Positions 1 through 64,000 of a DNA stretch of 64,000 nt are shown piece after piece. The first letter of the stretch is position 1. Each line of letters begins with the position of its first letter. Source of the DNA: Kutzneria viridogrisea (lineage in GTDB: Bacteria > Actinomycetota > Actinomycetes > Mycobacteriales > Pseudonocardiaceae). Position numbers and translations under genes: made by a program. The DNA is taken from assembly GCA_014138725.1 (NCBI GenBank), contig JACJID010000003.1, positions 372,001 through 436,000 on the forward strand. Direction: 5' to 3'. A model generated the notes under the pieces. It was not told the origin of the DNA, made no database searches, and saw only the letters and a list, made by a program, of their open reading frames with translations.

Positions 1-9
1 AACCTTCAT
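1..9 (-). CDS. 5' end of a gene downstream of the P450, probably a ferredoxin (partial)
   Basis: Only the first three codons (Met-Lys-Val) lie inside the window, reading leftward off the edge. The start is preceded by AAGGGGG about eight bases upstream, and the P450 stop lies only 14 bases before the ATG, so the two genes look like one transcript. Small 3Fe-4S ferredoxins that reduce actinomycete P450s are commonly encoded right after the P450 and often begin Met-Lys-Val. The identity is therefore an inference from context. The start codon and ribosome binding site are directly visible. Confidence 0.4.
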
Positions 10-23
10 CCCGGGTACCCCCT

Positions 24-1235
24 TCACCACTCGACGGGCAGCGAGTGCACGCCGTAGACGATCATGTCGTGCTTGAACTCGATCTCCTCCAGCGGCACCG
101 CCAGGCGCAGCGTGGGGATCCGCCGGTACAACGTGCTGTACACGACCTGTAGTTCCATCCGGGCCAGCGGCTGGCCAAGGCACTGGTGGATGCCGTAGCC
201 GAAGGCCACGTGGTGCCGGGACTGCCGGTGGATGTCCAGTTCCCCGGGGTCGCCCTCGAAGGCGCCCTGCTCGCGGTTGCCGATCTCGCCCGCGGCGATC
301 AGGCCCTCACCGGCCCTGATCAGCTGGCCGCCGATCTCGATGTCCTCGGTGGCCACGCGCCTGCGCCCGCTGTGCACGATGTGCAGGTAGCGCAGCAACT
401 CCTCGACCGCGTTGGCCACCAGCTTGGGGTCCTCGGTCTCGCGCAGCTCCGCCAGCTGCTCGGGGTGCTGCAACAGGGCGGTGGTGCCCAGCGCGATCAT
501 GTTGGCGGTGGTCTCGTGCCCGGCGATGAGCAGCAGCACGGCCATGTCGGCGACCTCGACGTCGGTCAGCGCGCCGGTCCGCAGCTGCTCCACGACCAGG
601 CGGCTGAGCAGGTCGTCGGCGGGCTCGGCGTCCTTGGCGGCGACCAGCTTGATCAGGTAGTTGCGCAGCTCGTCGGAGATGGCAAGCGCTTCCTCGGCGC
701 TCACGGTGCGGTTGAGCAGCCGTGAGCTGCAACGCTGGAAGAAGTCGTGGTCGGCGTAGGGCACGCCGAGCAGTTCGCAGATCACCAGGGAGGGCACCGG
801 CAGCGCGAAGTCGCGCACCAGGTCGGCGGGCCGCGGCCCGGCCAGCATCTGGTCGATCAGCCCGTCCACGATCTCCTGCACGCGGGGCCGCAGCTTCTCG
901 ATGCGCTTGACCATGAAGTCCCTGGTGAGCATGCGGCGGTGCACGTCGTGCTCGGGGTTGTCCATGGTGATGAAGGCCTGCAAGTGCTGCCTGCGCGCCT
1001 TGCCGGACTCGCTGACGTGCGGGTAGCCCTCCTTGCGGACATCGGCGCTGATCCGCGGGTCGGCCAGCGCGGCGCGTTGCTCCTCGTAGCCGGTGATCAG
1101 CCACGGTGTGCTGCCGTCCCAGATGCGCACCCGGTTGACCGGGCCCTTCTCGCCCAGCTCGGTCAGCTCGGGCGACGGGTCGAAGGGACAGCCCTTGGCC
1201 CTGGTCATCGGGAAGGTGGGAATGGTGTCAGTCAT
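24..1235 (-). CDS. Cytochrome P450 monooxygenase
   Basis: A soluble bacterial class I P450 of 403 residues, the usual length. The I-helix oxygen-binding motif AGHETT lies near residue 237, the K-helix ExxR lies in VEELLRY, and the heme loop FGYGIHQCLG places the axial Cys near residue 351. It should catalyse O2- and ferredoxin-dependent oxidation of a small molecule. The substrate cannot be read from sequence. An upstream in-frame codon exists at 1289, but the ATG at 1235 is preferred because GGGGGA precedes it and because a palindromic operator (1268-1288) would otherwise fall inside the coding region. A TetR gene lies upstream on the same strand and a probable ferredoxin starts 14 bases downstream, suggesting a regulator-P450-ferredoxin unit. 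Confidence 0.93.
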   Translation of the reverse strand: MTDTIPTFPMTRAKGCPFDPSPELTELGEKGPVNRVRIWDGSTPWLITGYEEQRAALADPRISADVRKEGYPHVSESGKARRQHLQAFITMDNPEHDVHRRMLTRDFMVKRIEKLRPRVQEIVDGLIDQMLAGPRPADLVRDFALPVPSLVICELLGVPYADHDFFQRCSSRLLNRTVSAEEALAISDELRNYLIKLVAAKDAEPADDLLSRLVVEQLRTGALTDVEVADMAVLLLIAGHETTANMIALGTTALLQHPEQLAELRETEDPKLVANAVEELLRYLHIVHSGRRRVATEDIEIGGQLIRAGEGLIAAGEIGNREQGAFEGDPGELDIHRQSRHHVAFGYGIHQCLGQPLARMELQVVYSTLYRRIPTLRLAVPLEEIEFKHDMIVYGVHSLPVEW

Positions 1236-1267
1236 GGATCCCCCAACACGAGCAGTTACCAAACGAT

Positions 1268-1288
1268 TGTTCAGTGACTTACTGAACA
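1268..1288. promoter_or_regulatory. Palindromic operator between TetR and P450 genes
   Basis: A perfect 8-bp inverted repeat (TGTTCAGT / ACTGAACA) is separated by 5 bp in the 113-bp gap upstream of the P450. The size and symmetry fit a TetR dimer site. The adjacent TetR gene is the obvious candidate to bind it. The site is seen directly; the binding partner is inferred. Confidence 0.6.
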
Positions 1289-1348
1289 CATGTTAGGCAT
1301 CTAGGGGGAGCGCTCGCACCGGGATGGGAGTCAGATCACACGGGTGGG

Positions 1349-1963
1349 TCAGGCGAAGACGAGGGAGAGGAACTCGCTCACCATCGGCTCGATGCGGTCC
1401 AGTTGCCGCTCGTCCGGAGAGGCGTGCCACAACGCGACCAGGCCGTGCGTGGCGACGAAGACCATCACGGCGGACCGCTCGGCGGGCAGCCGCAGCTTGT
1501 GCCCGGCCTGTTCACAGCGCTCGAAAGCGGCGGTCACGCCCAGGATGACCTTGCCCAGCGGTCCCTTGGGCGGCTCACCGGGCTCGCGGCGCGGACGGTT
1601 GTTCAGCATCAGCCGGTAGTGCCCGGGGCTGTCCAGGGCGAACTGGCAGTAGGCGTGCATCTGCGCGCGCACCCGGTCGACCACCTGCTCGGCGGGCAGC
1701 GCGGCGTCAGCCTCGGCCATGGCGGCGGCCAGCCGCTCGTAGTCGTACTCGATCAGGCCGTGCACCAGCGCGTTCTTGTCCGCGAAGTGCTGGTAGATGC
1801 TGGCCGGGGCGATGCCCGCGGCCCGCGCCACCCCGCGGATGGTCAGCCCCTCCTCGCCGCCGAGCTCGGACAGCAGGCGGGCCGCCGCCTCCAGGATCTC
1901 CCCGCGCAGCCGTTCGCCCTGCCCCCACGGGTTGCGGGCGCGCTGCTGCGGTGTCGGGTCCAA
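1349..1963 (-). CDS. TetR/AcrR-family transcriptional regulator
   Basis: A TetR repressor of about 204 residues. The N-terminal helix-turn-helix (residues about 15-60) runs from GEILEAAARLL through GEEGLTIRGVARAAGIA to IYQHFADKNAL, followed by a helical ligand-binding domain ending in EFLSLVFA. No ATG is available at the 5' end. The TTG at 1963 is chosen because it lies just after the patatin-like gene's stop; a TTG at 2023 would give an overlap of about 50 bases and a longer N-terminus. The DNA-binding domain is intact either way. It lies between a patatin-like gene and a P450 on the same strand and probably controls the P450 through the palindrome at 1268-1288. Confidence 0.88.
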   Translation of the reverse strand: MDPTPQQRARNPWGQGERLRGEILEAAARLLSELGGEEGLTIRGVARAAGIAPASIYQHFADKNALVHGLIEYDYERLAAAMAEADAALPAEQVVDRVRAQMHAYCQFALDSPGHYRLMLNNRPRREPGEPPKGPLGKVILGVTAAFERCEQAGHKLRLPAERSAVMVFVATHGLVALWHASPDERQLDRIEPMVSEFLSLVFA

Positions 1964-1970
1964 GGCGGTC

Positions 1971-2861
1971 TCACTCGGTGATCGGGGTTCCGGCCGGATG
2001 ACCGTACAGGCCGGGGCCGTCAACCCGCAGGTTGTCCAGGAACTGGGTGCACTGGGCGTAGGAGGACTCGATCAGCTCGGCCGTGTGCGAGAAGTCCAGC
2101 GGGGTCACCGGCTGCACCGGCGCCCCCGGCAGGTACACGATCGGAACCTCAGCCGATGCGATGTGAGACTCCAGTACCGCTTGGTTGCGCATGCCCAGGG
2201 TAGCCCAGAACAGCAGGGTCTCCGCCAGCGAACCGGGCACGCCTGGCAGGTGGCCGGGGAAGGCGCAGTCCAGCACCACCAGCGAGCGCGCCCCCATGTC
2301 CAGGGCCTGGCGGATCGGCACGTTGGCCACCACCCCACCGTCGTAGAGCACCCGGCCCTCGTGGCGCACCGGCGGGTAGACGCCCGGGATCGCACTGCTG
2401 GCCAGGATCGCGGGCACCAGCGAGCCCGAGCGCAGCAGCACCGCGCTGCCGGTGACCGCGTCCACCGCCACCGTGCCGAAGGGCAGCCGCAGCTCGGCGA
2501 AGTTCGTCACCCCGCCGAGCCCCTTGGCCAGCACCTCGACCAGGCCCGTGTTGCGGAACAGGTGCGTGCGGGCCCGGCGCAGGGTCCGCAGCTGGGCGAG
2601 CGGTCCACCGGGGAAGACCTGAGCCCGCGTCATGCCCGCCCACAGCACGGCCAGCCGGTCCGCGGCCCGTGCGGGGTCCAGCGCGAGCAGTGAGCCGTTG
2701 ACCGAGCCGACCGAGGTGCCCACGACCAGGTCGGGCAGCACACCGTGCTCGGCGAGGGCGCGCAGCATGCCCACCTGGATGGCGCCCAGGCTGCCCCCGC
2801 CGCCCAGCACGAAGCCGACCGGGCCGGGCAGGGTGATCGCGCGCTCGTCCACGGGGCGCAT
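1971..2861 (-). CDS. Patatin-like phospholipase (RssA/NTE type)
   Basis: A Ser/Asp-dyad acyl hydrolase of 296 residues. The oxyanion motif GGGGSLGA lies near residue 20, the nucleophile elbow GTSVGSVNG near residue 45, and the catalytic Asp in YDGGVVAN near residue 175. The family hydrolyses phospholipids or lysophospholipids. No signal peptide or membrane helix is seen, so it is probably cytoplasmic. The ATG at 2861 places the glycine loop at the usual distance from the N-terminus; the frame stays open upstream, but that extension overlaps the TPR gene and has low-complexity shadow composition. It lies 17 bases after the TPR gene and just before the TetR gene, in a same-strand run. Confidence 0.88.
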   Translation of the reverse strand: MRPVDERAITLPGPVGFVLGGGGSLGAIQVGMLRALAEHGVLPDLVVGTSVGSVNGSLLALDPARAADRLAVLWAGMTRAQVFPGGPLAQLRTLRRARTHLFRNTGLVEVLAKGLGGVTNFAELRLPFGTVAVDAVTGSAVLLRSGSLVPAILASSAIPGVYPPVRHEGRVLYDGGVVANVPIRQALDMGARSLVVLDCAFPGHLPGVPGSLAETLLFWATLGMRNQAVLESHIASAEVPIVYLPGAPVQPVTPLDFSHTAELIESSYAQCTQFLDNLRVDGPGLYGHPAGTPITE

Positions 2862-2878
2862 CGTCGCATGTGGACGGC

Positions 2879-4069
2879 TCAGCCGCCGCCACGCCTGCCC
2901 CGCCGGTGCCGGTTGGGCGAGGCACGGAAGTCGTGCAGCAGCTGGATGTTCACCCGGGTGAGGTACGGGTCCGGCGGCACGAGCCCACCGGGCTTGCGCT
3001 CCCCCTGCCAGTACGCGAGGTTGGCCACGCCACGGGACAGGTCCACGTGGTTCCCGCCGAGCACCGCTCGCTGCCGCCGCACGAGGTCGGCGGCCAGCCG
3101 TGCGGCCCGCGCGGGCTCGCCGCCCAGCCCGACGGCGTGCGCGTGGTGCGCCCGCAGGGCCAGTGTCCTGGGGTGGTCGGTGCCGAACTCCTCGGTGCAG
3201 TGGGAGATCACCTCCGCCAGCAGCGAGATCGCCTCGTGCACGGCCCCGGTGCGCAGGGTCAGCGCGGCCACGTTCTCCATCGCGGGCAGCCGCCACCGCG
3301 CCGGGACCTGGTCGTGCAGTCCGATCAACAGGCGCAGGGCGCGCCGCGAGTCCCCGCCGATGCCCGTCCAGTAGGCGTGCCGCAGGTAGGCGTTGGCCAG
3401 CGCGCGCACGTGGGTCCGCGGTCCGTCGGGCAGGCCGACCGCGGACAGCGTGCCCTCCACCGACCCACCAGCCGAGTCCCCGACCAGCGCGAGCACGCGT
3501 CGCACGCGGGTCTGCACCCGGTGGGCCCGCCGGGTGGTGCGGTGCATCTCACCGAGTTGCCGTTCGGCCTGCGGTGCGACGGTGGCGATCAGGTGGCTGG
3601 CCTCGCGCAGCTGCCATGCCTCGGCCCGCCACTCCGCCAGCGCCACCCGGCAGGCCAGCACCACCGGGTCGTGCGGCCCCAACTGTTCCAGCAGGGCGTA
3701 CCGCACGCCGTGCAGGATCTCCACCGCCTCATCCAGTCGGCCGCACAGCGCGAACCCGTCCGCCTGGCGCCCGGTGGTCACCAGCACGTCCACCGCGCGC
3801 TCCCCGCCGCCCGCCCGTTGGCGTTCCAGCAACTGCTGCCACAGCCAGGACGCCGTGTCCAGCTCCCCAGCGCGCTGCGCCGACCACGCCGCCGCCGTCC
3901 ACATGTGCGCCTGCTCCGCGGATACCGGCTGGTCCGGCGGCAGTGTCGGCAGCACGCGGGTCGTCTCGTTCAGCCTGTCCAGTTCCTCGGCCAGCTTGCC
4001 CCAGGCGACCTGCCCGGCCCTGCCGAGCGGCGGGCTGTCCCTGGCGGTCGCGCCTGCGTGATCCCCCAT
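2879..4069 (-). CDS. TPR-like helical repeat protein of unknown function
   Basis: A protein of about 396 residues, almost entirely alpha-helical. Repeated helix pairs resemble tetratricopeptide repeats, for example MWTAAAWSAQRAGELDTASW, LRTGAVHEAISLLAEV and ARAARLAADLVRRQRAVLG. No enzyme motif, signal peptide or membrane helix is seen. Such proteins act as binding scaffolds or sensors in actinomycetes, often near regulators, but no partner is identifiable here. The ATG at 4069 is chosen; an in-frame codon at 4135 would add 22 residues. Neither has a strong ribosome binding site, so a leaderless transcript is possible. It is divergent from the GMC oxidoreductase and heads a same-strand run with the patatin, TetR and P450 genes. 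Confidence 0.72.
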   Translation of the reverse strand: MGDHAGATARDSPPLGRAGQVAWGKLAEELDRLNETTRVLPTLPPDQPVSAEQAHMWTAAAWSAQRAGELDTASWLWQQLLERQRAGGGERAVDVLVTTGRQADGFALCGRLDEAVEILHGVRYALLEQLGPHDPVVLACRVALAEWRAEAWQLREASHLIATVAPQAERQLGEMHRTTRRAHRVQTRVRRVLALVGDSAGGSVEGTLSAVGLPDGPRTHVRALANAYLRHAYWTGIGGDSRRALRLLIGLHDQVPARWRLPAMENVAALTLRTGAVHEAISLLAEVISHCTEEFGTDHPRTLALRAHHAHAVGLGGEPARAARLAADLVRRQRAVLGGNHVDLSRGVANLAYWQGERKPGGLVPPDPYLTRVNIQLLHDFRASPNRHRRGRRGGG

Positions 4070-4241
4070 GGTCGAAGTCTGGTAGAGCCCACGAACGGAC
4101 ACAAGGGATCTATGAGGCAATGCCACTTTTGTCACCCCCCGTGTTCGCGACTGTGAAGCGGTGACAGTTTTGTCATCCCGCGCGCACGCGGCGGTATTGA
4201 TCTTGGGCCATTCGTGTCAGCACCTGGTGCGCCAGAAGGCT

Positions 4242-4269
4242 TTCTGCCACGTTGCCGCACGTGGCAGAA
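4242..4269. promoter_or_regulatory. Perfect inverted repeat abutting the GMC oxidoreductase start
   Basis: TTCTGCCACG and CGTGGCAGAA form 10-bp perfect arms around an 8-bp spacer, and the right arm ends one base before the GTG at 4270. It could be an operator at a leaderless promoter or an RNA hairpin at the start codon. Its position argues that codons at 4252 and 4261 are not the true start. Confidence 0.5.
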
Positions 4270-5766
4270 GTGAGTCGACGCCGATTCCTCGCACTGGCGG
4301 CAGCCGCCCCGATCGGGTTGCGCGGCGGTGGTGGTGCGCACGTGCCCGCGATCGTGGTCGGCTCCGGTTTCGGCGGCTCCGTGGCCGCACTGCGACTGGG
4401 CCAGGCCGGGGTGGACGTGCTGCTGCTCGAACGCGGCAAGCTGTGGCCGCACGACGACCACGCCCAGGTCTTCGGCTCCGAGAGCTCGATCGACCGGCGC
4501 ATGCTCTGGTTCCAGCTGCTCGCGAACTACCCCGGGCTGCCCGCGGTGCCGATGATCCCGTACCCGGGCGTGATGCAGGTCGACGTGCAGCCGGGCATCA
4601 CCGTGCTGGCCGCGTCCTGCGTGGGCGGCGGGTCGGTGGTCTACACCGGCGTGACCCTGCAACCGCCACGCCGGTACTTCGAGCGCCTGTACCCGTCCGG
4701 GCTGAGCTACACCGAACTCGACCGCGTGTACTTCCCCCGGGTGCGGGCGATGTTGTCGGCGCAGACCGTGCCTGAGGAGGTCTACAACTCGGCGCCGTTC
4801 ACGCACACCCGGGTGTTCGACGCCCAGTTCGCGGCGGCCGGGCTGCCGGTGGAGCGCACCCCGTCCACCTTCGACTGGCAGGTGGTGCGCCGCGAACTGG
4901 CCGGGCAGGTCCGCCCCTCTGCGATCGTCGGCGAGAGCAGCTTCGGCAACAGCAACGGCGCCAAGCACGACCTGACCCGCAACTACCTGCCCGCCGCGCT
5001 GGCGACCGGGCACGTGCGGCTGGGCGCGCTGCACGAGGTGACCTCGATCCGCCGCGAGGCCGGGCGGTACGCGCTGGCGGTCACCCGGCGCGACGAGGAC
5101 GGGCTCACCGTGGAACAGCTCGAACTGACCTGCGACCGGCTCGTGCTCGCCACGGGGTCGATCAACACCACCCGGCTGCTGGTGGCCGCCCGCGACAGTG
5201 GTGCACTGCCCGGCCTGAACGAGCACGTCGGCACCAACTGGGGCAGCAACGGCGACGCCTTCGTGTTCCGGCCCTACACCGGACCGGTCGGCCCCAGCCA
5301 GGCGGCGCCCATCGTGTCCACCGCCATGGTCGACCAGGGCTACCCAGTGCCGATCCGCGCCGAGAGCGCCGCCGTGTCGCTGCCAGGGCAGCAGCCCGTG
5401 CTGCACCAGCTCAGCATCGCCGTGGACATGGACAACCGAGGGGTGTGGCGGTCCGGGCTCGGCGGCCAGGTCGGCCTGAACTGGCAGGCCAGCCAGTCAG
5501 ACCCCGCGCTGAGGTCCGCGCTGGCGCTGAGCGAGCGGGTCGGCGGCACCACCGGTGTCGGGTCGGCCGCCGCCACGGCGCACCCCGTCGGCGGCTGCCC
5601 CATCGGCGCCGCCACGGACCTCGCCGGCCGCGTGCACGGCTGCCCCGGCCTGTACGTGCTGGACAGCTCGCTGATCCCCGGCAACGTGGGCGGCGCCAAC
5701 CCAGCGCTGACCGTCAGCGCCCTCGCCGAGCGCGCCATGGACCAGATCGTGCAGGCGGGCGGCTGA
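4270..5766 (+). CDS. Tat-exported GMC-type oxidoreductase related to cholesterol oxidase
   Basis: An FAD-dependent alcohol oxidase family protein of 498 residues. It opens with a twin-arginine signal (SRRRFLALAAAAP), followed by the FAD dinucleotide fold VVGSGFGGSVAAL, the flavin-contact motif VGGGSVVYTG and the C-terminal catalytic region AHPVGGCPIG...GNVGGANPALTVSALAERA. Motif order matches class I cholesterol oxidases, but several positions differ from the canonical enzyme encoded at 25594-27192 (for example VVYTGVT instead of LVNGGMA). The substrate may therefore be another sterol or alcohol. The GTG at 4270 gives the signal peptide MSRRRFL; TTG 4252 and GTG 4261 are alternatives. It is a stand-alone gene, divergent from the TPR gene, and is followed by a 22-bp repeat array. 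Confidence 0.85.
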   Translation: MSRRRFLALAAAAPIGLRGGGGAHVPAIVVGSGFGGSVAALRLGQAGVDVLLLERGKLWPHDDHAQVFGSESSIDRRMLWFQLLANYPGLPAVPMIPYPGVMQVDVQPGITVLAASCVGGGSVVYTGVTLQPPRRYFERLYPSGLSYTELDRVYFPRVRAMLSAQTVPEEVYNSAPFTHTRVFDAQFAAAGLPVERTPSTFDWQVVRRELAGQVRPSAIVGESSFGNSNGAKHDLTRNYLPAALATGHVRLGALHEVTSIRREAGRYALAVTRRDEDGLTVEQLELTCDRLVLATGSINTTRLLVAARDSGALPGLNEHVGTNWGSNGDAFVFRPYTGPVGPSQAAPIVSTAMVDQGYPVPIRAESAAVSLPGQQPVLHQLSIAVDMDNRGVWRSGLGGQVGLNWQASQSDPALRSALALSERVGGTTGVGSAAATAHPVGGCPIGAATDLAGRVHGCPGLYVLDSSLIPGNVGGANPALTVSALAERAMDQIVQAGG

Positions 5767-5787
5767 CCCCACAGGCCCAAACCCAGC

Positions 5788-5945
5788 GCGTGTCGGCGCT
5801 TCCGGGACCGCGTGTCGGCGCTTGCGGGACGGTGTGTCTGCACTTGCGCCGCGAGTTCTCACATCCCGAGAAACAGCGCTCGAACCGCAAACACGCCGTA
5901 CCGCAACGTCCGACACACCGCACACGCAGCGCCGACACGCGCTGA
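5788..5945. repeat. Family A 22-bp tandem repeats, facing arrays
   Basis: Three forward units with the core GTGTCGGCGCTT and 22-bp spacing (5788-5853) are followed by a spacer and then reverse-complement units with the core AGCGCCGACAC (about 5890-5945). The array fills the space between the convergent GMC and RHH genes. The same family recurs at 40069-40180, 50204-50313 and 51308-51527. No coding function is seen. Confidence 0.8.
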
Positions 5946-5954
5946 CCCGCGGGG

Positions 5955-6155
5955 TCAGTCCTCGGTCTTGGCGGGGCGGCCGCGGCGTGGGATGCGGCCG
6001 AGGTTGCTGGGCAGGCGGCCCGCGTCGGCCAGCGCGTGGCGCAACAGGAACTCGATCTGGGCGTTGGTGCTGCGCAACTCGTCGGCGGCCCACTTGGCCA
6101 GCGCGTCGTGCACTGCGGGATCCAGTCTCAGCAGCACACCCTTGCGCTCGGCCAC
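5955..6155 (-). CDS. Small ribbon-helix-helix (Arc/HicB-antitoxin-like) protein
   Basis: A 66-residue basic protein. Residues 4-40 (KGVLLRLDPAVHDALAKWAA then a helix with RSTNAQIEFLLRHAL) fit a beta-strand plus two helices of the RHH DNA-binding fold; the tail IPRRGRPAK is AT-hook-like. The GTG at 6155 is preferred over an earlier in-frame codon at 6176 because GGGGAGGG sits six bases before it. No toxin partner is adjacent, so it may be a solitary regulator. It lies 49 bases after the TetR gene on the same strand. Confidence 0.7.
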   Translation of the reverse strand: MAERKGVLLRLDPAVHDALAKWAADELRSTNAQIEFLLRHALADAGRLPSNLGRIPRRGRPAKTED

Positions 6156-6204
6156 AGTGCGCCCTCCCCGGTTCACCTGATACTTTCAGCCTAGCATGTA
6201 GATA

Positions 6205-6810
6205 TCACCTTTGCCGGAGACCGTTCAGCACCTGGTCGACGACCCGCTCGGTCCACCGCGCGTCGGTGACCCGCCCGGCGAGCTTGTCGGCGTAGTAGCT
6301 GCCGATCAGCGCGCTGGTCGCGGCGTCGAGGTCCACGTCGGCGGCCAGCTCGCCCCGCTCGCGGGCCTGGGCCAGCACCTCGCGGAACAGGGCACGGCGC
6401 GGTCGCACGGTGCGCTCGCGCAACAGGTCGAGCAGCTCGGGGGTGTGCGCCTCCTCGGCGAGGCAGGTGCCGATCATGGGCATGCCGTTGACCCGCTCCA
6501 GGGTCAGCCGGAACTCCTCCAGGTGCGCGATCAGGTCGGCGCGGACCTCGCCGACCTGGTGCACGGTGGTGTTCAGCCGCATGGACTCCAGCGCGGCGGT
6601 CACCAGGTCGGCCTTGGTGCGCCAGCGCAGGTGGATGGTCGCCTTGCTGACCCCGGCGGCGGCGGCCACCCCGTCCAGGGTCATCCGGGTGAACCCCTCC
6701 TTGGCCAGCAGGTCGAGCGCGGCGGCCAGGATCGCCTGGTCCTTCTCGACCGACCGGGGCCGCCCCTTGCGCTCAGCGGGCCCGCTGGACCTGGAAGTTG
6801 AAGTCGGCAT
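6205..6810 (-). CDS. TetR-family transcriptional regulator
   Basis: A 201-residue TetR protein. The helix-turn-helix spans about residues 24-66 (AILAAALDLLAKEGF then LDGVAAAAGVSKATIHLRW), with a C-terminal effector domain ending DQVLNGLRQR. It starts 38 bases inside the 3' end of the upstream reductase gene, so the two are translated from one message. By family logic it represses its own operon, and the palindrome at 7459-7476 in front of the reductase is the likely site. The effector is unknown. Confidence 0.9.
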   Translation of the reverse strand: MPTSTSRSSGPAERKGRPRSVEKDQAILAAALDLLAKEGFTRMTLDGVAAAAGVSKATIHLRWRTKADLVTAALESMRLNTTVHQVGEVRADLIAHLEEFRLTLERVNGMPMIGTCLAEEAHTPELLDLLRERTVRPRRALFREVLAQARERGELAADVDLDAATSALIGSYYADKLAGRVTDARWTERVVDQVLNGLRQR

Positions 6811-7426
6811 GCCCGAAGGTACCCATCAGTCGCAGCCACAGGGGAAGCAGCATCTCCGTGCCGCGCGCAGCGGTGATGTCGCCCAGGTCGATGATCGACT
6901 CGGCGGCCCAGCCGAAGCTCACCAACAGTTCGACGACGATCTTCTTGGCCTCGGCCTCGTTGCCGCAGACGAACAGGTTGTGCTCACCGGGCACGCGCCC
7001 CGGCTCGACCATCACCGAGGCGTTGAGCGTGTTGAGCCCCTTGACCACCCGCGCCTCGGGGAACTCGCGCTGCACCTGCTCGCCGAGGCTGTCGGTGTTG
7101 ACCACGCTGAGCGAGACCGCGTCCCCGCCGAAGTCCAGCGGGTTGGCGATGTCCAGCAGCACCTTGCCCGCCAGCGCCCGCGCACCGGCCGCGCGCAGCA
7201 CGTCCATCGCCACGGCCCCGCCGGTCGCGTTCACCACGATTTCACCGAACTCCGCGGCATCGGCGAAAGTCCCCACCGAGGCCCCGTTGCCGACCGCCGC
7301 GGCCCACTCCAGCGCACCCGGGTTGTCCGCTCTGCGTGAGCCCATCCGCACCTGGTGGCCCAGCTCGGCCAGCTTGCCGCCGACTGCCTGACCGACCATT
7401 CCCGTACCCAGCACCGCGATCCGCAT
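6773..7426 (-). CDS. NADPH-binding reductase of the F420-dependent NADP reductase fold
   Basis: A 217-residue Rossmann protein. The N-terminal MRIAVLGTGMVGQAVGGKL is a dinucleotide-binding loop, followed by MGSRRAD, the usual 2'-phosphate-binding segment for NADP, and a C-terminal helical region. It belongs to the dinucleotide-binding group that includes F420H2:NADP oxidoreductase. Many members in actinomycetes are annotated that way without proof, and the substrate here is unproven. The ATG at 7426 follows AGAAGGGAG at ideal spacing; an upstream ATG at 7450 lacks this. It is the first gene of a two-gene operon with its overlapping TetR regulator. Confidence 0.82.
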   Translation of the reverse strand: MRIAVLGTGMVGQAVGGKLAELGHQVRMGSRRADNPGALEWAAAVGNGASVGTFADAAEFGEIVVNATGGAVAMDVLRAAGARALAGKVLLDIANPLDFGGDAVSLSVVNTDSLGEQVQREFPEARVVKGLNTLNASVMVEPGRVPGEHNLFVCGNEAEAKKIVVELLVSFGWAAESIIDLGDITAARGTEMLLPLWLRLMGTFGHADFNFQVQRAR

Positions 7427-7458
7427 GACCGCTCCCTTCTTCGGGCACAAAAACTAAA

Positions 7459-7476
7459 CCGAACGACTCAGTTCGG
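7459..7476. promoter_or_regulatory. Operator upstream of reductase-TetR operon
   Basis: CCGAAC and GTTCGG are perfect 6-bp arms with a 6-bp spacer, flanked by AT-rich AACTAAA and located 33 bases before the reductase start. The sequence resembles TetR-type sites found next to regulators of oxidoreductases. It probably mediates autoregulation by the TetR protein at 6205-6810. Confidence 0.55.
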
Positions 7477-7594
7477 CAAGTACGTGTGACTGATTCACCA
7501 AAATCCTGGTGAGGAGGTGACAGATCGGCCACGATGCGATCAGACGCGGCCAACAACCCCTGCTGTGCCGCGCCGACAATGGGGAGAACTCGTC

Positions 7595-8398
7595 ATGAAG
7601 CGCACCCGATTAGTCGCCGCACTCGTCGGTCTGGCCACCTGTGCACTGGCCATGACCTCGATCAGCCCAGCCTCGGCGAGCCCGAGCGAGGACGATCCCG
7701 CCCTGCACTGGGCGGGATCCCAGGTGGTCAAGCACGAGGGGCACGGCGACGGCCGGGCCTTCGCGCCCGCCGCCCTCACCAACGGCCTGGACGTGAGCCA
7801 CTACCAGGGCAACGTGGACTGGTCCTCGGTCGCGGCCAAGGGCGCCAAGTTCGCCTACGTCAAGGCGACCGAGGGCACCACCTACACCGACCCGACCTTC
7901 GCCCACCAGTACAACGGTTCCTACAACGCGGGCCTGATCCGCGGGGCCTACCACTTCGCACGGCCCAACGCCTCCAGCGGCGCGGCGCAGGCCGACTACT
8001 TCGTCGCGCACGGCGGCGGCTGGTCGCGGGACGGCAAGACCCTGCCGCCCATGCTGGACATCGAGTACGCGCCGAGCGGGGACACCTGCTACGGCCTGAG
8101 CCAGGCCTCGATGAGGTCCTGGATCCAGTCCTTCGTCAACGAGGTGAAGGCCAAGACCTCCCGCTACGCCACCATCTACACCACCACGAACTGGTGGACC
8201 CAGTGCACCGGCAACTGGAGCGGCCTGGGCTCGACCAACCCGCTGTTCATCGCCCGCTACGCCAGCAGCGTGGGCACACTGCCCGCGGGCTGGGGCTTCT
8301 GGACGATCTGGCAGTACGCCGACAAGGGCACCTTCCCCGGTGACCAGGACTACTTCAACGGGGCCTACGACCGGGTGCAGGCACTGGCCAACGGCTGA
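7595..8398 (+). CDS. Secreted GH25 lysozyme (N,O-diacetylmuramidase)
   Basis: Hydrolyses beta-1,4 bonds between MurNAc and GlcNAc in peptidoglycan, outside the cell. The 267-residue precursor has a Sec signal peptide (MKRTRLVAALVGLATCALAM, cleaved after the ASA near residue 30) and one GH25 domain from about residue 60: GLDVSHYQGNVDW supplies one acidic residue, PPMLDIEY the catalytic Asp/Glu pair, and FWTIWQYAD the C-terminal strand. The ATG at 7595 follows GGGGAGA; upstream in-frame codons would destroy the signal peptide. It is monocistronic and ends at a strong terminator. No cell-wall-binding repeats are present, unlike many family members. Confidence 0.94.
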   Translation: MKRTRLVAALVGLATCALAMTSISPASASPSEDDPALHWAGSQVVKHEGHGDGRAFAPAALTNGLDVSHYQGNVDWSSVAAKGAKFAYVKATEGTTYTDPTFAHQYNGSYNAGLIRGAYHFARPNASSGAAQADYFVAHGGGWSRDGKTLPPMLDIEYAPSGDTCYGLSQASMRSWIQSFVNEVKAKTSRYATIYTTTNWWTQCTGNWSGLGSTNPLFIARYASSVGTLPAGWGFWTIWQYADKGTFPGDQDYFNGAYDRVQALANG

Positions 8399-8408
8399 GC
8401 ACCGGGTT

Positions 8409-8444
8409 CCGCGCGGGGACACCGGAAGTCGCGTCCCCGCGCGG
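8409..8444. terminator. Bidirectional hairpin terminator
   Basis: A 12-bp perfect GC-rich stem (CCGCGCGGGGAC / GTCCCCGCGCGG) lies between the convergent GH25 and lyase genes. There is no U-tract, which is common for actinomycete terminators. Confidence 0.75.
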
Positions 8445-8499
8445 ATTCCCGTGCTGCACTACGACTGCGACGAACCAGCAGTGGCAACTGCCCGGCTGA

Positions 8500-9846
8500 T
8501 CAGGTGCTGAGCCGGTACCTGGCCAGCACCCGGTCCACCAGCGCACCGGCCGCACCGAGGTAGCGGGCGGGGTCGAGCAGGTCGTCGAGGGGCAGGTCCA
8601 CCTCGACCTGCTCGGCCAGCAGCTCGCGCAGCGGGCGCCCGCTGCGCGCGGCCTCGGCGGTGGCCGCACCCAGCACCTTCTTGGCCGCCGCCTTGCCCAG
8701 CACCGGAGCCAGCGCCACGTTCAGCCGCTCGCTGACGATCGCTCCACTGAGGACGTCCACAGTGGACGCCATACGTTCCGGGAACACCTCCAGGCCCTCG
8801 ACCAGCTCGGCGGCGGTGTGCGCCGCGCCGCCCGCCAGGCGCAGGGCCTCGCGCAGCGGCTGCCACTCGGCGTGCCAGGCACCGGCGGGCCGCTCGTCCT
8901 CGGCGACCATGGCCTGCGCGAGCACGCTGACCAGCGCGGGCAGTTGCCGTGCGGCGCTGACGATCAGCGTGGCCAGCACGGGGTTGCGCTTCTGGGGCAT
9001 CGCCGAGGACGCGCCCCTGCCCTCGGCCGCGGGCTCGGCCAGCTCGCCGATCTCCGTGCGGGACAGCACCTGCACGTCCAGCGCGATCTTGCCGAGCGCT
9101 CCGGTGACGATCTGCAGGGCACCGGCCACGTCCACCAGCGGGGTGCGCGCGGTGTGCCAGGGCAGCACCGGCACGGCCAGCCCCAGCTCCTCGGCGAAGG
9201 GCTCGATCAGCTCGACGCCACCGTCCACACCGGACAGCTTGGCGTACTCCACGTAGGCGGCCAGCGTTCCCGCGGCACCACCGAGTTCGGCGGGCAGCAC
9301 CAGGGCCTTGATCCGGTCCAACGCGTCCAGCACGAGCTGCAACCAGGTGGCCACCTTGAGCCCGAACGTGATCGGCACGGCGTGCTGGCCGAGCGTGCGA
9401 CCGGCCATGACGGTGTCGCGGTGCCGCTCCGCGAGCCCGGCCAGGGCGGCGGCCACCCGGCGCAGGTCGGGCACGAGCAGCCCCAGCGCGCGCTTGACCA
9501 CCAGCATCGTGGCCGAGTCCAGGATGTCCTGGCTGGTCGAGCCCCGGTGCACGTACTCCCTGGCCTCCTCGGGCAGCAGCGCGGTCAGCGCGGGCACGAA
9601 GGCCACCACGGGGTTGGCCGCCGCACGCGAACTCTCCGCCAGCTCGACCAGGTCGATGCGACCGGCGTCCACCGCGCTGATCGCCTCTGCGGCGGCGGCC
9701 GGGATCACGCCGAGCCGGGCCTGTGCCCTGGCCAGCGCGCCCTCCACGTCGACCATGGCGCGCAGCCAGGCCTCGTCCTCGACCGCACGCGCCACCGGCG
9801 TACCGGCCCACGTCGGGGCCAGCAGCCCGGAATCCGTTCCCGCCAC
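8500..9846 (-). CDS. Fumarase/aspartase-superfamily lyase, probable nitrosuccinate lyase (CreD-like)
   Basis: A 448-residue member of the adenylosuccinate lyase / 3-carboxymuconate cycloisomerase (PcaB) branch. The substrate-binding motif RGSTSQDILDSA lies near residue 100, and the flexible signature loop with the catalytic Ser is SSAMPQKRNP near residue 275. Family members eliminate from or cyclise succinyl-type substrates. The PcaB-like sequence alone would suggest protocatechuate catabolism. However, the gene follows an FAD enzyme of the aspartate N-oxidising type and sits in a 3,4-AHBA cluster, so release of nitrous acid from nitrosuccinate is favoured. The GTG at 9846 follows GAGGAGA. 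It is the last gene of the 12-gene operon. The assignment is an inference; the superfamily is certain. Confidence 0.8.
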   Translation of the reverse strand: MAGTDSGLLAPTWAGTPVARAVEDEAWLRAMVDVEGALARAQARLGVIPAAAAEAISAVDAGRIDLVELAESSRAAANPVVAFVPALTALLPEEAREYVHRGSTSQDILDSATMLVVKRALGLLVPDLRRVAAALAGLAERHRDTVMAGRTLGQHAVPITFGLKVATWLQLVLDALDRIKALVLPAELGGAAGTLAAYVEYAKLSGVDGGVELIEPFAEELGLAVPVLPWHTARTPLVDVAGALQIVTGALGKIALDVQVLSRTEIGELAEPAAEGRGASSAMPQKRNPVLATLIVSAARQLPALVSVLAQAMVAEDERPAGAWHAEWQPLREALRLAGGAAHTAAELVEGLEVFPERMASTVDVLSGAIVSERLNVALAPVLGKAAAKKVLGAATAEAARSGRPLRELLAEQVEVDLPLDDLLDPARYLGAAGALVDRVLARYRLST

Positions 9847-9857
9847 GGCAGTTCTCC

Positions 9858-11738
9858 TCACCCGGCGACCGTCGCCATGTCCCACTCGCGTCGCGGCGAC
9901 GCACAGCTCAGCGCCGCCCTGGCGATCGCGTCCGAGTCCTCCAGGGTCACCGAGCCCACCCCGGGCCGGATCCCGGCCGCGGTCACCCAATGTACGTACT
10001 CGGTCGGCACGCCGAACGCGAACCTCCTCGGGTGCGCCCGGTGTGCGGCGTCGATCACGTGGTACGGGCGTGCGGTGACGGCGACCCCGCCGCTGTCGAA
10101 CGGCTCCGCGGCCTCGTCGGGGATCCGGTAGGAGCGCACCTGGCCGGTGGCCCGCAGGTAGCGCAGCAGCGGATTGGTGCTGCGCGCCAGGTCGATGTCC
10201 GGGATGCGCGCCTCGACCAGCGTGGTCACGGCCACCGGCGGGGCGGGCACGGCCACCGCGTCCACCAGGAACGCCGTGCCGTCGGGCGCGCGGCGCACCC
10301 GGATGCCGGGACCGGCCACCCGCAGTACCCCTGCCTCGATCAGCGCGGTCATCTCCTCGATGCGGCGCAGTGGCGGCCCGATGGACAGGAAGGCGTTGAG
10401 CGGGGTGTACCAGCGGGCGAGTTCGTCGCGGTAGGAACTGCCGGTGATGCCGCCGTGGTCCACCACGAGCCGGATCTCGTTGCGCAGGTCCCGCAGCACG
10501 TCCAGGGCCGCCTTGAGCGGGCTGTGCACGTTGCCCCGGCGGGCCTGGTCGGCGTCGTGCCTCAGGTACTCCAGCAACCAGCGGTGGAAGGCCGTCGGGT
10601 CGGCGAACTCCCTGTCCCCGTAAGGACGGGCGACCCGCTCCCAGCTCCATCTGTCCTCTTCGGACACACCGTGCACGGTGAGCAGCGCGCTGTCGTCCTC
10701 CTCGGCGCGCAGCAGCTGCGCGTACTGCTCGGCGAAACCGGGCCGGTCGGCCAGCAGGGTGCCGTAGTAGACCGCGCGCACCTCCTTGTCGATCAGCGGC
10801 CAGATGTCGTGCATGAACCGGATGCTGGGGCGCGCCCGCAGGTCCTCGATCACCTCCGGGGTCAGGAACACCGGGTGGTGCCTGCCGACCGCGCCCTTCT
10901 GGTTCTCGCCCCGCGCGTGGTGCGGGATGCCCCGCCGCGATCCCGCGTACAGCAGGGGTTCCCGGCCGGACGGGTGGTACACCAGCCCGCTGGCGGTCGG
11001 TTCGAAGCGACCGCCACGCCCCTCGGTGAACAGAGCGAGGTAGTCGAAGAAGTTCAGGCCCATGCCGCGCAGCGCGACCCGCTCCCCCGGCGCGACACCG
11101 GACAGGTCCACGTCCGCGGGGTTGCTGGGCGGCACGTAGCGCAGGGCGTGCTGCTCGGCGAACTCGCGCAGTTCGGTCTCCTGCTCGGTGAGCACCACGG
11201 GCCCGTGCCCCAGCGCGAGCACCACCGCGTCCAGATTGTCCACAGTGGACCCGTTGTCCAGGGTCAGCACCTGGCGTCCGTCGCGGGCGTCCGCCAGGGT
11301 CAGCGCCGTGGCGCGGTGCACCGTCACGGCGATGCCCGGCTGCCCGGTCAGCCGCTGGAAGACCCACTCCAGGTAGTAGCCGTACAGCGAGCGGCTCGGG
11401 TAGGAGTCCGGCCCCAGCGCACGGGCCTCGGCCAGCACCCGCGGCGGGTACTCGCGGGAGTCGGCGTCCAGCGCCCACTCGTACAGGCTCGGCCCCGGCA
11501 CGATCGGGCCCTCGCACGCCACGCTCGGATCGGTGTAGAGGCTCACCTGGGAGGCCACGGTGTTCATCAGCAGGTGCCCGGACTGGTTGGTGCGCCAGAC
11601 CGAACCCGCACCGGGCGGGTACGGGTCGACCACGTGCACCTCGACCTCGACCTCACGGGGCCGGTTGGCGCAGATCCGTTCCAGCACGGAGGTCCCGCGC
11701 GGACCGGCGCCGACCAGGCAGATCCTGAGCACCGTCAT
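9858..11738 (-). CDS. FAD/NAD(P)-binding monooxygenase, probable aspartate N-oxygenase (CreE-like)
   Basis: A 626-residue flavoprotein. The N-terminal FAD fold CLVGAGPRGTSVLERI is followed by an acidic strand end in VHVVDPYPPGAGSVW, with further FAD/NAD contacts at LALGHGPV and ALRGMGLNFFD. Enzymes of this architecture (CreE of cremeomycin, FzmM of fosfazinomycin, from memory) oxidise L-aspartate to nitrosuccinate using NADPH and O2. The next gene encodes the matching lyase, so the pair can supply nitrous acid. Its ATG overlaps the epimerase stop (ATGA), and its stop overlaps the ribosome binding site of the lyase. A same-length paralogue lies at 38152-40032 without a lyase partner. Confidence 0.82.
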   Translation of the reverse strand: MTVLRICLVGAGPRGTSVLERICANRPREVEVEVHVVDPYPPGAGSVWRTNQSGHLLMNTVASQVSLYTDPSVACEGPIVPGPSLYEWALDADSREYPPRVLAEARALGPDSYPSRSLYGYYLEWVFQRLTGQPGIAVTVHRATALTLADARDGRQVLTLDNGSTVDNLDAVVLALGHGPVVLTEQETELREFAEQHALRYVPPSNPADVDLSGVAPGERVALRGMGLNFFDYLALFTEGRGGRFEPTASGLVYHPSGREPLLYAGSRRGIPHHARGENQKGAVGRHHPVFLTPEVIEDLRARPSIRFMHDIWPLIDKEVRAVYYGTLLADRPGFAEQYAQLLRAEEDDSALLTVHGVSEEDRWSWERVARPYGDREFADPTAFHRWLLEYLRHDADQARRGNVHSPLKAALDVLRDLRNEIRLVVDHGGITGSSYRDELARWYTPLNAFLSIGPPLRRIEEMTALIEAGVLRVAGPGIRVRRAPDGTAFLVDAVAVPAPPVAVTTLVEARIPDIDLARSTNPLLRYLRATGQVRSYRIPDEAAEPFDSGGVAVTARPYHVIDAAHRAHPRRFAFGVPTEYVHWVTAAGIRPGVGSVTLEDSDAIARAALSCASPRREWDMATVAG

Positions 11739-12679
11739 CGGCCCGCACCGACCAGGCACAGCCGCTGCCCGTTGCGCCAGCTGGACACGCCGGGCCGCCA
11801 GCCCAGTTGCTCGCGCGCCTTGCGGTTGCTGGCCCCGCGTAGCCGGGTCTGCTGGTGGGCCGCGAACCAGCCGAGCAGCCGCGCCCCCAGCTCCGCGGGC
11901 ACCTGGCGCGGGTGCGGCCCGTCGAAAGCCCTTGCGTAGTGCGGCAACCAGGTGCGGGCCGTGGCCGGATCGTCGTCGACGATGTTGAACAGCCCGGTGG
12001 CGCGGGACATCACGGCGGTGGCCGCCGCGTCGGCCGCGTCCTCCACGTGCAGGAAGGAGTTGATGCCGGTGCCGTCCCCGATCAGCGGCAGCTTGCCCAG
12101 CCGCACCGCCTGTCCGAACGGCCCGTTGAGGTCGTAGGCGGTGTCCCTGCCGTACAGCGTGCCGTAGCGCAGCACCACACCCTCGATGCCGGAAGTGTGC
12201 AGCACCAGGCGTTCCAGCTCCGCGATCGCACGCACGGTGGTGGACCACACGGCGTCGGGCGGGTCGAGGTAGAGCGGTGCCTCCTCGTCCAGCAGCGGCC
12301 CGCCGTGTGGGGCCGTGGCGAAGGCGATGCTCTGCGCCACGACCCGCCGCGTGCCCGAGGCCAGCGCCGCGTCCACCAGGTTGGCGGTGCCCTCGGTGCG
12401 GACCCGCGCGGTGCGCTCGAACACCTCCCACCGGGTGTCGCCGGTACCCGGTCGCAGCGCGGTCGCTTGGTGCACAACGACTTCCGGGGCCGCGCTGAAC
12501 ACGGCGGCGTGCACGGCGTGCCGGTCCAGCAGGTCGGCGACCACCACCCGGTCCACGTCCAGCTCCGCGGCGGCGGCCTGGTCGCGGACCAGCACCGTCA
12601 CGTGGTGGCGCTCCCCGCGCAGCAGCGGCAGCAGGGCACGGCCGATCACCCCGGTCGCACCGGCCAGCAGCACACGCAT
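11735..12679 (-). CDS. NAD-dependent epimerase/dehydratase (extended SDR) in the 3,4-AHBA cluster
   Basis: A 314-residue extended SDR. The Rossmann loop GATGVIGRALLPLL is at the N-terminus, an active-site Ser lies in VVAQSIAF, and a Tyr in LRYGTLYG. The usual YxxxK is not clearly present at its expected place, so the protein may reduce or dehydrate an unusual substrate or have an altered active site. In this operon it could act as ketoreductase or dehydratase on the carrier-bound aryl polyketide. That role is inferred only from context. Its stop overlaps the start of the FAD monooxygenase gene, and its start lies just downstream of the DUF6125-like gene. Confidence 0.8.
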   Translation of the reverse strand: MRVLLAGATGVIGRALLPLLRGERHHVTVLVRDQAAAAELDVDRVVVADLLDRHAVHAAVFSAAPEVVVHQATALRPGTGDTRWEVFERTARVRTEGTANLVDAALASGTRRVVAQSIAFATAPHGGPLLDEEAPLYLDPPDAVWSTTVRAIAELERLVLHTSGIEGVVLRYGTLYGRDTAYDLNGPFGQAVRLGKLPLIGDGTGINSFLHVEDAADAAATAVMSRATGLFNIVDDDPATARTWLPHYARAFDGPHPRQVPAELGARLLGWFAAHQQTRLRGASNRKAREQLGWRPGVSSWRNGQRLCLVGAGR

Positions 12680-12682
12680 GAT

Positions 12683-13177
12683 CTACTCCCCTGTCCCGGC
12701 GACCCTCATCAGCAGGCGGCACTGCGGATCACCGTGCCGCAGGCACCCGGTCGCCCTGTTCTCCGACAACTCCACGCCCAGGCCCTCGGCCCACCCGGCA
12801 TGGATTTCCGTGCAGGGGCACTGGTAGCCCTCCAACGAGCCCGCCATGCGCACCATGACCACCGCGAAGTTCTGCCGCATGGTCAGTTCCAACAGTTCCT
12901 CGTCCAGTGCGGTGACACCGCCGTCGCGCAGTTCGTTGGGGAACATGATGTCCGCGCACCGCTCGAACAGGGCCGCCAGTTCCTTGGCATCGGCCTGGTT
13001 CACCGGTTTGGCGAAGGCTCGCGCCACCTGTTTGCCCACCCGGGTGGCCACGAAGCGCAACGCCTCCGCGTTGATCTCGTTGGCCACCTCCTGCCCGAAC
13101 CGCTTGGCCACACCCTGGTACCAGCGGGCGTCGTGCAGCCACCACAGCCGGTACACCTCCATCGGCTGCATCGTCAT
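12683..13177 (-). CDS. DUF6125-like small protein in the 3,4-AHBA cluster
   Basis: A 164-residue cytoplasmic protein. The N-terminal VYRLWWLHDARWYQGVAKRF and RFGQEVANEINAEALRF resemble the DUF6125 group. The C-terminal third carries spaced cysteines and histidines (QCPCTEIHAGWAEGLG and GCLRHGDPQCRLLM) that could hold a metal or a catalytic Cys. No function is established to my knowledge. The ATG at 13177 shares one base with the stop of the ligase upstream, so it is coupled within the operon. It is a good candidate for an uncharacterised tailoring step. Confidence 0.65.
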   Translation of the reverse strand: MTMQPMEVYRLWWLHDARWYQGVAKRFGQEVANEINAEALRFVATRVGKQVARAFAKPVNQADAKELAALFERCADIMFPNELRDGGVTALDEELLELTMRQNFAVVMVRMAGSLEGYQCPCTEIHAGWAEGLGVELSENRATGCLRHGDPQCRLLMRVAGTGE

Positions 13178-14838
13178 CACCCCTGGTCGGCGCGGGCGAC
13201 CAGCTCGCGCGCACGCTCGCGCATCACCCGCTTGAGCACCTTGCCGGTGACCCCGGTGGACACGTCGGTGCTGTCCATGCGCAGCGCGCGGGTCACCGGC
13301 GGAAAGCCCTGTCCGGCAAGGACTTCGTTCACCCACCCGGTGAGATCCCCGGGTTCCCGCGCCCCATCGGTGAACTGGAGCAGCACGTACGCCTCGGCCA
13401 CGCCGTCACCGTCCCAGTCCGCGCGCACGCCCTCCTCGGCGATCGCGGTGACGGTACAGTCGGCCAGTTCCGGCAGGCTCGCCAGCAGCAGCTCCTCGGT
13501 GCGGGTGCTGAACACGATGCCCGCCTCGGTACGGATAGCGTCCGGTGCCCGGTCCAGGTGGTAGAAGTTGCCCTCGGCGTCCTGCATGGCCAGATCCCCG
13601 GTCAGCCAGTAACCGCCGAGCCGCAGCTTGTGCCAGGTGAGGCTGTCGTTCCAGTAGCCGGGGGTCAGCGTTGGCGAGCGCACGCCGAGCCTGCCGACCT
13701 CGCCGGCGGGCAGCGGGCGGCCGTCCTCGGACAGCACGGCGGCCTGCGCGAAGCTCATCGGCTTGCCGATGCAGCGGCCGAAGGAGGCGCTGCCCGGCTT
13801 GTGCCCGTTGTGGAAGATCGAGTAGCCGGTCTCCGAGGAGCCCAGGCCGTCGGTGAACACCGAGCCGGGCACCCGCACCGGCTTGAAGTCCGGGCCGATC
13901 TCCTCGTGGCTGCCCTGCGCGACCAGCACCCGGATGTGCGCCTCGTGGGCGGCGTCCCCGGTGTTGTAGTACGCCTCGATGCTGGACATGTCCCTTGTGG
14001 ACAGATCGGAGGTCGCGATCTGCCCGTAGGTGCCGGAGAAGCCGAACACCGTGGTGGGCTTGAACTTCTCGATGGCGTCGAGCACATCGCTGCCGCGCTG
14101 GCTGGACTGCAGGTACACCGGGGAGTCCAGCAGCAGGCCGAACATCATCACCGACATGGCCGCGTTGTGGTTGCCGGGCAGGGCGACCAGCAACCTGCCC
14201 ATGGACCCGCCCACGGACAGCTTGAGCCGGTGCAACTGGGCGTAGAGCAGGGTCTGGTGGGTGTGCGGCACGGCCTTGGGCATGCCGGTGGTGCCCGAGG
14301 AGTGCGAGATGATGATCGGGTCGGTCGGGTCGTGCCGGTAGGGCCAGCCCTGCGGCAACTGCGCGCGGTGCTCCGGCCGGATGTCCTCGGCGGTAACGAC
14401 AAAACCGAGCTCTCCCCCGGCGAGCACCTCGTGCCGCTCGGTGTCGGTGACCGCCCCGCTGGCGCCCTGGCGGCGGATGTACTCGCGCGCGATCTCCGGG
14501 CGCAGCTTGGCGTTGGCGAAGGACGGGATAGCACCCAGCGAGTTGATCGCCATGAAGTTGATCGCGAACTCGGTGCTGGAGGCGGTGAGCACCCCGACCA
14601 CGTCACGCGGGCGGATCCCCTTGCCGTGGTAGAAACCCGCATAGGTCTCCACGTACTCGTACAACTCGCCGAGCGTGATCACCTCGGGGTGGCTGCCGTC
14701 GGGTGCGCGCCAGGTGCCGTCGGTCCACAGCACCGGCCGGTCGGTGGGCCTGCCGTAGGCGCGCAGGCGGTGCAGCACGTTGCCCGCGCCCAACTCGGGG
14801 TCGGCGTTGATCTGCGCGCGTTCTTCCTTGGTGATCAC
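13177..14838 (-). CDS. AMP-dependent synthetase/ligase (adenylating enzyme 2)
   Basis: A 553-residue ANL-superfamily enzyme. The ATP-binding loop is SHSSGTTGMPKAVPH (near residue 190), the A5 motif GLGSSETGY, the hinge region YWLTGDLAM, and the C-terminal Lys lies in GKVLKRV. It activates a carboxylate as an acyl-adenylate. One of the two ligases in this operon should load 3,4-AHBA onto a carrier protein. The other may be the diazotase-type ligase (CreM-like) that activates nitrous acid; sequence alone does not say which is which. The GTG at 14838 overlaps the stop of the half-ketosynthase and follows GGAGGAACC. Confidence 0.85.
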   Translation of the reverse strand: MITKEERAQINADPELGAGNVLHRLRAYGRPTDRPVLWTDGTWRAPDGSHPEVITLGELYEYVETYAGFYHGKGIRPRDVVGVLTASSTEFAINFMAINSLGAIPSFANAKLRPEIAREYIRRQGASGAVTDTERHEVLAGGELGFVVTAEDIRPEHRAQLPQGWPYRHDPTDPIIISHSSGTTGMPKAVPHTHQTLLYAQLHRLKLSVGGSMGRLLVALPGNHNAAMSVMMFGLLLDSPVYLQSSQRGSDVLDAIEKFKPTTVFGFSGTYGQIATSDLSTRDMSSIEAYYNTGDAAHEAHIRVLVAQGSHEEIGPDFKPVRVPGSVFTDGLGSSETGYSIFHNGHKPGSASFGRCIGKPMSFAQAAVLSEDGRPLPAGEVGRLGVRSPTLTPGYWNDSLTWHKLRLGGYWLTGDLAMQDAEGNFYHLDRAPDAIRTEAGIVFSTRTEELLLASLPELADCTVTAIAEEGVRADWDGDGVAEAYVLLQFTDGAREPGDLTGWVNEVLAGQGFPPVTRALRMDSTDVSTGVTGKVLKRVMRERARELVARADQG

Positions 14839-15362
14839 GGTTCCTCCGGGTGGCGTTCGAGCAGCAGGGCGATCGCGAGGTCGTGCCGGGGCGCGGTCGC
14901 GGGCAGCAGGGACAGGGCGTGCGCGGCGCGCTCGGTGGGTACCAGCTCGACACCGAGCACCAGCACCGCGTCCAGCCCGGGGTCGGCCAGCAGCAGTTCG
15001 GCGGTGTCCAGCAGCTCGTCGTCCATGCCGTCCATGGTGGACAGTGCGAGCAGCGGTCCGGTGATGTCGAACTCGCGGCTGAGGTACCCGAGCACGGCGT
15101 TCGCGGTGGCCTGCATGAACAGCAGCGCATTGTGTACCTGGCCCTGCACCAGCAGGCGGCTGGCCAGGTCGGTGGTGGTGCAGTCGCCGACCAGGCTGCC
15201 GAGCACCACGGCGAGCCGGTCGCCGGGGATGTCCTGGCCCGCCAGGCAGTTCGTGGCCACGTGGTGCACCAGCGGGTTGAACGTGGACTCGATGAAGCCC
15301 GGCACGGCGGGCAGGTCGACCGGCCCGTCGACCTTGGCTGAGGAACGCACCCGCAGTGTCAT
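14835..15362 (-). CDS. Half-length ketosynthase-like protein lacking the active-site Cys
   Basis: A 175-residue protein covering only the N-terminal part of the thiolase fold. LAVVLGSLVGD and the helix FMQATANAVLGYLSREF align with the region before the ketosynthase nucleophile. Where a ketosynthase has TACAS it has ALSTMDGMDDELLD, so no Cys is present. The strand DAVLVLGVELVP then follows, and the protein stops. It cannot condense alone. It probably pairs with the full ketosynthase encoded immediately upstream (ATGA overlap), as a chain-length-factor-like or structural partner. It could instead be a degenerate remnant, but the intact frame and coupling argue for use. Confidence 0.75.
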   Translation of the reverse strand: MTLRVRSSAKVDGPVDLPAVPGFIESTFNPLVHHVATNCLAGQDIPGDRLAVVLGSLVGDCTTTDLASRLLVQGQVHNALLFMQATANAVLGYLSREFDITGPLLALSTMDGMDDELLDTAELLLADPGLDAVLVLGVELVPTERAAHALSLLPATAPRHDLAIALLLERHPEEP

Positions 15363-16480
15363 GCGTGCTCCAGCACGATCGCGGTGTTCATGCCGCCGAA
15401 CGCGGCGTTGAGGCTGAGCACCTGGCGCAGGTCGGCCTTGCGCGGGCCCTCGGTGACGTAGTCCAGGTCGCAGGCCGGGTCCGGGGCGAAGTAGTTGGCC
15501 GTCGGCGGGACCACCCCGTCCAGCAGGGCCAGCAGTGAGATCACGAACTCCACGGCCCCCGAGGCCTCCAGCATGTGCCCGGTCGTGCCCTTGGTCGAAC
15601 TGACCACTGTGGATGGTCCGAGCACCGAGCGCAGCCCATTGGTCTCCGCGCTGTCGTTGAGCGGGGTCCCGGTGCCGTGCGCGTTCACGTAGTCCACTGT
15701 GGATAGTCCTGCCCTGTTCAGCGCCTGGCGGGCCGCGGCGGCCATGCCCCGGCCCTCGGGGTGCGGCTTGGCCACGTGGTAGGCGTCCGAGGCGATGCCC
15801 CAGCCGGTGAAGCGGGCCAGCACCCGCGCACCCCGCTCCCGCGCGGTCCTGGCCGACTCCAGCACGAGGACCGCGACCCCGTCGCCCAGCAGCAGGCCGC
15901 TGCGACCGGCGGAGAAGGGCCGCACCGCACCGTCCTTGGCCAGCGCGCGCCCGGAGTCGAACTTGGCGTGGTTCTCCTCCTCCACCAGGTACGCCCCCGC
16001 GCACACGGCGGCGGGCGCCCAGCCGGAGCTGACCAGCCGCCAGCCGTGGATGAGCGCGCTGGCCGAGGCGACGCAGGCGTTGGTGAAGGCCAGCCGCCTG
16101 CCGTGCAGGCCGAGCCGGTCGGCCAGGCCCTGGGCCAGGTGGGCGGGCACGCTGTCGGCGAGCCCGGTCTCCTCCCGCTCGCGCCAGAACCGGGTGACGG
16201 CCGTCCAGTCCCCCGCCGAGCCGACCAGCACCGCGGCCTGCGCGCCCCGGTTCAGTCCGGCCATGGTGACCGCGTCGTGCGCGCAGTCGTGGAGCACCTC
16301 CCGCAGCACCGGCTCGCCGGGCGCGGCGGCCGTCATCGGCGTGCGGTAGGGGGTGGGGTCGAACCGGGTGGCGGCGGCGAAGGCGGGCACACCCGCGAAC
16401 ACCCCGTCCCGCACGGCCTGCGCACCGCGCCCGAAGGCGGTGTGCACGCCGAACCCGGTGACCACCACCTCCTCGGTCAT
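15359..16480 (-). CDS. Beta-ketoacyl-ACP synthase (type II PKS ketosynthase)
   Basis: A 373-residue decarboxylating condensing enzyme. The nucleophile Cys lies in FTNACVASASAL (near residue 165), the first His in VNAHGTGTPLND (near residue 270), and the Lys and second His in STKGTTGHMLEASG (near residue 305); the C-terminal glycine loop is NAAFGGMN. All catalytic residues are present. It should extend a carrier-bound starter, probably 3,4-AHBA or a derivative, with malonyl units. The ATG overlaps the stop of the second carrier-protein gene, and its own stop overlaps the start of the half-ketosynthase. No acyltransferase is encoded nearby, so malonyl loading must be borrowed from fatty-acid synthesis. 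Confidence 0.92.
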   Translation of the reverse strand: MTEEVVVTGFGVHTAFGRGAQAVRDGVFAGVPAFAAATRFDPTPYRTPMTAAAPGEPVLREVLHDCAHDAVTMAGLNRGAQAAVLVGSAGDWTAVTRFWREREETGLADSVPAHLAQGLADRLGLHGRRLAFTNACVASASALIHGWRLVSSGWAPAAVCAGAYLVEEENHAKFDSGRALAKDGAVRPFSAGRSGLLLGDGVAVLVLESARTARERGARVLARFTGWGIASDAYHVAKPHPEGRGMAAAARQALNRAGLSTVDYVNAHGTGTPLNDSAETNGLRSVLGPSTVVSSTKGTTGHMLEASGAVEFVISLLALLDGVVPPTANYFAPDPACDLDYVTEGPRKADLRQVLSLNAAFGGMNTAIVLEHA

Positions 16481-16710
16481 CGCACCGCCCCGGAGTTGAG
16501 GTACTCGGTGATGCCCGCGACCGAGTCGAACCGGGCCAGGTCCTCGTCGGAGGGGTCCACGGTCAGCCCGAACCTGGCCTGCACCTGGTGCAGCAGCCAC
16601 ACCAGTGCCATGGAGTCCAGCACCAGCGGGGCGTCGTCGGCCAGGTCGGCGGGCAGGTCGGGGAAGACCTTGCGGTCGGCCAGCAGCTCGCGCACCTGCT
16701 CGGTGGTCAC
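16477..16710 (-). CDS. Acyl carrier protein B
   Basis: A 77-residue acidic four-helix carrier. The phosphopantetheine Ser lies in PLVLDSMALVWLLH (near residue 33), preceding a conserved recognition helix. It lies between a second carrier and the ketosynthase, overlapping both by four bases. Two distinct carriers in one operon suggest separate jobs, such as starter activation and chain extension. Confidence 0.9.
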   Translation of the reverse strand: MTTEQVRELLADRKVFPDLPADLADDAPLVLDSMALVWLLHQVQARFGLTVDPSDEDLARFDSVAGITEYLNSGAVR

Positions 16711-16982
16711 GCCGCCGCCCTGCGCCGCACGATGTCGTCCACCAGCTGGCCCAGGGTCATCGCGCCGATGGCCTCGATGTCCGAGTCCGGGATCTTCACC
16801 TCGAACTGGCGCTCCAGCCGCAGGGTCAGCTCGACCAGGCTCAACGACTCCAGGTCGATGCCGCTGGTGCCGATGGGGCTGTCGTCGGTGAGCGAGTCGC
16901 GGTCGATGGGCACGTTCATCTCGGTGGCCAGGGTGCTGAGCACGAACTCGCGGACGTCCTGGCTGTGCACGGAGCTGGTCAT
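16707..16982 (-). CDS. Acyl carrier protein A
   Basis: A 91-residue carrier protein. The modified Ser lies in GIDLESLSLVELTLRL (near residue 45) and helix IV is MTLGQLVDDIV. The ATG at 16982 follows AGGGAAGG, and the gene lies 17 bases downstream of the ligase at 17000-18358, its likely partner. Its stop overlaps the start of carrier B. It differs clearly in sequence from carrier B, so this is not a recent duplication. Confidence 0.9.
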   Translation of the reverse strand: MTSSVHSQDVREFVLSTLATEMNVPIDRDSLTDDSPIGTSGIDLESLSLVELTLRLERQFEVKIPDSDIEAIGAMTLGQLVDDIVRRRAAA

Positions 16983-16999
16983 GGAACCTTCCCTTGTCG

Positions 17000-18358
17000 T
17001 CAACTGATCGCCGCGCGCAGGACCGACCGCTCGCGGATGAGCTTTCCGTTGGAGGTGCGCGGGAGCTGGGGCAGCACCCACACCGACTTGGGCAGCTTGA
17101 AGTCGGCCAGGAAGCTGCGGCACCACAGGATCAGATCCTCGGCGGCCACCGCCTTGTCCACTGTGGACACGTACGCCTCGATGGACTCGCCGTGCACCAG
17201 CACCGCCTCGGTGATCGCCGGGTGCCTGCCGAGCACCGCCTCCACCTCGGTCAGGTCCACCTTGAGCCCGCCGATGACCACCAGCGAGTCGCCCCTGCCC
17301 AGCAGCCGCACCCCGCCGCCGGTGGTCAGTTCCGCGCGGTCGCGGGTGCGCAGCCAGCCGGCCACGAACCGCTCCTGCCCGTCGGCGGTGAGGTACGGGG
17401 TGCCCTCCAGCGCCACCTCGACCTCGCCGTCGACCAGCCGCAGCCGGATACCCGGGGCCGCGGGGCCGACCGCGGGGCGCTGCCGCCCGCTGACGTCCAT
17501 GGCGATGACCCCGGTCTCGGTGGTGCCGTAGGACTCCCCCACCGGCACGCCGTAGGCCAGCCGGAACCGCTCGGCCACCTCCGGCGGCATGATCTCCCCA
17601 CCGGAGACGGCCACCCGCAGGGCGGGCAGCGCGGGCGGGGTGGGCAGCGAACCCAGCAGCTCGTAGTGGAACGGCACGCCGAAGATCGCCGTGACCTCGT
17701 GCTTGCGCGCGGCGTCGAGCATGTCGGCGGCGGCCACGCGCGGGGCGAAGACCACTGTGACGCCAACGGCGAGCGAGTGCAGCAGCCCGGCGATCAGCCC
17801 GAAGCTGTGCGCGGTGGAACTGAGCAGCAGCACGCGGTCGCCGTACTTGGGCATGCCCTCGATCCGGGTGAAGCGCTCGATCTCCTCCGCCAGCGAGCTC
17901 TCGGTGCGGCCGATCACCTTGGGCAGCCCCGTGGAACCCGAGCTGAACTGCACGAGCCGGTGCGCCGTGTCGGCGGGCTTGCCGTCCGACCGCTTCTCGG
18001 TGACCAGTTCGTGCCGTGCCCGGAAGTTCAGCCGCGACCACCCGGCGGCACCGGCCCGCACCACGAACTGCGGGCGGCACAACGCACGCAGCGCGTCGAC
18101 CTCGGCCGGCTTGAGCCGGTGGTCGATCAGCATCACCTGGGCGCCCAGCCGCCACAGGGCGAGCAGCACCTCCACCTGGGTGAAGCTGGGCGGCACCTGG
18201 AGCGCGACGGTGCTGCCCGGTCCCACGCCCGCCGAGGCGAACAGCGCGGTCTCGTGCGCCACCGCCTCACGCAGTTCCCCGTGCGTCACAACGTGATCGG
18301 CCACCAGGTAGGGCAGGTCGTCCGGATGGCGATCCAGCAGGTCCTCCACCAGCCGCAT
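17000..18358 (-). CDS. AMP-dependent synthetase/ligase (adenylating enzyme 1)
   Basis: A compact 452-residue ANL enzyme. The P-loop is QFSSGSTGLPKVIG (near residue 140), A5 is ESYGTTETGV, the hinge is LLGRGDSLVVIGGLKVDL, and the catalytic Lys lies in TSNGKLIRERS near the C-terminus. It activates a carboxylic acid with ATP. Its place directly after the 3,4-AHBA synthesis genes and directly before a carrier-protein gene makes it the best candidate for loading 3,4-AHBA onto carrier A. It is shorter than most aryl-CoA ligases but has all core motifs. Confidence 0.88.
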   Translation of the reverse strand: MRLVEDLLDRHPDDLPYLVADHVVTHGELREAVAHETALFASAGVGPGSTVALQVPPSFTQVEVLLALWRLGAQVMLIDHRLKPAEVDALRALCRPQFVVRAGAAGWSRLNFRARHELVTEKRSDGKPADTAHRLVQFSSGSTGLPKVIGRTESSLAEEIERFTRIEGMPKYGDRVLLLSSTAHSFGLIAGLLHSLAVGVTVVFAPRVAAADMLDAARKHEVTAIFGVPFHYELLGSLPTPPALPALRVAVSGGEIMPPEVAERFRLAYGVPVGESYGTTETGVIAMDVSGRQRPAVGPAAPGIRLRLVDGEVEVALEGTPYLTADGQERFVAGWLRTRDRAELTTGGGVRLLGRGDSLVVIGGLKVDLTEVEAVLGRHPAITEAVLVHGESIEAYVSTVDKAVAAEDLILWCRSFLADFKLPKSVWVLPQLPRTSNGKLIRERSVLRAAIS

Positions 18359-18363
18359 CGTGA

Positions 18364-19455
18364 TCAGCTCTCCTTGCAGAACTCACCGATGGGGATGCCG
18401 ACGTGGCGCTTGTCGGTGGCGATGTAGCCCAGCAGTTCGTCACCGGCCTGCAACTCCGTGACGTTGCGGACCTTGCCGCCGGGACCGAGCACCCGCACGT
18501 GCCAGTCGTCCTGCACGGTCAGGCTGACCTTGACGCCCTCCGGCGAGTGCGCGGTGATCGTCAGCAGCGGGCGGGACTCCAGCTTGGCCCGGCCGACCAC
18601 CACGCGGCGGGTGCGGCCCTCCGCGTTGACCGCCAGGGTGACGCTGCCGGACTTGAGCTCGCTGAGGTAGTTCGTGCGGTTGTCCGGGCCCAGCACGTAG
18701 GAGTGCAGCGCGCCCGCGTTGACCCGGAACGGCCGGGTCGGCATGTACGGCAGCGGGTGGGTCTCGCTACAGCACAGGATGAACCCGGAGGAGTAGGAGC
18801 CGACGAGGATGCCCTCGTCCTCCTCGAAGTGCGAGCAGGTGTCCACGCAGACCCGGTCGCCGAGCCCGTTGTGCTCGATGCCCTCCACGACCAGCGTGCT
18901 CAGCGCGAGGTCCTGGGTGCCCGCCTCCAGAAGCCTTGCCAGCGCGAAGACCTCGGTGGCGTCGCGGGGCGCGAGCATGACCCCGTCCGAGCCGTGCTCC
19001 AGCACGTCCAGCACGATCGTGGCCTCTTCGAGGTCGGCGACCACGCAGATCAGCTTGCCCTGCGCGCGGTCGGCCGCCGCGATCACGATCTCCAGCGGGA
19101 TCTTCGTCGGGTCCACGAAGCTCACCACGGTGTAGGGCAGGGCGACCGCCGCGGCGCAGGCCAGCTTCAGCGTGCGGTCGTCGGCCACCTCCACGAACAC
19201 CGCGCCGCTGTGGTTCTCCGCGACGAGGCGGTCCAACTGGTCGGCGTCGGTGAGCACGGTGGTCACCAGGTCCACCTGTGCGTCGGTGACGGGCTGCGCG
19301 GGCAGCAGCACCTTGGTCACCGTGGGCGGCAGCGAGGCGAGCACCTCGGGCCTGTCGGAGACCACGCCCTGCACACGGGCGTGCACGGCCGCGGCGACCA
19401 CGGCCTCCAACTGCGTGTCGGCGGTGGAGCGGAGGTCGATCCATGCGAATTTCAC
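18364..19455 (-). CDS. 3,4-AHBA synthase, 3-dehydroquinate synthase II family (GriH-like)
   Basis: A 363-residue archaeal-type dehydroquinate synthase homologue. Recognisable segments are VSFVDPTKIPLEIVIA, GSYSSGFILCCSETH and FRVNAGALHSYVLG, plus a C-terminal beta domain ending VGIPIGEFCKES. In grixazone biosynthesis the homologue GriH converts the C7 aldol product made by GriI into 3-amino-4-hydroxybenzoate, using an amino-ketone rather than the dehydroquinate precursor. The GTG at 19455 overlaps the stop of the aldolase gene, so the pair is translationally coupled. A primary-metabolism role is unlikely because actinomycetes use AroB. Confidence 0.9.
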   Translation of the reverse strand: MKFAWIDLRSTADTQLEAVVAAAVHARVQGVVSDRPEVLASLPPTVTKVLLPAQPVTDAQVDLVTTVLTDADQLDRLVAENHSGAVFVEVADDRTLKLACAAAVALPYTVVSFVDPTKIPLEIVIAAADRAQGKLICVVADLEEATIVLDVLEHGSDGVMLAPRDATEVFALARLLEAGTQDLALSTLVVEGIEHNGLGDRVCVDTCSHFEEDEGILVGSYSSGFILCCSETHPLPYMPTRPFRVNAGALHSYVLGPDNRTNYLSELKSGSVTLAVNAEGRTRRVVVGRAKLESRPLLTITAHSPEGVKVSLTVQDDWHVRVLGPGGKVRNVTELQAGDELLGYIATDKRHVGIPIGEFCKES

Positions 19456-20270
19456 GCGGCACCTGCACCTGTCGTCATCGAGGGGTGGTTGGCTACGGCG
19501 TCGGGGTGCAGCACGGCGGCCAGCCGGTGCACCAGCGACAACGGGTTGGGCGCGGAGAACACCCTGCGGCCGATGGCAAGTCCCGCGCAGCCCACGTCCA
19601 GCGCGGCGCGGGCGTACTCGGCCAGGCCCGAGCCGTCCGGGTCGGCCTGCGCGGGCGGACCGCCCGCGGCCAGCACGGGGATCGGGCAGCTGGCGGTGAC
19701 CTCGGCCATGCGGTCCACCGGCAGGGCCATGGAGGTCTTCACCAGGTCCGCGCCGAGATCGGCGGCGATGTTCACCACGTGGGCGAGCACCTCGGGGTCG
19801 TGCGAGTCACGCACCCGGGGGCCTCGGGCGTAGGCCATCGCGATCAGCGGGACGTTCCACTCCTGGCAGGAGCTGGCCACCGCACCCAGGTCGGCCAGTT
19901 GCCGCGCCTCGGTGTCCGAGCCGACGTTGACGTGCACGCTGACCGCGTCGGCGCCCAGCCGCAGCGCGTCCTCCACGTCGCCGACGAGCACCTTGGCGTG
20001 GGCGTCGGCGGCGTGCACCGTGCCCGCGCTCAGGTGCACCACCAGGGCGCAGTCCTCCAGCAGTTCGGGGCTGATCGCCCGGATCCGTCCTTTGTGGACG
20101 ATTATCGCGTCGGCCCCGCCGAGCACCAGGTCGCGGATCAGCTCGTCCCAGTCCTCGTTGCCCGCCACGGGCCCGTCGGAGACGCTGTGGTCCAGCGGTA
20201 CGAACAGGTACCTGCCGTCCCCCGCCCGCGACAGACGCCGCAGGCGAAGCGCTTTCCCGGTGTCAGCCAC
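19452..20270 (-). CDS. Class I (DhnA-type) aldolase for 3,4-AHBA synthesis (GriI-like)
   Basis: A 272-residue TIM-barrel aldolase. VPLDHSVSDGP carries the catalytic Asp near residue 30, VSVHVNVGSD lies mid-barrel, and the Schiff-base Lys is in ADLVKTSMALP near residue 175. GriI joins aspartate semialdehyde and dihydroxyacetone phosphate to give the C7 amino sugar-like precursor of 3,4-AHBA. The frame is open to 20408, but the GTG at 20270 is chosen because GAGGTG precedes it by six bases and a candidate LysR site lies further upstream; GTG 20279 is an alternative. It is the first gene of the long leftward operon. Confidence 0.9.
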   Translation of the reverse strand: MADTGKALRLRRLSRAGDGRYLFVPLDHSVSDGPVAGNEDWDELIRDLVLGGADAIIVHKGRIRAISPELLEDCALVVHLSAGTVHAADAHAKVLVGDVEDALRLGADAVSVHVNVGSDTEARQLADLGAVASSCQEWNVPLIAMAYARGPRVRDSHDPEVLAHVVNIAADLGADLVKTSMALPVDRMAEVTASCPIPVLAAGGPPAQADPDGSGLAEYARAALDVGCAGLAIGRRVFSAPNPLSLVHRLAAVLHPDAVANHPSMTTGAGAA

Positions 20271-20583
20271 GTTGCGCACCTCGTCCCCACTCCCGTTGTG
20301 ACCCGAGATGATTGTTTTCGCGTAAATCAGGGCACGGCCAGTATCAACCTGCGATAACTCCGCAGTTATGCAACGCGGATCACGGCACTCTGACAATGCA
20401 CCGAACAAGCTCTGATCCTACTTTGAAGTACGTCTGGTATGCGCGGCACGACCAGTAGGTCAACTGTGAACACACAGGCACGTTCGCTCCGTCCGAACGT
20501 CGCTGTCACCCATGGACGCAGGTGGTTAACATGCTTTTGCATCGATACGCGTCAGCAATATGTCCTCAGATCGGAGAGGCGCC
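20271..20583. promoter_or_regulatory. Divergent control region of the 3,4-AHBA cluster
   Basis: This gap of about 313 bp separates the leftward operon from the rightward flavodoxin-MFS genes and is visibly less GC-rich than its surroundings. It contains the symmetrical element ATAACT-CCGC-AGTTAT at 20354-20369, 84 bases before the aldolase start, which has the T-N11-A form of LysR sites. The cluster's own LysR regulator (22615-23568) is the natural candidate ligand. No convincing sigma-factor consensus was identified by eye. Confidence 0.55.
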
Positions 20584-21186
20584 GTGCCTATTTCTGTCCG
20601 GGTCGCCATCGCCTACCACGGCGGAGGAGGACATACCGCCAGATTCGCGGAGGCGGTCGGTTCCGGAGCGAGTTCGGTACCCGGGTGTGAATCGCTGCTG
20701 ATCCCAGTGGCGCAGATGTCGGCGGCCGACTGGACGGCACTGGACGAGGCCGAGGCCATCGTCTTCGGCGCACCCACGTACATGGGCACCGCCTCGGCGG
20801 CCTTCCACGCCTTCGCGGAGGAGACCGCGCGCCGCTGGCTGCGGCAGAGCTGGCGGGACAAGCTGGCGGCGGGCTTCACCAACTCCGGCTCCAAGGCCGG
20901 GGACAAGTCCTCCACCCTGGCCTACTTCGCCACACTGGCCGCCCAGCACGGCATGACCTGGGTCAACCTTGGCCTGCTGCCGGGCTGGAACCGCGCCCGG
21001 GGCAGCGAGCAGGACCTGAACCGGCTGGGCTTCCACAACGGGGCCGCCGCACAGTCCAATGTGGACTCCAAGCCGGAGGACGTGCACCGCGCGGACCTGG
21101 CCACCGCCGAGCACCTCGGCCGCAGGGTCGCCGAGCAGGCGCTGGTCGTGGCGGCGGGCCGGGCCGCACTGGCACCCGCGCGGTGA
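20584..21186 (+). CDS. Flavodoxin-fold NAD(P)H-dependent reductase (WrbA-like)
   Basis: A 200-residue FMN-binding flavodoxin-like protein. The phosphate-binding loop lies in IAYHGGGGHTARFAEAVG (residues about 7-24), flavin-contacting loops at IVFGAPTYMGTASAAFHAF and TNSGSKAGDKSST. Such proteins reduce quinones, nitroso or azo compounds with NAD(P)H. In this cluster it could supply reduced flavin or reduce a nitroso or quinone-imine intermediate; this is inference. The GTG at 20584 is chosen because GGAGAGG precedes it; an ATG at 20560 is possible. It ends with a GTGA overlap into the MFS gene. Confidence 0.82.
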   Translation: MPISVRVAIAYHGGGGHTARFAEAVGSGASSVPGCESLLIPVAQMSAADWTALDEAEAIVFGAPTYMGTASAAFHAFAEETARRWLRQSWRDKLAAGFTNSGSKAGDKSSTLAYFATLAAQHGMTWVNLGLLPGWNRARGSEQDLNRLGFHNGAAAQSNVDSKPEDVHRADLATAEHLGRRVAEQALVVAAGRAALAPAR

Positions 21187-22595
21187 GCCTCGCGCTGGAA
21201 CGCCCCACACGCTGGTCCGCGGTGCTCGGGGTCGCGGTGCTGGCCCAGACCCTGGTGTCCATGGACAGCTCGGTGCTCAACATCGCGGTGAAGACCCTGG
21301 CCGACCCGGTGTCCGGGCTCGGTGCGAGCCCGGACCAGCTGGCCTGGGCGATCAACGCCTACACCGTGGTGTTCGCCTCGGCGATGTTCGCGGGCGGCGC
21401 GCTGGCCGACCGGTTCGGGCAGCGCCGCGCCCTGGTCGCCGGGCTGCTGCTGTTCTCGGTGACCTCCGCGCTGGCCGCGTTCGCCAGTACCCCGGTGCAG
21501 TTGGTGCTGGCCAGGGGCGCGATGGGGCTGGGCGGAGCGCTGCTGATGCCTGCCACACTCGCCATCGTGATCATGGCTTCGCGGCCGGAGCAACGCAGCA
21601 GGGCCATCGCGATCTGGGCCTCGGCCGCCGCGGTGGGGCTGGCCATCGGCCCGGTCGCGGGCGGGGCGCTGCTGGGCTGGTTCTGGTGGGGCTCGGTGTT
21701 CCTGATCAACGTGCCGATCGTGCTGCTGTGCCTGGTCGGCATCGCGCTGTGGGTGCCGGAGTACCGCGCCGACCGGCCACGACCACTGGACCCGCTGGGG
21801 CTCGTGCTGTCCTTCGCCGGGCTGGGCGGGGTGGTCTTCGGCGTGATCAACGCGGGCCAGGACTGGCTCCGGCTGGACGTGCTCGGCCCGATCCTGGTGG
21901 GACTGGCCCTACTCGGGGCGTTCGCCGTGGCACAGCTGCGCGCCGCGGAGCCCAGCTTCGACGTGCGGCTGTTCACCCGGCGCCGGTTCGCGGGCGGCAG
22001 CCTCAGCCTGATGATCGCCTTCTTCGGCGTGTCCGGGCAGCTGTTCTACGCCACCTTCTACCTCCAGGACGTGCGCGGGCTGAGCCCGCTGGCGGCCGGG
22101 CTGGCCACCGCGCCGACCGCGCTGGGCATCGTGCTGGGCAACCTGGTGGCACCCGGTCTGGTCGCGCGCTGGTCCACCCGCTGGGTGGCCGCGGTGGGCA
22201 TGGCCGTCAGCATCGCGACCTTCGGCAGCTACGTGCTGTTCGACCAGCACACGCCGATCGCCTGGTACGCCGCGATGATGCTGGTGCAGGGCGCCGCGAT
22301 GGGGCTGGTCGCCGTGCCGTCCACGGCGGCGTCCATGGCCGCGCTGCCGCCGGAGCGCAGCGGGGCGGGGTCGGCGGTGACCAGCGCGATGCGCCAGGTG
22401 GGCAGCGCGCTGGGCGTGGCGGTGGTCGGTTCGCTGCTGACCTCCTCCTACCGGGCCGCGGCCGGGTCGTGGACCGGCGCCTCGTTCACCGACGGCGCGG
22501 CCTACCTGCACGCGATGGCCTTCGCCGCGGGCTGGACCTGCCTGCTCTGCCTGGCCGGGCTCGCGCTGATCGTGGTGTGCCTGAACGAGAACTGA
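21183..22595 (+). CDS. MFS exporter, DHA2 (14-TMS) family
   Basis: A 470-residue proton-driven efflux protein with about 14 predicted membrane helices. The motif-A loop is ADRFGQRRALVAG after helix 2, and motif C-like glycines occur in AAAVGLAIGPVAGGALLG. It belongs to the EmrB/QacA group, whose members export antibiotics from producers. The GTG start overlaps the flavodoxin stop, so the two are co-translated. It is probably the self-resistance and export pump for the cluster product. Confidence 0.92.
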   Translation: MSLALERPTRWSAVLGVAVLAQTLVSMDSSVLNIAVKTLADPVSGLGASPDQLAWAINAYTVVFASAMFAGGALADRFGQRRALVAGLLLFSVTSALAAFASTPVQLVLARGAMGLGGALLMPATLAIVIMASRPEQRSRAIAIWASAAAVGLAIGPVAGGALLGWFWWGSVFLINVPIVLLCLVGIALWVPEYRADRPRPLDPLGLVLSFAGLGGVVFGVINAGQDWLRLDVLGPILVGLALLGAFAVAQLRAAEPSFDVRLFTRRRFAGGSLSLMIAFFGVSGQLFYATFYLQDVRGLSPLAAGLATAPTALGIVLGNLVAPGLVARWSTRWVAAVGMAVSIATFGSYVLFDQHTPIAWYAAMMLVQGAAMGLVAVPSTAASMAALPPERSGAGSAVTSAMRQVGSALGVAVVGSLLTSSYRAAAGSWTGASFTDGAAYLHAMAFAAGWTCLLCLAGLALIVVCLNEN

Positions 22596-22614
22596 ACACT
22601 GAGGGGAAAACATC

Positions 22615-23568
22615 GTGCAGGTCGAGTTGCGACATCTCCAGGTGGTGCTGTCGGTGGCCGAGGCGGGCAGCATCAGCCGGGCGGCGATCCAGCTGCGGAT
22701 CGCCCAGTCCGGACTGACCGCGCAGTTGCAGCGCATCGAGCAGGAGTTCGGCGGGCCGCTGTTCGCGCGCAACCCGGCCGGGGTGGAGCTGACCGAACTG
22801 GGTGAGCACGTGGTGTGCCGGTCGCGGGAACTGCTGGGGCAGTTCGACGACCTGCTGGAGACCTCCCGGCTACTCACCAACACCGACCAGCCCGCCTCGC
22901 CGGTGCTGGTGACCGGCCCGCTGGGCCCGGTGGTGGCGATGCTGGCCTGCGCGGTGCGCGAGTCGCTGCCCGACCGCGAGCAGGTGACCTCGCTGGAGCG
23001 CACCTTCGAGTCGCTGAACGAGGTGCTGCGCTCCCCGGAGTTCGACGTGGGTGTGGTGCCGGAACTGGCGGAACTGGCCGTGCACCTGCCCGCCGGGCTG
23101 ATGACCAGACCGCTGGTCGAGGAGTCCGCGTTCGTCGGGCTGTCCAGCTCGCACCCACTGGCCGACCGGGCCGAGCTGCGGCTGGCGGAGCTGGCCGGGC
23201 AGGACTGGGTAATGCCCGAGGAGAAGCTGTCCGGGCTGAGCCCGGGCCTGCGGCTGGCCTGCGAGGAGGCCGGGTTCACGCCCAGGTGCAGGCACACCGG
23301 TGCGGACCTGGCGACCGCGCTGATGCTGGTGCGCTCCGGCAACGCGATCGGGGCGTTCTACCCCACGGGGGTGCACAGCCCCGGCATGGTGCTGCGCCCG
23401 CTGGTCGGCAACCCGCTGCGGCGCAAACTCGTGCTGGCCTGGCGCAGCGGCTCGCCAGTGGCCGAGGTCATCGACCACGTGCACGAGACCGTGGTGAAGC
23501 GGTACCAGACCCTCGTACACGGGCACCCGGTCTACTCCCAGTGGCAGGCCCGCCAGCAAGCATCTTAG
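22615..23568 (+). CDS. LysR-family transcriptional regulator of the cluster
   Basis: A 317-residue LTTR. The winged HTH spans residues about 1-60 (LRHLQVVLSVAEAGSISRAAIQLRIAQSGLTAQLQRIE), followed by the linker helix and a two-lobed effector domain (LVTGPLGPVVAMLA through VRSGNAIGAFYP). The GTG at 22615 follows GAGGGGAAAA. It starts 19 bases after the MFS gene and is likely co-transcribed. LTTRs usually bind T-N11-A palindromes; one occurs at 20354-20369 upstream of the main operon. The effector could be the aromatic product or precursor. Confidence 0.9.
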   Translation: MQVELRHLQVVLSVAEAGSISRAAIQLRIAQSGLTAQLQRIEQEFGGPLFARNPAGVELTELGEHVVCRSRELLGQFDDLLETSRLLTNTDQPASPVLVTGPLGPVVAMLACAVRESLPDREQVTSLERTFESLNEVLRSPEFDVGVVPELAELAVHLPAGLMTRPLVEESAFVGLSSSHPLADRAELRLAELAGQDWVMPEEKLSGLSPGLRLACEEAGFTPRCRHTGADLATALMLVRSGNAIGAFYPTGVHSPGMVLRPLVGNPLRRKLVLAWRSGSPVAEVIDHVHETVVKRYQTLVHGHPVYSQWQARQQAS

Positions 23569-23611
23569 AAACTACTTGATTGCGTCGCGCAAGTAGCCTT
23601 AGGCTGCCCCC

Positions 23612-24331
23612 GTGACCGACAAGCTGCGTACGGTGCTGCCGATGGTGCTCGACGTGGTGCTGCCCATCGGCGGCTACTACCTCCTGCACGCGTTCGGGGT
23701 GGGGGACTTCTGGGCGCTGACCATCGCCGGGCTGGCGACCGCCGCCAACGCCCTGGTCAACACCGTGCGACGGGGCAGGCTGGACACGCTGGGCGTGCTG
23801 GTCCTGGTCATGCTGGGCCTCAGCATCGCGCTGATCTTCGTCACCGGCGATCCGCGCTTCCTGCTGGCCAAGGGCAACGTGTACGTGACGCTGGCGGGCC
23901 TGTACGTGTTGGGCACCACCGTGTTCGGCCGACCGCTGAGCTACCTCGGCGCCAAGCCCATGGCCACTCGCGGGGATCCGCTGCGCGAGCTCGCCTACGA
24001 GCGGGTCTGGCACAACCGCGCGCCGTTCCGCCGTGCCCACCGCGTGCTGTCCGCGGTGTGGGGCCTTGCCATGCTCGGCAACGCCGCGGGCTCGCTGGCG
24101 ATCATCTACAGCCACTCGGTCGCCGAGGTGAGCGAGTCCGTCCTGCTCTCGCAGGCGCCCGGCATCGCCATGCTGGCGATCATGGTCGTCTCGGTGCGGT
24201 TCACCAGGCCCAGGCTCCGCACACTGGTCGACGCCGAACACGCCGCCCTGACCCACGAGTCCCGCCCAACCGACGCCGAGTCCCGTCCTGCCGACGCCGA
24301 GTCCCGTCCTGGGGCGCGCGAGTCCCGCTGA
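23612..24331 (+). CDS. VC0807-type membrane protein with a repeat-encoded C-terminal tail
   Basis: A 239-residue integral membrane protein with about six hydrophobic helices (LDVVLPIGGYYLLHAFGV, FWALTIAGLATAANALV, TLGVLVLVMLGLSIALIFV and others) resembling the VC0807 group, whose function is unknown. The last 25 residues are three seven-residue units beginning Glu-Ser-Arg plus a partial fourth. They are encoded by in-frame 21-bp family B repeats (24257-24331), and the stop codon lies within the repeat. Normal homologues would be expected to end before this tail, though this cannot be checked here. It follows the LysR gene by 43 bases; whether it belongs to the cluster is unclear. Confidence 0.75.
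   Translation: MTDKLRTVLPMVLDVVLPIGGYYLLHAFGVGDFWALTIAGLATAANALVNTVRRGRLDTLGVLVLVMLGLSIALIFVTGDPRFLLAKGNVYVTLAGLYVLGTTVFGRPLSYLGAKPMATRGDPLRELAYERVWHNRAPFRRAHRVLSAVWGLAMLGNAAGSLAIIYSHSVAEVSESVLLSQAPGIAMLAIMVVSVRFTRPRLRTLVDAEHAALTHESRPTDAESRPADAESRPGARESR
24257..24331 (+). repeat. Family B 21-bp repeats captured in coding sequence
   Basis: Three full 21-bp units beginning GAGTCCCG plus a partial fourth, in frame with the membrane-protein gene and containing its stop codon. Because 21 bp is seven codons, the unit reads as a regular peptide repeat. The same family is intergenic at 50336, 51199, 63771 and 63870. Confidence 0.85.
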
Positions 24332-24349
24332 GCTGCCCGCGGCTGCCAT

Positions 24350-24402
24350 GTCATGAAGGTGCCGTTCGCGACGTTGACCGTCGCGAACGGCACCTTCATG
24401 AC
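24350..24402. repeat. 53-bp palindromic element, copy 1
   Basis: Perfect 24-bp arms (beginning GTCATGAAGGTGCCGTTCGC) around a 5-bp loop, 18 bases after the membrane-protein stop. A diverged copy of identical length lies at 33096-33148, also just after a gene. It would form a very stable hairpin and may work as a terminator or be a REP-like element. Its two ATG frames are not treated as genes. Confidence 0.85.
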
Positions 24403-24583
24403 GTGCCGCCGGGCCACCCGATCCGGGGACGGCAACCCCGTTCGGCCGCGCCGGATTGCTGCGGGAGCACCAACCGGTCCTCACGGCGGTTCACACGATG
24501 GTGGCCAGTTCCCACCGTCCACTGCGAACCGTCCTAACGTGCATGCCCTCCCGTTTTCCCTACACAGGAAGGGTTTGCTACCG

Positions 24584-25591
24584 ATGAGACCGTTATCGGT
24601 CCTCGCCACCATGCTCGTGCTGCTGGCCTGCTTCGCGACGCCCGCCTCCGCCACGCCCACCGCGCAGTGCAGTCAGACCAGCACGCCCGTCAGCAGCGGC
24701 CTGTTCCAGTACACCGTGCACGGCCAGCTCTGCCTGCCCTCGGACTCGACCCCGAGCACCGTGCAACTCCTGCTGCACGGAGCCACGTACAACAGCGCCT
24801 ACTGGGATCTTCCCTACCAGCCGGACCAGTACTCGTACCAGCGGGACATGGCGGTGCACGGCCTGGCCACGTTCGCCATGGACGAGATCGGCGTGGGCCA
24901 GAGCTCGCGGCCGCTGAGCACGCTCGTCTCCGGAACGTTGCAAGCCAGTGTGGTGCACCAGGTCGTGACGAGCCTGCGCACCCAGTTCACCCGTGTTGTC
25001 CTGGTTGGACATTCGGCCGGGTCGGGCATCGCGATGATGGAGGCCTCGACCTACAACGACGTGGACGGGGTCGTGGTCACCGGCGCCACCCACGTACCCA
25101 ACGCCCCCATCGTGATCCAGGACGTCGTGCTCGGCCTGCACCCGGTGACGCTGGACCCACAGCTGTCCTCTCGCGGCGGTGATCCCGGCTACCTCACGAC
25201 GGTTCCGGGCTCGCGCGGCCAGATGTACTACGCGCCCGGCGACCTCGACCCGCAGGCAGTGGCCGCCGACGAGGCCTTCGCCAAGGACCAGGTGTCCACC
25301 ACCAGCCTGACCGACATCATCACGATCGGCCTGGCCAGCCCGGTCTCGCTGAACATCACGGTGCCCGTGCTCATGGTGTTGGGCACCAACGACACCGGTT
25401 TCTGCGGGGTCTTCCGCGACTGCTCCAGCGCGGACGCCCTGCGCGCACAGGAGGCGCCGTACTTCAGCCCGGCGGCGCAGCTCGCGGTGTCCGTGCTGCC
25501 CGGCTCGGGCCACAGCGTGGCGCTGGCGGTCAACTCGGCCGACTACCGCGACACGACCCGAGCCTGGTTGCAGCAGCACGGCTGCGGCTGA
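24584..25591 (+). CDS. Secreted alpha/beta-hydrolase
   Basis: A 335-residue precursor. A Sec signal peptide (MRPLSVLATMLVLLACFATPASA) is followed by an alpha/beta-hydrolase domain: LLLHGATYNSAYWD as oxyanion region, the nucleophile elbow VLVGHSAGSGIA near residue 145, a candidate acid at VLGTNDTGFC and the catalytic His in PGSGHSVALAV near residue 310. The paired cysteines (FCGVFRDC) suggest a disulfide outside the cell. Substrate unknown; esterase or lipase activity is likely. The ATG at 24584 gives the signal peptide; an apparent earlier start lies in the 53-bp palindrome and is rejected. The convergent cholesterol oxidase gene ends two bases away. Confidence 0.87.
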   Translation: MRPLSVLATMLVLLACFATPASATPTAQCSQTSTPVSSGLFQYTVHGQLCLPSDSTPSTVQLLLHGATYNSAYWDLPYQPDQYSYQRDMAVHGLATFAMDEIGVGQSSRPLSTLVSGTLQASVVHQVVTSLRTQFTRVVLVGHSAGSGIAMMEASTYNDVDGVVVTGATHVPNAPIVIQDVVLGLHPVTLDPQLSSRGGDPGYLTTVPGSRGQMYYAPGDLDPQAVAADEAFAKDQVSTTSLTDIITIGLASPVSLNITVPVLMVLGTNDTGFCGVFRDCSSADALRAQEAPYFSPAAQLAVSVLPGSGHSVALAVNSADYRDTTRAWLQQHGCG

Positions 25592-25593
25592 GC

Positions 25594-27297
<1,704 letters not shown>

Positions 27298-28242
27298 TCA
27301 GAAGCGACCGTCGAACAGGATCTTGGCCACCTCGGTGACCGTCTGCCTGCCCTCGTCGTACCCGCCCTGCCCGTTGAGGCTGTTCATCACGGCCAGGGTG
27401 TAGCGCTCGCCGGGTCCCGCGAAGCCCACGGTGTTCATCACCCAGCCGCCCTGCTCCTGCGACCAGCCGTCCTTGGTGCCCGGCCGCGCGGCGGGCCCGG
27501 CGCCCCACACGCCCCACTGCTGGATCGGGGCCACCGAGCGCATCTGGCCCACCACGTAGTCGCGCAGGTCCGCGGGCAGCTTGGTCAGCACGTAGTTGAT
27601 CAGGTGGTCCAGGTCGACCGGGGTGCACTTCTGGAAGCCCCAGTACGGGTAGAACTCGCTGAATCCGCGCTGCGGCTGCACGGTGGTCATGCCGTACTCG
27701 GCGAAGGCGGAGTTGAACGCCATGTGGTCCTCGCCCGCGTAGCGGAACCAGAGCGTGTCGGCGGCCTTGTCGTCGGAGCTGTTGAGCATCTCGTGGATCA
27801 GCGCGCGGTCGGCCGAGCTCAGGCTGATGCTGCCCGCCCGGTCGCGCAGCAGCAGGTTCACGGTCATCGCGAGCTTGATCGTGGAGGCGGTCCACACGTG
27901 CGCGCCCGCGTTGTCGTTGCTCCACACCGCGCCGGTCTGCCGGTCGCGCAGCACGACCCCGGTCGTGCCGGGCCGCTTGGCCAGGTAGCCGCCCACCGAG
28001 GCGATGCGCTGGCGCAGGTCGCAGTCGAAGTCCTCGCCGGGCGCGGGGCAGGCGGGCGCGCCGCTGGTCGTGCTGGCGGTGGTGGTGCTGCTGGTCGGCG
28101 CCGCGCTGGAGGTGCTGGTCGAGGTACTGGTCGAGCTCGCAGCCTGGGGCGAGGCCGCCGTGGAGGTGCCACCGCAGGCCGCCACGGTCAGCAGCAGCGC
28201 CGTCACGGGTAACCAGGTGCCCAGCCGTACCAGTCGTGTCAC
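27298..28242 (-). CDS. Lipoprotein serine hydrolase, class A beta-lactamase-like
   Basis: A 314-residue lipoprotein. The signal ends in the lipobox LTVAACGG, then comes a Ser/Thr/Ala-rich linker (residues about 25-65) and a penicillin-binding-fold domain. The catalytic tetrad motif STIK lies in WTASTIKLAMTV near residue 120, an SDN-like SDD occurs in LNSSDDKAADTL, and a KDG segment in PGTKDGWSQ replaces the KTG triad. It may be a beta-lactamase, but the altered KTG suggests a carboxypeptidase-like or other serine hydrolase. It probably acts at the outer face of the cytoplasmic membrane. It is upstream of, and co-directional with, the cholesterol oxidase gene. Confidence 0.82.
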   Translation of the reverse strand: MTRLVRLGTWLPVTALLLTVAACGGTSTAASPQAASSTSTSTSTSSAAPTSSTTTASTTSGAPACPAPGEDFDCDLRQRIASVGGYLAKRPGTTGVVLRDRQTGAVWSNDNAGAHVWTASTIKLAMTVNLLLRDRAGSISLSSADRALIHEMLNSSDDKAADTLWFRYAGEDHMAFNSAFAEYGMTTVQPQRGFSEFYPYWGFQKCTPVDLDHLINYVLTKLPADLRDYVVGQMRSVAPIQQWGVWGAGPAARPGTKDGWSQEQGGWVMNTVGFAGPGERYTLAVMNSLNGQGGYDEGRQTVTEVAKILFDGRF

Positions 28243-28314
28243 CGCCGCAGGCTACCTGTTGACCGTTGTCGAATGCCTTGACGCTGCGGGGACCGTGTGC
28301 GAACCTGTGCCAAC

Positions 28315-28330
28315 ATTGGTCTAGTCCAAT
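28315..28330. promoter_or_regulatory. DasR-responsive (dre-like) element upstream of the GH3 gene
   Basis: ATTGGTCTAGTCCAAT closely follows the dre consensus, TGGTCTAGACCA, recognised by the GntR regulator DasR that senses amino-sugar phosphates. It lies 19 bases before the GTG of a beta-N-acetylhexosaminidase gene, exactly the kind of target DasR controls. The match is seen directly; binding is inferred. Confidence 0.75.
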
Positions 28331-28348
28331 AACCGAGGAGGTACGCCG

Positions 28349-29872
28349 GTGCCCATCGAGCAGCGCAGCCGGGAACTGCTCCGCCTCGCCGACGCCGTGC
28401 TGCAGCCGGGGTTCGAGGGCACCAGCCCGCCGGACTGGGTTCGCCGACGGCTCGACGAGGGCCTGGGCGGCGTGGTCCTGTTCTCCCGCAACATCTCCTC
28501 CCCCGCGCAGGTCGGCGAGCTGACCGCGGCGCTGCGCGAGTGCCGCCCCGACGTGCTGGTGGCCATCGACGAGGAGGCCGGGGACGTCACCAGGATGGAG
28601 GCGCACACCGGCAGCTCCCGGCCGGGCAACCTGGCGCTGGGCGTGGTCGACGACGTGGCGCTGACCGAGGAACTGGCCCGCGACCTGGGCCACGACCTGG
28701 CCGCGGCCGGGGTGAACCTGGACTACGCGCCCAGCGGGGACGTCAACTCCAACCCGGACAACCCGGTCATCGGCGTGCGCTCCTTCGGCGCGTGCCCGGA
28801 CCTGGTGGCCCGGCACACCGCCGCCTGGATCCGCGGCCTGCAGTCGGCCGGGGTGGCCGCCTGCGTCAAGCACTTCCCCGGGCACGGGGACACCAGCGTG
28901 GACTCGCACCTGGCCCTGCCCGTGCTGGCCGCCTCGATGGAGGAACTGGCCGAGATCGCGCTGCCGCCCTTCCGCGCGGCCGTGCGCGCCGGGGTGTGCG
29001 CCGTGATGGGCGGCCACCTGATGGTCCCGGCCTACGACACCGCGCACCCGGCCACGCTGAGCAGGCGGATCCTGGTCGAGCTGCTGCGCGAGGAACTGGG
29101 CTTCGACGGGCTGATCGTCACCGACGCGATCGAGATGCGCGCGGTCTCCGACCGGTACGGGCTGGCCGAGGCCGCGGTGCTGGCCGTGGCGGCGGGCTCC
29201 GACGCGGTGTGCGTGGGCGGCGACCTCGCCGACGAGGCCACCGCCACGCGACTGCGTGACGCGCTGGCCGACGCGGTGGCCACCGGCCGGCTGCCCGAGC
29301 AGCGGCTGGTGGAGGCGGCCACCCGGGTGCGGGCGCTGGCCGACTGGGTCGGCACCGCGGTGGGCAGCGCGCGCGACCAGGGCACCAACCCGGCGATCGG
29401 GCTGACCGCCGCGCGCCGGGCGATCCGGGTGACGGTGGGTCCCGGGCAGACCGCGCTGCCGCTGAGCTCGGCCCCGCACGTGGTGGAGTTCCACCCGGAA
29501 ATGAACCAGGCCATCGACCGCCGCACCCCGTGGGGCCTGGCCGCCCCGCTGACCGAACTGCTGGCCGGCACCACCGCGGCCCGGCTCACCCCGGCGGAGG
29601 CCGCCGACGCGGGGCGGCTGACCGAGGTGGCACTGACCCCCGCCGCGGGCAGGCCGCTGGTGCTGGTGGTCCGCGACGCACACCGGCACGAGTGGATGGC
29701 GTCCGCGCTGAATCGAATCACGGCGGCCCGACCCGATGCCGGAATCGTGGAGATGGGCCTGCCGCACCACAACGAGGACGCGAAGCCCGGTTCTTTCCAC
29801 CTGGCGACCCACGGGGCCACCCGGGTGTCCGGCCAGGCCGCCGCCGAGGTGCTCGCCGGATACCGGAACTAG
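28349..29872 (+). CDS. GH3 beta-N-acetylhexosaminidase (NagZ-type)
   Basis: Releases terminal GlcNAc from chitin- or peptidoglycan-derived sugars. The 507-residue protein has the NagZ signature KHFPGHGDTSVDSH (near residue 175), whose His/Asp dyad serves as acid/base in GlcNAc-specific GH3 enzymes, and the nucleophile Asp in GLIVTDAIEM near residue 250. A C-terminal domain (about 370-507) resembles the second GH3 domain. No signal peptide is visible, so it is probably cytoplasmic and acts on imported sugars. The GTG start follows GAGGAGG. The dre-like site places it in the GlcNAc regulon, and a strong terminator follows. Confidence 0.92.
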   Translation: MPIEQRSRELLRLADAVLQPGFEGTSPPDWVRRRLDEGLGGVVLFSRNISSPAQVGELTAALRECRPDVLVAIDEEAGDVTRMEAHTGSSRPGNLALGVVDDVALTEELARDLGHDLAAAGVNLDYAPSGDVNSNPDNPVIGVRSFGACPDLVARHTAAWIRGLQSAGVAACVKHFPGHGDTSVDSHLALPVLAASMEELAEIALPPFRAAVRAGVCAVMGGHLMVPAYDTAHPATLSRRILVELLREELGFDGLIVTDAIEMRAVSDRYGLAEAAVLAVAAGSDAVCVGGDLADEATATRLRDALADAVATGRLPEQRLVEAATRVRALADWVGTAVGSARDQGTNPAIGLTAARRAIRVTVGPGQTALPLSSAPHVVEFHPEMNQAIDRRTPWGLAAPLTELLAGTTAARLTPAEAADAGRLTEVALTPAAGRPLVLVVRDAHRHEWMASALNRITAARPDAGIVEMGLPHHNEDAKPGSFHLATHGATRVSGQAAAEVLAGYRN

Positions 29873-29883
29873 CTTTCGGCCTT

Positions 29884-29924
29884 ACGCCCCACCTGCTCGC
29901 ACGTCAAGCAGGTGGGGCGTTTTT
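29884..29924 (+). terminator. Rho-independent terminator of the GH3 gene
   Basis: A 14-bp perfect stem (ACGCCCCACCTGCT / AGCAGGTGGGGCGT) with a 9-base loop is followed by five T residues, the clearest intrinsic terminator in the window. Confidence 0.92.
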
Positions 29925-30154
29925 GCGCACTCAGCACGCCTTCTACCTGGGTTTTGTCAAAAAATGAGCATGTCGATAAATCCTCACAAAATTGACCGGT
30001 GTACCTCGATGACAATTTTCGTCATACGTTTGCTCACCCATTCAAGAAAGCTTGCCGAGCACGTTTCCGCTGGTTACTTTGAGGCGCTTCACCGCGTGGA
30101 CGGCGCCTTTCGTGCGCCCTGTATCACCGCTGATACACGGGAAGAAGGACGGTT
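29925..30154. promoter_or_regulatory. AT-rich leader of the Thr/Pro-rich surface protein gene
   Basis: About 230 bp of unusually AT-rich intergenic DNA before the GTG at 30155. A TTGACC hexamer occurs near 29993, and ATGAC/GTCAT form a small inverted repeat near 30008-30024. It probably carries the promoter of the surface-protein gene; the exact -10 element is not clear. Confidence 0.4.
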
Positions 30155-31690
30155 GTGACTCATCGAAGACTATCGAGGAGACTGGTCGCGGGCGTGGCCG
30201 CAGCCAGCACCGCCACGCTGGTCGTGGCGGGCCTGGTGATCGGTTCGGGGACCAGCTCCGCAGTGCCGATCAAGCTCAACCTCACCTACAGCTGCACGTT
30301 CCCCCTGATCGGTGTGCAGCCGATCAAGGTCGAGATCAACACCGACATCCCCGACACCATCGCGGTCGGCACCCCGGCGCCCGCCTTCACCATCAAGGCG
30401 ATCTCCACGGTGCCCGCGACCGCCACCCAGGGCCTGACCCTGGTCGGGGCGACGACCATCGAGGGCACCGCGGACGCCAGCTCCACGGTGGCCGCCCCGG
30501 AGGCGACCCTGCCGGTCAGCGTGCCGACCACCATCCCGCAGACCGCGGTGCCCGCCTCCGGTGAGTTCACCATCGTGGCCTCCGGCCAGACCCCCTCGCT
30601 GACCTTCAGCAAGGCGGGCCAAGCCGTGATCACCGTGGGCGATCTGCTGCTGCACCTGGAGCCGAAGAAGGCCGACGGCACCGACACCGGCCTGGGCAAG
30701 TTCGACTCGGCCTGCAAGCAGGACCCGGGCCAGAACAACACGCTCACCACGATCACCATCACGGACGCGCCGCCGACCACGACGACGACCACCACGCCCC
30801 CGGTCACCACCACGACCACCACGACCCCGCCGGTCACCACAACCACCACCACACCCCCGGTCACCACGACGACGACCACGCCGCCGGTGACGACGACCAC
30901 CACGACACCCCCGGTCACCACCACCACGACCACCACACCCCCGGTGACCACCACGACCACGACGCCGCCCGTCACGACCACGACGACGACGCCCCCGGTC
31001 ACGACCACCACCACGCCGCCGGTCACCACGACGACGACAACTCCCCCGGTCACCACCACAACCCCGCCGGTGACCACCACCACGACCACCCCGCCGGTCA
31101 CCACGACCACCACCACGCCCCCGGTGACGACCACGACGACCACGCCGCCGGTCACCACCACGACCACCACCCCGGGTGGCGGCACGATCAACTACGGCTA
31201 CGGCCTCAAGGGCTCCTCGGTGATCAGGAACCTGAACGGCACCGTGCCGCTGAGCGGCGGCATCGACGCCAGCCTGGAACTGGCCACCGGCAAGTTCAGC
31301 GCCGACCTGTCACTGAACCCCACGCACGCCCGGTTCAGCCTGTTCGGCTTCCTGCCGGTGAGCACCGACATCGCCTTCTCCTCGGCGGGCAGGACCACCG
31401 GCAGCCTCAGCGGTGGCAAGCTCATCTCGCACTCGAAGCTGACCATCAAGCTGCCCAGGGTCACCCTGTTCGGCATCCCGATCAGCAGCTCACCGAACTG
31501 CCGCACCTCCTCGCCCTCGGACATCGACCTGAGCTCCGACTCGGGCTTCGACCCGCTCAGGGGCGGCAAGCTCAGCGGCACCTACGGCATCGCCCCGCTG
31601 ACCGGCTGCGGCCTGTTCACCGGGTTCATCAGCGCCTTCACCACCGGTGGCGGCAACACGATCGACGTCACGCTGTCGGCCAAGAAGTAG
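30155..31690 (+). CDS. Secreted DUF6801-type protein with a mucin-like Thr/Pro stalk
   Basis: A 511-residue exported protein. Residues 1-36 form a signal peptide (RRLVAGVAAASTATLVVAGL, ending near SSAVP). Residues about 37-205 form a beta-rich domain similar to DUF6801. Residues about 206-340 are 14 Pro-Pro-Val units separated by runs of 4-7 Thr. The C-terminal 165 residues form another beta-rich domain with two Cys and no membrane anchor or LPXTG motif. The stalk is a likely O-mannosylation region. Its ACC/ACG codons vary freely between units, showing selection at protein level. Function unknown; a surface or matrix role is plausible. The GTG follows AGAAGGA. Confidence 0.8.
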   Translation: MTHRRLSRRLVAGVAAASTATLVVAGLVIGSGTSSAVPIKLNLTYSCTFPLIGVQPIKVEINTDIPDTIAVGTPAPAFTIKAISTVPATATQGLTLVGATTIEGTADASSTVAAPEATLPVSVPTTIPQTAVPASGEFTIVASGQTPSLTFSKAGQAVITVGDLLLHLEPKKADGTDTGLGKFDSACKQDPGQNNTLTTITITDAPPTTTTTTTPPVTTTTTTTPPVTTTTTTPPVTTTTTTPPVTTTTTTPPVTTTTTTTPPVTTTTTTPPVTTTTTTPPVTTTTTPPVTTTTTTPPVTTTTPPVTTTTTTPPVTTTTTTPPVTTTTTTPPVTTTTTTPGGGTINYGYGLKGSSVIRNLNGTVPLSGGIDASLELATGKFSADLSLNPTHARFSLFGFLPVSTDIAFSSAGRTTGSLSGGKLISHSKLTIKLPRVTLFGIPISSSPNCRTSSPSDIDLSSDSGFDPLRGGKLSGTYGIAPLTGCGLFTGFISAFTTGGGNTIDVTLSAKK

Positions 31691-31699
31691 CCCGCCCGC

Positions 31700-31735
31700 C
31701 ACCTGCCCCCGTCCGCACCAGGCCGGGGGCAGGTG
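31700..31735. terminator. Bidirectional hairpin terminator
   Basis: A 12-bp perfect stem (CACCTGCCCCCG / CGGGGGCAGGTG) lies between the convergent surface-protein and crotonase genes. Confidence 0.78.
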
Positions 31736-31739
31736 TGCG

Positions 31740-32513
31740 TCACCGGCCCTGGAACACCGCCTTGCGGCGCTCCAGGAAGGACCGCACACCCTCCTGACCG
31801 TCCTCGGTACCGAACAGCGGCAGCAACTCCTCGACCAGCTTGTCGGCCGCGGCCCGCTCCCCCTCCAGCACGGCCCGCCGCGCCGAGACCACCGTGGCCC
31901 GCACGCCCAGCGGGGCCTGCTCGGCGATGCGCCCGGCCAGCTCCACCGCCCGCTCCACCTGCTCACCCAGCGGCACCACCTCCTGTACCAGGCCGATCCG
32001 GTGCGCCTCGGCCGCGTCGAACTCGTCCCCGGTCAGCAACCAGCGCATGGCGTTGCCCCAGCCCGCCGTGCGCGGGAACCGGATGGTCGCCCCGCCGAAG
32101 GGGTAGATCCCCCGCTGGATCTCGATCTGCGCGAACCGCGTGTCCGCCGCGGCCACCCGGATGTCGGCCGCGAGCAGCAGCTCGATGCCCAGCGTGAGGC
32201 ACCAGCCCTGTGCCGCGGCCACCACCGGCTTGGTCCGGTCCGGCCCCTGAAGTCCCCATGGATCGAGTGAACCACTGGGGTACGACAATCCGCCTTCGCC
32301 CAGCTTGGGGGCCACCTCGGCGAGGTCGAGCCCGGCGGTGAAGTGGTCCCCGTGCGCGAAGAGCACCCCGGCGCGCAGTTGCGGGTCACGCTCCAGCTCC
32401 CCGTAGGCGGCGGCCAGCTCGCCGATCATCGTCGTGGTGAACGAGTTGCGCTTGTCCGCCCGGTCCAGACCCATCAGCAGCAGGTGCCCGCTGCGCTCCA
32501 CGGTGATCGCCAT
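31740..32513 (-). CDS. Enoyl-CoA hydratase/isomerase (crotonase family)
   Basis: A 257-residue crotonase. The oxyanion-hole segment is FAHGDHFTAGLDL near residue 60, with the second oxyanion region at AAQGWCLTLGIELLLAADI near residue 105. A Glu lies in QIEIQRGIYPF at one catalytic position, while the second acid is replaced around FGGATIRFPRTAG; the reaction may therefore be isomerisation or another crotonase chemistry rather than hydration. It is divergent from an HxlR regulator gene, with an inverted repeat in the shared gap, so it is probably controlled by that regulator. Substrate unknown. Confidence 0.85.
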   Translation of the reverse strand: MAITVERSGHLLLMGLDRADKRNSFTTTMIGELAAAYGELERDPQLRAGVLFAHGDHFTAGLDLAEVAPKLGEGGLSYPSGSLDPWGLQGPDRTKPVVAAAQGWCLTLGIELLLAADIRVAAADTRFAQIEIQRGIYPFGGATIRFPRTAGWGNAMRWLLTGDEFDAAEAHRIGLVQEVVPLGEQVERAVELAGRIAEQAPLGVRATVVSARRAVLEGERAAADKLVEELLPLFGTEDGQEGVRSFLERRKAVFQGR

Positions 32514-32525
32514 GCCCGCCTCCAG

Positions 32526-32546
32526 TGAGTTGCACTATTAAACTCA
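32526..32546. promoter_or_regulatory. Inverted repeat between crotonase and HxlR genes
   Basis: TGAGTT and AACTCA flank nine bases of AT-rich DNA in the 73-bp divergent gap, 13 bases from the crotonase start. The layout fits an HxlR dimer operator controlling the crotonase gene. Confidence 0.5.
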
Positions 32547-32586
32547 GCACCTAACCCGAGTCGGTCTCACCGCGCAACCCACTAGG

Positions 32587-33102
32587 ATGGGCCGGGTGAA
32601 GCGAACCTCCTTCGCAGGCTGGCCTTGCTCGATCGCGCGGACCATGGACCTGCTCGGCGACTGGTGGACCCCGCTGGTGCTGCGGGAGGCGTTCTACGGG
32701 GTGCGCCGGTTCGACGACTTCCAGCAGTCCCTGGGCGTCGCGCGCAACACCCTGACCACCCGGCTGAACCGCCTGGTCGAGGAGGGCCTGCTCGAACGGG
32801 TGCCCTACCAGGACCGGCCGGTGCGCCACGAGTACCTGCTCACCGACAAGGGCCGCGACTTCTTCCCCGTGCTGGCGGCGATGGTGCGCTGGGGCGACAG
32901 GTGGCTGGCCGAGGAGGCGGGCCCGCCCGTGGTACTGCGGCACGAGTGCGGGCACACCGGGCACCCCGAGGTGGTCTGCACGCACTGCGGCGGGCAGTAC
33001 ACCGCCGAGACGGTCCGCTCCGAGCTGGGACCTGGCTTCCCGCAACGACTCCGCTCCCGCGCCGAGGTGCAGGCCCGGTTCGGGGGCGACACGAGGTCAT
33101 GA
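32587..33102 (+). CDS. HxlR-family winged-helix regulator
   Basis: A 171-residue HxlR protein. The signature WPCSIARTMDLLGDWWTPLVLRE has the conserved N-terminal Cys, and LGVARNTLTTRLNRLVEEGLL is the recognition region. The C-terminal part has clustered Cys/His residues (LRHECGHTGHPEVVCTHCGG) that look like a zinc ribbon, an extension seen in some HxlR-like proteins. HxlR proteins sense aldehydes, quinones or redox state. The start may be ATG 32587 or GTG 32596. The stop codon overlaps the left end of the second 53-bp palindrome. Confidence 0.88.
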   Translation: MGRVKRTSFAGWPCSIARTMDLLGDWWTPLVLREAFYGVRRFDDFQQSLGVARNTLTTRLNRLVEEGLLERVPYQDRPVRHEYLLTDKGRDFFPVLAAMVRWGDRWLAEEAGPPVVLRHECGHTGHPEVVCTHCGGQYTAETVRSELGPGFPQRLRSRAEVQARFGGDTRS

Positions 33103-33148
33103 AGGTGCCCTTTGGGACGGTCAACGCCAGGAACGGCACTTTCATGAC
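33096..33148. repeat. 53-bp palindromic element, copy 2 (imperfect)
   Basis: Same outer arms as copy 1 (GTCATGAAGGTGCC ... ttTCATGAC), the same total length and the same position just after a gene, but with several mismatches in the inner arms. It overlaps the HxlR stop codon. Confidence 0.8.
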
Positions 33149-33371
33149 AAGTCGGCGGCCGGACCTGGTCAGCGGGGTGGTGGGCTGAGCGCCCAGCCGA
33201 TCCAGGTGCTGCGCGAGCAGCCGGGCCGGATCGAGGCGGAGCCGGGCGCGGACGTGCCGACCCCGCCCTCGCTCCACATCTGCGGGGACCGCGGGTTCCC
33301 CGGCCCGGAACGGGCGATCTCTGAACCGATCACCCGGCGTACCGTGGTGGTCTCTCCGCTGGGAGGCCACC
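33149..33371. other. Intergenic stretch with no recognised feature
   Basis: This gap of about 220 bp lies between the palindrome and the slipin gene. An open frame runs through it but has no homologue I recognise and continues as a shadow into the next gene. No terminator or operator was seen apart from the ribosome binding site GGAGG of the slipin gene. Confidence 0.4.
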
Positions 33372-34190
33372 GTGCTGCTGCTGTGGGAGATCCTGTCCGG
33401 GCTCGTCGCGCTGGGCGTCGCGGGTTTCGCCGCGAGCGCGCGGGTGGTCAAGCAGTACGAGCGCGGGGTGGTGTTCCGGTTCGGACGGCTGCTGCCCGCG
33501 GCGCGCGGGCCGGGGCTGACCGGGCTGATCCCGGGCGTTGACCGCATGCGGAAGGTGAACATGCAGATCGTCACCCTGCCGGTGCCCGCCCAGGACGGCA
33601 TCACCCGGGACAACGTGACGGTCCGGGTGGACGCGGTGGTCTACTTCAACGTGGTGGACCCGGCCAGGGCCGTCGTCGCCGTGCAGGACCACGTGTTCGC
33701 CGTGTCCCAGGTGGCGCAGACCTCGCTGCGCTCGATCATCGGCAAGAGCGAGTTGGACGACCTGCTGTCCAATCGGGAACGGCTCAACCAGGGCCTGGAG
33801 ATGATGATCGACAGCCCGGCACTGGGCTGGGGCGTGCACATCGACCGGGTGGAGATCAAGGACGTGGCCCTGCCCGAGTCGATGAAGCGCTCGATGTCGC
33901 GGCAGGCCGAGGCCGAACGCGAGCGACGGGCCAGGGTGATCTCCGCGGACGGGGAGTTGCAGGCCTCGCACAAGCTGGCCGAGGCGGCCGGGGTGATGGC
34001 CGACACCCCGGCCGCACTGCAACTGCGACTGCTGGAGACGGTGGTGGAGGTGGCCGCCGAGAAGAACTCGACACTGGTGCTGCCGTTCCCGGTGGAACTG
34101 TTGCGGTTCCTGGAGAACTCACCCACCGCGAAGGGCGTCGTGACCGGGCTCAACCCTGTGGGTGATGGCAACGAGGAGGGGAAGGACTAG
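33372..34190 (+). CDS. SPFH/Band 7 domain protein (slipin)
   Basis: A 272-residue membrane-anchored slipin. An N-terminal hydrophobic helix (LLLWEILSGLVALGVAGFAA) is followed by the Band 7 domain: VKQYERGVVFRFGRLL near residue 27, GLIPGVDRMRKVNMQ, and the helical region ESMKRSMSRQAEAERERRAR with typical coiled-coil character. Slipins scaffold lipid domains and often modulate membrane proteases. No NfeD-like protease partner is adjacent here. The GTG start follows GGAGG, and the next small gene starts two bases after its stop. Confidence 0.92.
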   Translation: MLLLWEILSGLVALGVAGFAASARVVKQYERGVVFRFGRLLPAARGPGLTGLIPGVDRMRKVNMQIVTLPVPAQDGITRDNVTVRVDAVVYFNVVDPARAVVAVQDHVFAVSQVAQTSLRSIIGKSELDDLLSNRERLNQGLEMMIDSPALGWGVHIDRVEIKDVALPESMKRSMSRQAEAERERRARVISADGELQASHKLAEAAGVMADTPAALQLRLLETVVEVAAEKNSTLVLPFPVELLRFLENSPTAKGVVTGLNPVGDGNEEGKD

Positions 34191-34192
34191 CA

Positions 34193-34552
34193 TTGTCCCC
34201 CGTGACCGCACCCGCAGCCATTTCCGCTGACCTGGTCACGGATCTGCGTACCGCCGTGGACGCTGCCCTGACCGATCTGCTCACCGCCGGGCCCGATCTC
34301 CGCCTCCCGGCCTATGTCGACCTGACGAACTCCCTATCCCGAGCGGAGTCCTGTGTCCTGGGCGAACTGACCGAGGCCGTCGCCATGATCGAGGCGGCGC
34401 ACGAGCACGCCCGGTTCGGCGAGTTCGCCGAAGCCAGGCTGCTCATGGTCGCCGGACACCGCGTGCTGTGCGCCGCCGACGCCGCACCAGTGCGCATCCC
34501 GCCGAACCGATCACCGGCACACGACGCGGTCAGGCCCGTTCCGGCGGGTTGA
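34193..34552 (+). CDS. Small hypothetical helical protein downstream of slipin
   Basis: A protein of about 119 residues, mostly helical (ADLVTDLRTAVDAALTDLL and SCVLGELTEAVAMIEAAHEHARFG), with a disordered Pro-rich tail. No recognised family. The TTG at 34193 has AAGGA six bases upstream; GTG 34202 is an alternative. It is probably co-transcribed with the slipin gene. Its last 23 bases overlap the 3' end of the convergent solute-binding-protein gene. Confidence 0.6.
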   Translation: MSPVTAPAAISADLVTDLRTAVDAALTDLLTAGPDLRLPAYVDLTNSLSRAESCVLGELTEAVAMIEAAHEHARFGEFAEARLLMVAGHRVLCAADAAPVRIPPNRSPAHDAVRPVPAG

Positions 34553-35432
34553 TCCGCGAGGTGTCCAGCGCCGAGGACCGGGTCCCCCACTTGCCGAGGA
34601 CCCGGTCGTAGGTGCCGTCGGCGATCAGCTTGTTCACCGCCGCCTGGAACGCGGCGGTCAGCGGCGAGCCCTTGGCGAAGGCGAAACCCACGTCCAGGCG
34701 GTGGAACTCGTTGAGGAAGCGCAGGTTCGGCTGCCGCGAGACCGCGTAGCGCAGGCCGTTGATGGTGCTCATCAGCACGTCCACCCTGCCCTGCTGCAAG
34801 GACAGGTACAGCGCACTGGTCTCCGCGAACACCTGCACCTCGTACGGGCTGCGGCCGGAATCGGCGCAGCGGTGCCGCTCCCGCTCCAGGGTCGCCTCGA
34901 AGGTGGTACCGGCTCCGGTGCCGATCCGCTTGCCGCACAACTGGGTCAGGTCGGTGATCGCGCCGAGTGGACTGTCCCCGCGCACGGCGAAGCCCTGGCC
35001 GTCGTCGACGTAGGTGACGAAGTCGATCGTCTTGAGCCGCTCGGTGGTTACCCCGAAATTGCCGGTGCCAACCGCGAACTTGCCACTGCCCAGCGCGGGC
35101 AGGATCGCCTCGAAACTGGCCACCTGCCGGTCCAGCCGCACCCCGAGCACCCTGGCCACCGCGTCGGCGATGTCCACGTCCTGACCGAGCAGGGTCCTGT
35201 TGTCCTCGGCGTAGAAGGCCGAGGGCGGGGTGCCGCCTGCCGCCGTGGCCAACCGGATCGAGCCCGCCCTGCGGACATCTTCCGGCAACAGAGCCGAAAC
35301 CGCGGGGTCACGCGCGACCTGCGAGACCACGTCCTGGGTCGGGAACGCCGACTTCGGCGCGTCCGATCCGGTGGCCGTGCCGCACGCGGTGAGCGCGAGC
35401 AGCGCGCAGGCCAGTGCCACGAGTCTGGTCAT
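34530..35432 (-). CDS. ABC transporter solute-binding lipoprotein (polar amino acid type)
   Basis: A 300-residue lipoprotein with lipobox ALLALTACG and a type II periplasmic-binding fold of the family 3 (polar amino acid) type: SIRLATAAGGTPPSAF, LLGQDVDIADAVARVLG, TGNFGVTTERLKTIDFVTY and the hinge region LCGKRIGTGAGTTFE. It captures a small ligand outside the membrane. Because it is co-transcribed with an SsuD-like monooxygenase behind a Cys-containing leader peptide, a sulfur compound such as cystine or another sulfur amino acid is plausible. The permease at 37346 is divergent and may be its partner; no ATPase gene is in the window. Confidence 0.88.
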   Translation of the reverse strand: MTRLVALACALLALTACGTATGSDAPKSAFPTQDVVSQVARDPAVSALLPEDVRRAGSIRLATAAGGTPPSAFYAEDNRTLLGQDVDIADAVARVLGVRLDRQVASFEAILPALGSGKFAVGTGNFGVTTERLKTIDFVTYVDDGQGFAVRGDSPLGAITDLTQLCGKRIGTGAGTTFEATLERERHRCADSGRSPYEVQVFAETSALYLSLQQGRVDVLMSTINGLRYAVSRQPNLRFLNEFHRLDVGFAFAKGSPLTAAFQAAVNKLIADGTYDRVLGKWGTRSSALDTSRINPPERA

Positions 35433-35902
35433 GGCAGCAGCACCTTCTCGAAGGGCAGCGGGCCGATCGTCTCCGGGTCGGCGCGCAGGTCGAACAGCGG
35501 CCGGTAACCGGTTTCCAGGTACAGGCCGCGCGCCTCCGGCTGGCGCGGGCCGGTGGTGAGGTAGATCCGCCGATAGCCGCGGCGGACCGCCTCCTGCTCC
35601 AGCTCGGCCACCACGCGGCGCCCCCAGCCCTGCCGCCGGTACGCCGAGTGCGTCCAGATCCGCTTCAGCTCCGCGGTGTGCTCGTCGTAGCGGCGGAACG
35701 CACCGCCCGCCACCGGCTGCCCCTGCTCGAACAGCAGCAGGAACGCACCGTGCGGTGGCGCGAACTGTTCAGCGGGAAAGCTGGACAGCTCCTGGTTGCG
35801 GCCGTACCTGGTGTTGTACTCGAACTCCAGCTCGCGCAGCAGCGGCTCGGCGGCCGGGTCGTCGATCGTGGTGTAGTGCGCGCCCACGACAAGCTCGCTC
35901 AC
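35429..35902 (-). CDS. GNAT-family N-acetyltransferase
   Basis: A 157-residue acetyltransferase. Motif A is the acetyl-CoA loop AYRRQGWGRRVVAELEQEA, followed by IYLTTGPRQPEARGLYLETGY. The GTG at 35902 overlaps the monooxygenase stop and its own stop overlaps the next start (ATGA), so it is the middle gene of a tight three-gene operon. The acceptor is unknown; detoxification or salvage of an amine released from a sulfur compound is possible. Confidence 0.87.
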   Translation of the reverse strand: MSELVVGAHYTTIDDPAAEPLLRELEFEYNTRYGRNQELSSFPAEQFAPPHGAFLLLFEQGQPVAGGAFRRYDEHTAELKRIWTHSAYRRQGWGRRVVAELEQEAVRRGYRRIYLTTGPRQPEARGLYLETGYRPLFDLRADPETIGPLPFEKVLLP

Positions 35903-37005
35903 GCCGACTTCCGGCTGGCCGCGTCGCGCTTGGCGACCTCCTCGCGCACGATCGGGATCACGTGGCGGCCGAAGTCGATGGTGTCGTTGACCATGTCGTA
36001 GCCGCGCGCGGACAGGATGTCCACGCCGAGGTCGTAGTAGTCCAGCAGGGCCTGCGCCACCGTCTCCGGCGTGCCGACCAGGGCGTTGGAGTTGCCCGCC
36101 CCGCCGGTGGCCGCCGCCGTGGGTGTCCACAGTGCACGGTCGAACCGCTCGCCCTTCTCCGCCAGCGCCAACAGCCGCTGCGAGCCGGTGTTCTCCGGCG
36201 CGGTCAGCGAGTGCCTGCGGGTCAGTGACTTGCCGCCGGCGGTGCGCGCCTTGATCGCGTCCACCGTGCGGTACGCCTTCTCCCAGGCCAGTTCCTCGGT
36301 GGCCGCGATGATCGGCCGGAACGCCACCTGGATGCGCGGCACGTCGGTGCGCCCCGCCGCACGGGCCGCAGCCTTCACCGACTCGATCTGCTCCGCGGTC
36401 TGCGCCAGCGGCTCGCCCCACAGGCAGAAGATGTCGGCCTCGGCCCCGCCCGCCTGGTAGGCAGCGGGCGAGGACCCGCCGAAGGACACGCCGGGGCGCG
36501 GCTGCTGGGCCGGGAACGTGTCGCTGACGAAGTCGGCGAACCTGTAGTGCTTGCCCTCGTGGTCGAACGGTTCCCTGGAGGTCCAGGCTTTCTTCACGAT
36601 CTGGATGTACTCCTGGGTGCGCGAGTAGCGCTCGTCCTTGGTGAGGTAGTCACCCTCGCGCTGCTGCTCGTGATCGGTGCCCCCGGTGATGAAGTGCACC
36701 GTGAGCCTGCCCTCGCTGATCTGGTCCAGCGTGGCGAAGGTCTTCGCGGCGAAGGTCGGGTAGGACACGTTGGGCCGGTGCGCCAACAGGATCTGCAGCT
36801 TGTCCAGCTTGGTTGCCACGTACGCGGCGGCCTGCGCCGGGTCGGGCGAGCCGGAGCCGTAGGCGAACAGCACGCGGTCCCAGCCGTGCTCCTCGTGCGC
36901 GCGGGCCAGCCGCAGGGTGTAGTCCTTGTCGAAGGACAGACCGGTGCGCGGCGAGGTCTCCGAGCCGTCGTTGGTACCGCCGATACCGAGGAACTCCACA
37001 GGCAT
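35899..37005 (-). CDS. LLM-class FMNH2-dependent monooxygenase (SsuD-like)
   Basis: A 368-residue luciferase-fold enzyme close to alkanesulfonate monooxygenase SsuD: FLGIGGTNDGSETSPRTG at the N-terminus, SYPTFAAKTFATLDQISEGRLTVHFITGG as flavin-binding region, and the loop YLTKDERYSRTQEYIQIVKKAW. It cleaves C-S bonds of sulfonates or related compounds to release sulfite with reduced flavin and O2. The ATG follows AGAAGGG. It heads the operon with the GNAT and solute-binding genes and is preceded by a short Cys-ending leader peptide, a hallmark of sulfur-controlled genes in actinomycetes. Confidence 0.9.
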   Translation of the reverse strand: MPVEFLGIGGTNDGSETSPRTGLSFDKDYTLRLARAHEEHGWDRVLFAYGSGSPDPAQAAAYVATKLDKLQILLAHRPNVSYPTFAAKTFATLDQISEGRLTVHFITGGTDHEQQREGDYLTKDERYSRTQEYIQIVKKAWTSREPFDHEGKHYRFADFVSDTFPAQQPRPGVSFGGSSPAAYQAGGAEADIFCLWGEPLAQTAEQIESVKAAARAAGRTDVPRIQVAFRPIIAATEELAWEKAYRTVDAIKARTAGGKSLTRRHSLTAPENTGSQRLLALAEKGERFDRALWTPTAAATGGAGNSNALVGTPETVAQALLDYYDLGVDILSARGYDMVNDTIDFGRHVIPIVREEVAKRDAASRKSA

Positions 37006-37108
37006 GACAAGGCCCTTCTACGGATGTGGTGGGAAACGGCGCAGGCGGCCCACGTCCGGCGATGGACGTCGAGGGGAGGCGCGTCGCGCTGGAATCAGAA
37101 GGCGCGCG

Positions 37109-37183
37109 CTAGCAACAGGAAGCCGACCACACCAGACCGAAGTCGATGTGGCCGCGGGTGACCAGCCGCAACCCGGTTTCCAT
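37109..37183 (-). CDS. Sulfur-responsive leader peptide (24 codons)
   Basis: A 24-residue open frame ends in two Cys codons immediately before the stop (sequence ends LVTRGHIDFGLVWSASCC). It resembles the 'putative leader peptide' family of actinobacteria, with an Arg/His-Ile/Val-Asp core followed by terminal Cys, found before sulfur-assimilation genes. Translation stalling at the Cys codons would report cysteine supply. It lies 103 bases before the SsuD-like gene on the same strand. GGAAGG directly precedes the ATG at short spacing; an internal TTG is an alternative start. Confidence 0.7.
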   Translation of the reverse strand: METGLRLVTRGHIDFGLVWSASCC

Positions 37184-37345
37184 GCCTTCCAGTGGAGCGC
37201 ATCCGGGGCGCGCGCGTCAACGTTCCCAGCGTGTGAGATACGACTGCGCTCGTACAAGTTTCCGGCCTAGACTCGCACCCGTCACGTTGAGGGGCGTGGC
37301 GGTGTCCTGCCGCCTCCGCTTGCCCTCGAACAGGAAACCCGTGAC

Positions 37346-38155
37346 ATGACAACACTGCCGATCGTGCCCGTGCGCCGCTGGGGCCGGTGGGCCGCCGCTG
37401 CCCTCGCCCTGCTGGCCTTCGGCGGGCTGCTCTACTCGGTCGCGGGCAACGCGGCCTTCGGCTGGCCGGTGGTGCTGGACTACTTCACCAGCCCGGCCGT
37501 GCTGGCGGGCCTGGTGCTCACCCTGTGGCTGACCGCCGTGACCCTGGTGGCCGGTTTTGTACTGGGCACGGTGCTGGCGGTCATGCGGCTGTCGGGCAAC
37601 CCGGTGCTCAGCGGGCTCGCCTGGGGCTACGTCTGGCTGTTCCGGTCCACCCCGATGCTGGTGCAACTGCTGTTCTGGTTCAACATCGGCGCCGTGTACC
37701 CGAGGATCGGGCTCGGCGACTGGTTCAGCTTCGACGCCACCAACCTGATCAGCGGCACGGCCGCGGCGGTGCTCGGGCTGACCCTGCACGAGGCGGCCTA
37801 CGCGGCGGAGATCGTGCGCGGGGGCATCCTGTCGGTGGACCCCGGCCAGACCGAGGCGGCGCTGGCACTGGGCATGGGCCGCCTGCGGATCCTGCGCAGG
37901 ATCGTGCTGCCGCAGGCGATGCGCTCGATCGTGCCCGCCGCGGGCAACCTGCTGATCGGCACGCTGAAGGGCACCTCGATCGTCAGCGTGATCGCGGTGC
38001 AGGACCTGCTGTACTCGGTGCAGATCATCTACAACCGCAACTACCAGATCATCCCGCTGCTGCTGGTGGCCACCCTGTGGTACGTGCTGGTGACGAGCCT
38101 GTTGTCGGTGGGCCAGCACTACGTGGAGCGGCACTACGGACGGGGCGCGCGGTGA
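37346..38155 (+). CDS. Amino-acid-type ABC transporter permease
   Basis: A 269-residue HisM/GlnP-type permease with five or more membrane helices and the cytoplasmic EAA loop (HEAAYAAEIVRGGILSVDPGQTEAALALGM near residue 150) that docks to the ATPase. It starts about 340 bases from the divergent SsuD-like operon and is a plausible partner of the solute-binding lipoprotein there. The stop overlaps the start of the FAD protein gene (GTGA). No ATPase subunit is encoded nearby, so the transporter must use one from elsewhere. Confidence 0.9.
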   Translation: MTTLPIVPVRRWGRWAAAALALLAFGGLLYSVAGNAAFGWPVVLDYFTSPAVLAGLVLTLWLTAVTLVAGFVLGTVLAVMRLSGNPVLSGLAWGYVWLFRSTPMLVQLLFWFNIGAVYPRIGLGDWFSFDATNLISGTAAAVLGLTLHEAAYAAEIVRGGILSVDPGQTEAALALGMGRLRILRRIVLPQAMRSIVPAAGNLLIGTLKGTSIVSVIAVQDLLYSVQIIYNRNYQIIPLLLVATLWYVLVTSLLSVGQHYVERHYGRGAR

Positions 38156-40032
38156 GCGCCACGCTGGTGATCGTCGGCGCGGGGCCGCGCGGAACCGGTG
38201 TGCTGGAACGGATCGCCGCGAACCTGCCGGAGCTGTACGGGGAGCAGGAGCTGGCGGTGCACCTGGTGGACCCGTTCCCGCCGGGAGCGGGCCGGGTGTG
38301 GCGCTACGAGCAGTCCCCGTTGCTGCGGATGAACTCCATGGCCGAGGACGTCACGATGTGGCTGGACGAGAGCGTGACCTGCGAGGGACCGGTCCGCACC
38401 GGCCCGTCGCTGGCGCAGTGGGCCGACTCGGTGCGCGAGGAGGGGCTGGGCGACCCTGAGCTGACCGCCGAGTTGCGTGCCATGACCCCGGCGAGCTTTC
38501 CCAGCAGGCGCCTGCAGAGCCGGTACCTGGAGTGGGTCTTCGCCCAGGTGCTGCGCGACCTGCCCGAGCGCGTCTCGGTCACCGTGCACGCCACCACGGC
38601 TACCTCGGTCACCGACGCACCCGATGGGCGCCAACAGGTCTGGCTGGCCGACCGGCGCGAGCCGCTGCTGGCCGACGTGCTGGTGCTGACCCTGGGCCAC
38701 CTCGACGCCGACCCGGGCGAGGAGCAGCGCGACCTGCGCATGTTCGCGCGGGTCAACGGGTTGCGCTACCTGCCGCCGGAGTACACCGCCGACTCCAACC
38801 TGTCCGTGCTGCGCGCGGGCGAGGACGTGCTGCTGCGCGGGTTCGGGCTCGCCTTCGTCGACGCCATGGCCCTGCTGACCGAGGGCCGTGGCGGGCGGTT
38901 CCACGAGCAGCCGGACGGATCGCTGCGGTACGAGCCGTCCGGGCGGGAGCCGCGGCTGCACGTGGGCTCGCGGCGCGGTGTGCCCTACCACGCCAAGACC
39001 ACCTACCGGCTGCGCGCGGACCGCCCGCAGCTGCCGAGGTTCTTCAGCGCGGACGCCATGCCAGACGGCCCGCTGGAGTTCCGCCGCGACGTGTGGCCGC
39101 TGATGGCCAAGGAGATCGCCTGGGGCTACTACCACGAGCTGTTCAACGGCCACCGCGAACGAGTCGCCCTGGACTGGGCCGAGTTCGACCGGCGCTACGC
39201 GGCACTGGACTGGGGCGGTGCGCCGATGCGCGAGCTGGTCGAGGCGAGCGTGCCATCCACTGTGGACAGACTGGACTTCGAGGCACTGGACAAGCCGTTG
39301 CGGGGACTGCGGTTCGACACCAGCGAGCAGTTGCAGCGCCACGTGCACTCCTACGTCGCCGCGGACGTGGCACGCCGCACCGACCAGTCGTTCAGCGCTG
39401 ACCTCGGCGCCTTCTACGCCCTGCTCTCGGCGTACGGGCAGTTGGCGGCGTTGCTGGCCGCCGGGCGGTTGGCCGCCCGCGACCAGGTGCACGAGGTGGA
39501 CGGGTGGTGGTCGGGGTTCTTCAGCTTCATGGCCAGCGGCCCGCCCGACGACCGGCTCCGCCAGTTGCTCGCACTGTCGGACGCGGGGGTCGTGCGGTTC
39601 CTCGGCGCCGACATGTGGGTGGAGGCCGACCAGCACGGCGGGCGGTTCCGTGCGGGCAGTTCCTCCACGCCGGAGGTCGTCACGGCCACGGCACTGGTGG
39701 AGGCCCGCCTGCCCCGGCCGAGCGTGCGCCACAGCCGTGACGAGTTGCTGCGCACCCTGGGCGGGGTCGAGGAGCTGCTGACCGCGGACCGGTTCAGCCA
39801 CAACACGGGCCTGCTGCGGATCCGCGCCGCGGACGGCCGGGTGCTCGACGCACAGGGCAAGCCGCACCCGAACCGGTTCGCGCTGGGCGCGCACACCAAC
39901 AGTCGTGCGGTGGCGGCCTTCGCCCGGCCGATGGTCAACGCACCGGCGTTCCGCCAGAACGACGCGGCGGCACGGGAGGTGTTGCGCGAGCTCGCACACC
40001 GGGCGGGCGCACCGCGGGTCCGCGTAGCCTGA
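38152..40032 (+). CDS. FAD/NAD(P)-binding protein, paralogue of the CreE-like enzyme
   Basis: A 626-residue flavoprotein with the same architecture and exactly the same length as the cluster enzyme at 9858-11738: VIVGAGPRGTGVLERIAANL at the N-terminus, VHLVDPFPPGAGRVWRYEQS, VLTLGHLDAD, LLRGFGLAFVDAMALLTEGRGGRF and the block GSRRGVPYHAKTTYR. Family members include aspartate N-oxygenases, but no lyase partner is present here. Because it is translationally coupled to an amino-acid permease beside a sulfur-type operon, it may oxidise a different amino acid or a sulfur-containing nutrient. The specific reaction is unknown. Confidence 0.8.
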   Translation: MSATLVIVGAGPRGTGVLERIAANLPELYGEQELAVHLVDPFPPGAGRVWRYEQSPLLRMNSMAEDVTMWLDESVTCEGPVRTGPSLAQWADSVREEGLGDPELTAELRAMTPASFPSRRLQSRYLEWVFAQVLRDLPERVSVTVHATTATSVTDAPDGRQQVWLADRREPLLADVLVLTLGHLDADPGEEQRDLRMFARVNGLRYLPPEYTADSNLSVLRAGEDVLLRGFGLAFVDAMALLTEGRGGRFHEQPDGSLRYEPSGREPRLHVGSRRGVPYHAKTTYRLRADRPQLPRFFSADAMPDGPLEFRRDVWPLMAKEIAWGYYHELFNGHRERVALDWAEFDRRYAALDWGGAPMRELVEASVPSTVDRLDFEALDKPLRGLRFDTSEQLQRHVHSYVAADVARRTDQSFSADLGAFYALLSAYGQLAALLAAGRLAARDQVHEVDGWWSGFFSFMASGPPDDRLRQLLALSDAGVVRFLGADMWVEADQHGGRFRAGSSSTPEVVTATALVEARLPRPSVRHSRDELLRTLGGVEELLTADRFSHNTGLLRIRAADGRVLDAQGKPHPNRFALGAHTNSRAVAAFARPMVNAPAFRQNDAAAREVLRELAHRAGAPRVRVA

Positions 40033-40068
40033 ACCTGACCGGCGTACCGGCCCACCGGGCCAGCCCTC

Positions 40069-40180
40069 GCGTGTCGGCGCTTCCGGTATCGCGTGTCGGA
40101 CGTTGCGGCACGCGGTCTCGCCAGTTGGGAAATCGTCCGTGAAGCGCGGACACGCGGTGCGCGAAGCGCCGACACGCGCT
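40069..40180. repeat. Family A 22-bp repeats, facing arrays
   Basis: Two forward units (GCGTGTCGGCGCTT and a variant, 40069-40112) face reverse units ending GAAGCGCCGACACGCGCT near 40180. The array lies in the gap between the FAD gene and the FabG-like gene. Confidence 0.7.
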
Positions 40181-40233
40181 GGGACCCCGTGTGTCGGTCA
40201 CTCCTGGGACACTGTGAGCGGGGCCACTAGTGG

Positions 40234-40255
40234 GCATACCGCCCGGTCGGTATGC
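40234..40255. promoter_or_regulatory. TetR-type operator upstream of the acyl-CoA operon
   Basis: Perfect 8-bp arms (GCATACCG / CGGTATGC) around CCCGGT lie 43 bases before the FabG-like start. The core CATACCG...GGTCGGT is shared with the site at 47726-47742 in front of the acyl-CoA synthetase gene, suggesting one regulator for both. That regulator is not obviously encoded in the window. Confidence 0.65.
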
Positions 40256-40297
40256 TCGGTGGCTAACGGCGTTAGGTTTGCTCAAGGAGGAGCCCTC

Positions 40298-41059
40298 GTG
40301 TCCGAGACCAGTCAGCGCGTCGCGATCGTCACCGGGGCAGCCCGAGGCATCGGTGCCGCCACCGCCAAGCGACTGGCCGCCGACGGCCTGGCCGTCGCCG
40401 TGCTGGACCTGGACGAGTCGGCGACCAAGGCCACCGTCGAGGCGATCGAGCAGGCCGGTGGCCGCGCGATCGGCGTCGGCGCCGACGTCAGCGATGCCGA
40501 GGCCGTGCAGGCCGCGGTGGAGCGCGTGGCCACCGAACTGGGCGGGCCGACCGTCCTGATCAACAACGCCGGTGTCACCAAGGACAACCTGCTGTTCAAG
40601 ATGACCGAGCAGGACTGGGACACCGTGATGGGCGTGCACCTGCGCGGGTCCTTCCTGATGAGCAGGGCCGCGCAGAAGTACATGACCGAGGCCAAGTGGG
40701 GCCGCATCGTGAACCTGTCCAGCACCTCGGCGCTGGGCAACCGCGGGCAGGCCAACTATTCGGCGGCCAAGGCGGGCCTGCAGGGCTTCACCAAGACCCT
40801 GGCCATCGAGCTGGGCAAGTTCGGGGTCACGGTCAACGCGATCGCCCCCGGCTTCATCGCCACCGAGATGACCGCGGCCACCGCCGAGCGCGTGGGCGCC
40901 ACCTTCGAGGACTTCAAGAAGATGGCGGCGCAGCAGATCCCGGTCAACCGGGTCGGCGAGCCCGAGGACATCGCGCACACCGCCTCCTTCCTGGTCAGCG
41001 AGGGCGCGGGCTTCGTGTCCGGCCAGGTCATCTACGTCGCGGGCGGCCCCCGTGACTGA
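40298..41059 (+). CDS. SDR-family 3-oxoacyl reductase (FabG-like)
   Basis: A 253-residue classical SDR. The cofactor loop is VTGAARGIGAATAKRLA, the NAG motif INNAGVT, the catalytic Ser NLSSTSALG and the active-site YSAAK. LDLDES after beta-2 suggests NAD preference. It likely oxidises or reduces a 3-hydroxyacyl-CoA in the lipid-degradation operon that follows. The GTG at 40298 follows AAGGAGGAG; the long open frame upstream runs through repeats and is rejected. The stop overlaps the start of the first acyl-CoA dehydrogenase gene. Confidence 0.92.
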   Translation: MSETSQRVAIVTGAARGIGAATAKRLAADGLAVAVLDLDESATKATVEAIEQAGGRAIGVGADVSDAEAVQAAVERVATELGGPTVLINNAGVTKDNLLFKMTEQDWDTVMGVHLRGSFLMSRAAQKYMTEAKWGRIVNLSSTSALGNRGQANYSAAKAGLQGFTKTLAIELGKFGVTVNAIAPGFIATEMTAATAERVGATFEDFKKMAAQQIPVNRVGEPEDIAHTASFLVSEGAGFVSGQVIYVAGGPRD

Positions 41060-42224
41060 TCTGGCGGCCAAGGTCGAGGCGTTCCTCGCCGAGCACCCGC
41101 CCGCCGGGGCCGACCCGATCGAGTTCCTGCGCGCGCGCTTCGACGCGGGCCTGGCCTGGGTGCACTTCCCGGTCGGCGCGGGCGGTCTCGGTGCCCCGCG
41201 GGCCGCGCAGTTCGCGGTGGACGAGGCGTTCGCGGCGGCCGGCGCCCCCGAGGCGGTGCCCGCGGCGAAGGTCATCGGCTACGGCATGGCGGCGCCCACC
41301 ATCCTGACCTTCGGCACGCCCGAACAGCACGAGCGCTTCCTGCGCCCGCTGTTCACCGGCGAGGAGGTCTGGTGCCAGCTGTTCAGCGAACCGGGCGCGG
41401 GCTCGGACCTGGCCACGCTGGCCACCCGCGCGGTGCGCGACGGGGACGACTGGGTCGTGGACGGGCAGAAGGTGTGGACCTCCTTCGCGCACGCCGCGCG
41501 CTGGGCCATCCTGGTCGCCCGCACCGACCCGACGGTGCCCAAGCACCAGGGCCTGAGCTACTTCATCTGCGACATGAACGATGCGGGTGTGCAGGTGCGC
41601 CCGCTGCGCCAGATCACCGGTGAGGCCGAGTTCAACGAGGTGTTCCTCAACGCGGTGCGGGTACCCGACGCGCACCGGCTCGGCGCGGTCGGCGAGGGCT
41701 GGAAGGTCGCGCAGACCACGCTGATGAACGAGCGGGTGGCCATCGGGGCGCACGCCGCGCCGCGTGAGGGCGGGCTGATCGGTGTGGCGGCGCGGACCTG
41801 GCGCGAGCACCCCGAACTGCGCACCCCCGGGCTGCACGACCGGCTGCTGCGACTGTGGGTGCAGGCCGAGGCGCTGCGGCTGACCTCGGAGCGGCTGCGC
41901 CAGGGACTGGCCGTGGGGCAGCCGGGGCCGGAGGGCTCGGCGGCCAAGCTGGCCTTCGCCACGATCAACCAGGCGGTCAGCGGGTTCGAGGTGGAGTTGC
42001 AGGGCGAGCAGGGCCTGGCCTACGAGGACTGGACCATGCGCCGCCCGCTGGAGACCGACTGGGCCAGCCGCGACCCCGGGTTCCGGTACCTGCGCACCAA
42101 GGGCAACTCCATCGAGGGCGGCACCTCGGAGATCCTGCGCAACATCATCGCCGAGCGCGTGCTCGGCCTGCCCCGTGAACCTCGCTCCGACGCGGACGTG
42201 GCGTGGAAGGACCTGCCTCGATGA
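41052..42224 (+). CDS. Acyl-CoA dehydrogenase (FadE-like), subunit 1
   Basis: A 390-residue FAD flavoprotein that forms the alpha,beta double bond in an acyl-CoA. WCQLFSEPGAGSDLATLATRA is the flavin- and substrate-binding segment, DGQKVWTSFAHAARWAILVART the middle beta domain, and the catalytic Glu lies in SIEGGTSEILRNIIAERVLGLP at the C-terminus. It is paired with a second, shorter acyl-CoA dehydrogenase, an arrangement known from heterotetrameric steroid side-chain dehydrogenases of actinobacteria. The steroid link is suggested only by the pairing and by the cholesterol oxidases elsewhere in the window. Confidence 0.92.
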   Translation: MTDLAAKVEAFLAEHPPAGADPIEFLRARFDAGLAWVHFPVGAGGLGAPRAAQFAVDEAFAAAGAPEAVPAAKVIGYGMAAPTILTFGTPEQHERFLRPLFTGEEVWCQLFSEPGAGSDLATLATRAVRDGDDWVVDGQKVWTSFAHAARWAILVARTDPTVPKHQGLSYFICDMNDAGVQVRPLRQITGEAEFNEVFLNAVRVPDAHRLGAVGEGWKVAQTTLMNERVAIGAHAAPREGGLIGVAARTWREHPELRTPGLHDRLLRLWVQAEALRLTSERLRQGLAVGQPGPEGSAAKLAFATINQAVSGFEVELQGEQGLAYEDWTMRRPLETDWASRDPGFRYLRTKGNSIEGGTSEILRNIIAERVLGLPREPRSDADVAWKDLPR

Positions 42225-42271
42225 GTGAGCTTGCGAACGAATCATCAAGCGTCAGCGAGGTGCGGGGATGA
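42221..42271 (+). CDS. 16-codon mini-ORF coupled between two acyl-CoA dehydrogenase genes
   Basis: ATGA overlaps join it to both neighbours: its ATG overlaps the stop of the first dehydrogenase gene, and its TGA overlaps the ATG of the second. The peptide begins Met-Ser-Glu-Leu, the same four residues (and the same 12 bases, ATGAGTGAGCTT) that begin the downstream protein. It looks like a short insertion or partial duplication tolerated because coupling is preserved. Whether the peptide matters is unknown. Confidence 0.5.
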   Translation: MSELANESSSVSEVRG

Positions 42272-43359
42272 GTGAGCTTCTGTACAGCGAGGTCGAGAAC
42301 GACCTGCGCGCCAGCGTCCGCGACCTGCTGTCCGACCGCAGCCCGTGGACGGCCGTGCTGGCCCGCACCGAAACCGACCAGCCCTACGACCTGGCCCTGT
42401 GGCGCACCCTGGCCACCGAGCTCGGGCTCGCGGGTCTGCTGGTGCCCGAGGAGCTGGGCGGGGCGGGCGCCTCGGCCCGCGAGGTCGCCGTCGTGCTGGA
42501 GGAACTGGGCCGCGCGGTCGCGCCGGTGCCGTTCCTGGGCAGCGCGGTGCTGGCGACCAGTGCCCTGCTCGCCGCCGGTGACGCGGAGCTGCTGCCGGAA
42601 CTGGCCGCTGGCAACAGGACCGCCACGCTGGGGGTCACCTACACCACCGCGCCCAACGCCGTGTTCCCGGCGAGCGTGCACGTGCACAACGGGCGGCTCA
42701 CCGGGCGCATCGGCAGCGTCGTGGACCTGGACGTGGCCGAGTTCGTGGTCGTCCCGGCCGTCGGGGCGGCCGGTCCGGAACTGCACGTGGTCGAGGTTTC
42801 CTCGGCGAGGGTCACGCCGGTCGTGCCGCTGGACCTGACGCGGCGGATCAGCCACCTGGAGCTGGACGGCGTGTCCGGGCGGCTGCTGGCCACCGGCGAC
42901 GCGGCCGAGCAGGCACTGCGCTCGGCGCTGACCACCGGCGCCGGGCTGCTCGCCGCCGAGCAGCTCGGGCTCGCCCAGTGGTGCCTGGACAGCACGGTGG
43001 ACTACGCCAAGACCCGGTACCAGTTCGGTCGGCAGATCGGCTCGTTCCAGGCCATCAAGCACCGGCTCGCCGACCTGTGGGCGGCCACCTCCTCGGCGCT
43101 GGCGACCTCCCGCGCCGCGGCGAGCGCGCTGGCCACCGGCGAGGACGTGGGCGTGTCGGTGGCCGTGGCCGCCGCGTACTGCTCGGACGTGGCCGTGCTG
43201 GCCGCCGAGGAGGCGTTGCAGCTGCACGGCGGCATCGGCATGACCTGGGAGCACCCGGTGCACCTGTACCTGGGCCGCGCCAAGAGCTCGCAGCTCGCGC
43301 TGGGCAGCCCGGAGCGGCACCGCGCGGCGCTGGCCACCCTGATCGACCTGCCCGCCTGA
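42268..43359 (+). CDS. Acyl-CoA dehydrogenase (FadE-like), subunit 2
   Basis: A 363-residue acyl-CoA dehydrogenase family protein, shorter than usual. It has the N-terminal helical domain (GLAGLLVPEELGGAGASAREVAVVLEELG), a reduced middle domain and the C-terminal segment YQFGRQIGSFQAIKHRLADLW and LQLHGGIGMTWEHPVHLYLGRAKS. The usual catalytic Glu loop is not evident, as expected for the partner subunit of an alpha2beta2 enzyme. It probably completes the FAD sites with the product of the preceding gene. Confidence 0.9.
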   Translation: MSELLYSEVENDLRASVRDLLSDRSPWTAVLARTETDQPYDLALWRTLATELGLAGLLVPEELGGAGASAREVAVVLEELGRAVAPVPFLGSAVLATSALLAAGDAELLPELAAGNRTATLGVTYTTAPNAVFPASVHVHNGRLTGRIGSVVDLDVAEFVVVPAVGAAGPELHVVEVSSARVTPVVPLDLTRRISHLELDGVSGRLLATGDAAEQALRSALTTGAGLLAAEQLGLAQWCLDSTVDYAKTRYQFGRQIGSFQAIKHRLADLWAATSSALATSRAAASALATGEDVGVSVAVAAAYCSDVAVLAAEEALQLHGGIGMTWEHPVHLYLGRAKSSQLALGSPERHRAALATLIDLPA

Positions 43360-43370
43360 GGAGGACTCAC

Positions 43371-43823
43371 ATGCGCGTTTTCGCTGACCTGGACGAGGTG
43401 AAGGCCGCCGTCGGGCAGGACCTGGGCACCACCGACTGGCACACCTTCACCCAGGAGCAGGTCAACCTGTTCGCCGACGCCACTGAGGACCACCAGTGGA
43501 TCCACGTCGACCTGGAACGTGCCAAGGAGGGCCCGTTCGGCGGCCCGATCGCGCACGGCTACCTGACGCTGAGCATGATGCCCAAGATGTCCAGCCAGCT
43601 CTGGAAGGTCGAGGGGCTGAAGATGGGCGTCAACTACGGCCTGAACAAGGTGCGTTTCCCCAGCCCGGTGCTGGTGGGCTCGCGGGTGCGCGGGCACGGG
43701 GTGCTCAGGGAGGTGGCCGACGCGCCCGGTGGTCTGCAGGCCACGATCGTGGTGACCCTGGAGATCGAGGGCCAGGACAAGCCCGCCTGCGTCGCGGAGT
43801 GCCTGGTTCGACTCGTCGTGTGA
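43371..43823 (+). CDS. MaoC-like (R)-specific enoyl-CoA hydratase
   Basis: A 150-residue hot-dog-fold hydratase. The hydratase motif FADATEDHQWIHVDLERAKEGPFGGPIAHGYLTLSM (residues about 33-68) carries the catalytic Asp and His. It adds water to the enoyl-CoA made by the two dehydrogenase subunits upstream; the FabG-like protein could then oxidise the hydroxyacyl-CoA. The ATG follows GAGGA and lies 11 bases after the dehydrogenase stop. It is the last gene of the operon. Confidence 0.92.
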   Translation: MRVFADLDEVKAAVGQDLGTTDWHTFTQEQVNLFADATEDHQWIHVDLERAKEGPFGGPIAHGYLTLSMMPKMSSQLWKVEGLKMGVNYGLNKVRFPSPVLVGSRVRGHGVLREVADAPGGLQATIVVTLEIEGQDKPACVAECLVRLVV

Positions 43824-43956
43824 AACACCCGGTAACGGTTCGGCAAAGCCAGTACCGCCCGGACCGTCCTGATGCCACAGTTCCGACGCCGCGCGCGGGT
43901 TCCGTTGCCGGGCGCTGGGTGCCCGCTCCCGCCGCGGCCTCGGAAAGTAGGACGCA

Positions 43957-44331
43957 GTGAGCAACTACGGCTCTCCCCTGGTGTTGTCCGGCGGTCTCCT
44001 CGTGGCGGTGTTCTACATCGTCGTCTTCTGGTCGGTCTTCACCAAGGCAGGCAAGCCCGGCTGGGCGGCGATCATCCCGTTCTACAACACCTACACGCTG
44101 ATCAAGATCGCCGGACGTCCCGGCTGGTGGCTGATCCTGTTCTTCATCCCGCTGGTCAACATCGTGATTTCGATCATCCTGATGCTGGACGTGGCGAAGT
44201 CCTTCGGCAAGGGCGGGGCCTTCGGCTTCTTCGGCCTGTGGCTGTTCGGCTTCATCGGCTTCCCGATCCTGGCCTGGGGCAGCGCGCAGTACCGGGGTCC
44301 GGCCGCGGCGCAGGGCCCCTACATCGGCTGA
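43957..44331 (+). CDS. DUF5684-type small membrane protein
   Basis: A 124-residue membrane protein with about four hydrophobic helices (VLSGGLLVAVFYIVVFWSVF, WWLILFFIPLVNIVISIILML, FGFFGLWLFGFIGFPILAWG) and the conserved loop AGKPGWAAIIPFYNTYTLIKIAGRPGWW. The family often accompanies signal-peptidase or secretion genes. Its function is unknown. The secreted-protein genes just downstream on the other strand may be coincidental. Confidence 0.8.
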   Translation: MSNYGSPLVLSGGLLVAVFYIVVFWSVFTKAGKPGWAAIIPFYNTYTLIKIAGRPGWWLILFFIPLVNIVISIILMLDVAKSFGKGGAFGFFGLWLFGFIGFPILAWGSAQYRGPAAAQGPYIG

Positions 44332-44338
44332 CGAGGTG

Positions 44339-44371
44339 CCGGGCGGCTCCCCCTCGCCGGGAGCCGCCCGG
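44339..44371. terminator. Bidirectional hairpin terminator
   Basis: A 13-bp perfect stem (CCGGGCGGCTCCC / GGGAGCCGCCCGG) with a 7-base loop lies between convergent genes ending at 44331 and 44377. Confidence 0.85.
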
Positions 44372-44376
44372 CGGTC

Positions 44377-45153
44377 TCATGCGGTCCTGCGCCGCAGGGC
44401 GCGCAGGCCGAAGCCCACACCGAGCAGGGCAGCGGCCCCCGCCGGCAGGACCACGCCCAGCGGCACGCCCTGCTCGACGGTCGGCTGGTAGCCCCCGACG
44501 AGCCCGCGCTTCTGGTAGTCCGAACCGGCCATCTTGTCCGCGTACCGGTCGTGCACCAACTTCTGGTACGCCGCAACGGTTGTGCCCGCCGCCCCGACCG
44601 AACCGCGGGCCGTGTCGTTGAGCGGGCTCACCCGGTCACCGCTGATCCGGTACCAGGCGTTGATCTGCGGCTCGGTGAACACCGTGTCCGCACCGGCCTG
44701 CGCGGTGTAGGTCAGATCGTCCACACTGGACGACACGTTCTGCACCTCCCACCCACTGCCCCGCGGCACCAGCCACACCGAGGCGTGCTGCCCGGTGGCC
44801 GAGTCGGCGCGCACGGCGGCGCGGGCGAACTCGGTGACCGCGGTGGGCTGGGCACCGGAGACGAAGGCCGGGTTCAGCGTGTGGACCGCCAGCGCGTCAC
44901 CGACGAGCTTGGGCGACTTCGCTTGCGCCGCAGCGGATTCCGCCTGCGGACTGAGCCGGTTGGCGGTCCCGGCGTTGTGCTGGTCCAGGTGCACGAAGAA
45001 CTTGCCGAGATCGGTGACGACCGAACTCTGCCCCGCGGCGGCACGGGCAGCGGCCAGGTCGACCGGTGCCGGTGCGGCCACGGCGGTGCCCGCACCGGCC
45101 AGCAGCAGCAGGCCGAGGCTCGCGGAGGCGGCCAGAACTCGTATGGTGGTCAT
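44377..45153 (-). CDS. Secreted protein with C-terminal membrane anchor, partner of the protease
   Basis: A 258-residue precursor. It has an N-terminal signal peptide (ASASLGLLLLAGAGTAVAAPA), a soluble domain of about 190 residues without recognised motifs, and a C-terminal hydrophobic helix (GVVLPAGAAALLGVGFGL) followed by RALRRRTA. It is therefore a type I anchored surface protein with no LPXTG sorting signal. The ATG at 45153 follows GAGGGGAG. It lies 11 bases after the papain-like protease gene and is surely co-transcribed. It could be the protease's substrate, inhibitor or anchor. No family recognised. Confidence 0.75.
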   Translation of the reverse strand: MTTIRVLAASASLGLLLLAGAGTAVAAPAPVDLAAARAAAGQSSVVTDLGKFFVHLDQHNAGTANRLSPQAESAAAQAKSPKLVGDALAVHTLNPAFVSGAQPTAVTEFARAAVRADSATGQHASVWLVPRGSGWEVQNVSSSVDDLTYTAQAGADTVFTEPQINAWYRISGDRVSPLNDTARGSVGAAGTTVAAYQKLVHDRYADKMAGSDYQKRGLVGGYQPTVEQGVPLGVVLPAGAAALLGVGFGLRALRRRTA

Positions 45154-45164
45154 GACTGCTCCCC

Positions 45165-45908
45165 TCACTGCCCGATCCGGTACAGGGCCTCGGCCCAGCG
45201 GAACTGGTTGTTGTTGACGTAGCTGCTGTAGGACATCTCGTTGTAGGTGCTGCTCTGCGGCCACGGGTCCCCGTAGGACAGCTTCTTGGTCGACGGGTCG
45301 TAGCCGTAGATCACCTGGGCGTGCCCGCCGCCCGCGGTCCAGTAGATCCCGGTCTCGATCGGCCGGTTCGCGTTGATCTCGGTCTGCACGTCGGCGAAGG
45401 ACAGGGCGCTGCTGCTCACCGAGCCCTGGCCGAGCCCGATCCTGCTGTAGGCCTTCTGCACGTCGCTGAACTCACCGGGCTCGTTCGGGCACGGGGCCCC
45501 GTCGGCGAGTCCGCGCGCGTAGTCGCAGAAACTGTTCTGGCTGACGTCCTTGGCGTAACCCAGGTACCGCGCGATGGACAGCCCGCTGGCGTCCCAGCAC
45601 CACTGGTCCTGCTCCTGCTTGAGCTGGCTGAACTTCAGCACCACGGCGCCGCCCGGTGTGGGCTGCGTGGTGCTGGTCGGCACGGGGCTGGTGGTGGGCG
45701 TGGGCGTCACGCAGCCGGGGAACGGCGGGAAGCCGGGCCAGCAGGGCCACGTGACCTCCGCCGGGTGCGCCGCGGCGAGCGCGGCGTCCGGGGCGGGCTG
45801 GGCGTTGGCGTTGAGCGCGAAGGCGACCGGCATCGTGGCCACCAGCAGCCCGATCCCGGCGGCGATCAGGCCGCGCCGGCGCCGCGCGGGGATTGGCGAT
45901 TTCGGCAT
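45165..45908 (-). CDS. Secreted papain-like/C39-type cysteine protease
   Basis: A 247-residue precursor. Residues 1-37 form a signal peptide (RRRRGLIAAGIGLLVATMPVAFALNANA), then a Pro/Thr-rich linker, then a papain-like domain from about residue 95. The nucleophile Cys is in QEQDQWCWDASGLSIARYLG, and the His in AGGGHAQVIYGYDPSTKKLSYGDPW, followed by an Asp. Additional Cys (FCDYARGL, APCPNEPG) could form a disulfide. It probably cleaves peptides or proteins outside the cell. The ATG at 45908 follows AAGGAG. It forms a two-gene operon with the anchored surface protein. Confidence 0.85.
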   Translation of the reverse strand: MPKSPIPARRRRGLIAAGIGLLVATMPVAFALNANAQPAPDAALAAAHPAEVTWPCWPGFPPFPGCVTPTPTTSPVPTSTTQPTPGGAVVLKFSQLKQEQDQWCWDASGLSIARYLGYAKDVSQNSFCDYARGLADGAPCPNEPGEFSDVQKAYSRIGLGQGSVSSSALSFADVQTEINANRPIETGIYWTAGGGHAQVIYGYDPSTKKLSYGDPWPQSSTYNEMSYSSYVNNNQFRWAEALYRIGQ

Positions 45909-46055
45909 GGAAATGGTGCTCCTTCCGCAGTGTGCAGGGTGCGGAAAATCGTTGTGGGGAGCCACGGTAAGCAGCGCCCCGAGCACCAACCAGCTACTTT
46001 CGTAGGGTGCGGATAAGAGTTAGCAACTCCTCGCGGGCAAAATATAAGTGTTAAA

Positions 46056-47705
46056 TCATCCCCTGGCGCGCAGCTCCCTGCGGAGGATCTTGCCGGTCGC
46101 GGTCTTGGGCAGTTCCTCGAGCAGTTCCACGCTGCGCGGGTACTTGAACGCGGCCATGCGCTGCTTGGCGAACTCGATGAGCTCCTCGGGCGAGGCGCTG
46201 GCCTGCGGGCGCAGGCTCACGTAGGCCTTGACCGTCTCGCCCCGGTAGGAGTCGGGCACGCCGACCACCGCGACCTCGCGCACGGCGGGGTGCCCGTACA
46301 GCACGTCCTCCACCTCGCGCGGCCACACCTTGAAACCCGAGGCGCTGATCATGTCCTTCTTGCGGTCCACGATGTAGACCCAACCCTGCTCGTCCATGAA
46401 ACCGACGTCACCGGTGAACAGCCTGCCCTCGCGAATGCTCTCCGCGGTGGCCTCCGGCCGTCCCCAGTAGGCGGGCACCACCATCGGTCCGGAGATCACG
46501 ATCTCACCGGTCTCGCCCAGCGGCAGCGGATTTCCCTCGTCGTCCACGATGCGCACCACGGCGTTGGGAACGGGCAGCCCGACGCTGAGCGAACCCGAGG
46601 ACTCGTCCAGCGGGGCGCGCTGGTGGCGCGGGGTCGAGGTCGCGGGCGCCGTGGTCTCGGTCAACCCGTAGCTGTTGTGGATGTACGGGCCGAAGCGCTG
46701 CTCGAAGGCGTCCACCACGGCCCCGGGCAGCGGGGCGCCGCCGGAGTAGGCCAGCTCCAGCGAGGAGAAGTGGTCCGGGGTGACCTCCGGGTGGTTCATC
46801 AGCGCGATGTACGCGGTGGACGGCCCGACCATGAAGTGCGGCCGGGTCTCCAGCAGGGCGTCGAGCACCGCGCCCGCCTCGAACCGGTGCACCAGCACGA
46901 GTTCCCCGCCCAGCGCCAGCGAGCCCGCCAGCTCCGAGACGAGCCCGGTGATGTGGAACAGCGGGGCCAGGCCGAAGATCCGGCTGCCGCGCGGGAGGCC
47001 GACCAGGTCGCGGAAGCCCTGCGCGTTGAAGCTGACGTTGCCGTGCGTGTTGGTGGCGCCCTTGGGGATGCCGCTCGTGCCCGAGGTGTAGGTCAGCAGC
47101 GCGATGTCCCCGGCGGCGTACTCCACCGGCCGGGGCGTGCGTCCCTCGTTGCGCGCGGTGATCTCCAGCAGGTCGGCGACCTTCGTCCTCGGCACCACAC
47201 TGAGCACCCTCGGGTCGTTGCGGGTCTGCAGGTCCAGCTCGCTGGTGCTGATCGCGATGCCCACCCCGGCCGCCGCCACGCTGGGCGCGATCACCTTGTC
47301 CCACAGGCGTTCCAGGCCCACGACCGCGGTGGCGCCCGAGTCGGTGAGGATCGTGGTCAGCTCGCGCTCGGTGTACATCGGGTTGACCGGAACCAGGATG
47401 CCGCCCGCCTTCCAGCCCGCGAGCACCGCGATCGCGAACTGCGGCATGTTCTGCAACTGCACGGCGATCCGGTCCCCGCGCTGGAACCCGTTGTCCAGCA
47501 GGTGCACGGCCAGCGCGTCGCTGAGCCGGTCGAGGTCGGCGTAGGTCAGCGCGGAGTCGAAGTAGCGCACCGCGACCCGCTCGGGGGACTCGGCCGCGCT
47601 GAGCCGGAACACCGCGAGCATGTCGGTGACCTCGAAGTGCAGGTCCGGCGGGGTGCCCTCGTCGTACTGCGCCAACCAGGGGCGAGCGGCGTAGGCATCG
47701 CGCAT
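46056..47705 (-). CDS. Long/medium-chain acyl-CoA synthetase (FadD-like)
   Basis: A 549-residue ANL enzyme that activates a carboxylic acid to an acyl-CoA. TYTSGTSGIPKGATNTH is the ATP loop, YGLTETTAPAT the A5 motif, FTGDVGFMDEQGWVYIVDRKKDMISASGFKVWPREVE the hinge, and PKTATGKILRRELR the C-terminal Lys. The ATG at 47705 follows GGAGGTG. A TetR-type palindrome lies 21 bases upstream and resembles the one in front of the FabG-FadE operon, so both probably belong to one fatty-acid or steroid-acid regulon. Confidence 0.92.
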   Translation of the reverse strand: MRDAYAARPWLAQYDEGTPPDLHFEVTDMLAVFRLSAAESPERVAVRYFDSALTYADLDRLSDALAVHLLDNGFQRGDRIAVQLQNMPQFAIAVLAGWKAGGILVPVNPMYTERELTTILTDSGATAVVGLERLWDKVIAPSVAAAGVGIAISTSELDLQTRNDPRVLSVVPRTKVADLLEITARNEGRTPRPVEYAAGDIALLTYTSGTSGIPKGATNTHGNVSFNAQGFRDLVGLPRGSRIFGLAPLFHITGLVSELAGSLALGGELVLVHRFEAGAVLDALLETRPHFMVGPSTAYIALMNHPEVTPDHFSSLELAYSGGAPLPGAVVDAFEQRFGPYIHNSYGLTETTAPATSTPRHQRAPLDESSGSLSVGLPVPNAVVRIVDDEGNPLPLGETGEIVISGPMVVPAYWGRPEATAESIREGRLFTGDVGFMDEQGWVYIVDRKKDMISASGFKVWPREVEDVLYGHPAVREVAVVGVPDSYRGETVKAYVSLRPQASASPEELIEFAKQRMAAFKYPRSVELLEELPKTATGKILRRELRARG

Positions 47706-47725
47706 CGGGCACCTCCACGGTGAGA

Positions 47726-47742
47726 GACCGACCAGTCGGTAT
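47726..47742. promoter_or_regulatory. TetR-type operator upstream of acyl-CoA synthetase
   Basis: ACCGACCAGTCGGT is a perfect 6-bp inverted repeat around CA (47727-47740). On the other strand it reads CATACCGACTGGTCGGT, which shares CATACCG and GGTCGGT with the site at 40234-40255. Confidence 0.65.
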
Positions 47743-47822
47743 GACACCACCAGAGCCGTGCCGGACTGTCAACGGGCGGCGCCGGGAATGTGCCTTTCGG
47801 TACCCTGGAACAGGGGGTTCCG

Positions 47823-48311
47823 ATGACAACTGTGCGGCACAGCAGGGATCTGCGGTCCATGTTGGTGGTCTTCGGCGTGCTGGAGTGCGTGCTGGCCTGG
47901 CCACTGGACCTGATCTTCCCGACACCCTGGAAACCGGTGCACCTGGTCGCCGAGGTGCTGTTGATCTGCTTCTTCCTCGGCTTCGCGCTGACGTTGGCCA
48001 GGCGCCCACACGTGATCGAGGAGGACCACCTGCTGCTGCGCTTCGGCTGGCGCGGGAGCTTGACAGTGCCCGTCAAGCAGATCGCAGGGGTGCGGGCCGA
48101 GGACCGCTCGGTGCGCGGCGGCGGCCTGCGCGTGGACGGGGAGGAGGCGGTCTGCGCCAGCGGGTCGACCACCTCCGTGCTGCTGGAACTGCACTCCCCC
48201 TTGACGGTCCGCGTCAAGCAGGAGGAGCACCAGGTGAGCCGAATCAGGCTGGACGCCGACGAGCCGCGCGAAGCCGTGCGGGAGATCAGGCGCACTACCA
48301 TCCCGACATGA
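47823..48311 (+). CDS. Small membrane protein, hypothetical
   Basis: A 162-residue protein with two N-terminal membrane helices (LRSMLVVFGVLECVLAWPLDLIF and HLVAEVLLICFFLGFALTLA) followed by a soluble beta-rich domain (LLRFGWRGSLTVPVKQIAGVRAE onward) that resembles a PH-like domain. No function is known. The ATG at 47823 is preferred over an in-frame codon at 47790. The stop overlaps the start of the crotonase gene, so it is translationally coupled to it. Confidence 0.7.
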   Translation: MTTVRHSRDLRSMLVVFGVLECVLAWPLDLIFPTPWKPVHLVAEVLLICFFLGFALTLARRPHVIEEDHLLLRFGWRGSLTVPVKQIAGVRAEDRSVRGGGLRVDGEEAVCASGSTTSVLLELHSPLTVRVKQEEHQVSRIRLDADEPREAVREIRRTTIPT

Positions 48312-49096
48312 CCGAAGTGGTGCTGCGGGACCTGCGACCGGACGGCGTGCTCGTGCTGACCCTGAACCGGCCGGACAAGCTCAACGCCTGGACCCCGGAG
48401 ATGGAACGGCTCTGCTTCGGCATGCTCGCCGAGGCCGAGCAGGACCCCGAGGTGCGCGTGGTCGTGCTCACCGGCGCGGGCCGGGGCTTCTGCGCGGGGG
48501 CCGACCTGACCGCACTGGGCACGCTGGACCCGAGCGCGGTCACCGAACAGGACCTGCACCCCAGCGGCAAGCCGATCACCTACCCGATGAGCCTGCGCAA
48601 GCCGGTGATCGCCGCGATCAACGGGCCGGTGGCGGGCATCGGCCTGGTCGTGGCCCTGTACTGCGACGTGCGCTTCGCCGCCGAGGACGCGAAGATCACC
48701 ACCGCCTTCGCCCGCCGCGGCCTGATCGCCGAGCACGGCATCGCCTGGCACCTGCCCCGGCTGGTCGGCACCAGCCGGGCACTGGACCTGCTGCTGTCCA
48801 GCCGCACCCTGCTGGGCACCGAGGCGCACCGGATGGGCCTGGTCGACCACGTGCTGCCCGCGGGGCAGGTGCTCGACGCCGCGCTGGCCTACGCCGCCGA
48901 CATGGCCGCGAACTGCTCGCCCACCTCGATGGCGATCATCAAGGAGCAGGTGTTCCGCGCCGCCGAGTCCGGAGTGGACCCCGCGCTGCGCGAATCGGTT
49001 GAACTGATGCTGAAGTCCTTCCAGGGTGAGGACTTCCGCGAGGGCGTGCTCAGCCACCTACAGCGGCGCGCGCCCCAGTTCCCGCCGTTGGCTTGA
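48308..49096 (+). CDS. Enoyl-CoA hydratase/isomerase (crotonase family)
   Basis: A 262-residue crotonase. The first oxyanion-hole segment is GRGFCAGADLTAL near residue 60, the second INGPVAGIGLVVALYCDVRFA near residue 105, and a catalytic Glu is in RGLIAEHGIAWHLPRLVG near residue 140. It hydrates or isomerises an enoyl-CoA. It lies divergently from the acyl-CoA synthetase gene and downstream of the small membrane-protein gene, with which it overlaps by four bases. Confidence 0.88.
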   Translation: MTEVVLRDLRPDGVLVLTLNRPDKLNAWTPEMERLCFGMLAEAEQDPEVRVVVLTGAGRGFCAGADLTALGTLDPSAVTEQDLHPSGKPITYPMSLRKPVIAAINGPVAGIGLVVALYCDVRFAAEDAKITTAFARRGLIAEHGIAWHLPRLVGTSRALDLLLSSRTLLGTEAHRMGLVDHVLPAGQVLDAALAYAADMAANCSPTSMAIIKEQVFRAAESGVDPALRESVELMLKSFQGEDFREGVLSHLQRRAPQFPPLA

Positions 49097-49123
49097 CCCT
49101 GACACCGTGTGAGCCCCTAGACC
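49093..49123 (+). promoter_or_regulatory. MerR-type promoter with a 19-bp spacer
   Basis: A TTGACC -35 hexamer (49093-49098) and TAGACC -10-like hexamer (49118-49123) are separated by exactly 19 bp, and the spacer contains an imperfect dyad (TGACACCGTGTGA). Over-long spacers with a central dyad are the hallmark of promoters that MerR proteins activate by DNA distortion. It lies directly before the MerR gene, so autoactivation is likely, with the transcript starting almost at the ATG. Confidence 0.6.
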
Positions 49124-49133
49124 GATAGGTGTC

Positions 49134-49952
49134 ATGTTCAGCATCGGAGACTTCGCCAGGCTCGGGCTCGTGTCGCAGCGGATGTTGCGCCATTACGACG
49201 CGATCGGCCTGCTGCCACCGGCCCACGTGGACCAGCACACCGGGTACCGCTACTACCGCGGTGAGCAGTTGCGCGTGCTCAACCGGATCATCGCGCTGAA
49301 GGACCTCGGGTTCACGCTCGACCAGGTCCGCGCGATCCTGGACGAGCAGCTCGGCGTGGACCAGCTCAAGGGCATGCTGCGGCTGCGGCGCGCGCAGCTG
49401 GCGGTGCAGGTGGAGGCCGACATGGATCGGCTGGCCAGGGTCGAGGCGAGGCTGCGCACCATGGAGAGGGAGGGCACCATGCCCGCGGACGAGGTAGTGG
49501 TGAAGAGGGTCGAGGCCGTGCGGGTCGCCGAGGTCACGGGGGTGGCGGCCGGGTACGACAGCAAGGACATCGGCCCGGTGATCCAACCGCTGTACCCGGA
49601 GCTGTTCGGCAAGCTGGAGGCTGCCGGGCTGACCCCGGTCGGCCCCGCCATCGCCTACTACGAGGACCTGGACGACAAGGTGCTCGTGCACGCGGCCGTA
49701 CCGGTGAGCGGGCAGCACGTGGAGGGCAGCGGGCTGGCGATCGTGGACCTGCCCGGCATCGAGCAGGCGGCCACGCTGCTGCACCGGGGGCCGATGTCGG
49801 AGGTCGGTGGCACGATCGAGGCGCTGGCGAGCTGGACCGACGAGCACGGGTACCAGGGCGGCGGCTACTTCCGCGAGGTGTACCTGGAGGTCAACGCGCC
49901 CGATCAGAGCGACTGGGTGACGGAGTTGCAGCAGCCGATCACTCGCGGCTGA
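49134..49952 (+). CDS. MerR-family regulator with GyrI-like effector domain
   Basis: A 272-residue multidrug-type MerR protein. The winged HTH (residues 1-70) contains FSIGDFARLGLVSQRMLRHYDAIGLL and GYRYYRGEQLRVLNRI. It is followed by a dimerisation coiled coil (about 75-115) and a C-terminal GyrI/BmrR-like small-molecule-binding domain (about 125-270). Such proteins activate efflux or detoxification genes and themselves when bound to hydrophobic cations or drugs. No efflux gene is adjacent, so its target may be itself or elsewhere. A MerR-type promoter lies just upstream and a hairpin just downstream. Confidence 0.9.
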   Translation: MFSIGDFARLGLVSQRMLRHYDAIGLLPPAHVDQHTGYRYYRGEQLRVLNRIIALKDLGFTLDQVRAILDEQLGVDQLKGMLRLRRAQLAVQVEADMDRLARVEARLRTMEREGTMPADEVVVKRVEAVRVAEVTGVAAGYDSKDIGPVIQPLYPELFGKLEAAGLTPVGPAIAYYEDLDDKVLVHAAVPVSGQHVEGSGLAIVDLPGIEQAATLLHRGPMSEVGGTIEALASWTDEHGYQGGGYFREVYLEVNAPDQSDWVTELQQPITRG

Positions 49953-49960
49953 GCTTGGGT

Positions 49961-50003
49961 GTGGCTGGTCGTGGCCCGCCGCCACGTGACCACGACCAGC
50001 CAC
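49961..50003 (+). terminator. Hairpin terminator of the MerR gene
   Basis: A 14-bp perfect stem (GTGGCTGGTCGTGG / CCACGACCAGCCAC) with a 15-base loop begins nine bases after the MerR stop. Confidence 0.75.
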
Positions 50004-50203
50004 GTCCTGAGGGGGCGCAACGCCCCGGCTATCGTGAAAGTCTGTGCATATTTTGCCGGGTCCGGGGGGTGCGCGGTCCAGGGCCTTGCCCCAACTCCGC
50101 CGACCTTCCTGCCCGTTCGTCTCACCCAGTGTGGTCGCGCTCTCACGCCCTGGCAATGGGCCAAATGGCAGCACTTGCACGATCCAGCCCGCACAACCCC
50201 ACC

Positions 50204-50313
50204 GCGTGTCGGCGCTTCGCGGGCGGCGTGTCGGCGCTACCGGTACGGCGTGTCGGCGCTGCTGGTGGGGCGTGTTGGCGCTTCGCGGGCGGTGTGTTGG
50301 CGCTTGGCGGGCG
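50204..50313 (+). repeat. Family A 22-bp tandem array, forward
   Basis: Five consecutive 22-bp units, each with GTGT(C/T)GGCGCT followed by a variable GC-rich half. Family B follows after a short gap. Together they fill the space upstream of the hypothetical gene at 50477. Confidence 0.9.
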
Positions 50314-50335
50314 GCGCGTGTCGCCCTCTGCTGGC

Positions 50336-50461
50336 GAGTCCCGCTCTGGCGACGACGAGTCCCGCTCTCCCGGGCGCGAATCCCGCCCGCTGGCACGCGA
50401 GTCCCGCTCTGGGGTTGATGAGTCCCGCTCCCCTGCACGCGAATGCCACCCGTGGACCGGC
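50336..50461 (+). repeat. Family B 21-bp tandem array, forward
   Basis: Five clear 21-bp units beginning GAGTCCCGC or GAATCCCGC plus a degenerate sixth, ending just before the ATG at 50477. The mirror-image array lies on the other side of that gene at 51199-51303. Confidence 0.9.
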
Positions 50462-50476
50462 TCACGCGCTCCTAGG

Positions 50477-51178
50477 ATGGCCGTCGTGGGGAAACTGCTG
50501 ACCGACTACCTCGACGGGCATCAGGTCCGGGTGTGGACCGAGCTGACCAGCATGGGCACCGACCTGCGCGGCACCGACGGGTGGTCGGAGGCGGTCGAGG
50601 TGGCGCGGGCGACGATGCGCCGGGTGCGCACCAACGTGGAGCGGCTCGCGGAACTGCTGCCCGCAACCGGGTACCGCTTCACCGAGCCCACCGACGTGTT
50701 CAGCCCGCCGCCGCCTGACATCGCCGAGCAGCTGACCAAGCTGGAGGGCCAGGTCGGGCCCATTCCACTGGCGCTGCGGTGCTGGTACGAAGAGGTGGGC
50801 AGGGTGGACCTGACCGGTGGCCACCCGGACTGGGAGCTGGAGCTGACCGACGCGCTGGTGGTGGACGCGCCGATCGAGTTCGTGCTGGACGACCGCGCCG
50901 ACTGGGAGTCCGACCGGGGCACCGAGTGGGACCGGGGCACGTTCACGATCGACTTCGCCCCCGACCTGCGGCACAAGGCGGGCATCAGCGGCGGGCCGCC
51001 GTACTCGCTGGCCGTGCCCAACCCCGGTGTCGACGGCCTGGTGCTGTGGGAGCCGCACCAGACCACGTTCGTGAACTACCTGCGGACGAGCTTCCGGTTC
51101 GGCGGATTCCCGGGTTGGGAGGGGCACACCGTGCCCGAGGTGATCCGCGAACTGGCGGGCAAACTGCTGCCGATCTAG
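50477..51178 (+). CDS. Hypothetical protein bracketed by inverted repeat arrays
   Basis: A 233-residue acidic cytoplasmic protein with no recognised family. It begins with a helical region (VGKLLTDYLDGHQVRVW, SEAVEVARATMRRVRTNVERLAELLP) and continues with a mixed domain (PIPLALRCWYEEVGRVDLTG, TFTIDFAPDLRHKAGISGGPPYSLAVPNP, FVNYLRTSFRFGGFPGW). This layout recalls SMI1/KNR4-like immunity proteins, but the match is not strong enough to name. ATG 50477 or GTG 50486 are possible starts. Frames extending upstream run through repeats and are rejected. Confidence 0.65.
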   Translation: MAVVGKLLTDYLDGHQVRVWTELTSMGTDLRGTDGWSEAVEVARATMRRVRTNVERLAELLPATGYRFTEPTDVFSPPPPDIAEQLTKLEGQVGPIPLALRCWYEEVGRVDLTGGHPDWELELTDALVVDAPIEFVLDDRADWESDRGTEWDRGTFTIDFAPDLRHKAGISGGPPYSLAVPNPGVDGLVLWEPHQTTFVNYLRTSFRFGGFPGWEGHTVPEVIRELAGKLLPI

Positions 51179-51198
51179 CCGAGGCGCCGCCCGGCTGG

Positions 51199-51303
51199 AC
51201 GGGACTCACGCACCCCAGAACGGGACTCACGCACCCTAGAGCGGGACTCGCGCACCAGAGAGCGGGACTCGCACGCCCCAGAACGGGACTCGCCGGTGGG
51301 GGC
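51199..51303 (-). repeat. Family B 21-bp tandem array, reverse
   Basis: Five 21-bp units with core GCGGGACTC or ACGGGACTC, the reverse complement of the array at 50336, starting 20 bases after the stop of the hypothetical gene. Confidence 0.9.
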
Positions 51304-51307
51304 GACA

Positions 51308-51527
51308 CGCCACCCGCGAACCACCAACACACCCCACCCGAACCGCCGACACACCGCCCGCGAACCGCCAACACGCGCCACCGGAACCGCCGACACGCCA
51401 CGCTCCCAGCGCCGACACGCGCCACCGGAGCCGCCGACACACCGCCCGCGAACCGCCAACACGCCGTACCGAAACCGCCGACACACCGCCCGCAAAGCGC
51501 CAACACGCGCCACCCGAACCGCCGACA
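51308..51527 (-). repeat. Family A 22-bp tandem array, reverse
   Basis: About ten 22-bp units with core CCGCCGACA or CCGCCAACA, the reverse complement of family A. Units differ mainly in the variable half, so the array is old enough to have drifted or has expanded unequally. It fills most of the gap before the EspG-like gene end. Confidence 0.9.
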
Positions 51528-51617
51528 CGCGCCGCCGACCCGCACCGGCACCGGCACACGCGCCACCGGAACCGACACACCCCGCCAGCTACCCGCCGCC
51601 AGCACCCCACCCCCGCC

Positions 51618-52397
51618 TCAGGCGCTCGCGGTGCGGATCATCTCCCCGAGGCGGTACACGATGCGGTTGCCGTCGCCCGGCGACACGGTTGCCCAGTCCT
51701 GACCGTCACGGCCCCGGTCGACCACGCTGAAGTAGCGGCCAGCGGAGTTGTCGAACCAGCTCAGCCCGGCCAGGCGCCGCGCCTTGCCCCGCTCGTCGTA
51801 GAGCGCCACGCCGATCTGCCCGAGTCGCAGCACCGTGGGCTCCATCATGGCTGCCAGGGCCTTCTGCTGCTCACGGGACAGCGCGGCAGCGGTCCGCCGT
51901 GTGACGGCACCGACGGCGCCCTGTTCGACGGGGCTGCCGACGAGCCGGGCGGGCAGCGAGACGGGCTGCCCGGGCCCGGCGTGGGTCGGCGGCAGCAGGG
52001 CGACCAGGGAGGCCGCCAGCGCCGTGTCACGGGTGGCCTCCAGGCGCAGTTGCGTGCCCTCCTGCACGGCGAGCACCGCGGTGCGACCACCGGCCACGGC
52101 GCTGGCGCGCAGCATGCCCTGGTCCCCGGCCTGCACGTCCAGGGTGGAGATCGTGTCCAGTTGCAGGTGCGGGCGGGCCAGCAGGGTCAGCGCGGCGGCC
52201 ACCTCGGGGGCGACCTGCCCCCGGTAGGTGATCTCGCGCTGTTCCAGGTCGGCGTGCACGGCGATGCGGATGCGGGCGCGCTCGTCGTGGGTCTGGCCGT
52301 GGCTGGGCACCTCGAACGGGTAGGGCGGGCTGCCCAGCCGCAGGTCCTCCCACAGCACGTCGAACGCGGCCAGCGACAGGTTCACGATGGTGGACAT
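51618..52397 (-). CDS. ESX secretion-associated EspG-family chaperone
   Basis: A 259-residue protein with the EspG fold: LSLAAFDVLWEDLRLGSPPYPFEVPSHG at the N-terminus, ITYRGQVAPEVAAALTLLARP, and a C-terminal strand set LSWFDNSAGRYFSVVDRGRDGQDWATVSPGDGNRIVYRL. EspG proteins chaperone PE/PPE-like or WXG100 substrates of type VII secretion. No other ESX gene is visible nearby, so it is an orphan here. The ATG at 52397 is preferred; a longer frame overlaps the aldehyde dehydrogenase gene. Confidence 0.85.
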   Translation of the reverse strand: MSTIVNLSLAAFDVLWEDLRLGSPPYPFEVPSHGQTHDERARIRIAVHADLEQREITYRGQVAPEVAAALTLLARPHLQLDTISTLDVQAGDQGMLRASAVAGGRTAVLAVQEGTQLRLEATRDTALAASLVALLPPTHAGPGQPVSLPARLVGSPVEQGAVGAVTRRTAAALSREQQKALAAMMEPTVLRLGQIGVALYDERGKARRLAGLSWFDNSAGRYFSVVDRGRDGQDWATVSPGDGNRIVYRLGEMIRTASA

Positions 52398-52428
52398 CGC
52401 GGCCCAAATTACCGCAGCGGCGGCCCGC

Positions 52429-53886
52429 TCAGAACGGATATGGCGCAACACCACCGCGAACGGTCACCCACCGGGTCTCGGTGAAGGCCTCGATGTTGGC
52501 GGCCGCCCCGCCGAAGCGCGCGCCGGTTCCGGAGGCGAGCACCCCACCGAACGGGGCGTTGGCCTCGTCGCTGATGGTCTGGTCGTTGACGTGCACGACC
52601 CCGCTGGGCACCCGCTCGGCCAGCGCCAGACCGCGCACCGGGTCGCCGGTGAGGATGCCGAGTGACAGCCCGTACTCGCTGCTGGCAGCCAGGTCCACGG
52701 CGTGCTCGGCGCTGCGCACGGGCAGCACCGGCGCGACCGGCCCGAACACCTCCTCGGCGTACGCGGGCGTGTCGAGGTCGATCCCGGCCAGCACGGTCGG
52801 CCGGTAGAACAGGTCCTCGTAGCGACCGCCCGCGAGGACCTGCGCGCCCGCCTCGACGCTGCGGGTGACCAGCCCGTGCACCCGGTCGCGCTGGGTCGCG
52901 TCGATGATCGGCCCGAGGTCCACCCGCTCTCGCGCCGGGTCGCCGACGCGCAGCGCGTCTGCCTTGGCCACCAACAGGTCCAGGTACTGCTCGTACACCG
53001 CCTCGTGCACCAGGTGCCGCCCGCTGACCATGCAGATCTGGCCCTGGTGGAAGAACGAGCCCCAGGCACCGGCCGAGGCGGCGGCCTCGAGGTCGGCGTC
53101 CTCCAGCACCAGCAGCGCCGAGTTGCCGCCCAGTTCCAGGTGCGCGCGCTTGAGGTGACGTCCCGCCAGCTCGCCGATGCGCCTGCCCACGGCGGTGGAG
53201 CCGGTGAAGGAGATGACCCGCACGTGCGGGTCCACGATCAGTGCCTCGCCCACCTCGGCGCCACCGGGCAGCACCTGGAGCACGCCCGCGGGCAGCCCGG
53301 CCTCCTCGAACACCCTGGCCAGCGCCACGCCACCGATCACCGCGGTGCGCGGATCGGGCTTGAGCAGCACGGCGTTGCCCAGCGCGAGCGCGGGCGCAAC
53401 CGAGCGCAGGGACAGGATCAGCGGGGCGTTGAACGGGGCGATCACGGTGACCACGCCCGCGGGCACGCGGCGGCTCATGCTGAGCCGGTCCTGCTCGCTG
53501 GGCAGCACCTCGCCCAGCGGGTGCGAGGGCAGCGCGGCGGCCTCCAGGCACTCCTGCTCGGCCATGTGCAGTTCGAACTCGACCTTGGCCTGGGCCGACC
53601 CGGACTCGCGGGCCAGCCAGTCCCCCAGCTCGGCGGCGTGCTCGCGCCACAGCGCGGCGGCACGGCGCAGCACGGCGGCGCGCTGCTGGTAGGGGGTGGC
53701 GGCCCAGGCCCGCTGTGCGTTCGCGGCGCGCAGGGCGGCACTGGTGACGTCCTCGGCCGTGGCCACGCCGACCCGGCCCAGTTCGGCACCGGTCGCGGGT
53801 TCCACGACGGCGGCCTGCCCATTCGTGCCGGTCCACTCGCCGGTGAAGATCCGGCCCTGCCAGATGTCCTCGTCCAGGAGGCCCAC
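52429..53886 (-). CDS. Aromatic aldehyde dehydrogenase
   Basis: A 485-residue NAD(P)-dependent aldehyde dehydrogenase. Cofactor and general-base motifs are VISFTGSTAVGRRIGELAG and LELGGNSALLVL; the nucleophile Cys lies in FHQGQICMVSGR near residue 285. The sequence is closest in type to benzaldehyde/vanillin dehydrogenases. It is divergent from the protocatechuate operon and shares a partial copy of the operon operator (53900-53913), so it probably oxidises a hydroxylated benzaldehyde to an acid feeding protocatechuate. The GTG at 53886 follows AAAGGAG. Confidence 0.88.
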   Translation of the reverse strand: MGLLDEDIWQGRIFTGEWTGTNGQAAVVEPATGAELGRVGVATAEDVTSAALRAANAQRAWAATPYQQRAAVLRRAAALWREHAAELGDWLARESGSAQAKVEFELHMAEQECLEAAALPSHPLGEVLPSEQDRLSMSRRVPAGVVTVIAPFNAPLILSLRSVAPALALGNAVLLKPDPRTAVIGGVALARVFEEAGLPAGVLQVLPGGAEVGEALIVDPHVRVISFTGSTAVGRRIGELAGRHLKRAHLELGGNSALLVLEDADLEAAASAGAWGSFFHQGQICMVSGRHLVHEAVYEQYLDLLVAKADALRVGDPARERVDLGPIIDATQRDRVHGLVTRSVEAGAQVLAGGRYEDLFYRPTVLAGIDLDTPAYAEEVFGPVAPVLPVRSAEHAVDLAASSEYGLSLGILTGDPVRGLALAERVPSGVVHVNDQTISDEANAPFGGVLASGTGARFGGAAANIEAFTETRWVTVRGGVAPYPF

Positions 53887-53899
53887 AGCAACTCCTTTG

Positions 53900-53913
53900 T
53901 TCGCTATGCGCAC
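53900..53913. promoter_or_regulatory. Partial copy of the pca operator before the aldehyde dehydrogenase gene
   Basis: TTCGCTATGCGCAC matches 12 of 14 bases of the right arm of the palindrome at 53973-54006 and lies 14 bases from the aldehyde dehydrogenase start. It suggests that one regulator controls both divergent transcripts. Confidence 0.5.
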
Positions 53914-53972
53914 GACTGTTCTATCTGTGCACGACGGTAGCACCAGTTGACCAGACCCGGGATCGGAGTTAC

Positions 53973-54006
53973 GTTCGTATAGCGAATCTCAGTTCGCTAT
54001 ACGAAC
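53973..54006. promoter_or_regulatory. Large palindromic operator of the pca operon (PcaR site)
   Basis: Perfect 14-bp arms (GTTCGTATAGCGAA / TTCGCTATACGAAC) flank TCTCAG, 12 bases before pcaI. The GTTCG...CGAAC form is typical of IclR-family PcaR/PobR-like sites. The regulator is probably the IclR protein encoded at 59147-59926. Confidence 0.75.
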
Positions 54007-54018
54007 AGTGGAGGACGG

Positions 54019-54816
54019 ATGGCGCGGATCGTGTCCCTGGCCGAGGGCGTCGCGCAGACCGTGCTGGACGGCGACACCGTGGCCTTCGAGGGCTTCACCC
54101 ACCTGATCCCGTTCGCGGCGGCGCACGAGGTGATCCGCCAGGGCCGCCGCGACCTGACCCTGGTGCGCATGACCCCGGACCTGATCTACGACCAGCTGAT
54201 CGGCGCGGGCTGCGCGCGCAAGCTGGTGTTCTCCTGGGGCGGCAACCCCGGGGTCGGCTCCCTGCACCGCTTCCGCGACGCCGTGCAGCACGACTGGCCG
54301 GTCCCGCTGGAGGTGGAGGAGCACAGCCACGCGGGCATGGCCAACCGGTACGTGGCGGCGGCCTCCGGGCTGCCCTTCGCGGTGCTGCGCGGCTACCGGG
54401 GCACCGACCTGCCCGCGCAGACCGACACCATCAAGCCGATCACCTGCCCGTTCACCGGGGAGGTGCTCACGGCTGTACCGGCGCTGCGGCTGGACTCCGC
54501 CGTGGTGCACGCCCAGCAGGCCGACCGCCAGGGCAACGTGCAGTTGTGGGGCATCAGCGGGGTGCAGAAGGAGGCGGTGCTGGCCGCCAGCCGCTCGCTG
54601 GTGACCGTGGAGGAGATCGTGGACGAACTCCAGCCCAGACCCGGCGCGGTCGTGCTGCCCGGCTGGGCCGTGGGCTGCGTCGCGGAGGTGCCGGGCGGGG
54701 CGCACCCCTCCTATGCTGCCGGATACTCGGTGCGGGACAACGGGTTCTACCAGGACTGGGACGAGATCAGCAGGGACCGCGAGGCGTTCCTGCGGTGGCT
54801 GGAGGGCGTGCGGTGA
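54019..54816 (+). CDS. pcaI: 3-oxoadipate CoA-transferase subunit A
   Basis: Subunit A of the enzyme that moves CoA from succinyl-CoA to 3-oxoadipate. The 265-residue protein has the CoA-transferase family I fold: VAFEGFTHLIPFAAAHEVIRQGRRDLTLVRMTP, and SWGGNPGVGSLHRFRDAV. It is larger than enterobacterial alpha subunits but normal for actinobacterial forms. The ATG follows GGAGG. It starts the pcaIJFHGLR run; its stop overlaps the subunit B start (GTGA). Confidence 0.88.
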   Translation: MARIVSLAEGVAQTVLDGDTVAFEGFTHLIPFAAAHEVIRQGRRDLTLVRMTPDLIYDQLIGAGCARKLVFSWGGNPGVGSLHRFRDAVQHDWPVPLEVEEHSHAGMANRYVAAASGLPFAVLRGYRGTDLPAQTDTIKPITCPFTGEVLTAVPALRLDSAVVHAQQADRQGNVQLWGISGVQKEAVLAASRSLVTVEEIVDELQPRPGAVVLPGWAVGCVAEVPGGAHPSYAAGYSVRDNGFYQDWDEISRDREAFLRWLEGVR

Positions 54817-55565
54817 CCGGCTACACGGCCGACGAGATGATGACGGTGGAGGCCTCGCGCGCGCTGCGTGAGGGCACGGTCTGCTTCGTGGGCATCGGCC
54901 TGCCCAGCACCGCGGCCAACCTGGCCCGCCGCACCCACGCGCCGGGACTGGTGCTGATCTACGAGTCCGGCACGCTGGGCGCCAAGCCGGACCGGCTGCC
55001 GCTGTCCATCGGTGACGGCATCCTCGCGGAGACCGCCGACGCGGTGATCGGCGTGCCCGAGGTCTTCAACTACTGGCTGCAACCCGGCCGGGTGGACGTG
55101 GGCTTCCTGGGCGCCGCGCAGGTCGACAAGCACGGCAACATCAACACCACGGTGATCGGCGGGGACTACCGCGACCCGAAGGTGCGGCTGCCCGGGGCGG
55201 GTGGCGCACCGGAGATCGCGGCCTCCTGCAAGGAGGTCGTCGTGGTGCTGCGGCAGAGCAGGCGCGCCTTCGTGGACCGGGTCGACTTCGTCACCTCCCT
55301 GGGCTTCGGCACCGGCCCCGGCGACCGGGAGCGGTTCGGCATGACCGGGGCGGGGCCACGCCGGATCATCACCGATCTCGGTGTGCTGCAACCGGATCCG
55401 CTCACCTGTGAGTTCGTGCTGACCCACCTGCACCCGGGCGTGGAACTGGCCCAGGTGCGGGAGAACACCGGCTGGGAGCTGACCGTCTCCCCCGACCTGA
55501 CGCGCACCCCGGAGCCCACCGAGCGGGAACTCACGGTGCTGCGCGAGCTGAAGGCGGCGTCATGA
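54813..55565 (+). CDS. pcaJ: 3-oxoadipate CoA-transferase subunit B
   Basis: The 250-residue beta subunit. The catalytic Glu lies in GLVLIYESGTLGAKP near residue 50. Other conserved blocks are VDVGFLGAAQVDKHGNINTTVIG and ITDLGVLQPDPLTCEFVLTHLHPG. It pairs with subunit A encoded immediately upstream. The GTG start overlaps the pcaI stop, and its stop overlaps the pcaF start, so stoichiometric translation is likely. Confidence 0.9.
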   Translation: MTGYTADEMMTVEASRALREGTVCFVGIGLPSTAANLARRTHAPGLVLIYESGTLGAKPDRLPLSIGDGILAETADAVIGVPEVFNYWLQPGRVDVGFLGAAQVDKHGNINTTVIGGDYRDPKVRLPGAGGAPEIAASCKEVVVVLRQSRRAFVDRVDFVTSLGFGTGPGDRERFGMTGAGPRRIITDLGVLQPDPLTCEFVLTHLHPGVELAQVRENTGWELTVSPDLTRTPEPTERELTVLRELKAAS

Positions 55566-56743
55566 CCGAACAGGTGTACGTGCTCGACGCGGTGCGGACC
55601 CCGATCGGGCGCTACGGAGGGGCCCTGTCCGGGGTGCGGCCCGACGACCTCGCCGCGCACACCCTGCGCGGGCTGCTCGACCGGCACCCGGACCTGGACC
55701 CGACCCTGATCGAGGACGTGCTGCTGGGCGACGCGAACGGGGCCGGGGAGGACAACCGGGACGTGGCCAGGATGGCGGTGCTGCTCGCGGGGCTGCCGGT
55801 GTCCGTGCCCGGCAGCACGGTGAACCGGTTGTGCGGCTCGGGCATGGAGGCGGTGATCGCGGCCTCGCGGGCCATCGCGGTCGGGGACGCCTCGCTGTGC
55901 GTGGCCGGGGGCGTGGAGTCGATGAGCCGCGCACCCTGGGTCCTACCCAAGTCGGAAAGCGCTTTCCCTCGTGAGCACGCGACGTTGAACTCAACCACCC
56001 TCGGCTGGCGTATGGTCAATCCGAGGATGCGTCCTGAGTGGACTGTCAGTCTCGGTGAGGCCACCGAGCAGCTCGCCGAGCAGCACCACATCGGCCGGGA
56101 GGAGCAGGACGTGTTCGCCGCCGCCAGCCAGGACAAGGCCGCGCGGGCCTGGGCGGCGGGGGCGTTCGACGACGAGTTGGTCGCCGTGCCGGGGGTCGAG
56201 CTGGCGCGGGACGAGAGCGTGCGCCCCGGCACGACGGTGCAGAAGCTGGCCGCGCTCAAGCCGGTGTTCCGCGAGCACGGCACGGTGACGGCGGGCAACT
56301 CCTCTCCGCTCAACGACGGGGCCGCGGCCCTGCTGCTGGGCGACCGGCGCGGGGCCGAGGCGGCGGGGGCCACTCCGCTGGCCCGCGTGGTCAGCCGGGC
56401 GGTGCACGCGGTGCCGCCGCAGTCCTTCGGCATCGGACCGGTCGAGGCGGCGAACACGGCGCTGCGGCGCGCGGGCATCGGCTGGTCCGACCTGAACGTG
56501 GTGGAGCTCAACGAGGCGTTCGCCGCGCAGGCGCTGGCCTGCCTGGGCCAGTGGCCGGAACTGGATCCCGGCATCGTGAACCCGCTTGGCGGGGCCATCG
56601 CACTGGGCCACCCGCTGGGCAGTTCCGGCGCACGGGTGCTGGGTTCCCTTGCCTGGCAACTGCATCGCAGGGGCGGCGGCTGGGGGCTGGCCGCCATCTG
56701 CATCGGAGTCGGCCAGGGCCTGGCCGTCGTACTGCGAGCGTGA
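55562..56743 (+). CDS. pcaF: 3-oxoadipyl-CoA thiolase
   Basis: Cleaves 3-oxoadipyl-CoA to succinyl-CoA and acetyl-CoA, the last step of the pathway. The 393-residue thiolase has the acyl-binding Cys in VNRLCGSGMEAV near residue 90, the His in VNPLGGAIALGHPLGSSGAR near residue 350 and the second Cys in AAICIGVGQGLAVVL near residue 380. It starts by ATGA overlap with pcaJ. Confidence 0.93.
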   Translation: MTEQVYVLDAVRTPIGRYGGALSGVRPDDLAAHTLRGLLDRHPDLDPTLIEDVLLGDANGAGEDNRDVARMAVLLAGLPVSVPGSTVNRLCGSGMEAVIAASRAIAVGDASLCVAGGVESMSRAPWVLPKSESAFPREHATLNSTTLGWRMVNPRMRPEWTVSLGEATEQLAEQHHIGREEQDVFAAASQDKAARAWAAGAFDDELVAVPGVELARDESVRPGTTVQKLAALKPVFREHGTVTAGNSSPLNDGAAALLLGDRRGAEAAGATPLARVVSRAVHAVPPQSFGIGPVEAANTALRRAGIGWSDLNVVELNEAFAAQALACLGQWPELDPGIVNPLGGAIALGHPLGSSGARVLGSLAWQLHRRGGGWGLAAICIGVGQGLAVVLRA

Positions 56744-56754
56744 GGAGAAAACCC

Positions 56755-57477
56755 ATGGCCGAACTCGTGCTGCCGCACTACCCCAGTGACGCCGACTCCC
56801 ACCCACCCATCGACTACCCCGGCTACGGCTCCAGCGTGCTGCGCGTGCCCAAGCGGCCACCGCGCCTGCTGCCGCAGAACCTGACCGAGATCACCGGTCC
56901 CGCACTGGGCCACGAGCGGGTCGGCGAACTGGACCACGACCTGACCCGGCAGCACGCGGGTGAGCCGCTGGGCGAGCGCATCATCGTCAGCGGGCGGGTA
57001 CTGGACTCCGACGGGCGCCCGGTGCGCGACACGCTGGTCGAGGTGTGGCAGGCCAACTCCGCGGGCCGCTACGCGCACGACCGGGACCGCCACCCCGCCC
57101 CGCTGGACCCGAACTTCAGCGGGGTCGGCCGCTGCATGACCGACGCCAACGGGGAGTACCGGTTCGTGACGGTCAAGCCGGGCGCCTACCCGTGGCGCAA
57201 CCACAGCAACGCCTGGCGGCCGGCGCACATCCACTTCTCCCTGTTCGGCACCGCGTTCACCCAGCGGCTGGTCACCCAGATGTACTTCCCCGGCGACCCG
57301 CTGTTCTTCCAGGACCCCATCTACAACTCGATCCGGGACGTCAAGGCGCGCGAGCGGATGATCTCCCGCTTCGACCTGGACAGCACCGAACCCGAGTGGG
57401 CGCTGGGCTTCAAGTTCGACATCGTGCTGCGCGGCAGCCAGTCCAGCGTGTTCGAGGACGAGGAGGACCAGGCGTGA
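56755..57477 (+). CDS. pcaH: Protocatechuate 3,4-dioxygenase beta subunit
   Basis: The 240-residue iron-binding subunit of the intradiol dioxygenase that opens protocatechuate to 3-carboxy-cis,cis-muconate. Fe(III) ligands are visible: Tyr in SAGRYAHDRDRHP, Tyr in PGAYPWRNHSNAW, and two His in WRPAHIHFSLFG. The N-terminal DYPGYGSSVLR segment is typical of beta subunits. The ATG follows GAGGAGAAA. Its stop overlaps the alpha-subunit start. Confidence 0.95.
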   Translation: MAELVLPHYPSDADSHPPIDYPGYGSSVLRVPKRPPRLLPQNLTEITGPALGHERVGELDHDLTRQHAGEPLGERIIVSGRVLDSDGRPVRDTLVEVWQANSAGRYAHDRDRHPAPLDPNFSGVGRCMTDANGEYRFVTVKPGAYPWRNHSNAWRPAHIHFSLFGTAFTQRLVTQMYFPGDPLFFQDPIYNSIRDVKARERMISRFDLDSTEPEWALGFKFDIVLRGSQSSVFEDEEDQA

Positions 57478-58031
57478 CCACCCCCTCGCAGACGGTCGGC
57501 CCGTTCTTCGCGCTGCCCGGCGGCATCCCGTGGCCCGACGGCCCCGAGGTGGTGCCGGCGGGCACGCCGGGGGCCGTGCTGATCAGCGGCACCGTGCTGG
57601 ACGGGGCCGGTGCGCCGGTGCCCGACGCCGTGATCGAGACCTGGCAGGCCAGCCCCACCGGCCGGTTCGCGCACCCCGACGACCCGCGCGGTGCCGTGCA
57701 GGAGGGGTTCCGCGGCTTCGGGCGCTGCGCCACCGACGCGCAGGGCCGCTACTGGGTCCGCACCGTCAAACCGGGTGCGCTGCCCACCGCCGACGGCCAG
57801 GTGGAGGCCCCGCACCTGGACGTGTCGGTGCTGGCGCGTGGGCTGCTCAACCGGCTGGTGACCCGGATCTACTTCCCCGACGAGCCAGCGGCCAACGCCG
57901 CCGACCCCGTGCTGGCCGCCATCGCCGACCCGGCGGAGCGTGCGAGCCTGGTCGCGGTGCCCACACAGGACGGCCTGCGCTTCGACATCCGCTTGCAGGG
58001 CGAGGGCGAGACCACTTTCTTCGAGGTGTGA
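57474..58031 (+). CDS. pcaG: Protocatechuate 3,4-dioxygenase alpha subunit
   Basis: The 185-residue alpha subunit. It begins SQTVGPFFALP, has the domain core VLISGTVLDGAGAPVPDAVIETWQA and GRFAHPDD (Phe at the position of the first iron Tyr, so no iron site), and ends TTFFEV. It forms the mixed dioxygenase with pcaH. The GTG start overlaps the pcaH stop. In many actinobacteria pcaB follows here, but this locus goes straight to pcaL. Confidence 0.94.
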   Translation: MTTPSQTVGPFFALPGGIPWPDGPEVVPAGTPGAVLISGTVLDGAGAPVPDAVIETWQASPTGRFAHPDDPRGAVQEGFRGFGRCATDAQGRYWVRTVKPGALPTADGQVEAPHLDVSVLARGLLNRLVTRIYFPDEPAANAADPVLAAIADPAERASLVAVPTQDGLRFDIRLQGEGETTFFEV

Positions 58032-58039
58032 GGAAACGG

Positions 58040-59122
58040 ATGATCAGGTACAGCTGGTCGGGACTGACCGAGGGGCCGGTGCTGGTGCTGGGCAACTCGC
58101 TGGGCACCACCTCGGCCATGTGGGACCGTCAGGTTCCCGCGCTGGGCGAGCACTTCCGGCTGCTGCGCTACGAACACCGCGGGCACGGCGGCTCGGTGGC
58201 GCCGCCGGGACCGTACACAGTGGACGAACTCGGCGCCGACGTGCTCGCACTGCTGGACGTGCTGGGGCTGGAGCGGGTGTCCTACTGCGGGCTGTCCCTG
58301 GGCGGCATGGTCGGCATGTGGCTGGCCGCCACCGCACCCGAACGGGTGGACCGGCTCGCGTTGTGCTGCACCACGGCGAAGTTCGACTCCGCTCAGCCCT
58401 GGCTGGACCGTGCGGCGGCGGTGCGCGAGCACGGCACCGCCTCGATCGCCGAACAGGTGGTCGCACGCTGGTTCACCCCCGAGCGGGTGGATCTCGCGCC
58501 GGAGTTCACCGCGATGCTGGCCGGCACCGAGGACGAGGCGTACGCCAGTTGCTGCGAGGCCCTCGCTGAACTGGACTTCACCCAGTTGGTGTCGGGCATC
58601 CGCGCGCCCACCCTGGTGCTCGTGGGCGACCAGGACCCGGCCACTCCCCCGACGCACGGACGGGCGCTGGCCGAGGCGATCCCCGGCGCCCGGCTGGCGC
58701 GCCTGCCCGCGGCGCACCTGGCCACCGTGCAGGCCGCCGAGCAGGCCACCGCCCTGCTGGTGGACCACTTCACCTCGGTGCGCCGCCAGGTGCTCGGCGA
58801 CGCGCACGTGGACCGCGCGCTGGCCGCCACCGACGAGTTCACCGCCGACTTCCAGGAGTTCATCGGCCGCTACGCCTGGGGCGACATCTGGACCCGCCCC
58901 GGCCTGGACCGGCGCACCCGCAGCTGCATTACCCTGGCGATGCTGGCCACGCTGTGCCACGAGGAGGAGCTCGCGATGCACGTCCGGGCGGCCCTGCGCG
59001 TGGGACTGAGTCGTGAAGAGATCAAGGAAGTACTACTGCAGGTGGCAGTTTACGCCGGGGTACCCGCAGCCAATCGAGCGTTTCGCGTTGCACAGCAAGT
59101 GTTGTCCACTCAGGACGAGTGA
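58040..59122 (+). CDS. pcaL: Fused 3-oxoadipate enol-lactonase / 4-carboxymuconolactone decarboxylase
   Basis: A bifunctional 360-residue protein. Residues about 1-240 are an alpha/beta-hydrolase (PcaD) with nucleophile elbow YCGLSLGGMVGMW, an Asp in VLVGDQDPATP and His in LPAAHLATVQ. Residues about 250-360 are the PcaC decarboxylase domain (LGDAHVDRAL, RRTRSCITLAMLATLCHEEELAMHVRAALRVGLSREEI). The fusion is standard in actinobacteria. ATG 58040 follows AGGAAA; GTG 58028, overlapping the pcaG stop, is an alternative. Confidence 0.93.
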   Translation: MIRYSWSGLTEGPVLVLGNSLGTTSAMWDRQVPALGEHFRLLRYEHRGHGGSVAPPGPYTVDELGADVLALLDVLGLERVSYCGLSLGGMVGMWLAATAPERVDRLALCCTTAKFDSAQPWLDRAAAVREHGTASIAEQVVARWFTPERVDLAPEFTAMLAGTEDEAYASCCEALAELDFTQLVSGIRAPTLVLVGDQDPATPPTHGRALAEAIPGARLARLPAAHLATVQAAEQATALLVDHFTSVRRQVLGDAHVDRALAATDEFTADFQEFIGRYAWGDIWTRPGLDRRTRSCITLAMLATLCHEEELAMHVRAALRVGLSREEIKEVLLQVAVYAGVPAANRAFRVAQQVLSTQDE

Positions 59123-59146
59123 TCGGTCGGCTAGAGTACGGCCTCA

Positions 59147-59926
59147 ATGAGCGAGGAACAGCAACGCGGATCAGCCTTCGTCCAGTCCCTTGAGCGGGGT
59201 CTGGCGGTGATCCGCGCCTTCGACTCCGAACACGTCGAGCTGACGCTCAGCGAGGTAGCCAAGATCACCGGATTGACCAGGGCCGCCGCACGCCGGTTCC
59301 TGCACACACTGGTGGAGCTGGGCTACATGCGCACCGACGGCAGGTTGTTCGCGCTGCGCCCGCGCATCCTGGAACTGGGCTACGCCTACCTGTCCAGCCT
59401 GTCCCTGCCCGAGGTGGCGCAGCCGCACATGGAGCGGCTGGTGGCCACCGTGCACGAGTCCAGTTCGGTCTCCGTGCTGGACGGGGACGAGGTCGTGTAC
59501 GTCGCGCGCGTGCCCACGAAGCGGATCATGACGGTGAGCATCGCGGTGGGCACCCGGTTCCCCGCCTACGCCACCTCCATGGGCCGGGTGCTGCTCGCCG
59601 CGCAGGAGGAGGCGTGGCTGGAGCGGTACCTGGACAAGACCGAACTGCGCCCGCTGACCTCGCGCACGATCACCGACCCCGGCAGGCTCCGCGCGGTGCT
59701 GGCAGAGACGAGACAGCAGGGCTGGACCCTCGTCGACCAGGAACTGGAGGAGGGCCTGCGCTCCATCGCGGCCCCCGTGCACGACGCGGACGGGGTGGTG
59801 ATCGCGGCGGTGAACGTCTCCGCGCACGCCAGCCGCGGCAGTTCGCAGACCATCCGCGAGGAGTTGTTGCCGCATCTGCTGGAAACCGCGCGGCTGATCG
59901 AGGAGGACCTGCGCGCGGGCAGCTGA
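59147..59926 (+). CDS. pcaR: IclR-family regulator of the pca genes
   Basis: A 259-residue IclR protein of the PcaR/PcaU/PobR type. The winged HTH (residues about 10-65) includes LTLSEVAKITGLTRAAARRFLHTLVELGYM, and the effector domain follows with SVSVLDGDEVVYVARVPTKRIMTVSIAVGTRFPAYATSMGRVLLA, a segment strongly conserved in beta-ketoadipate pathway regulators. It probably responds to 3-oxoadipate or protocatechuate and binds the palindrome at 53973-54006. Confidence 0.92.
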   Translation: MSEEQQRGSAFVQSLERGLAVIRAFDSEHVELTLSEVAKITGLTRAAARRFLHTLVELGYMRTDGRLFALRPRILELGYAYLSSLSLPEVAQPHMERLVATVHESSSVSVLDGDEVVYVARVPTKRIMTVSIAVGTRFPAYATSMGRVLLAAQEEAWLERYLDKTELRPLTSRTITDPGRLRAVLAETRQQGWTLVDQELEEGLRSIAAPVHDADGVVIAAVNVSAHASRGSSQTIREELLPHLLETARLIEEDLRAGS

Positions 59927-59951
59927 TGCATGCCCCGCGCGCGATTTGTCG

Positions 59952-59974
59952 TCGATACTGAAAACCAGTATCGA
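59952..59974. promoter_or_regulatory. Perfect inverted repeat before the ATPase gene
   Basis: TCGATACTG and CAGTATCGA are 9-bp perfect arms around AAAAC, ending 7 bases before the GTG at 59982. It could be an operator or a 5' RNA hairpin. No adjacent regulator other than PcaR is present, and the sequence is unlike the pca operator. Confidence 0.5.
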
Positions 59975-59981
59975 TAAGGCG

Positions 59982-60938
59982 GTGAAAATCGCCTTCGTCG
60001 GCAAGGGCGGCAGCGGCAAGACGACCCTGTCCGGGTTGTTCGCCGGCCACCTGGCCGCACTGGGACGGCCAGTGCTCGCCATCGACGCCGACATCAACCA
60101 GCACCTGGCCGCGGCACTGGGCTTTCCCGAGCCCTCGCTCGGCGCCGCTCTGGGCGCCCGCCTGCCGCTGATCAAGCAGTACCTGCGCGGGGACAACCCG
60201 CGGATCGCCTCCGCCGAGGCCATGATCAAGACAACCCCGCCCGGCCGGGGCTCCCGCCTGCTGCGCGTGGTCGAGGACAACCCGGTCTACGCCGAGTGCG
60301 TGCGCGAGCACGGCGGCGTGCGGCTGGCCGTGACCGGCCCGTTCGCCGAGGACGACCTGGGCGTGTCCTGCTACCACTCCAAGATCGGTGCGGCCGAACT
60401 GCTGCTCAACCACCTGGTGGACGGGCCGGAGGAGTACGTGGTGGTGGACATGACCGCGGGCGCGGACTCCTTCGCCTCCGGCCTGTTCACCCGCTTCGAC
60501 CTGACCGTGCTGGTGTGCGAGCCGACCCTGCGCAGCGTCGGCGTCTACCGGCAGTACCGCGACTACGCCCGCGACTACGAGGTGCGGCTGGCGGTGCTGG
60601 GCAACAAGGTCTGCGACGCCGAGGACGAGCTGTTCCTGCGCGAGCAGGTCGGCGCCGACCTGCTGGGCTGCATGGGCCGTTCGGCACACGTGCGCGCGGC
60701 CGAGCGCGGGCAGCACCGGCCGGTGACCGAGTTGGAGCCGGAGAACCTCGCGGCGCTGGCGGCCGTGCGCGACCTGCTGGACGCCGCGCCGAAGGACTGG
60801 GGCCGGTACCAGCGCCAGGCCGTGCAGTTCCACCTGCGCTACGCCGAGAAGTGGGCGGGCCCCGGGCTGGCCGCGCAGGTCGATCCCGAATTCGTGCCAG
60901 GACCACAGGCGCTGTCACTGCTGGCGCCGACCAACTAG
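59982..60938 (+). CDS. MinD/CooC-like P-loop ATPase
   Basis: A 318-residue SIMIBI-class ATPase. The deviant Walker A is FVGKGGSGKTTLSG at residues 4-17, DADINQHLAAALG follows beta-2, and VVVDMTAGADSFASG is the switch/Walker B region. A pair of Cys (GVSCYHSKIG and LVCEPTL) recalls CooC-like metal-insertion proteins, but they are not a CxC motif. The GTG at 59982 gives the typical MKIAFVGKGGSGKTT start; an upstream TTG would place the inverted repeat inside the gene. It is co-transcribed with the SCO5389-family gene. Confidence 0.85.
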   Translation: MKIAFVGKGGSGKTTLSGLFAGHLAALGRPVLAIDADINQHLAAALGFPEPSLGAALGARLPLIKQYLRGDNPRIASAEAMIKTTPPGRGSRLLRVVEDNPVYAECVREHGGVRLAVTGPFAEDDLGVSCYHSKIGAAELLLNHLVDGPEEYVVVDMTAGADSFASGLFTRFDLTVLVCEPTLRSVGVYRQYRDYARDYEVRLAVLGNKVCDAEDELFLREQVGADLLGCMGRSAHVRAAERGQHRPVTELEPENLAALAAVRDLLDAAPKDWGRYQRQAVQFHLRYAEKWAGPGLAAQVDPEFVPGPQALSLLAPTN

Positions 60939-60946
60939 GAGGACCG

Positions 60947-61336
60947 ATGTCCCTGGATGTGCCCACCGAACTGCTGGCGCGTGCCGAGCGGGGCGAGGTG
61001 GCCGACGAGGAGTTCGTGGCCTGCGTGCGGGATTCGCTGCCGTACGCCTGGACGGTGATCAGCGGGGTCGCCAGGCAGGTGGACCCGGACACCGAGTTCG
61101 CCGATCACGAGGTGCCGCCGCCCAGCGAGGCGGAGCGGGGGCAGTTGCTGCGGGCGCTGGCCTCCGACGCGATCCGCGGCGGACTGGAGCGGCACCTCGG
61201 GGTGCGGCTGGCGTTCCAGAACTGCCACCGGGTAGCCGCGTTCCGGCCCGACGCGGTGGACGGCGACCGGTACCGGGCGTTCGTCTCACCGCGGGGTCAG
61301 CTGCTCAACCAGAGCCCTGAGCTGCGGGACTGCTGA
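60947..61336 (+). CDS. SCO5389-family protein
   Basis: A 129-residue conserved actinobacterial protein. It begins MSLDVPTELLARAERGEV and ends with the highly conserved GQLLNQSPELRDC; SLPYAWTVISGVARQ and FQNCHRVAAF are also typical. Function unknown. In Streptomyces the gene sits beside a MinD-like ATPase gene as it does here, so the pair probably works together. The ATG follows AGGAGG, nine bases after the ATPase stop. A terminator follows. Confidence 0.85.
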   Translation: MSLDVPTELLARAERGEVADEEFVACVRDSLPYAWTVISGVARQVDPDTEFADHEVPPPSEAERGQLLRALASDAIRGGLERHLGVRLAFQNCHRVAAFRPDAVDGDRYRAFVSPRGQLLNQSPELRDC

Positions 61337-61351
61337 GAGCGGGTACGAAGA

Positions 61352-61383
61352 ACGGGGTCCGCCACGACCGCGGCGGACCCCGT
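61352..61383. terminator. Bidirectional hairpin terminator
   Basis: A 12-bp perfect stem (ACGGGGTCCGCC / GGCGGACCCCGT) with an 8-base loop lies between the convergent SCO5389-family and cold-shock genes. Confidence 0.85.
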
Positions 61384-61400
61384 CACCTCAAGTCTGCAGC

Positions 61401-61604
61401 TCAGAGGGCGCGGACGCCCATGGCCTGCGGGCCCTTGGTGCCCTGGCCGATCTCGAAGCTGACCCTCTGGTTCTCCTCCAGGCTACGGAAGCCGTTGCCC
61501 TGGATCTCCGAGTAGTGCACAAAAACGTCGGCGCCACCGTCGGAGGGGGCGATGAAGCCGAAGCCCTTCTCCGAGTTGAACCACTTGACGGTGCCTTCTG
61601 CCAC
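61401..61604 (-). CDS. Cold-shock protein (CspA family)
   Basis: A 67-residue single-domain nucleic-acid chaperone. RNP1 is KGFGFIAP and RNP2 is VFVHYSEI, on the OB-fold that starts [11 protein letters not shown]. It binds single-stranded RNA/DNA and prevents structure formation. The GTG start follows GAGGAGA. The gap to the divergent GH30 gene is about 325 bp, long enough for the long structured 5' leader common in csp genes, though no specific element was identified. Confidence 0.96.
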
Positions 61605-61928
61605 TTGACTATCTCCTCAAACAGGTCATCACACCGTGCCGCAGCTGCGACACGACGGGTCTGATCACGGGACGGAGACTTCGCCCGGTTCCCTGCGAGG
61701 AAGGACTTACCGCCCGCGACTTCGTTCCGCGAGCGTGGATACGACACGAACACAGAATGCGACCGCGCACAGTGAACCACACCGCCGCACCGACCGTGAA
61801 GGCCCGCACCCATGTGGGTGTGACCGCCCCCACAACTCACCCTTGACCACCGGCCCGTTCACGACTTAAATCGGATCGCGAAATAAGCCGCCACGCCGTT
61901 CCCACCCCTGCTGGAACGAGGTGTCCCC
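61605..61928. promoter_or_regulatory. Divergent cspA/GH30 intergenic region with a sigma-70-type promoter
   Basis: For the rightward gene, TTGACC (61843-61848) and TTAAAT (61866-61871) are separated by exactly 17 bp, a good housekeeping-type promoter 58 bases before the GH30 start. The rest probably contains the leftward csp promoter and 5' leader; no clear -10 was found for it. Confidence 0.6.
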
Positions 61929-63764
61929 GTGCGATCACCGTTGCTCGTCGCGCTCCTGCTCACCGCATCAGCACTGGCCCTGCCCGCGCCCGCCCAGGCG
62001 GCCGGTGAGACCGTCAACATCTGGCTGACCAGCACCAACGACTCGGGTGGCCGCAGCCTCACCCGTGGCCTCCAGCAGCAGAGCCCGGTGAGCTTCACCC
62101 CGGGCACCGGCTCGGGCGGTCAGACCGTCACCGTCAACGAGAACATGACCTACCAGCAGTTCGAGGGAGCCGGTGCCTCGTTCACCGACACCGCGGCCTG
62201 GCTGATGAACTCCAGCGGGGCGCTGTCCCCGGCCACCCGCGAGGCCACCATGCGTAAACTGTTCGACCCGGTCGACGGCATCGGGCTGGGCTTCGTCCGC
62301 AACCCGATGGGCGCCTCGGACCTCGCGCGGTACAGCTACTCCTACGACGACGTGCCCGCCGGGCAGACCGATCCGGGGCTGGCCAGGTTCTCCATCGCGC
62401 ACGACCTGGCCGACGTGGTGCCGCTGACCAAGCAGGCCCGCGCGCTGAACCCGAACCTGAAGGTCATGGGCTCCCCGTGGACCGCCCCCGGCTGGATGAA
62501 GGACAACGACAACCTGGTGCAGGGCTGGCTCCAGTCGCAGTACTACGGCGCCTACGCCCAGTACTTCGTGAAGTACCTCCAGGCCTACGCCGCGCAGGGC
62601 GTGCCGGTGGACTACGTGTCCGTGCAGAACGAGCCGACCTGCTGCAACGGCTACCCGTCCATGTCCTGGAACGGCTCGGGCCTGGCCTACTTCACCAAGA
62701 ACGACCTGCTGCCCGCGCTGCACTCGGCGAACCTGTCCACGAAGGTGCTCGCGCTGGACTGGAACTGGGACACCTACGGCAACTACGCCGCGGCCACCGT
62801 GGACGACTCGGCCGTGCGCAACGACCCGCTGTTCGGCGGCATGGCCTGGCACGGCTACGGCGGCAACGTCGGGCAGCAGACCACGGTGCACGACCAGTAC
62901 CCGTCGATGAACGCCTACGACACCGAGCACTCCGGCGGCACCTGGATCGGCAACCAGCAGCAGGAGGACATGAACAACATCATCGACTACACCCGCAACT
63001 GGGGCCGCAGCGTGGTGAAGTGGAGCCTGGCGGTGGACCAGAACATGGGCCCGCACAACGGGGGCTGCGGCACCTGCACCGGTTTGATCACCGTGCACAA
63101 CGGGGACTCGCGCAGCGGGCAGGTCGACTACACCGTGGAGTACTACGACATGGGCCACTTGACCAGGTTCGTCAAGCCCGGCGCCGTGCGCATCGACTCC
63201 ACCGACAACTCCGCGGTGCGCAACGTGGCCTGGCGCAACCCGGACGGCTCCAAGGCGCTGGTGGCCTACAACGGCAGTGGCAGCTCGCAGAACCTGCGGG
63301 TCAACTGGGGCAACCAGTCGTTCAGCTACACCCTGCCAGCGGCCACCTCGGCCACGTTCACCTGGAGCGGCTCGCAGGGTTCGGGCGGTGCCACCGGCGG
63401 GCGGATCACCGGCGTCGCGGGCAAGTGCGTGGACGTGGCGGGCGGCAGTTCCGCCAACGGCACGGCCGTGCAGCTCTACGACTGCAACGGCAGCGCGGCC
63501 CAGCAGTGGACCGTCAGCGGCAACACCGTGCAGGCACTGGGCAAGTGCCTGGACGTGGCCAACGCCAGCTCCGTCAACGGCGCCCAGGTCCAGCTTTACG
63601 ACTGTAACGGCACGGCGGCCCAGCAGTGGACGGCCAGCGGCGGCGGCTTGCGCGCACTGGGCAAGTGCCTGGACGCCACCGGCAACAGCTCCGCCAACGG
63701 CACACGCCTGCAACTGTGGGACTGCACCGGATCCGCCAACCAGACCTGGACCCTCCCGACCTGA
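61929..63764 (+). CDS. Secreted GH30 glycosidase with C-terminal ricin-type lectin domain
   Basis: A 611-residue exported enzyme. A signal peptide (LLVALLLTASALALPAPAQA) is followed by a GH30 TIM barrel with beta-sandwich (about residues 27-470). The acid/base Glu is in VSVQNEPTCCNG near residue 236 and the nucleophile Glu in AYDTEHSGGTW near residue 335, as in endo-beta-1,6-glucanases and glucosylceramidases. A Gly-rich linker joins a ricin B-type beta-trefoil (about 485-611) whose three subdomains each have KC(V/L)D, QLYDC/QLWDC and QQW/QTW motifs. It probably attacks fungal beta-1,6-glucan outside the cell. The GTG start has a good sigma-70-type promoter upstream. Confidence 0.92.
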   Translation: MRSPLLVALLLTASALALPAPAQAAGETVNIWLTSTNDSGGRSLTRGLQQQSPVSFTPGTGSGGQTVTVNENMTYQQFEGAGASFTDTAAWLMNSSGALSPATREATMRKLFDPVDGIGLGFVRNPMGASDLARYSYSYDDVPAGQTDPGLARFSIAHDLADVVPLTKQARALNPNLKVMGSPWTAPGWMKDNDNLVQGWLQSQYYGAYAQYFVKYLQAYAAQGVPVDYVSVQNEPTCCNGYPSMSWNGSGLAYFTKNDLLPALHSANLSTKVLALDWNWDTYGNYAAATVDDSAVRNDPLFGGMAWHGYGGNVGQQTTVHDQYPSMNAYDTEHSGGTWIGNQQQEDMNNIIDYTRNWGRSVVKWSLAVDQNMGPHNGGCGTCTGLITVHNGDSRSGQVDYTVEYYDMGHLTRFVKPGAVRIDSTDNSAVRNVAWRNPDGSKALVAYNGSGSSQNLRVNWGNQSFSYTLPAATSATFTWSGSQGSGGATGGRITGVAGKCVDVAGGSSANGTAVQLYDCNGSAAQQWTVSGNTVQALGKCLDVANASSVNGAQVQLYDCNGTAAQQWTASGGGLRALGKCLDATGNSSANGTRLQLWDCTGSANQTWTLPT

Positions 63765-63770
63765 CCCCGC

Positions 63771-63854
63771 GAGTCCCGCCCTGGGTTACGCGAGTCCCGC
63801 TCTCCCGCACCTGAGTCCCGCTCACCGGAGTACGAGTCCCGCTCAGCGGTGGTC
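63771..63854 (+). repeat. Family B 21-bp array, forward
   Basis: Four 21-bp units beginning GAGTCCCGC start seven bases after the GH30 stop codon and face the reverse array that follows. Confidence 0.9.
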
Positions 63855-63869
63855 TCTGATCACGGCTGG

Positions 63870-64000
63870 GCGGGACTCACGGGCATGTGGACGAGACTCG
63901 CAGGCGGCTGGACGGGACTCGCAGGCGTGTGGGCGGGACTCGCGCGCCAGAAAGCGGGACTCGCGGGCGGCAGGGCGGGACTCACGGGCAGGTGGGCGGG
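63870..64000 (-). repeat. Family B 21-bp array, reverse (runs off the window)
   Basis: Six 21-bp units with core GCGGGACTC or a one-base variant, continuing to the window edge. With the forward array it forms a large imperfect inverted repeat downstream of the GH30 gene. Confidence 0.9.

Follow-up and report, generated by a model that had tools for sequence, protein, structure and literature searches.

A Kutzneria gene cluster matching the published cma locus for p-coumaric acid, and a nearby pca operon without pcaB

Gene content and layout of the cluster

The window analyzed here is a stretch of 64,000 nucleotides from Kutzneria viridogrisea, whose genome spans 10.25 Mb in 11 contigs. An intact cluster of 15 genes, each located and translated in the window and each with an open frame, occupies positions 8500-23568. 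Twelve genes run on the minus strand from 20270 down to 8500, with neighbours overlapping or lying at most 17 bases apart; the other three run in the opposite direction, on the plus strand, at 20560-23568. The genes named by the first-pass annotation were found in place, with intact frames. Ten of the 15 genes, plus cmaG and cmaF, were compared with NCBIfam; Pfam was also used, and comparison with solved structures (PDB) was run for A6, E and D. Gene names follow the cma cluster discussed below.

The minus-strand operon opens with cmaI (19452-20270), encoding a DhnA-type aldolase for the first step to 3-amino-4-hydroxybenzoate (3,4-AHBA), and cmaH (18364-19455), encoding a 3,4-AHBA synthase of the DHQ synthase II type. 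CmaI passed PRK07226 (302 bits; cut-off 241) and missed BagB/FevI (288 bits; cut-off 500). CmaH, in turn, passed PRK02290.1-3 (539 bits; cut-off 375), missed BagC/FevH (426 bits; cut-off 750) and matched the Pfam family DHQS PF01959 with 371 bits. Both had been read as 3,4-AHBA synthesis genes from the outset, and the family matches agree.

The genes of a type II PKS follow, as had also been proposed. CmaA1 (17000-18358, minus; AMP-binding, 162 bits) is the ligase that transfers 3,4-AHBA to the carrier CmaA3, a role taken from PMC10777205. The malonyl-extender carrier protein CmaA2 (16707-16982, minus, with an ATG start at 16982) gave a PP-binding match of 33 bits for a query that began one codon upstream, at 16985, while the starter carrier protein CmaA3 (16477-16710, minus) scored 20.3 bits, just below the 20.8 cut-off. 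CmaA4 (15359-16480, minus) is a ketosynthase with the Cys present in NACVAS; it reached 256 bits against fabF, below the equivalog cut-off, and its ketoacyl-synt domains were above the cut-off in Pfam. CmaA5 (14835-15362, minus) is a half-size protein of 175 aa without the active-site Cys, weakly matching ketoacyl-synt (19.3 bits; cut-off 20.8), and a protein 50-68% identical occupies the same position in all 23 related loci (see below). Thus, the two adenylating enzymes, two carriers, full ketosynthase and half-size ketosynthase-like protein of the first-pass annotation are all present. Its half-ketosynthase is identified as the chain-length factor CmaA5, and of its adenylating enzymes one is indeed a ligase, CmaA1, while the other is the diazotase CmaA6. 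With starts picked automatically, the length of CmaA5 comes to about 165-175 aa for Kutzneria, against 209-293 aa for the Streptomyces clusters (207 aa for L034), many of which have a C-terminal HAHQ tail on this protein.

CmaA6 (13177-14838, minus), an ATP-dependent diazotase, scored 1093 bits against NF058622 (cut-off 975), the NCBIfam equivalog for AvaA6, 3-aminoavenalumate diazotase. CmaA7 (11735-12679, minus), an NADPH-dependent denitrifying reductase, scored 506 bits against NF058621 (cut-off 400), the equivalog for AvaA7, 3-diazoavenalumate denitrifying reductase. Between them lies cmaB (12683-13177, minus), whose DUF6125/ATC-hydrolase-like product exceeded the PF14196 cut-off narrowly (28.2 against 28.1 bits). 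The SDR gene and the DUF6125-like gene, once suggested to add an undescribed step, are cmaA7 and cmaB, and such a step was rejected. The operon is closed by cmaE (9858-11738, minus) for an L-aspartate N-monooxygenase (nitrosuccinate synthase) and cmaD (8500-9846, minus) for a nitrosuccinate lyase.

The plus-strand genes are cmaG, cmaF and cmaR. CmaG (20560-21186), which the earlier gene list had missed, is an FMN-reductase-like protein (FMN_red, 33.6 bits), assigned from this match and the published gene order as the FMN-dependent oxidoreductase that is presumed to act as ketoreductase. CmaF (21183-22595) is an MFS exporter (MFS_1, 202 bits) and CmaR (22615-23568) a LysR regulator (LysR_substrate, 74 bits; HTH_1, 64 bits); Pfam thus supports the exporter and regulator described before.

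Correspondence with the cma cluster and proposed pathway

The cma cluster of K. albida JCM 3240 makes p-coumaric acid via 3-amino- and 3-diazocoumaric acid, according to heterologous expression and enzyme assays (PMC10777205). The same source gives its genes as cmaR, F, G, I, H, A1 to A6, B, A7, E and D, and the cloned operon as cmaI-H-A1-A2-A3-A4-A5-A6-B-A7-E-D. Set against Table 1 and the cloned operon of PMC10777205, the window holds all 15 genes in the identical order; no gene-level difference from the K. albida cluster was found in this comparison of gene content and order.

The window A6 and PDB chain 8ztz_B are identical at all 553 residues, and 9ijf was matched as well. PDB lists 8ztz_B as 'Putative AMP-binding enzyme', and a literature search by PDB code found no paper for 8ZTZ or 9IJF; we take this chain (8ZTZ/9IJF) to be CmaA6. 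A review assigns CmaA6 to UniProt W5W4E6 of K. albida DSM 43870 (PMC11705231). In four other named Kutzneria records, A6 is 83-86% identical to the window copy. The window A3 also has Trp38 and His41 at the positions named for CmaA3 in PMC10777205, where the mass of CmaA3 is given as m/z 1087.9 at 10+. The value computed for the window A3, with an assumed tag construct, was 1101.0 with both Met residues, and 1087.9 was reached only with one Met removed.

Judging from these sequence comparisons, the window cluster is almost certainly the characterized cma cluster for p-coumaric acid, from Kutzneria albida or an extremely close strain or species. Because the stretch corresponds to this published cluster, the finding is already explained. 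The cluster has been known since its publication in 2024 and is no new combination of genes. A new product class was also considered and rejected, the gene set being equal to cma.

In the proposed pathway, CmaI and CmaH would form 3,4-AHBA, which CmaA1 would load onto the carrier CmaA3. CmaA4, CmaA5 and CmaA2, together with CmaB and CmaG, would then extend the starter by one malonyl unit, yielding 3-aminocoumaric acid, aided by a fatty-acid dehydratase and a thioesterase. CmaE and CmaD would convert aspartate into nitrous acid, with which CmaA6 would diazotize the amino group at the expense of ATP. Finally, CmaA7 would put a hydride from NADPH in place of the diazo group, with release of N2. 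Of these steps, the loading of A3 by A1 and the diazotization by A6 have been demonstrated experimentally, whereas kinetics were measured for the homologue AvaA7 and the role of CmaA7 is assigned by analogy; the same paper presumes that CmaG is the ketoreductase and expects CmaB to act on the PKS as a stimulating factor, like AvaB (PMC10777205). By analogy with the published cluster, the window copy probably acts in the same way and yields p-coumaric acid. Deamination by way of a diazo compound, one of the options given in the first-pass annotation, agrees with the published cma chemistry. The extended arylpolyene-type acid that it favoured does not agree, since the published K. albida product is the shorter p-coumaric acid, made with one extension.

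The ava cluster of Streptomyces sp. RI-77, which makes avenalumic acid, shares with the window homologues of I, H, A1-A7, B, E, D and F, and shares diazotization-dependent deamination with cma. With a gene set this homologous, and with CmaA6 accepting 3-aminoavenalumic acid in vitro (PMC10777205), one might suppose that the window cluster is of the ava type and makes avenalumic acid or a longer aryl-polyene acid. However, the ava cluster has avaA8 (FabG) and avaC (a transporter), lacks cmaG and cmaR and gives a longer product. In Pfam scans, neither the 15 cluster genes nor their three neighbours next to cmaD (6.2-8.4 kb) included a FabG-like ketoreductase corresponding to avaA8; the window has a single MFS gene in the cluster, and cmaG and cmaR are there instead. 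Moreover, the products reported for the expressed cma cluster are p-coumaric acid and N-acetyl-3-aminocoumaric acid, with no avenalumic acid, and the chain-length factors of the two systems are only 35.4% identical (PMC10777205). We therefore regard an ava-type product as very improbable.

Another related system is the cremeomycin cluster (cre), which builds on 3,4-AHBA and an ATP-dependent diazotase and shares with the window the CreE/CreD route to nitrous acid; it is not known to include a PKS extension. Given CreE/CreD homologues next to 3,4-AHBA genes, a cremeomycin-like cluster would be conceivable. Yet cremeomycin retains the diazo group, unlike the product of cma, and the operon in the window includes A7, above the cut-off of the diazo-removing family. 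Such evidence makes retention of the diazo group in the end product extremely unlikely.

A search of genome contigs with A6 gave 24 loci, 23 of which carried the cluster; the remaining one, L051, was rejected as a chance A6 match. The operon is not a chance assembly, as other genera carry this gene set too, and in an identical order. A6 was above the cut-off in 10 of the 60 genomes searched (own included), and all seven Kutzneria genomes, again counting our own, had both A6 and A7 above the curated cut-offs. Among the 23 loci, A7 was missing only from L034, B only from L048, and cmaG was present in ten. E and D lay within the fetched flanks in 17 loci and were absent from them in six (L034, L038, L043, L046, L047 and L049, of which L047 stops at a contig end). 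PMC10777205 counts 72 of 134 related clusters that lack homologues of E and D, a larger share than here.

Several of these loci depart from the common plan. L034 of Streptomyces typhae is cma-like at 0.9-12.2 kb, with an A6 71% identical, and ends after B. Neither A7 nor E and D occur in its flanks, the best A7-family match in that genome (53.6 bits) is below the cut-off, and CreE homologues are found elsewhere in it; this cluster might stop at a diazo or amino compound. In L028 of Lentzea sp. NBRC 105346, the lyase is 82-83% identical to that of the window (74-76% for the other named Kutzneria copies) and the order of cmaF and cmaR is swapped, which hints at a transfer or a misnamed strain. 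L048 of Allokutzneria sp. A3M-2-11 16 is also cma-like, but its G lies beyond D, at the opposite end of the cluster.

The nitrous-acid module: CmaE and CmaD

The only PDB match of CmaE at E <= 0.001 was the L-aspartate N-hydroxylase 8CP2 (690 bits), and no NCBIfam family was matched at this threshold. In the alignment, CmaE keeps the equivalents of 8CP2 Trp51, Asn62 and Asn413, residues of the aspartate N-hydroxylase described in PMC10404684. The structure match and these residues, rather than a tree, support the placement of the FAD enzyme among aspartate N-hydroxylases. Together with the position of CmaD nearest to CreD, this bears out the nitrous-acid module proposed for the cluster. Elsewhere, the window encodes one more CreE-like FAD protein (38158-39987, plus strand), which shares 39% identity with CmaE; next come a gene at 40103 and two acyl-CoA-dehydrogenase-like genes. 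All five other Kutzneria genomes that were compared have this gene group, with the FAD protein 62-65% identical.

CmaD is less straightforward to name. In NCBIfam, it scored 609.5 bits against the nitrosuccinate-lyase model NF052556, below the cut-off of 650, and 367.1 bits against the PcaB model TIGR02426, above the cut-off of 355.75; score cut-offs alone would therefore misname it. These scores are what one would expect if the lyase were truly PcaB and the cluster had no nitrous-acid module, and the pca genes described below point the same way: the genome has pcaHG and pcaDC with no pcaB between them, and CmaD is its only PcaB-family lyase above the cut-off. Against this stand the best PDB match, CreD, with 460 bits versus 279 for PcaB 1q5n, the position of cmaD directly after cmaE, and the phylogeny. 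In trees of 49 and 62 lyases, CmaD fell into starred clades of ava/cma-type lyases and was closer to CreD than to PcaB. The larger clade including CreD and CmaD had 34 rows and support of 98/99 in the 62-lyase tree; in the 49-lyase tree, it had 27 rows and support of 94/93, just below the star threshold. Nearly all lyases adjoining pcaHG fell outside this CreD-side clade, the exceptions being L066 (G007), which diverges basally on the CreD side, and L154 (G013), a long branch of uncertain place. The grouping of the lyase with PcaB, which had been named as grounds for dropping the nitrous-acid reading, was thus not observed: in both trees, CmaD sides with CreD and AvaD. The tree and the gene context outweigh the NCBIfam model, which is not in the nitrous-acid pathway definition, and we consider a PcaB without a nitrous-acid module exceedingly improbable.

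At the residue level, CmaD keeps Glu49, His118, Asp125, His253 and Arg341, the catalytic residues of CreD (PMC13411527), in an alignment for which the numbering of the chain was taken to differ by 13 from that of the paper. According to the same source, PcaB-type CMLE also has Glu49 and His118, and hydronitrating homologues also have Arg341, so these three residues do not separate the CreD type from the PcaB type; a PcaB-type enzyme can, furthermore, add nitrite to fumarate (PMC13411527). We also considered the Gln in the SSAMPQKRNP loop, where CreD has His, as a Kutzneria-specific shift, and rejected it: all 17 lyases taken from related named clusters have Gln, including those from Streptomyces.

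A pca operon without pcaB

Further along the window (54019-59926, plus strand) lie pcaI, pcaJ, pcaF, pcaH, pcaG, pcaDC and pcaR, for the protocatechuate branch of the beta-ketoadipate pathway. PcaH, PcaG, PcaDC and PcaR were above their cut-offs and PcaF was below its own; pcaI and pcaJ were named from position and weak family matches. No pcaB was found between pcaG and pcaDC in this operon. In the whole genome, CmaD (367 bits) was the sole PcaB-family match above the cut-off, the next match reaching 83 bits. The five other Kutzneria genomes that have pcaH show this pca gene order too, again with no pcaB. In all six (G000-G003, G005 and G006), the cma lyase alone matched the PcaB family at E <= 1e-40, and it lies on the same contig as pcaH, about 34-48 kb away. 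The seventh genome, G004 (4.7 Mb), gave no pcaH match.

Across the 60 genomes searched, pcaH was found in 44 (own included), none of which lacked a PcaB-family match altogether. Such a match lay within 6 kb of pcaH in 30 of the 44, of whose lyases the trees took in only a part. In ten of the other 14 (the six Kutzneria, G012, G021, G026 and G034), the single match at E <= 1e-40 belonged to the CreD clade. The lyases of G010 and G035, more than 6 kb from pcaH, fell with PcaB, that of G019, also more than 6 kb away, was outside both the CreD and the PcaB groups, and G056, with two matches, neither within 6 kb of pcaH, was left out of the trees. These genomes are related and, therefore, the counts are not independent.

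With CreE presence judged at one threshold (E <= 1e-110), seven of the ten genomes with only a CreD-clade lyase had a match, partial in G026 (residues 3-335), as did four of the other 34 pcaH-bearing genomes. G012, G021 and G034 gave no CreE match at this threshold, and therefore their lyases may have no nitrosuccinate to act on. L137, L138 and L148 are the CreD-clade lyases of these three genomes, and a scan of ten of their neighbouring genes in all showed no clear gene for pca or diazo chemistry; a neighbour of L137 is an alpha/beta hydrolase with a weak PcaDC match (71 bits; cut-off 390).

This distribution of genes would fit CreD-clade lyases taking the place of PcaB. A pca operon whose gap is filled by an unrelated enzyme, or a pca route that is broken, would fit it just as well. 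It is tempting to suppose that CmaD serves Kutzneria both as nitrosuccinate lyase and as 3-carboxymuconate cycloisomerase (PcaB) and, more broadly, that CreD-clade lyases took over from PcaB across five genera within a single actinomycete family; at present, we hold this to be an unlikely, if possible, scenario. A literature search on pcaB loss, or on nitrosuccinate lyase with cycloisomerase, showed nothing on this question in the titles and the starts of the abstracts of the matches listed.

Overall, the cma cluster is a published case in which a common plant acid is made at high cost. That a gene-by-gene reading made from the letters alone got its chemistry largely right serves as a check on the scan. 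The question of the lyase and pcaB matters more than the cluster and is worth following up. If a nitrosuccinate lyase does act as PcaB, the nitrous acid chemistry of secondary metabolism would be tied to aromatic catabolism, and automatic names for the CreD/PcaB lyase family would be unreliable in both directions.
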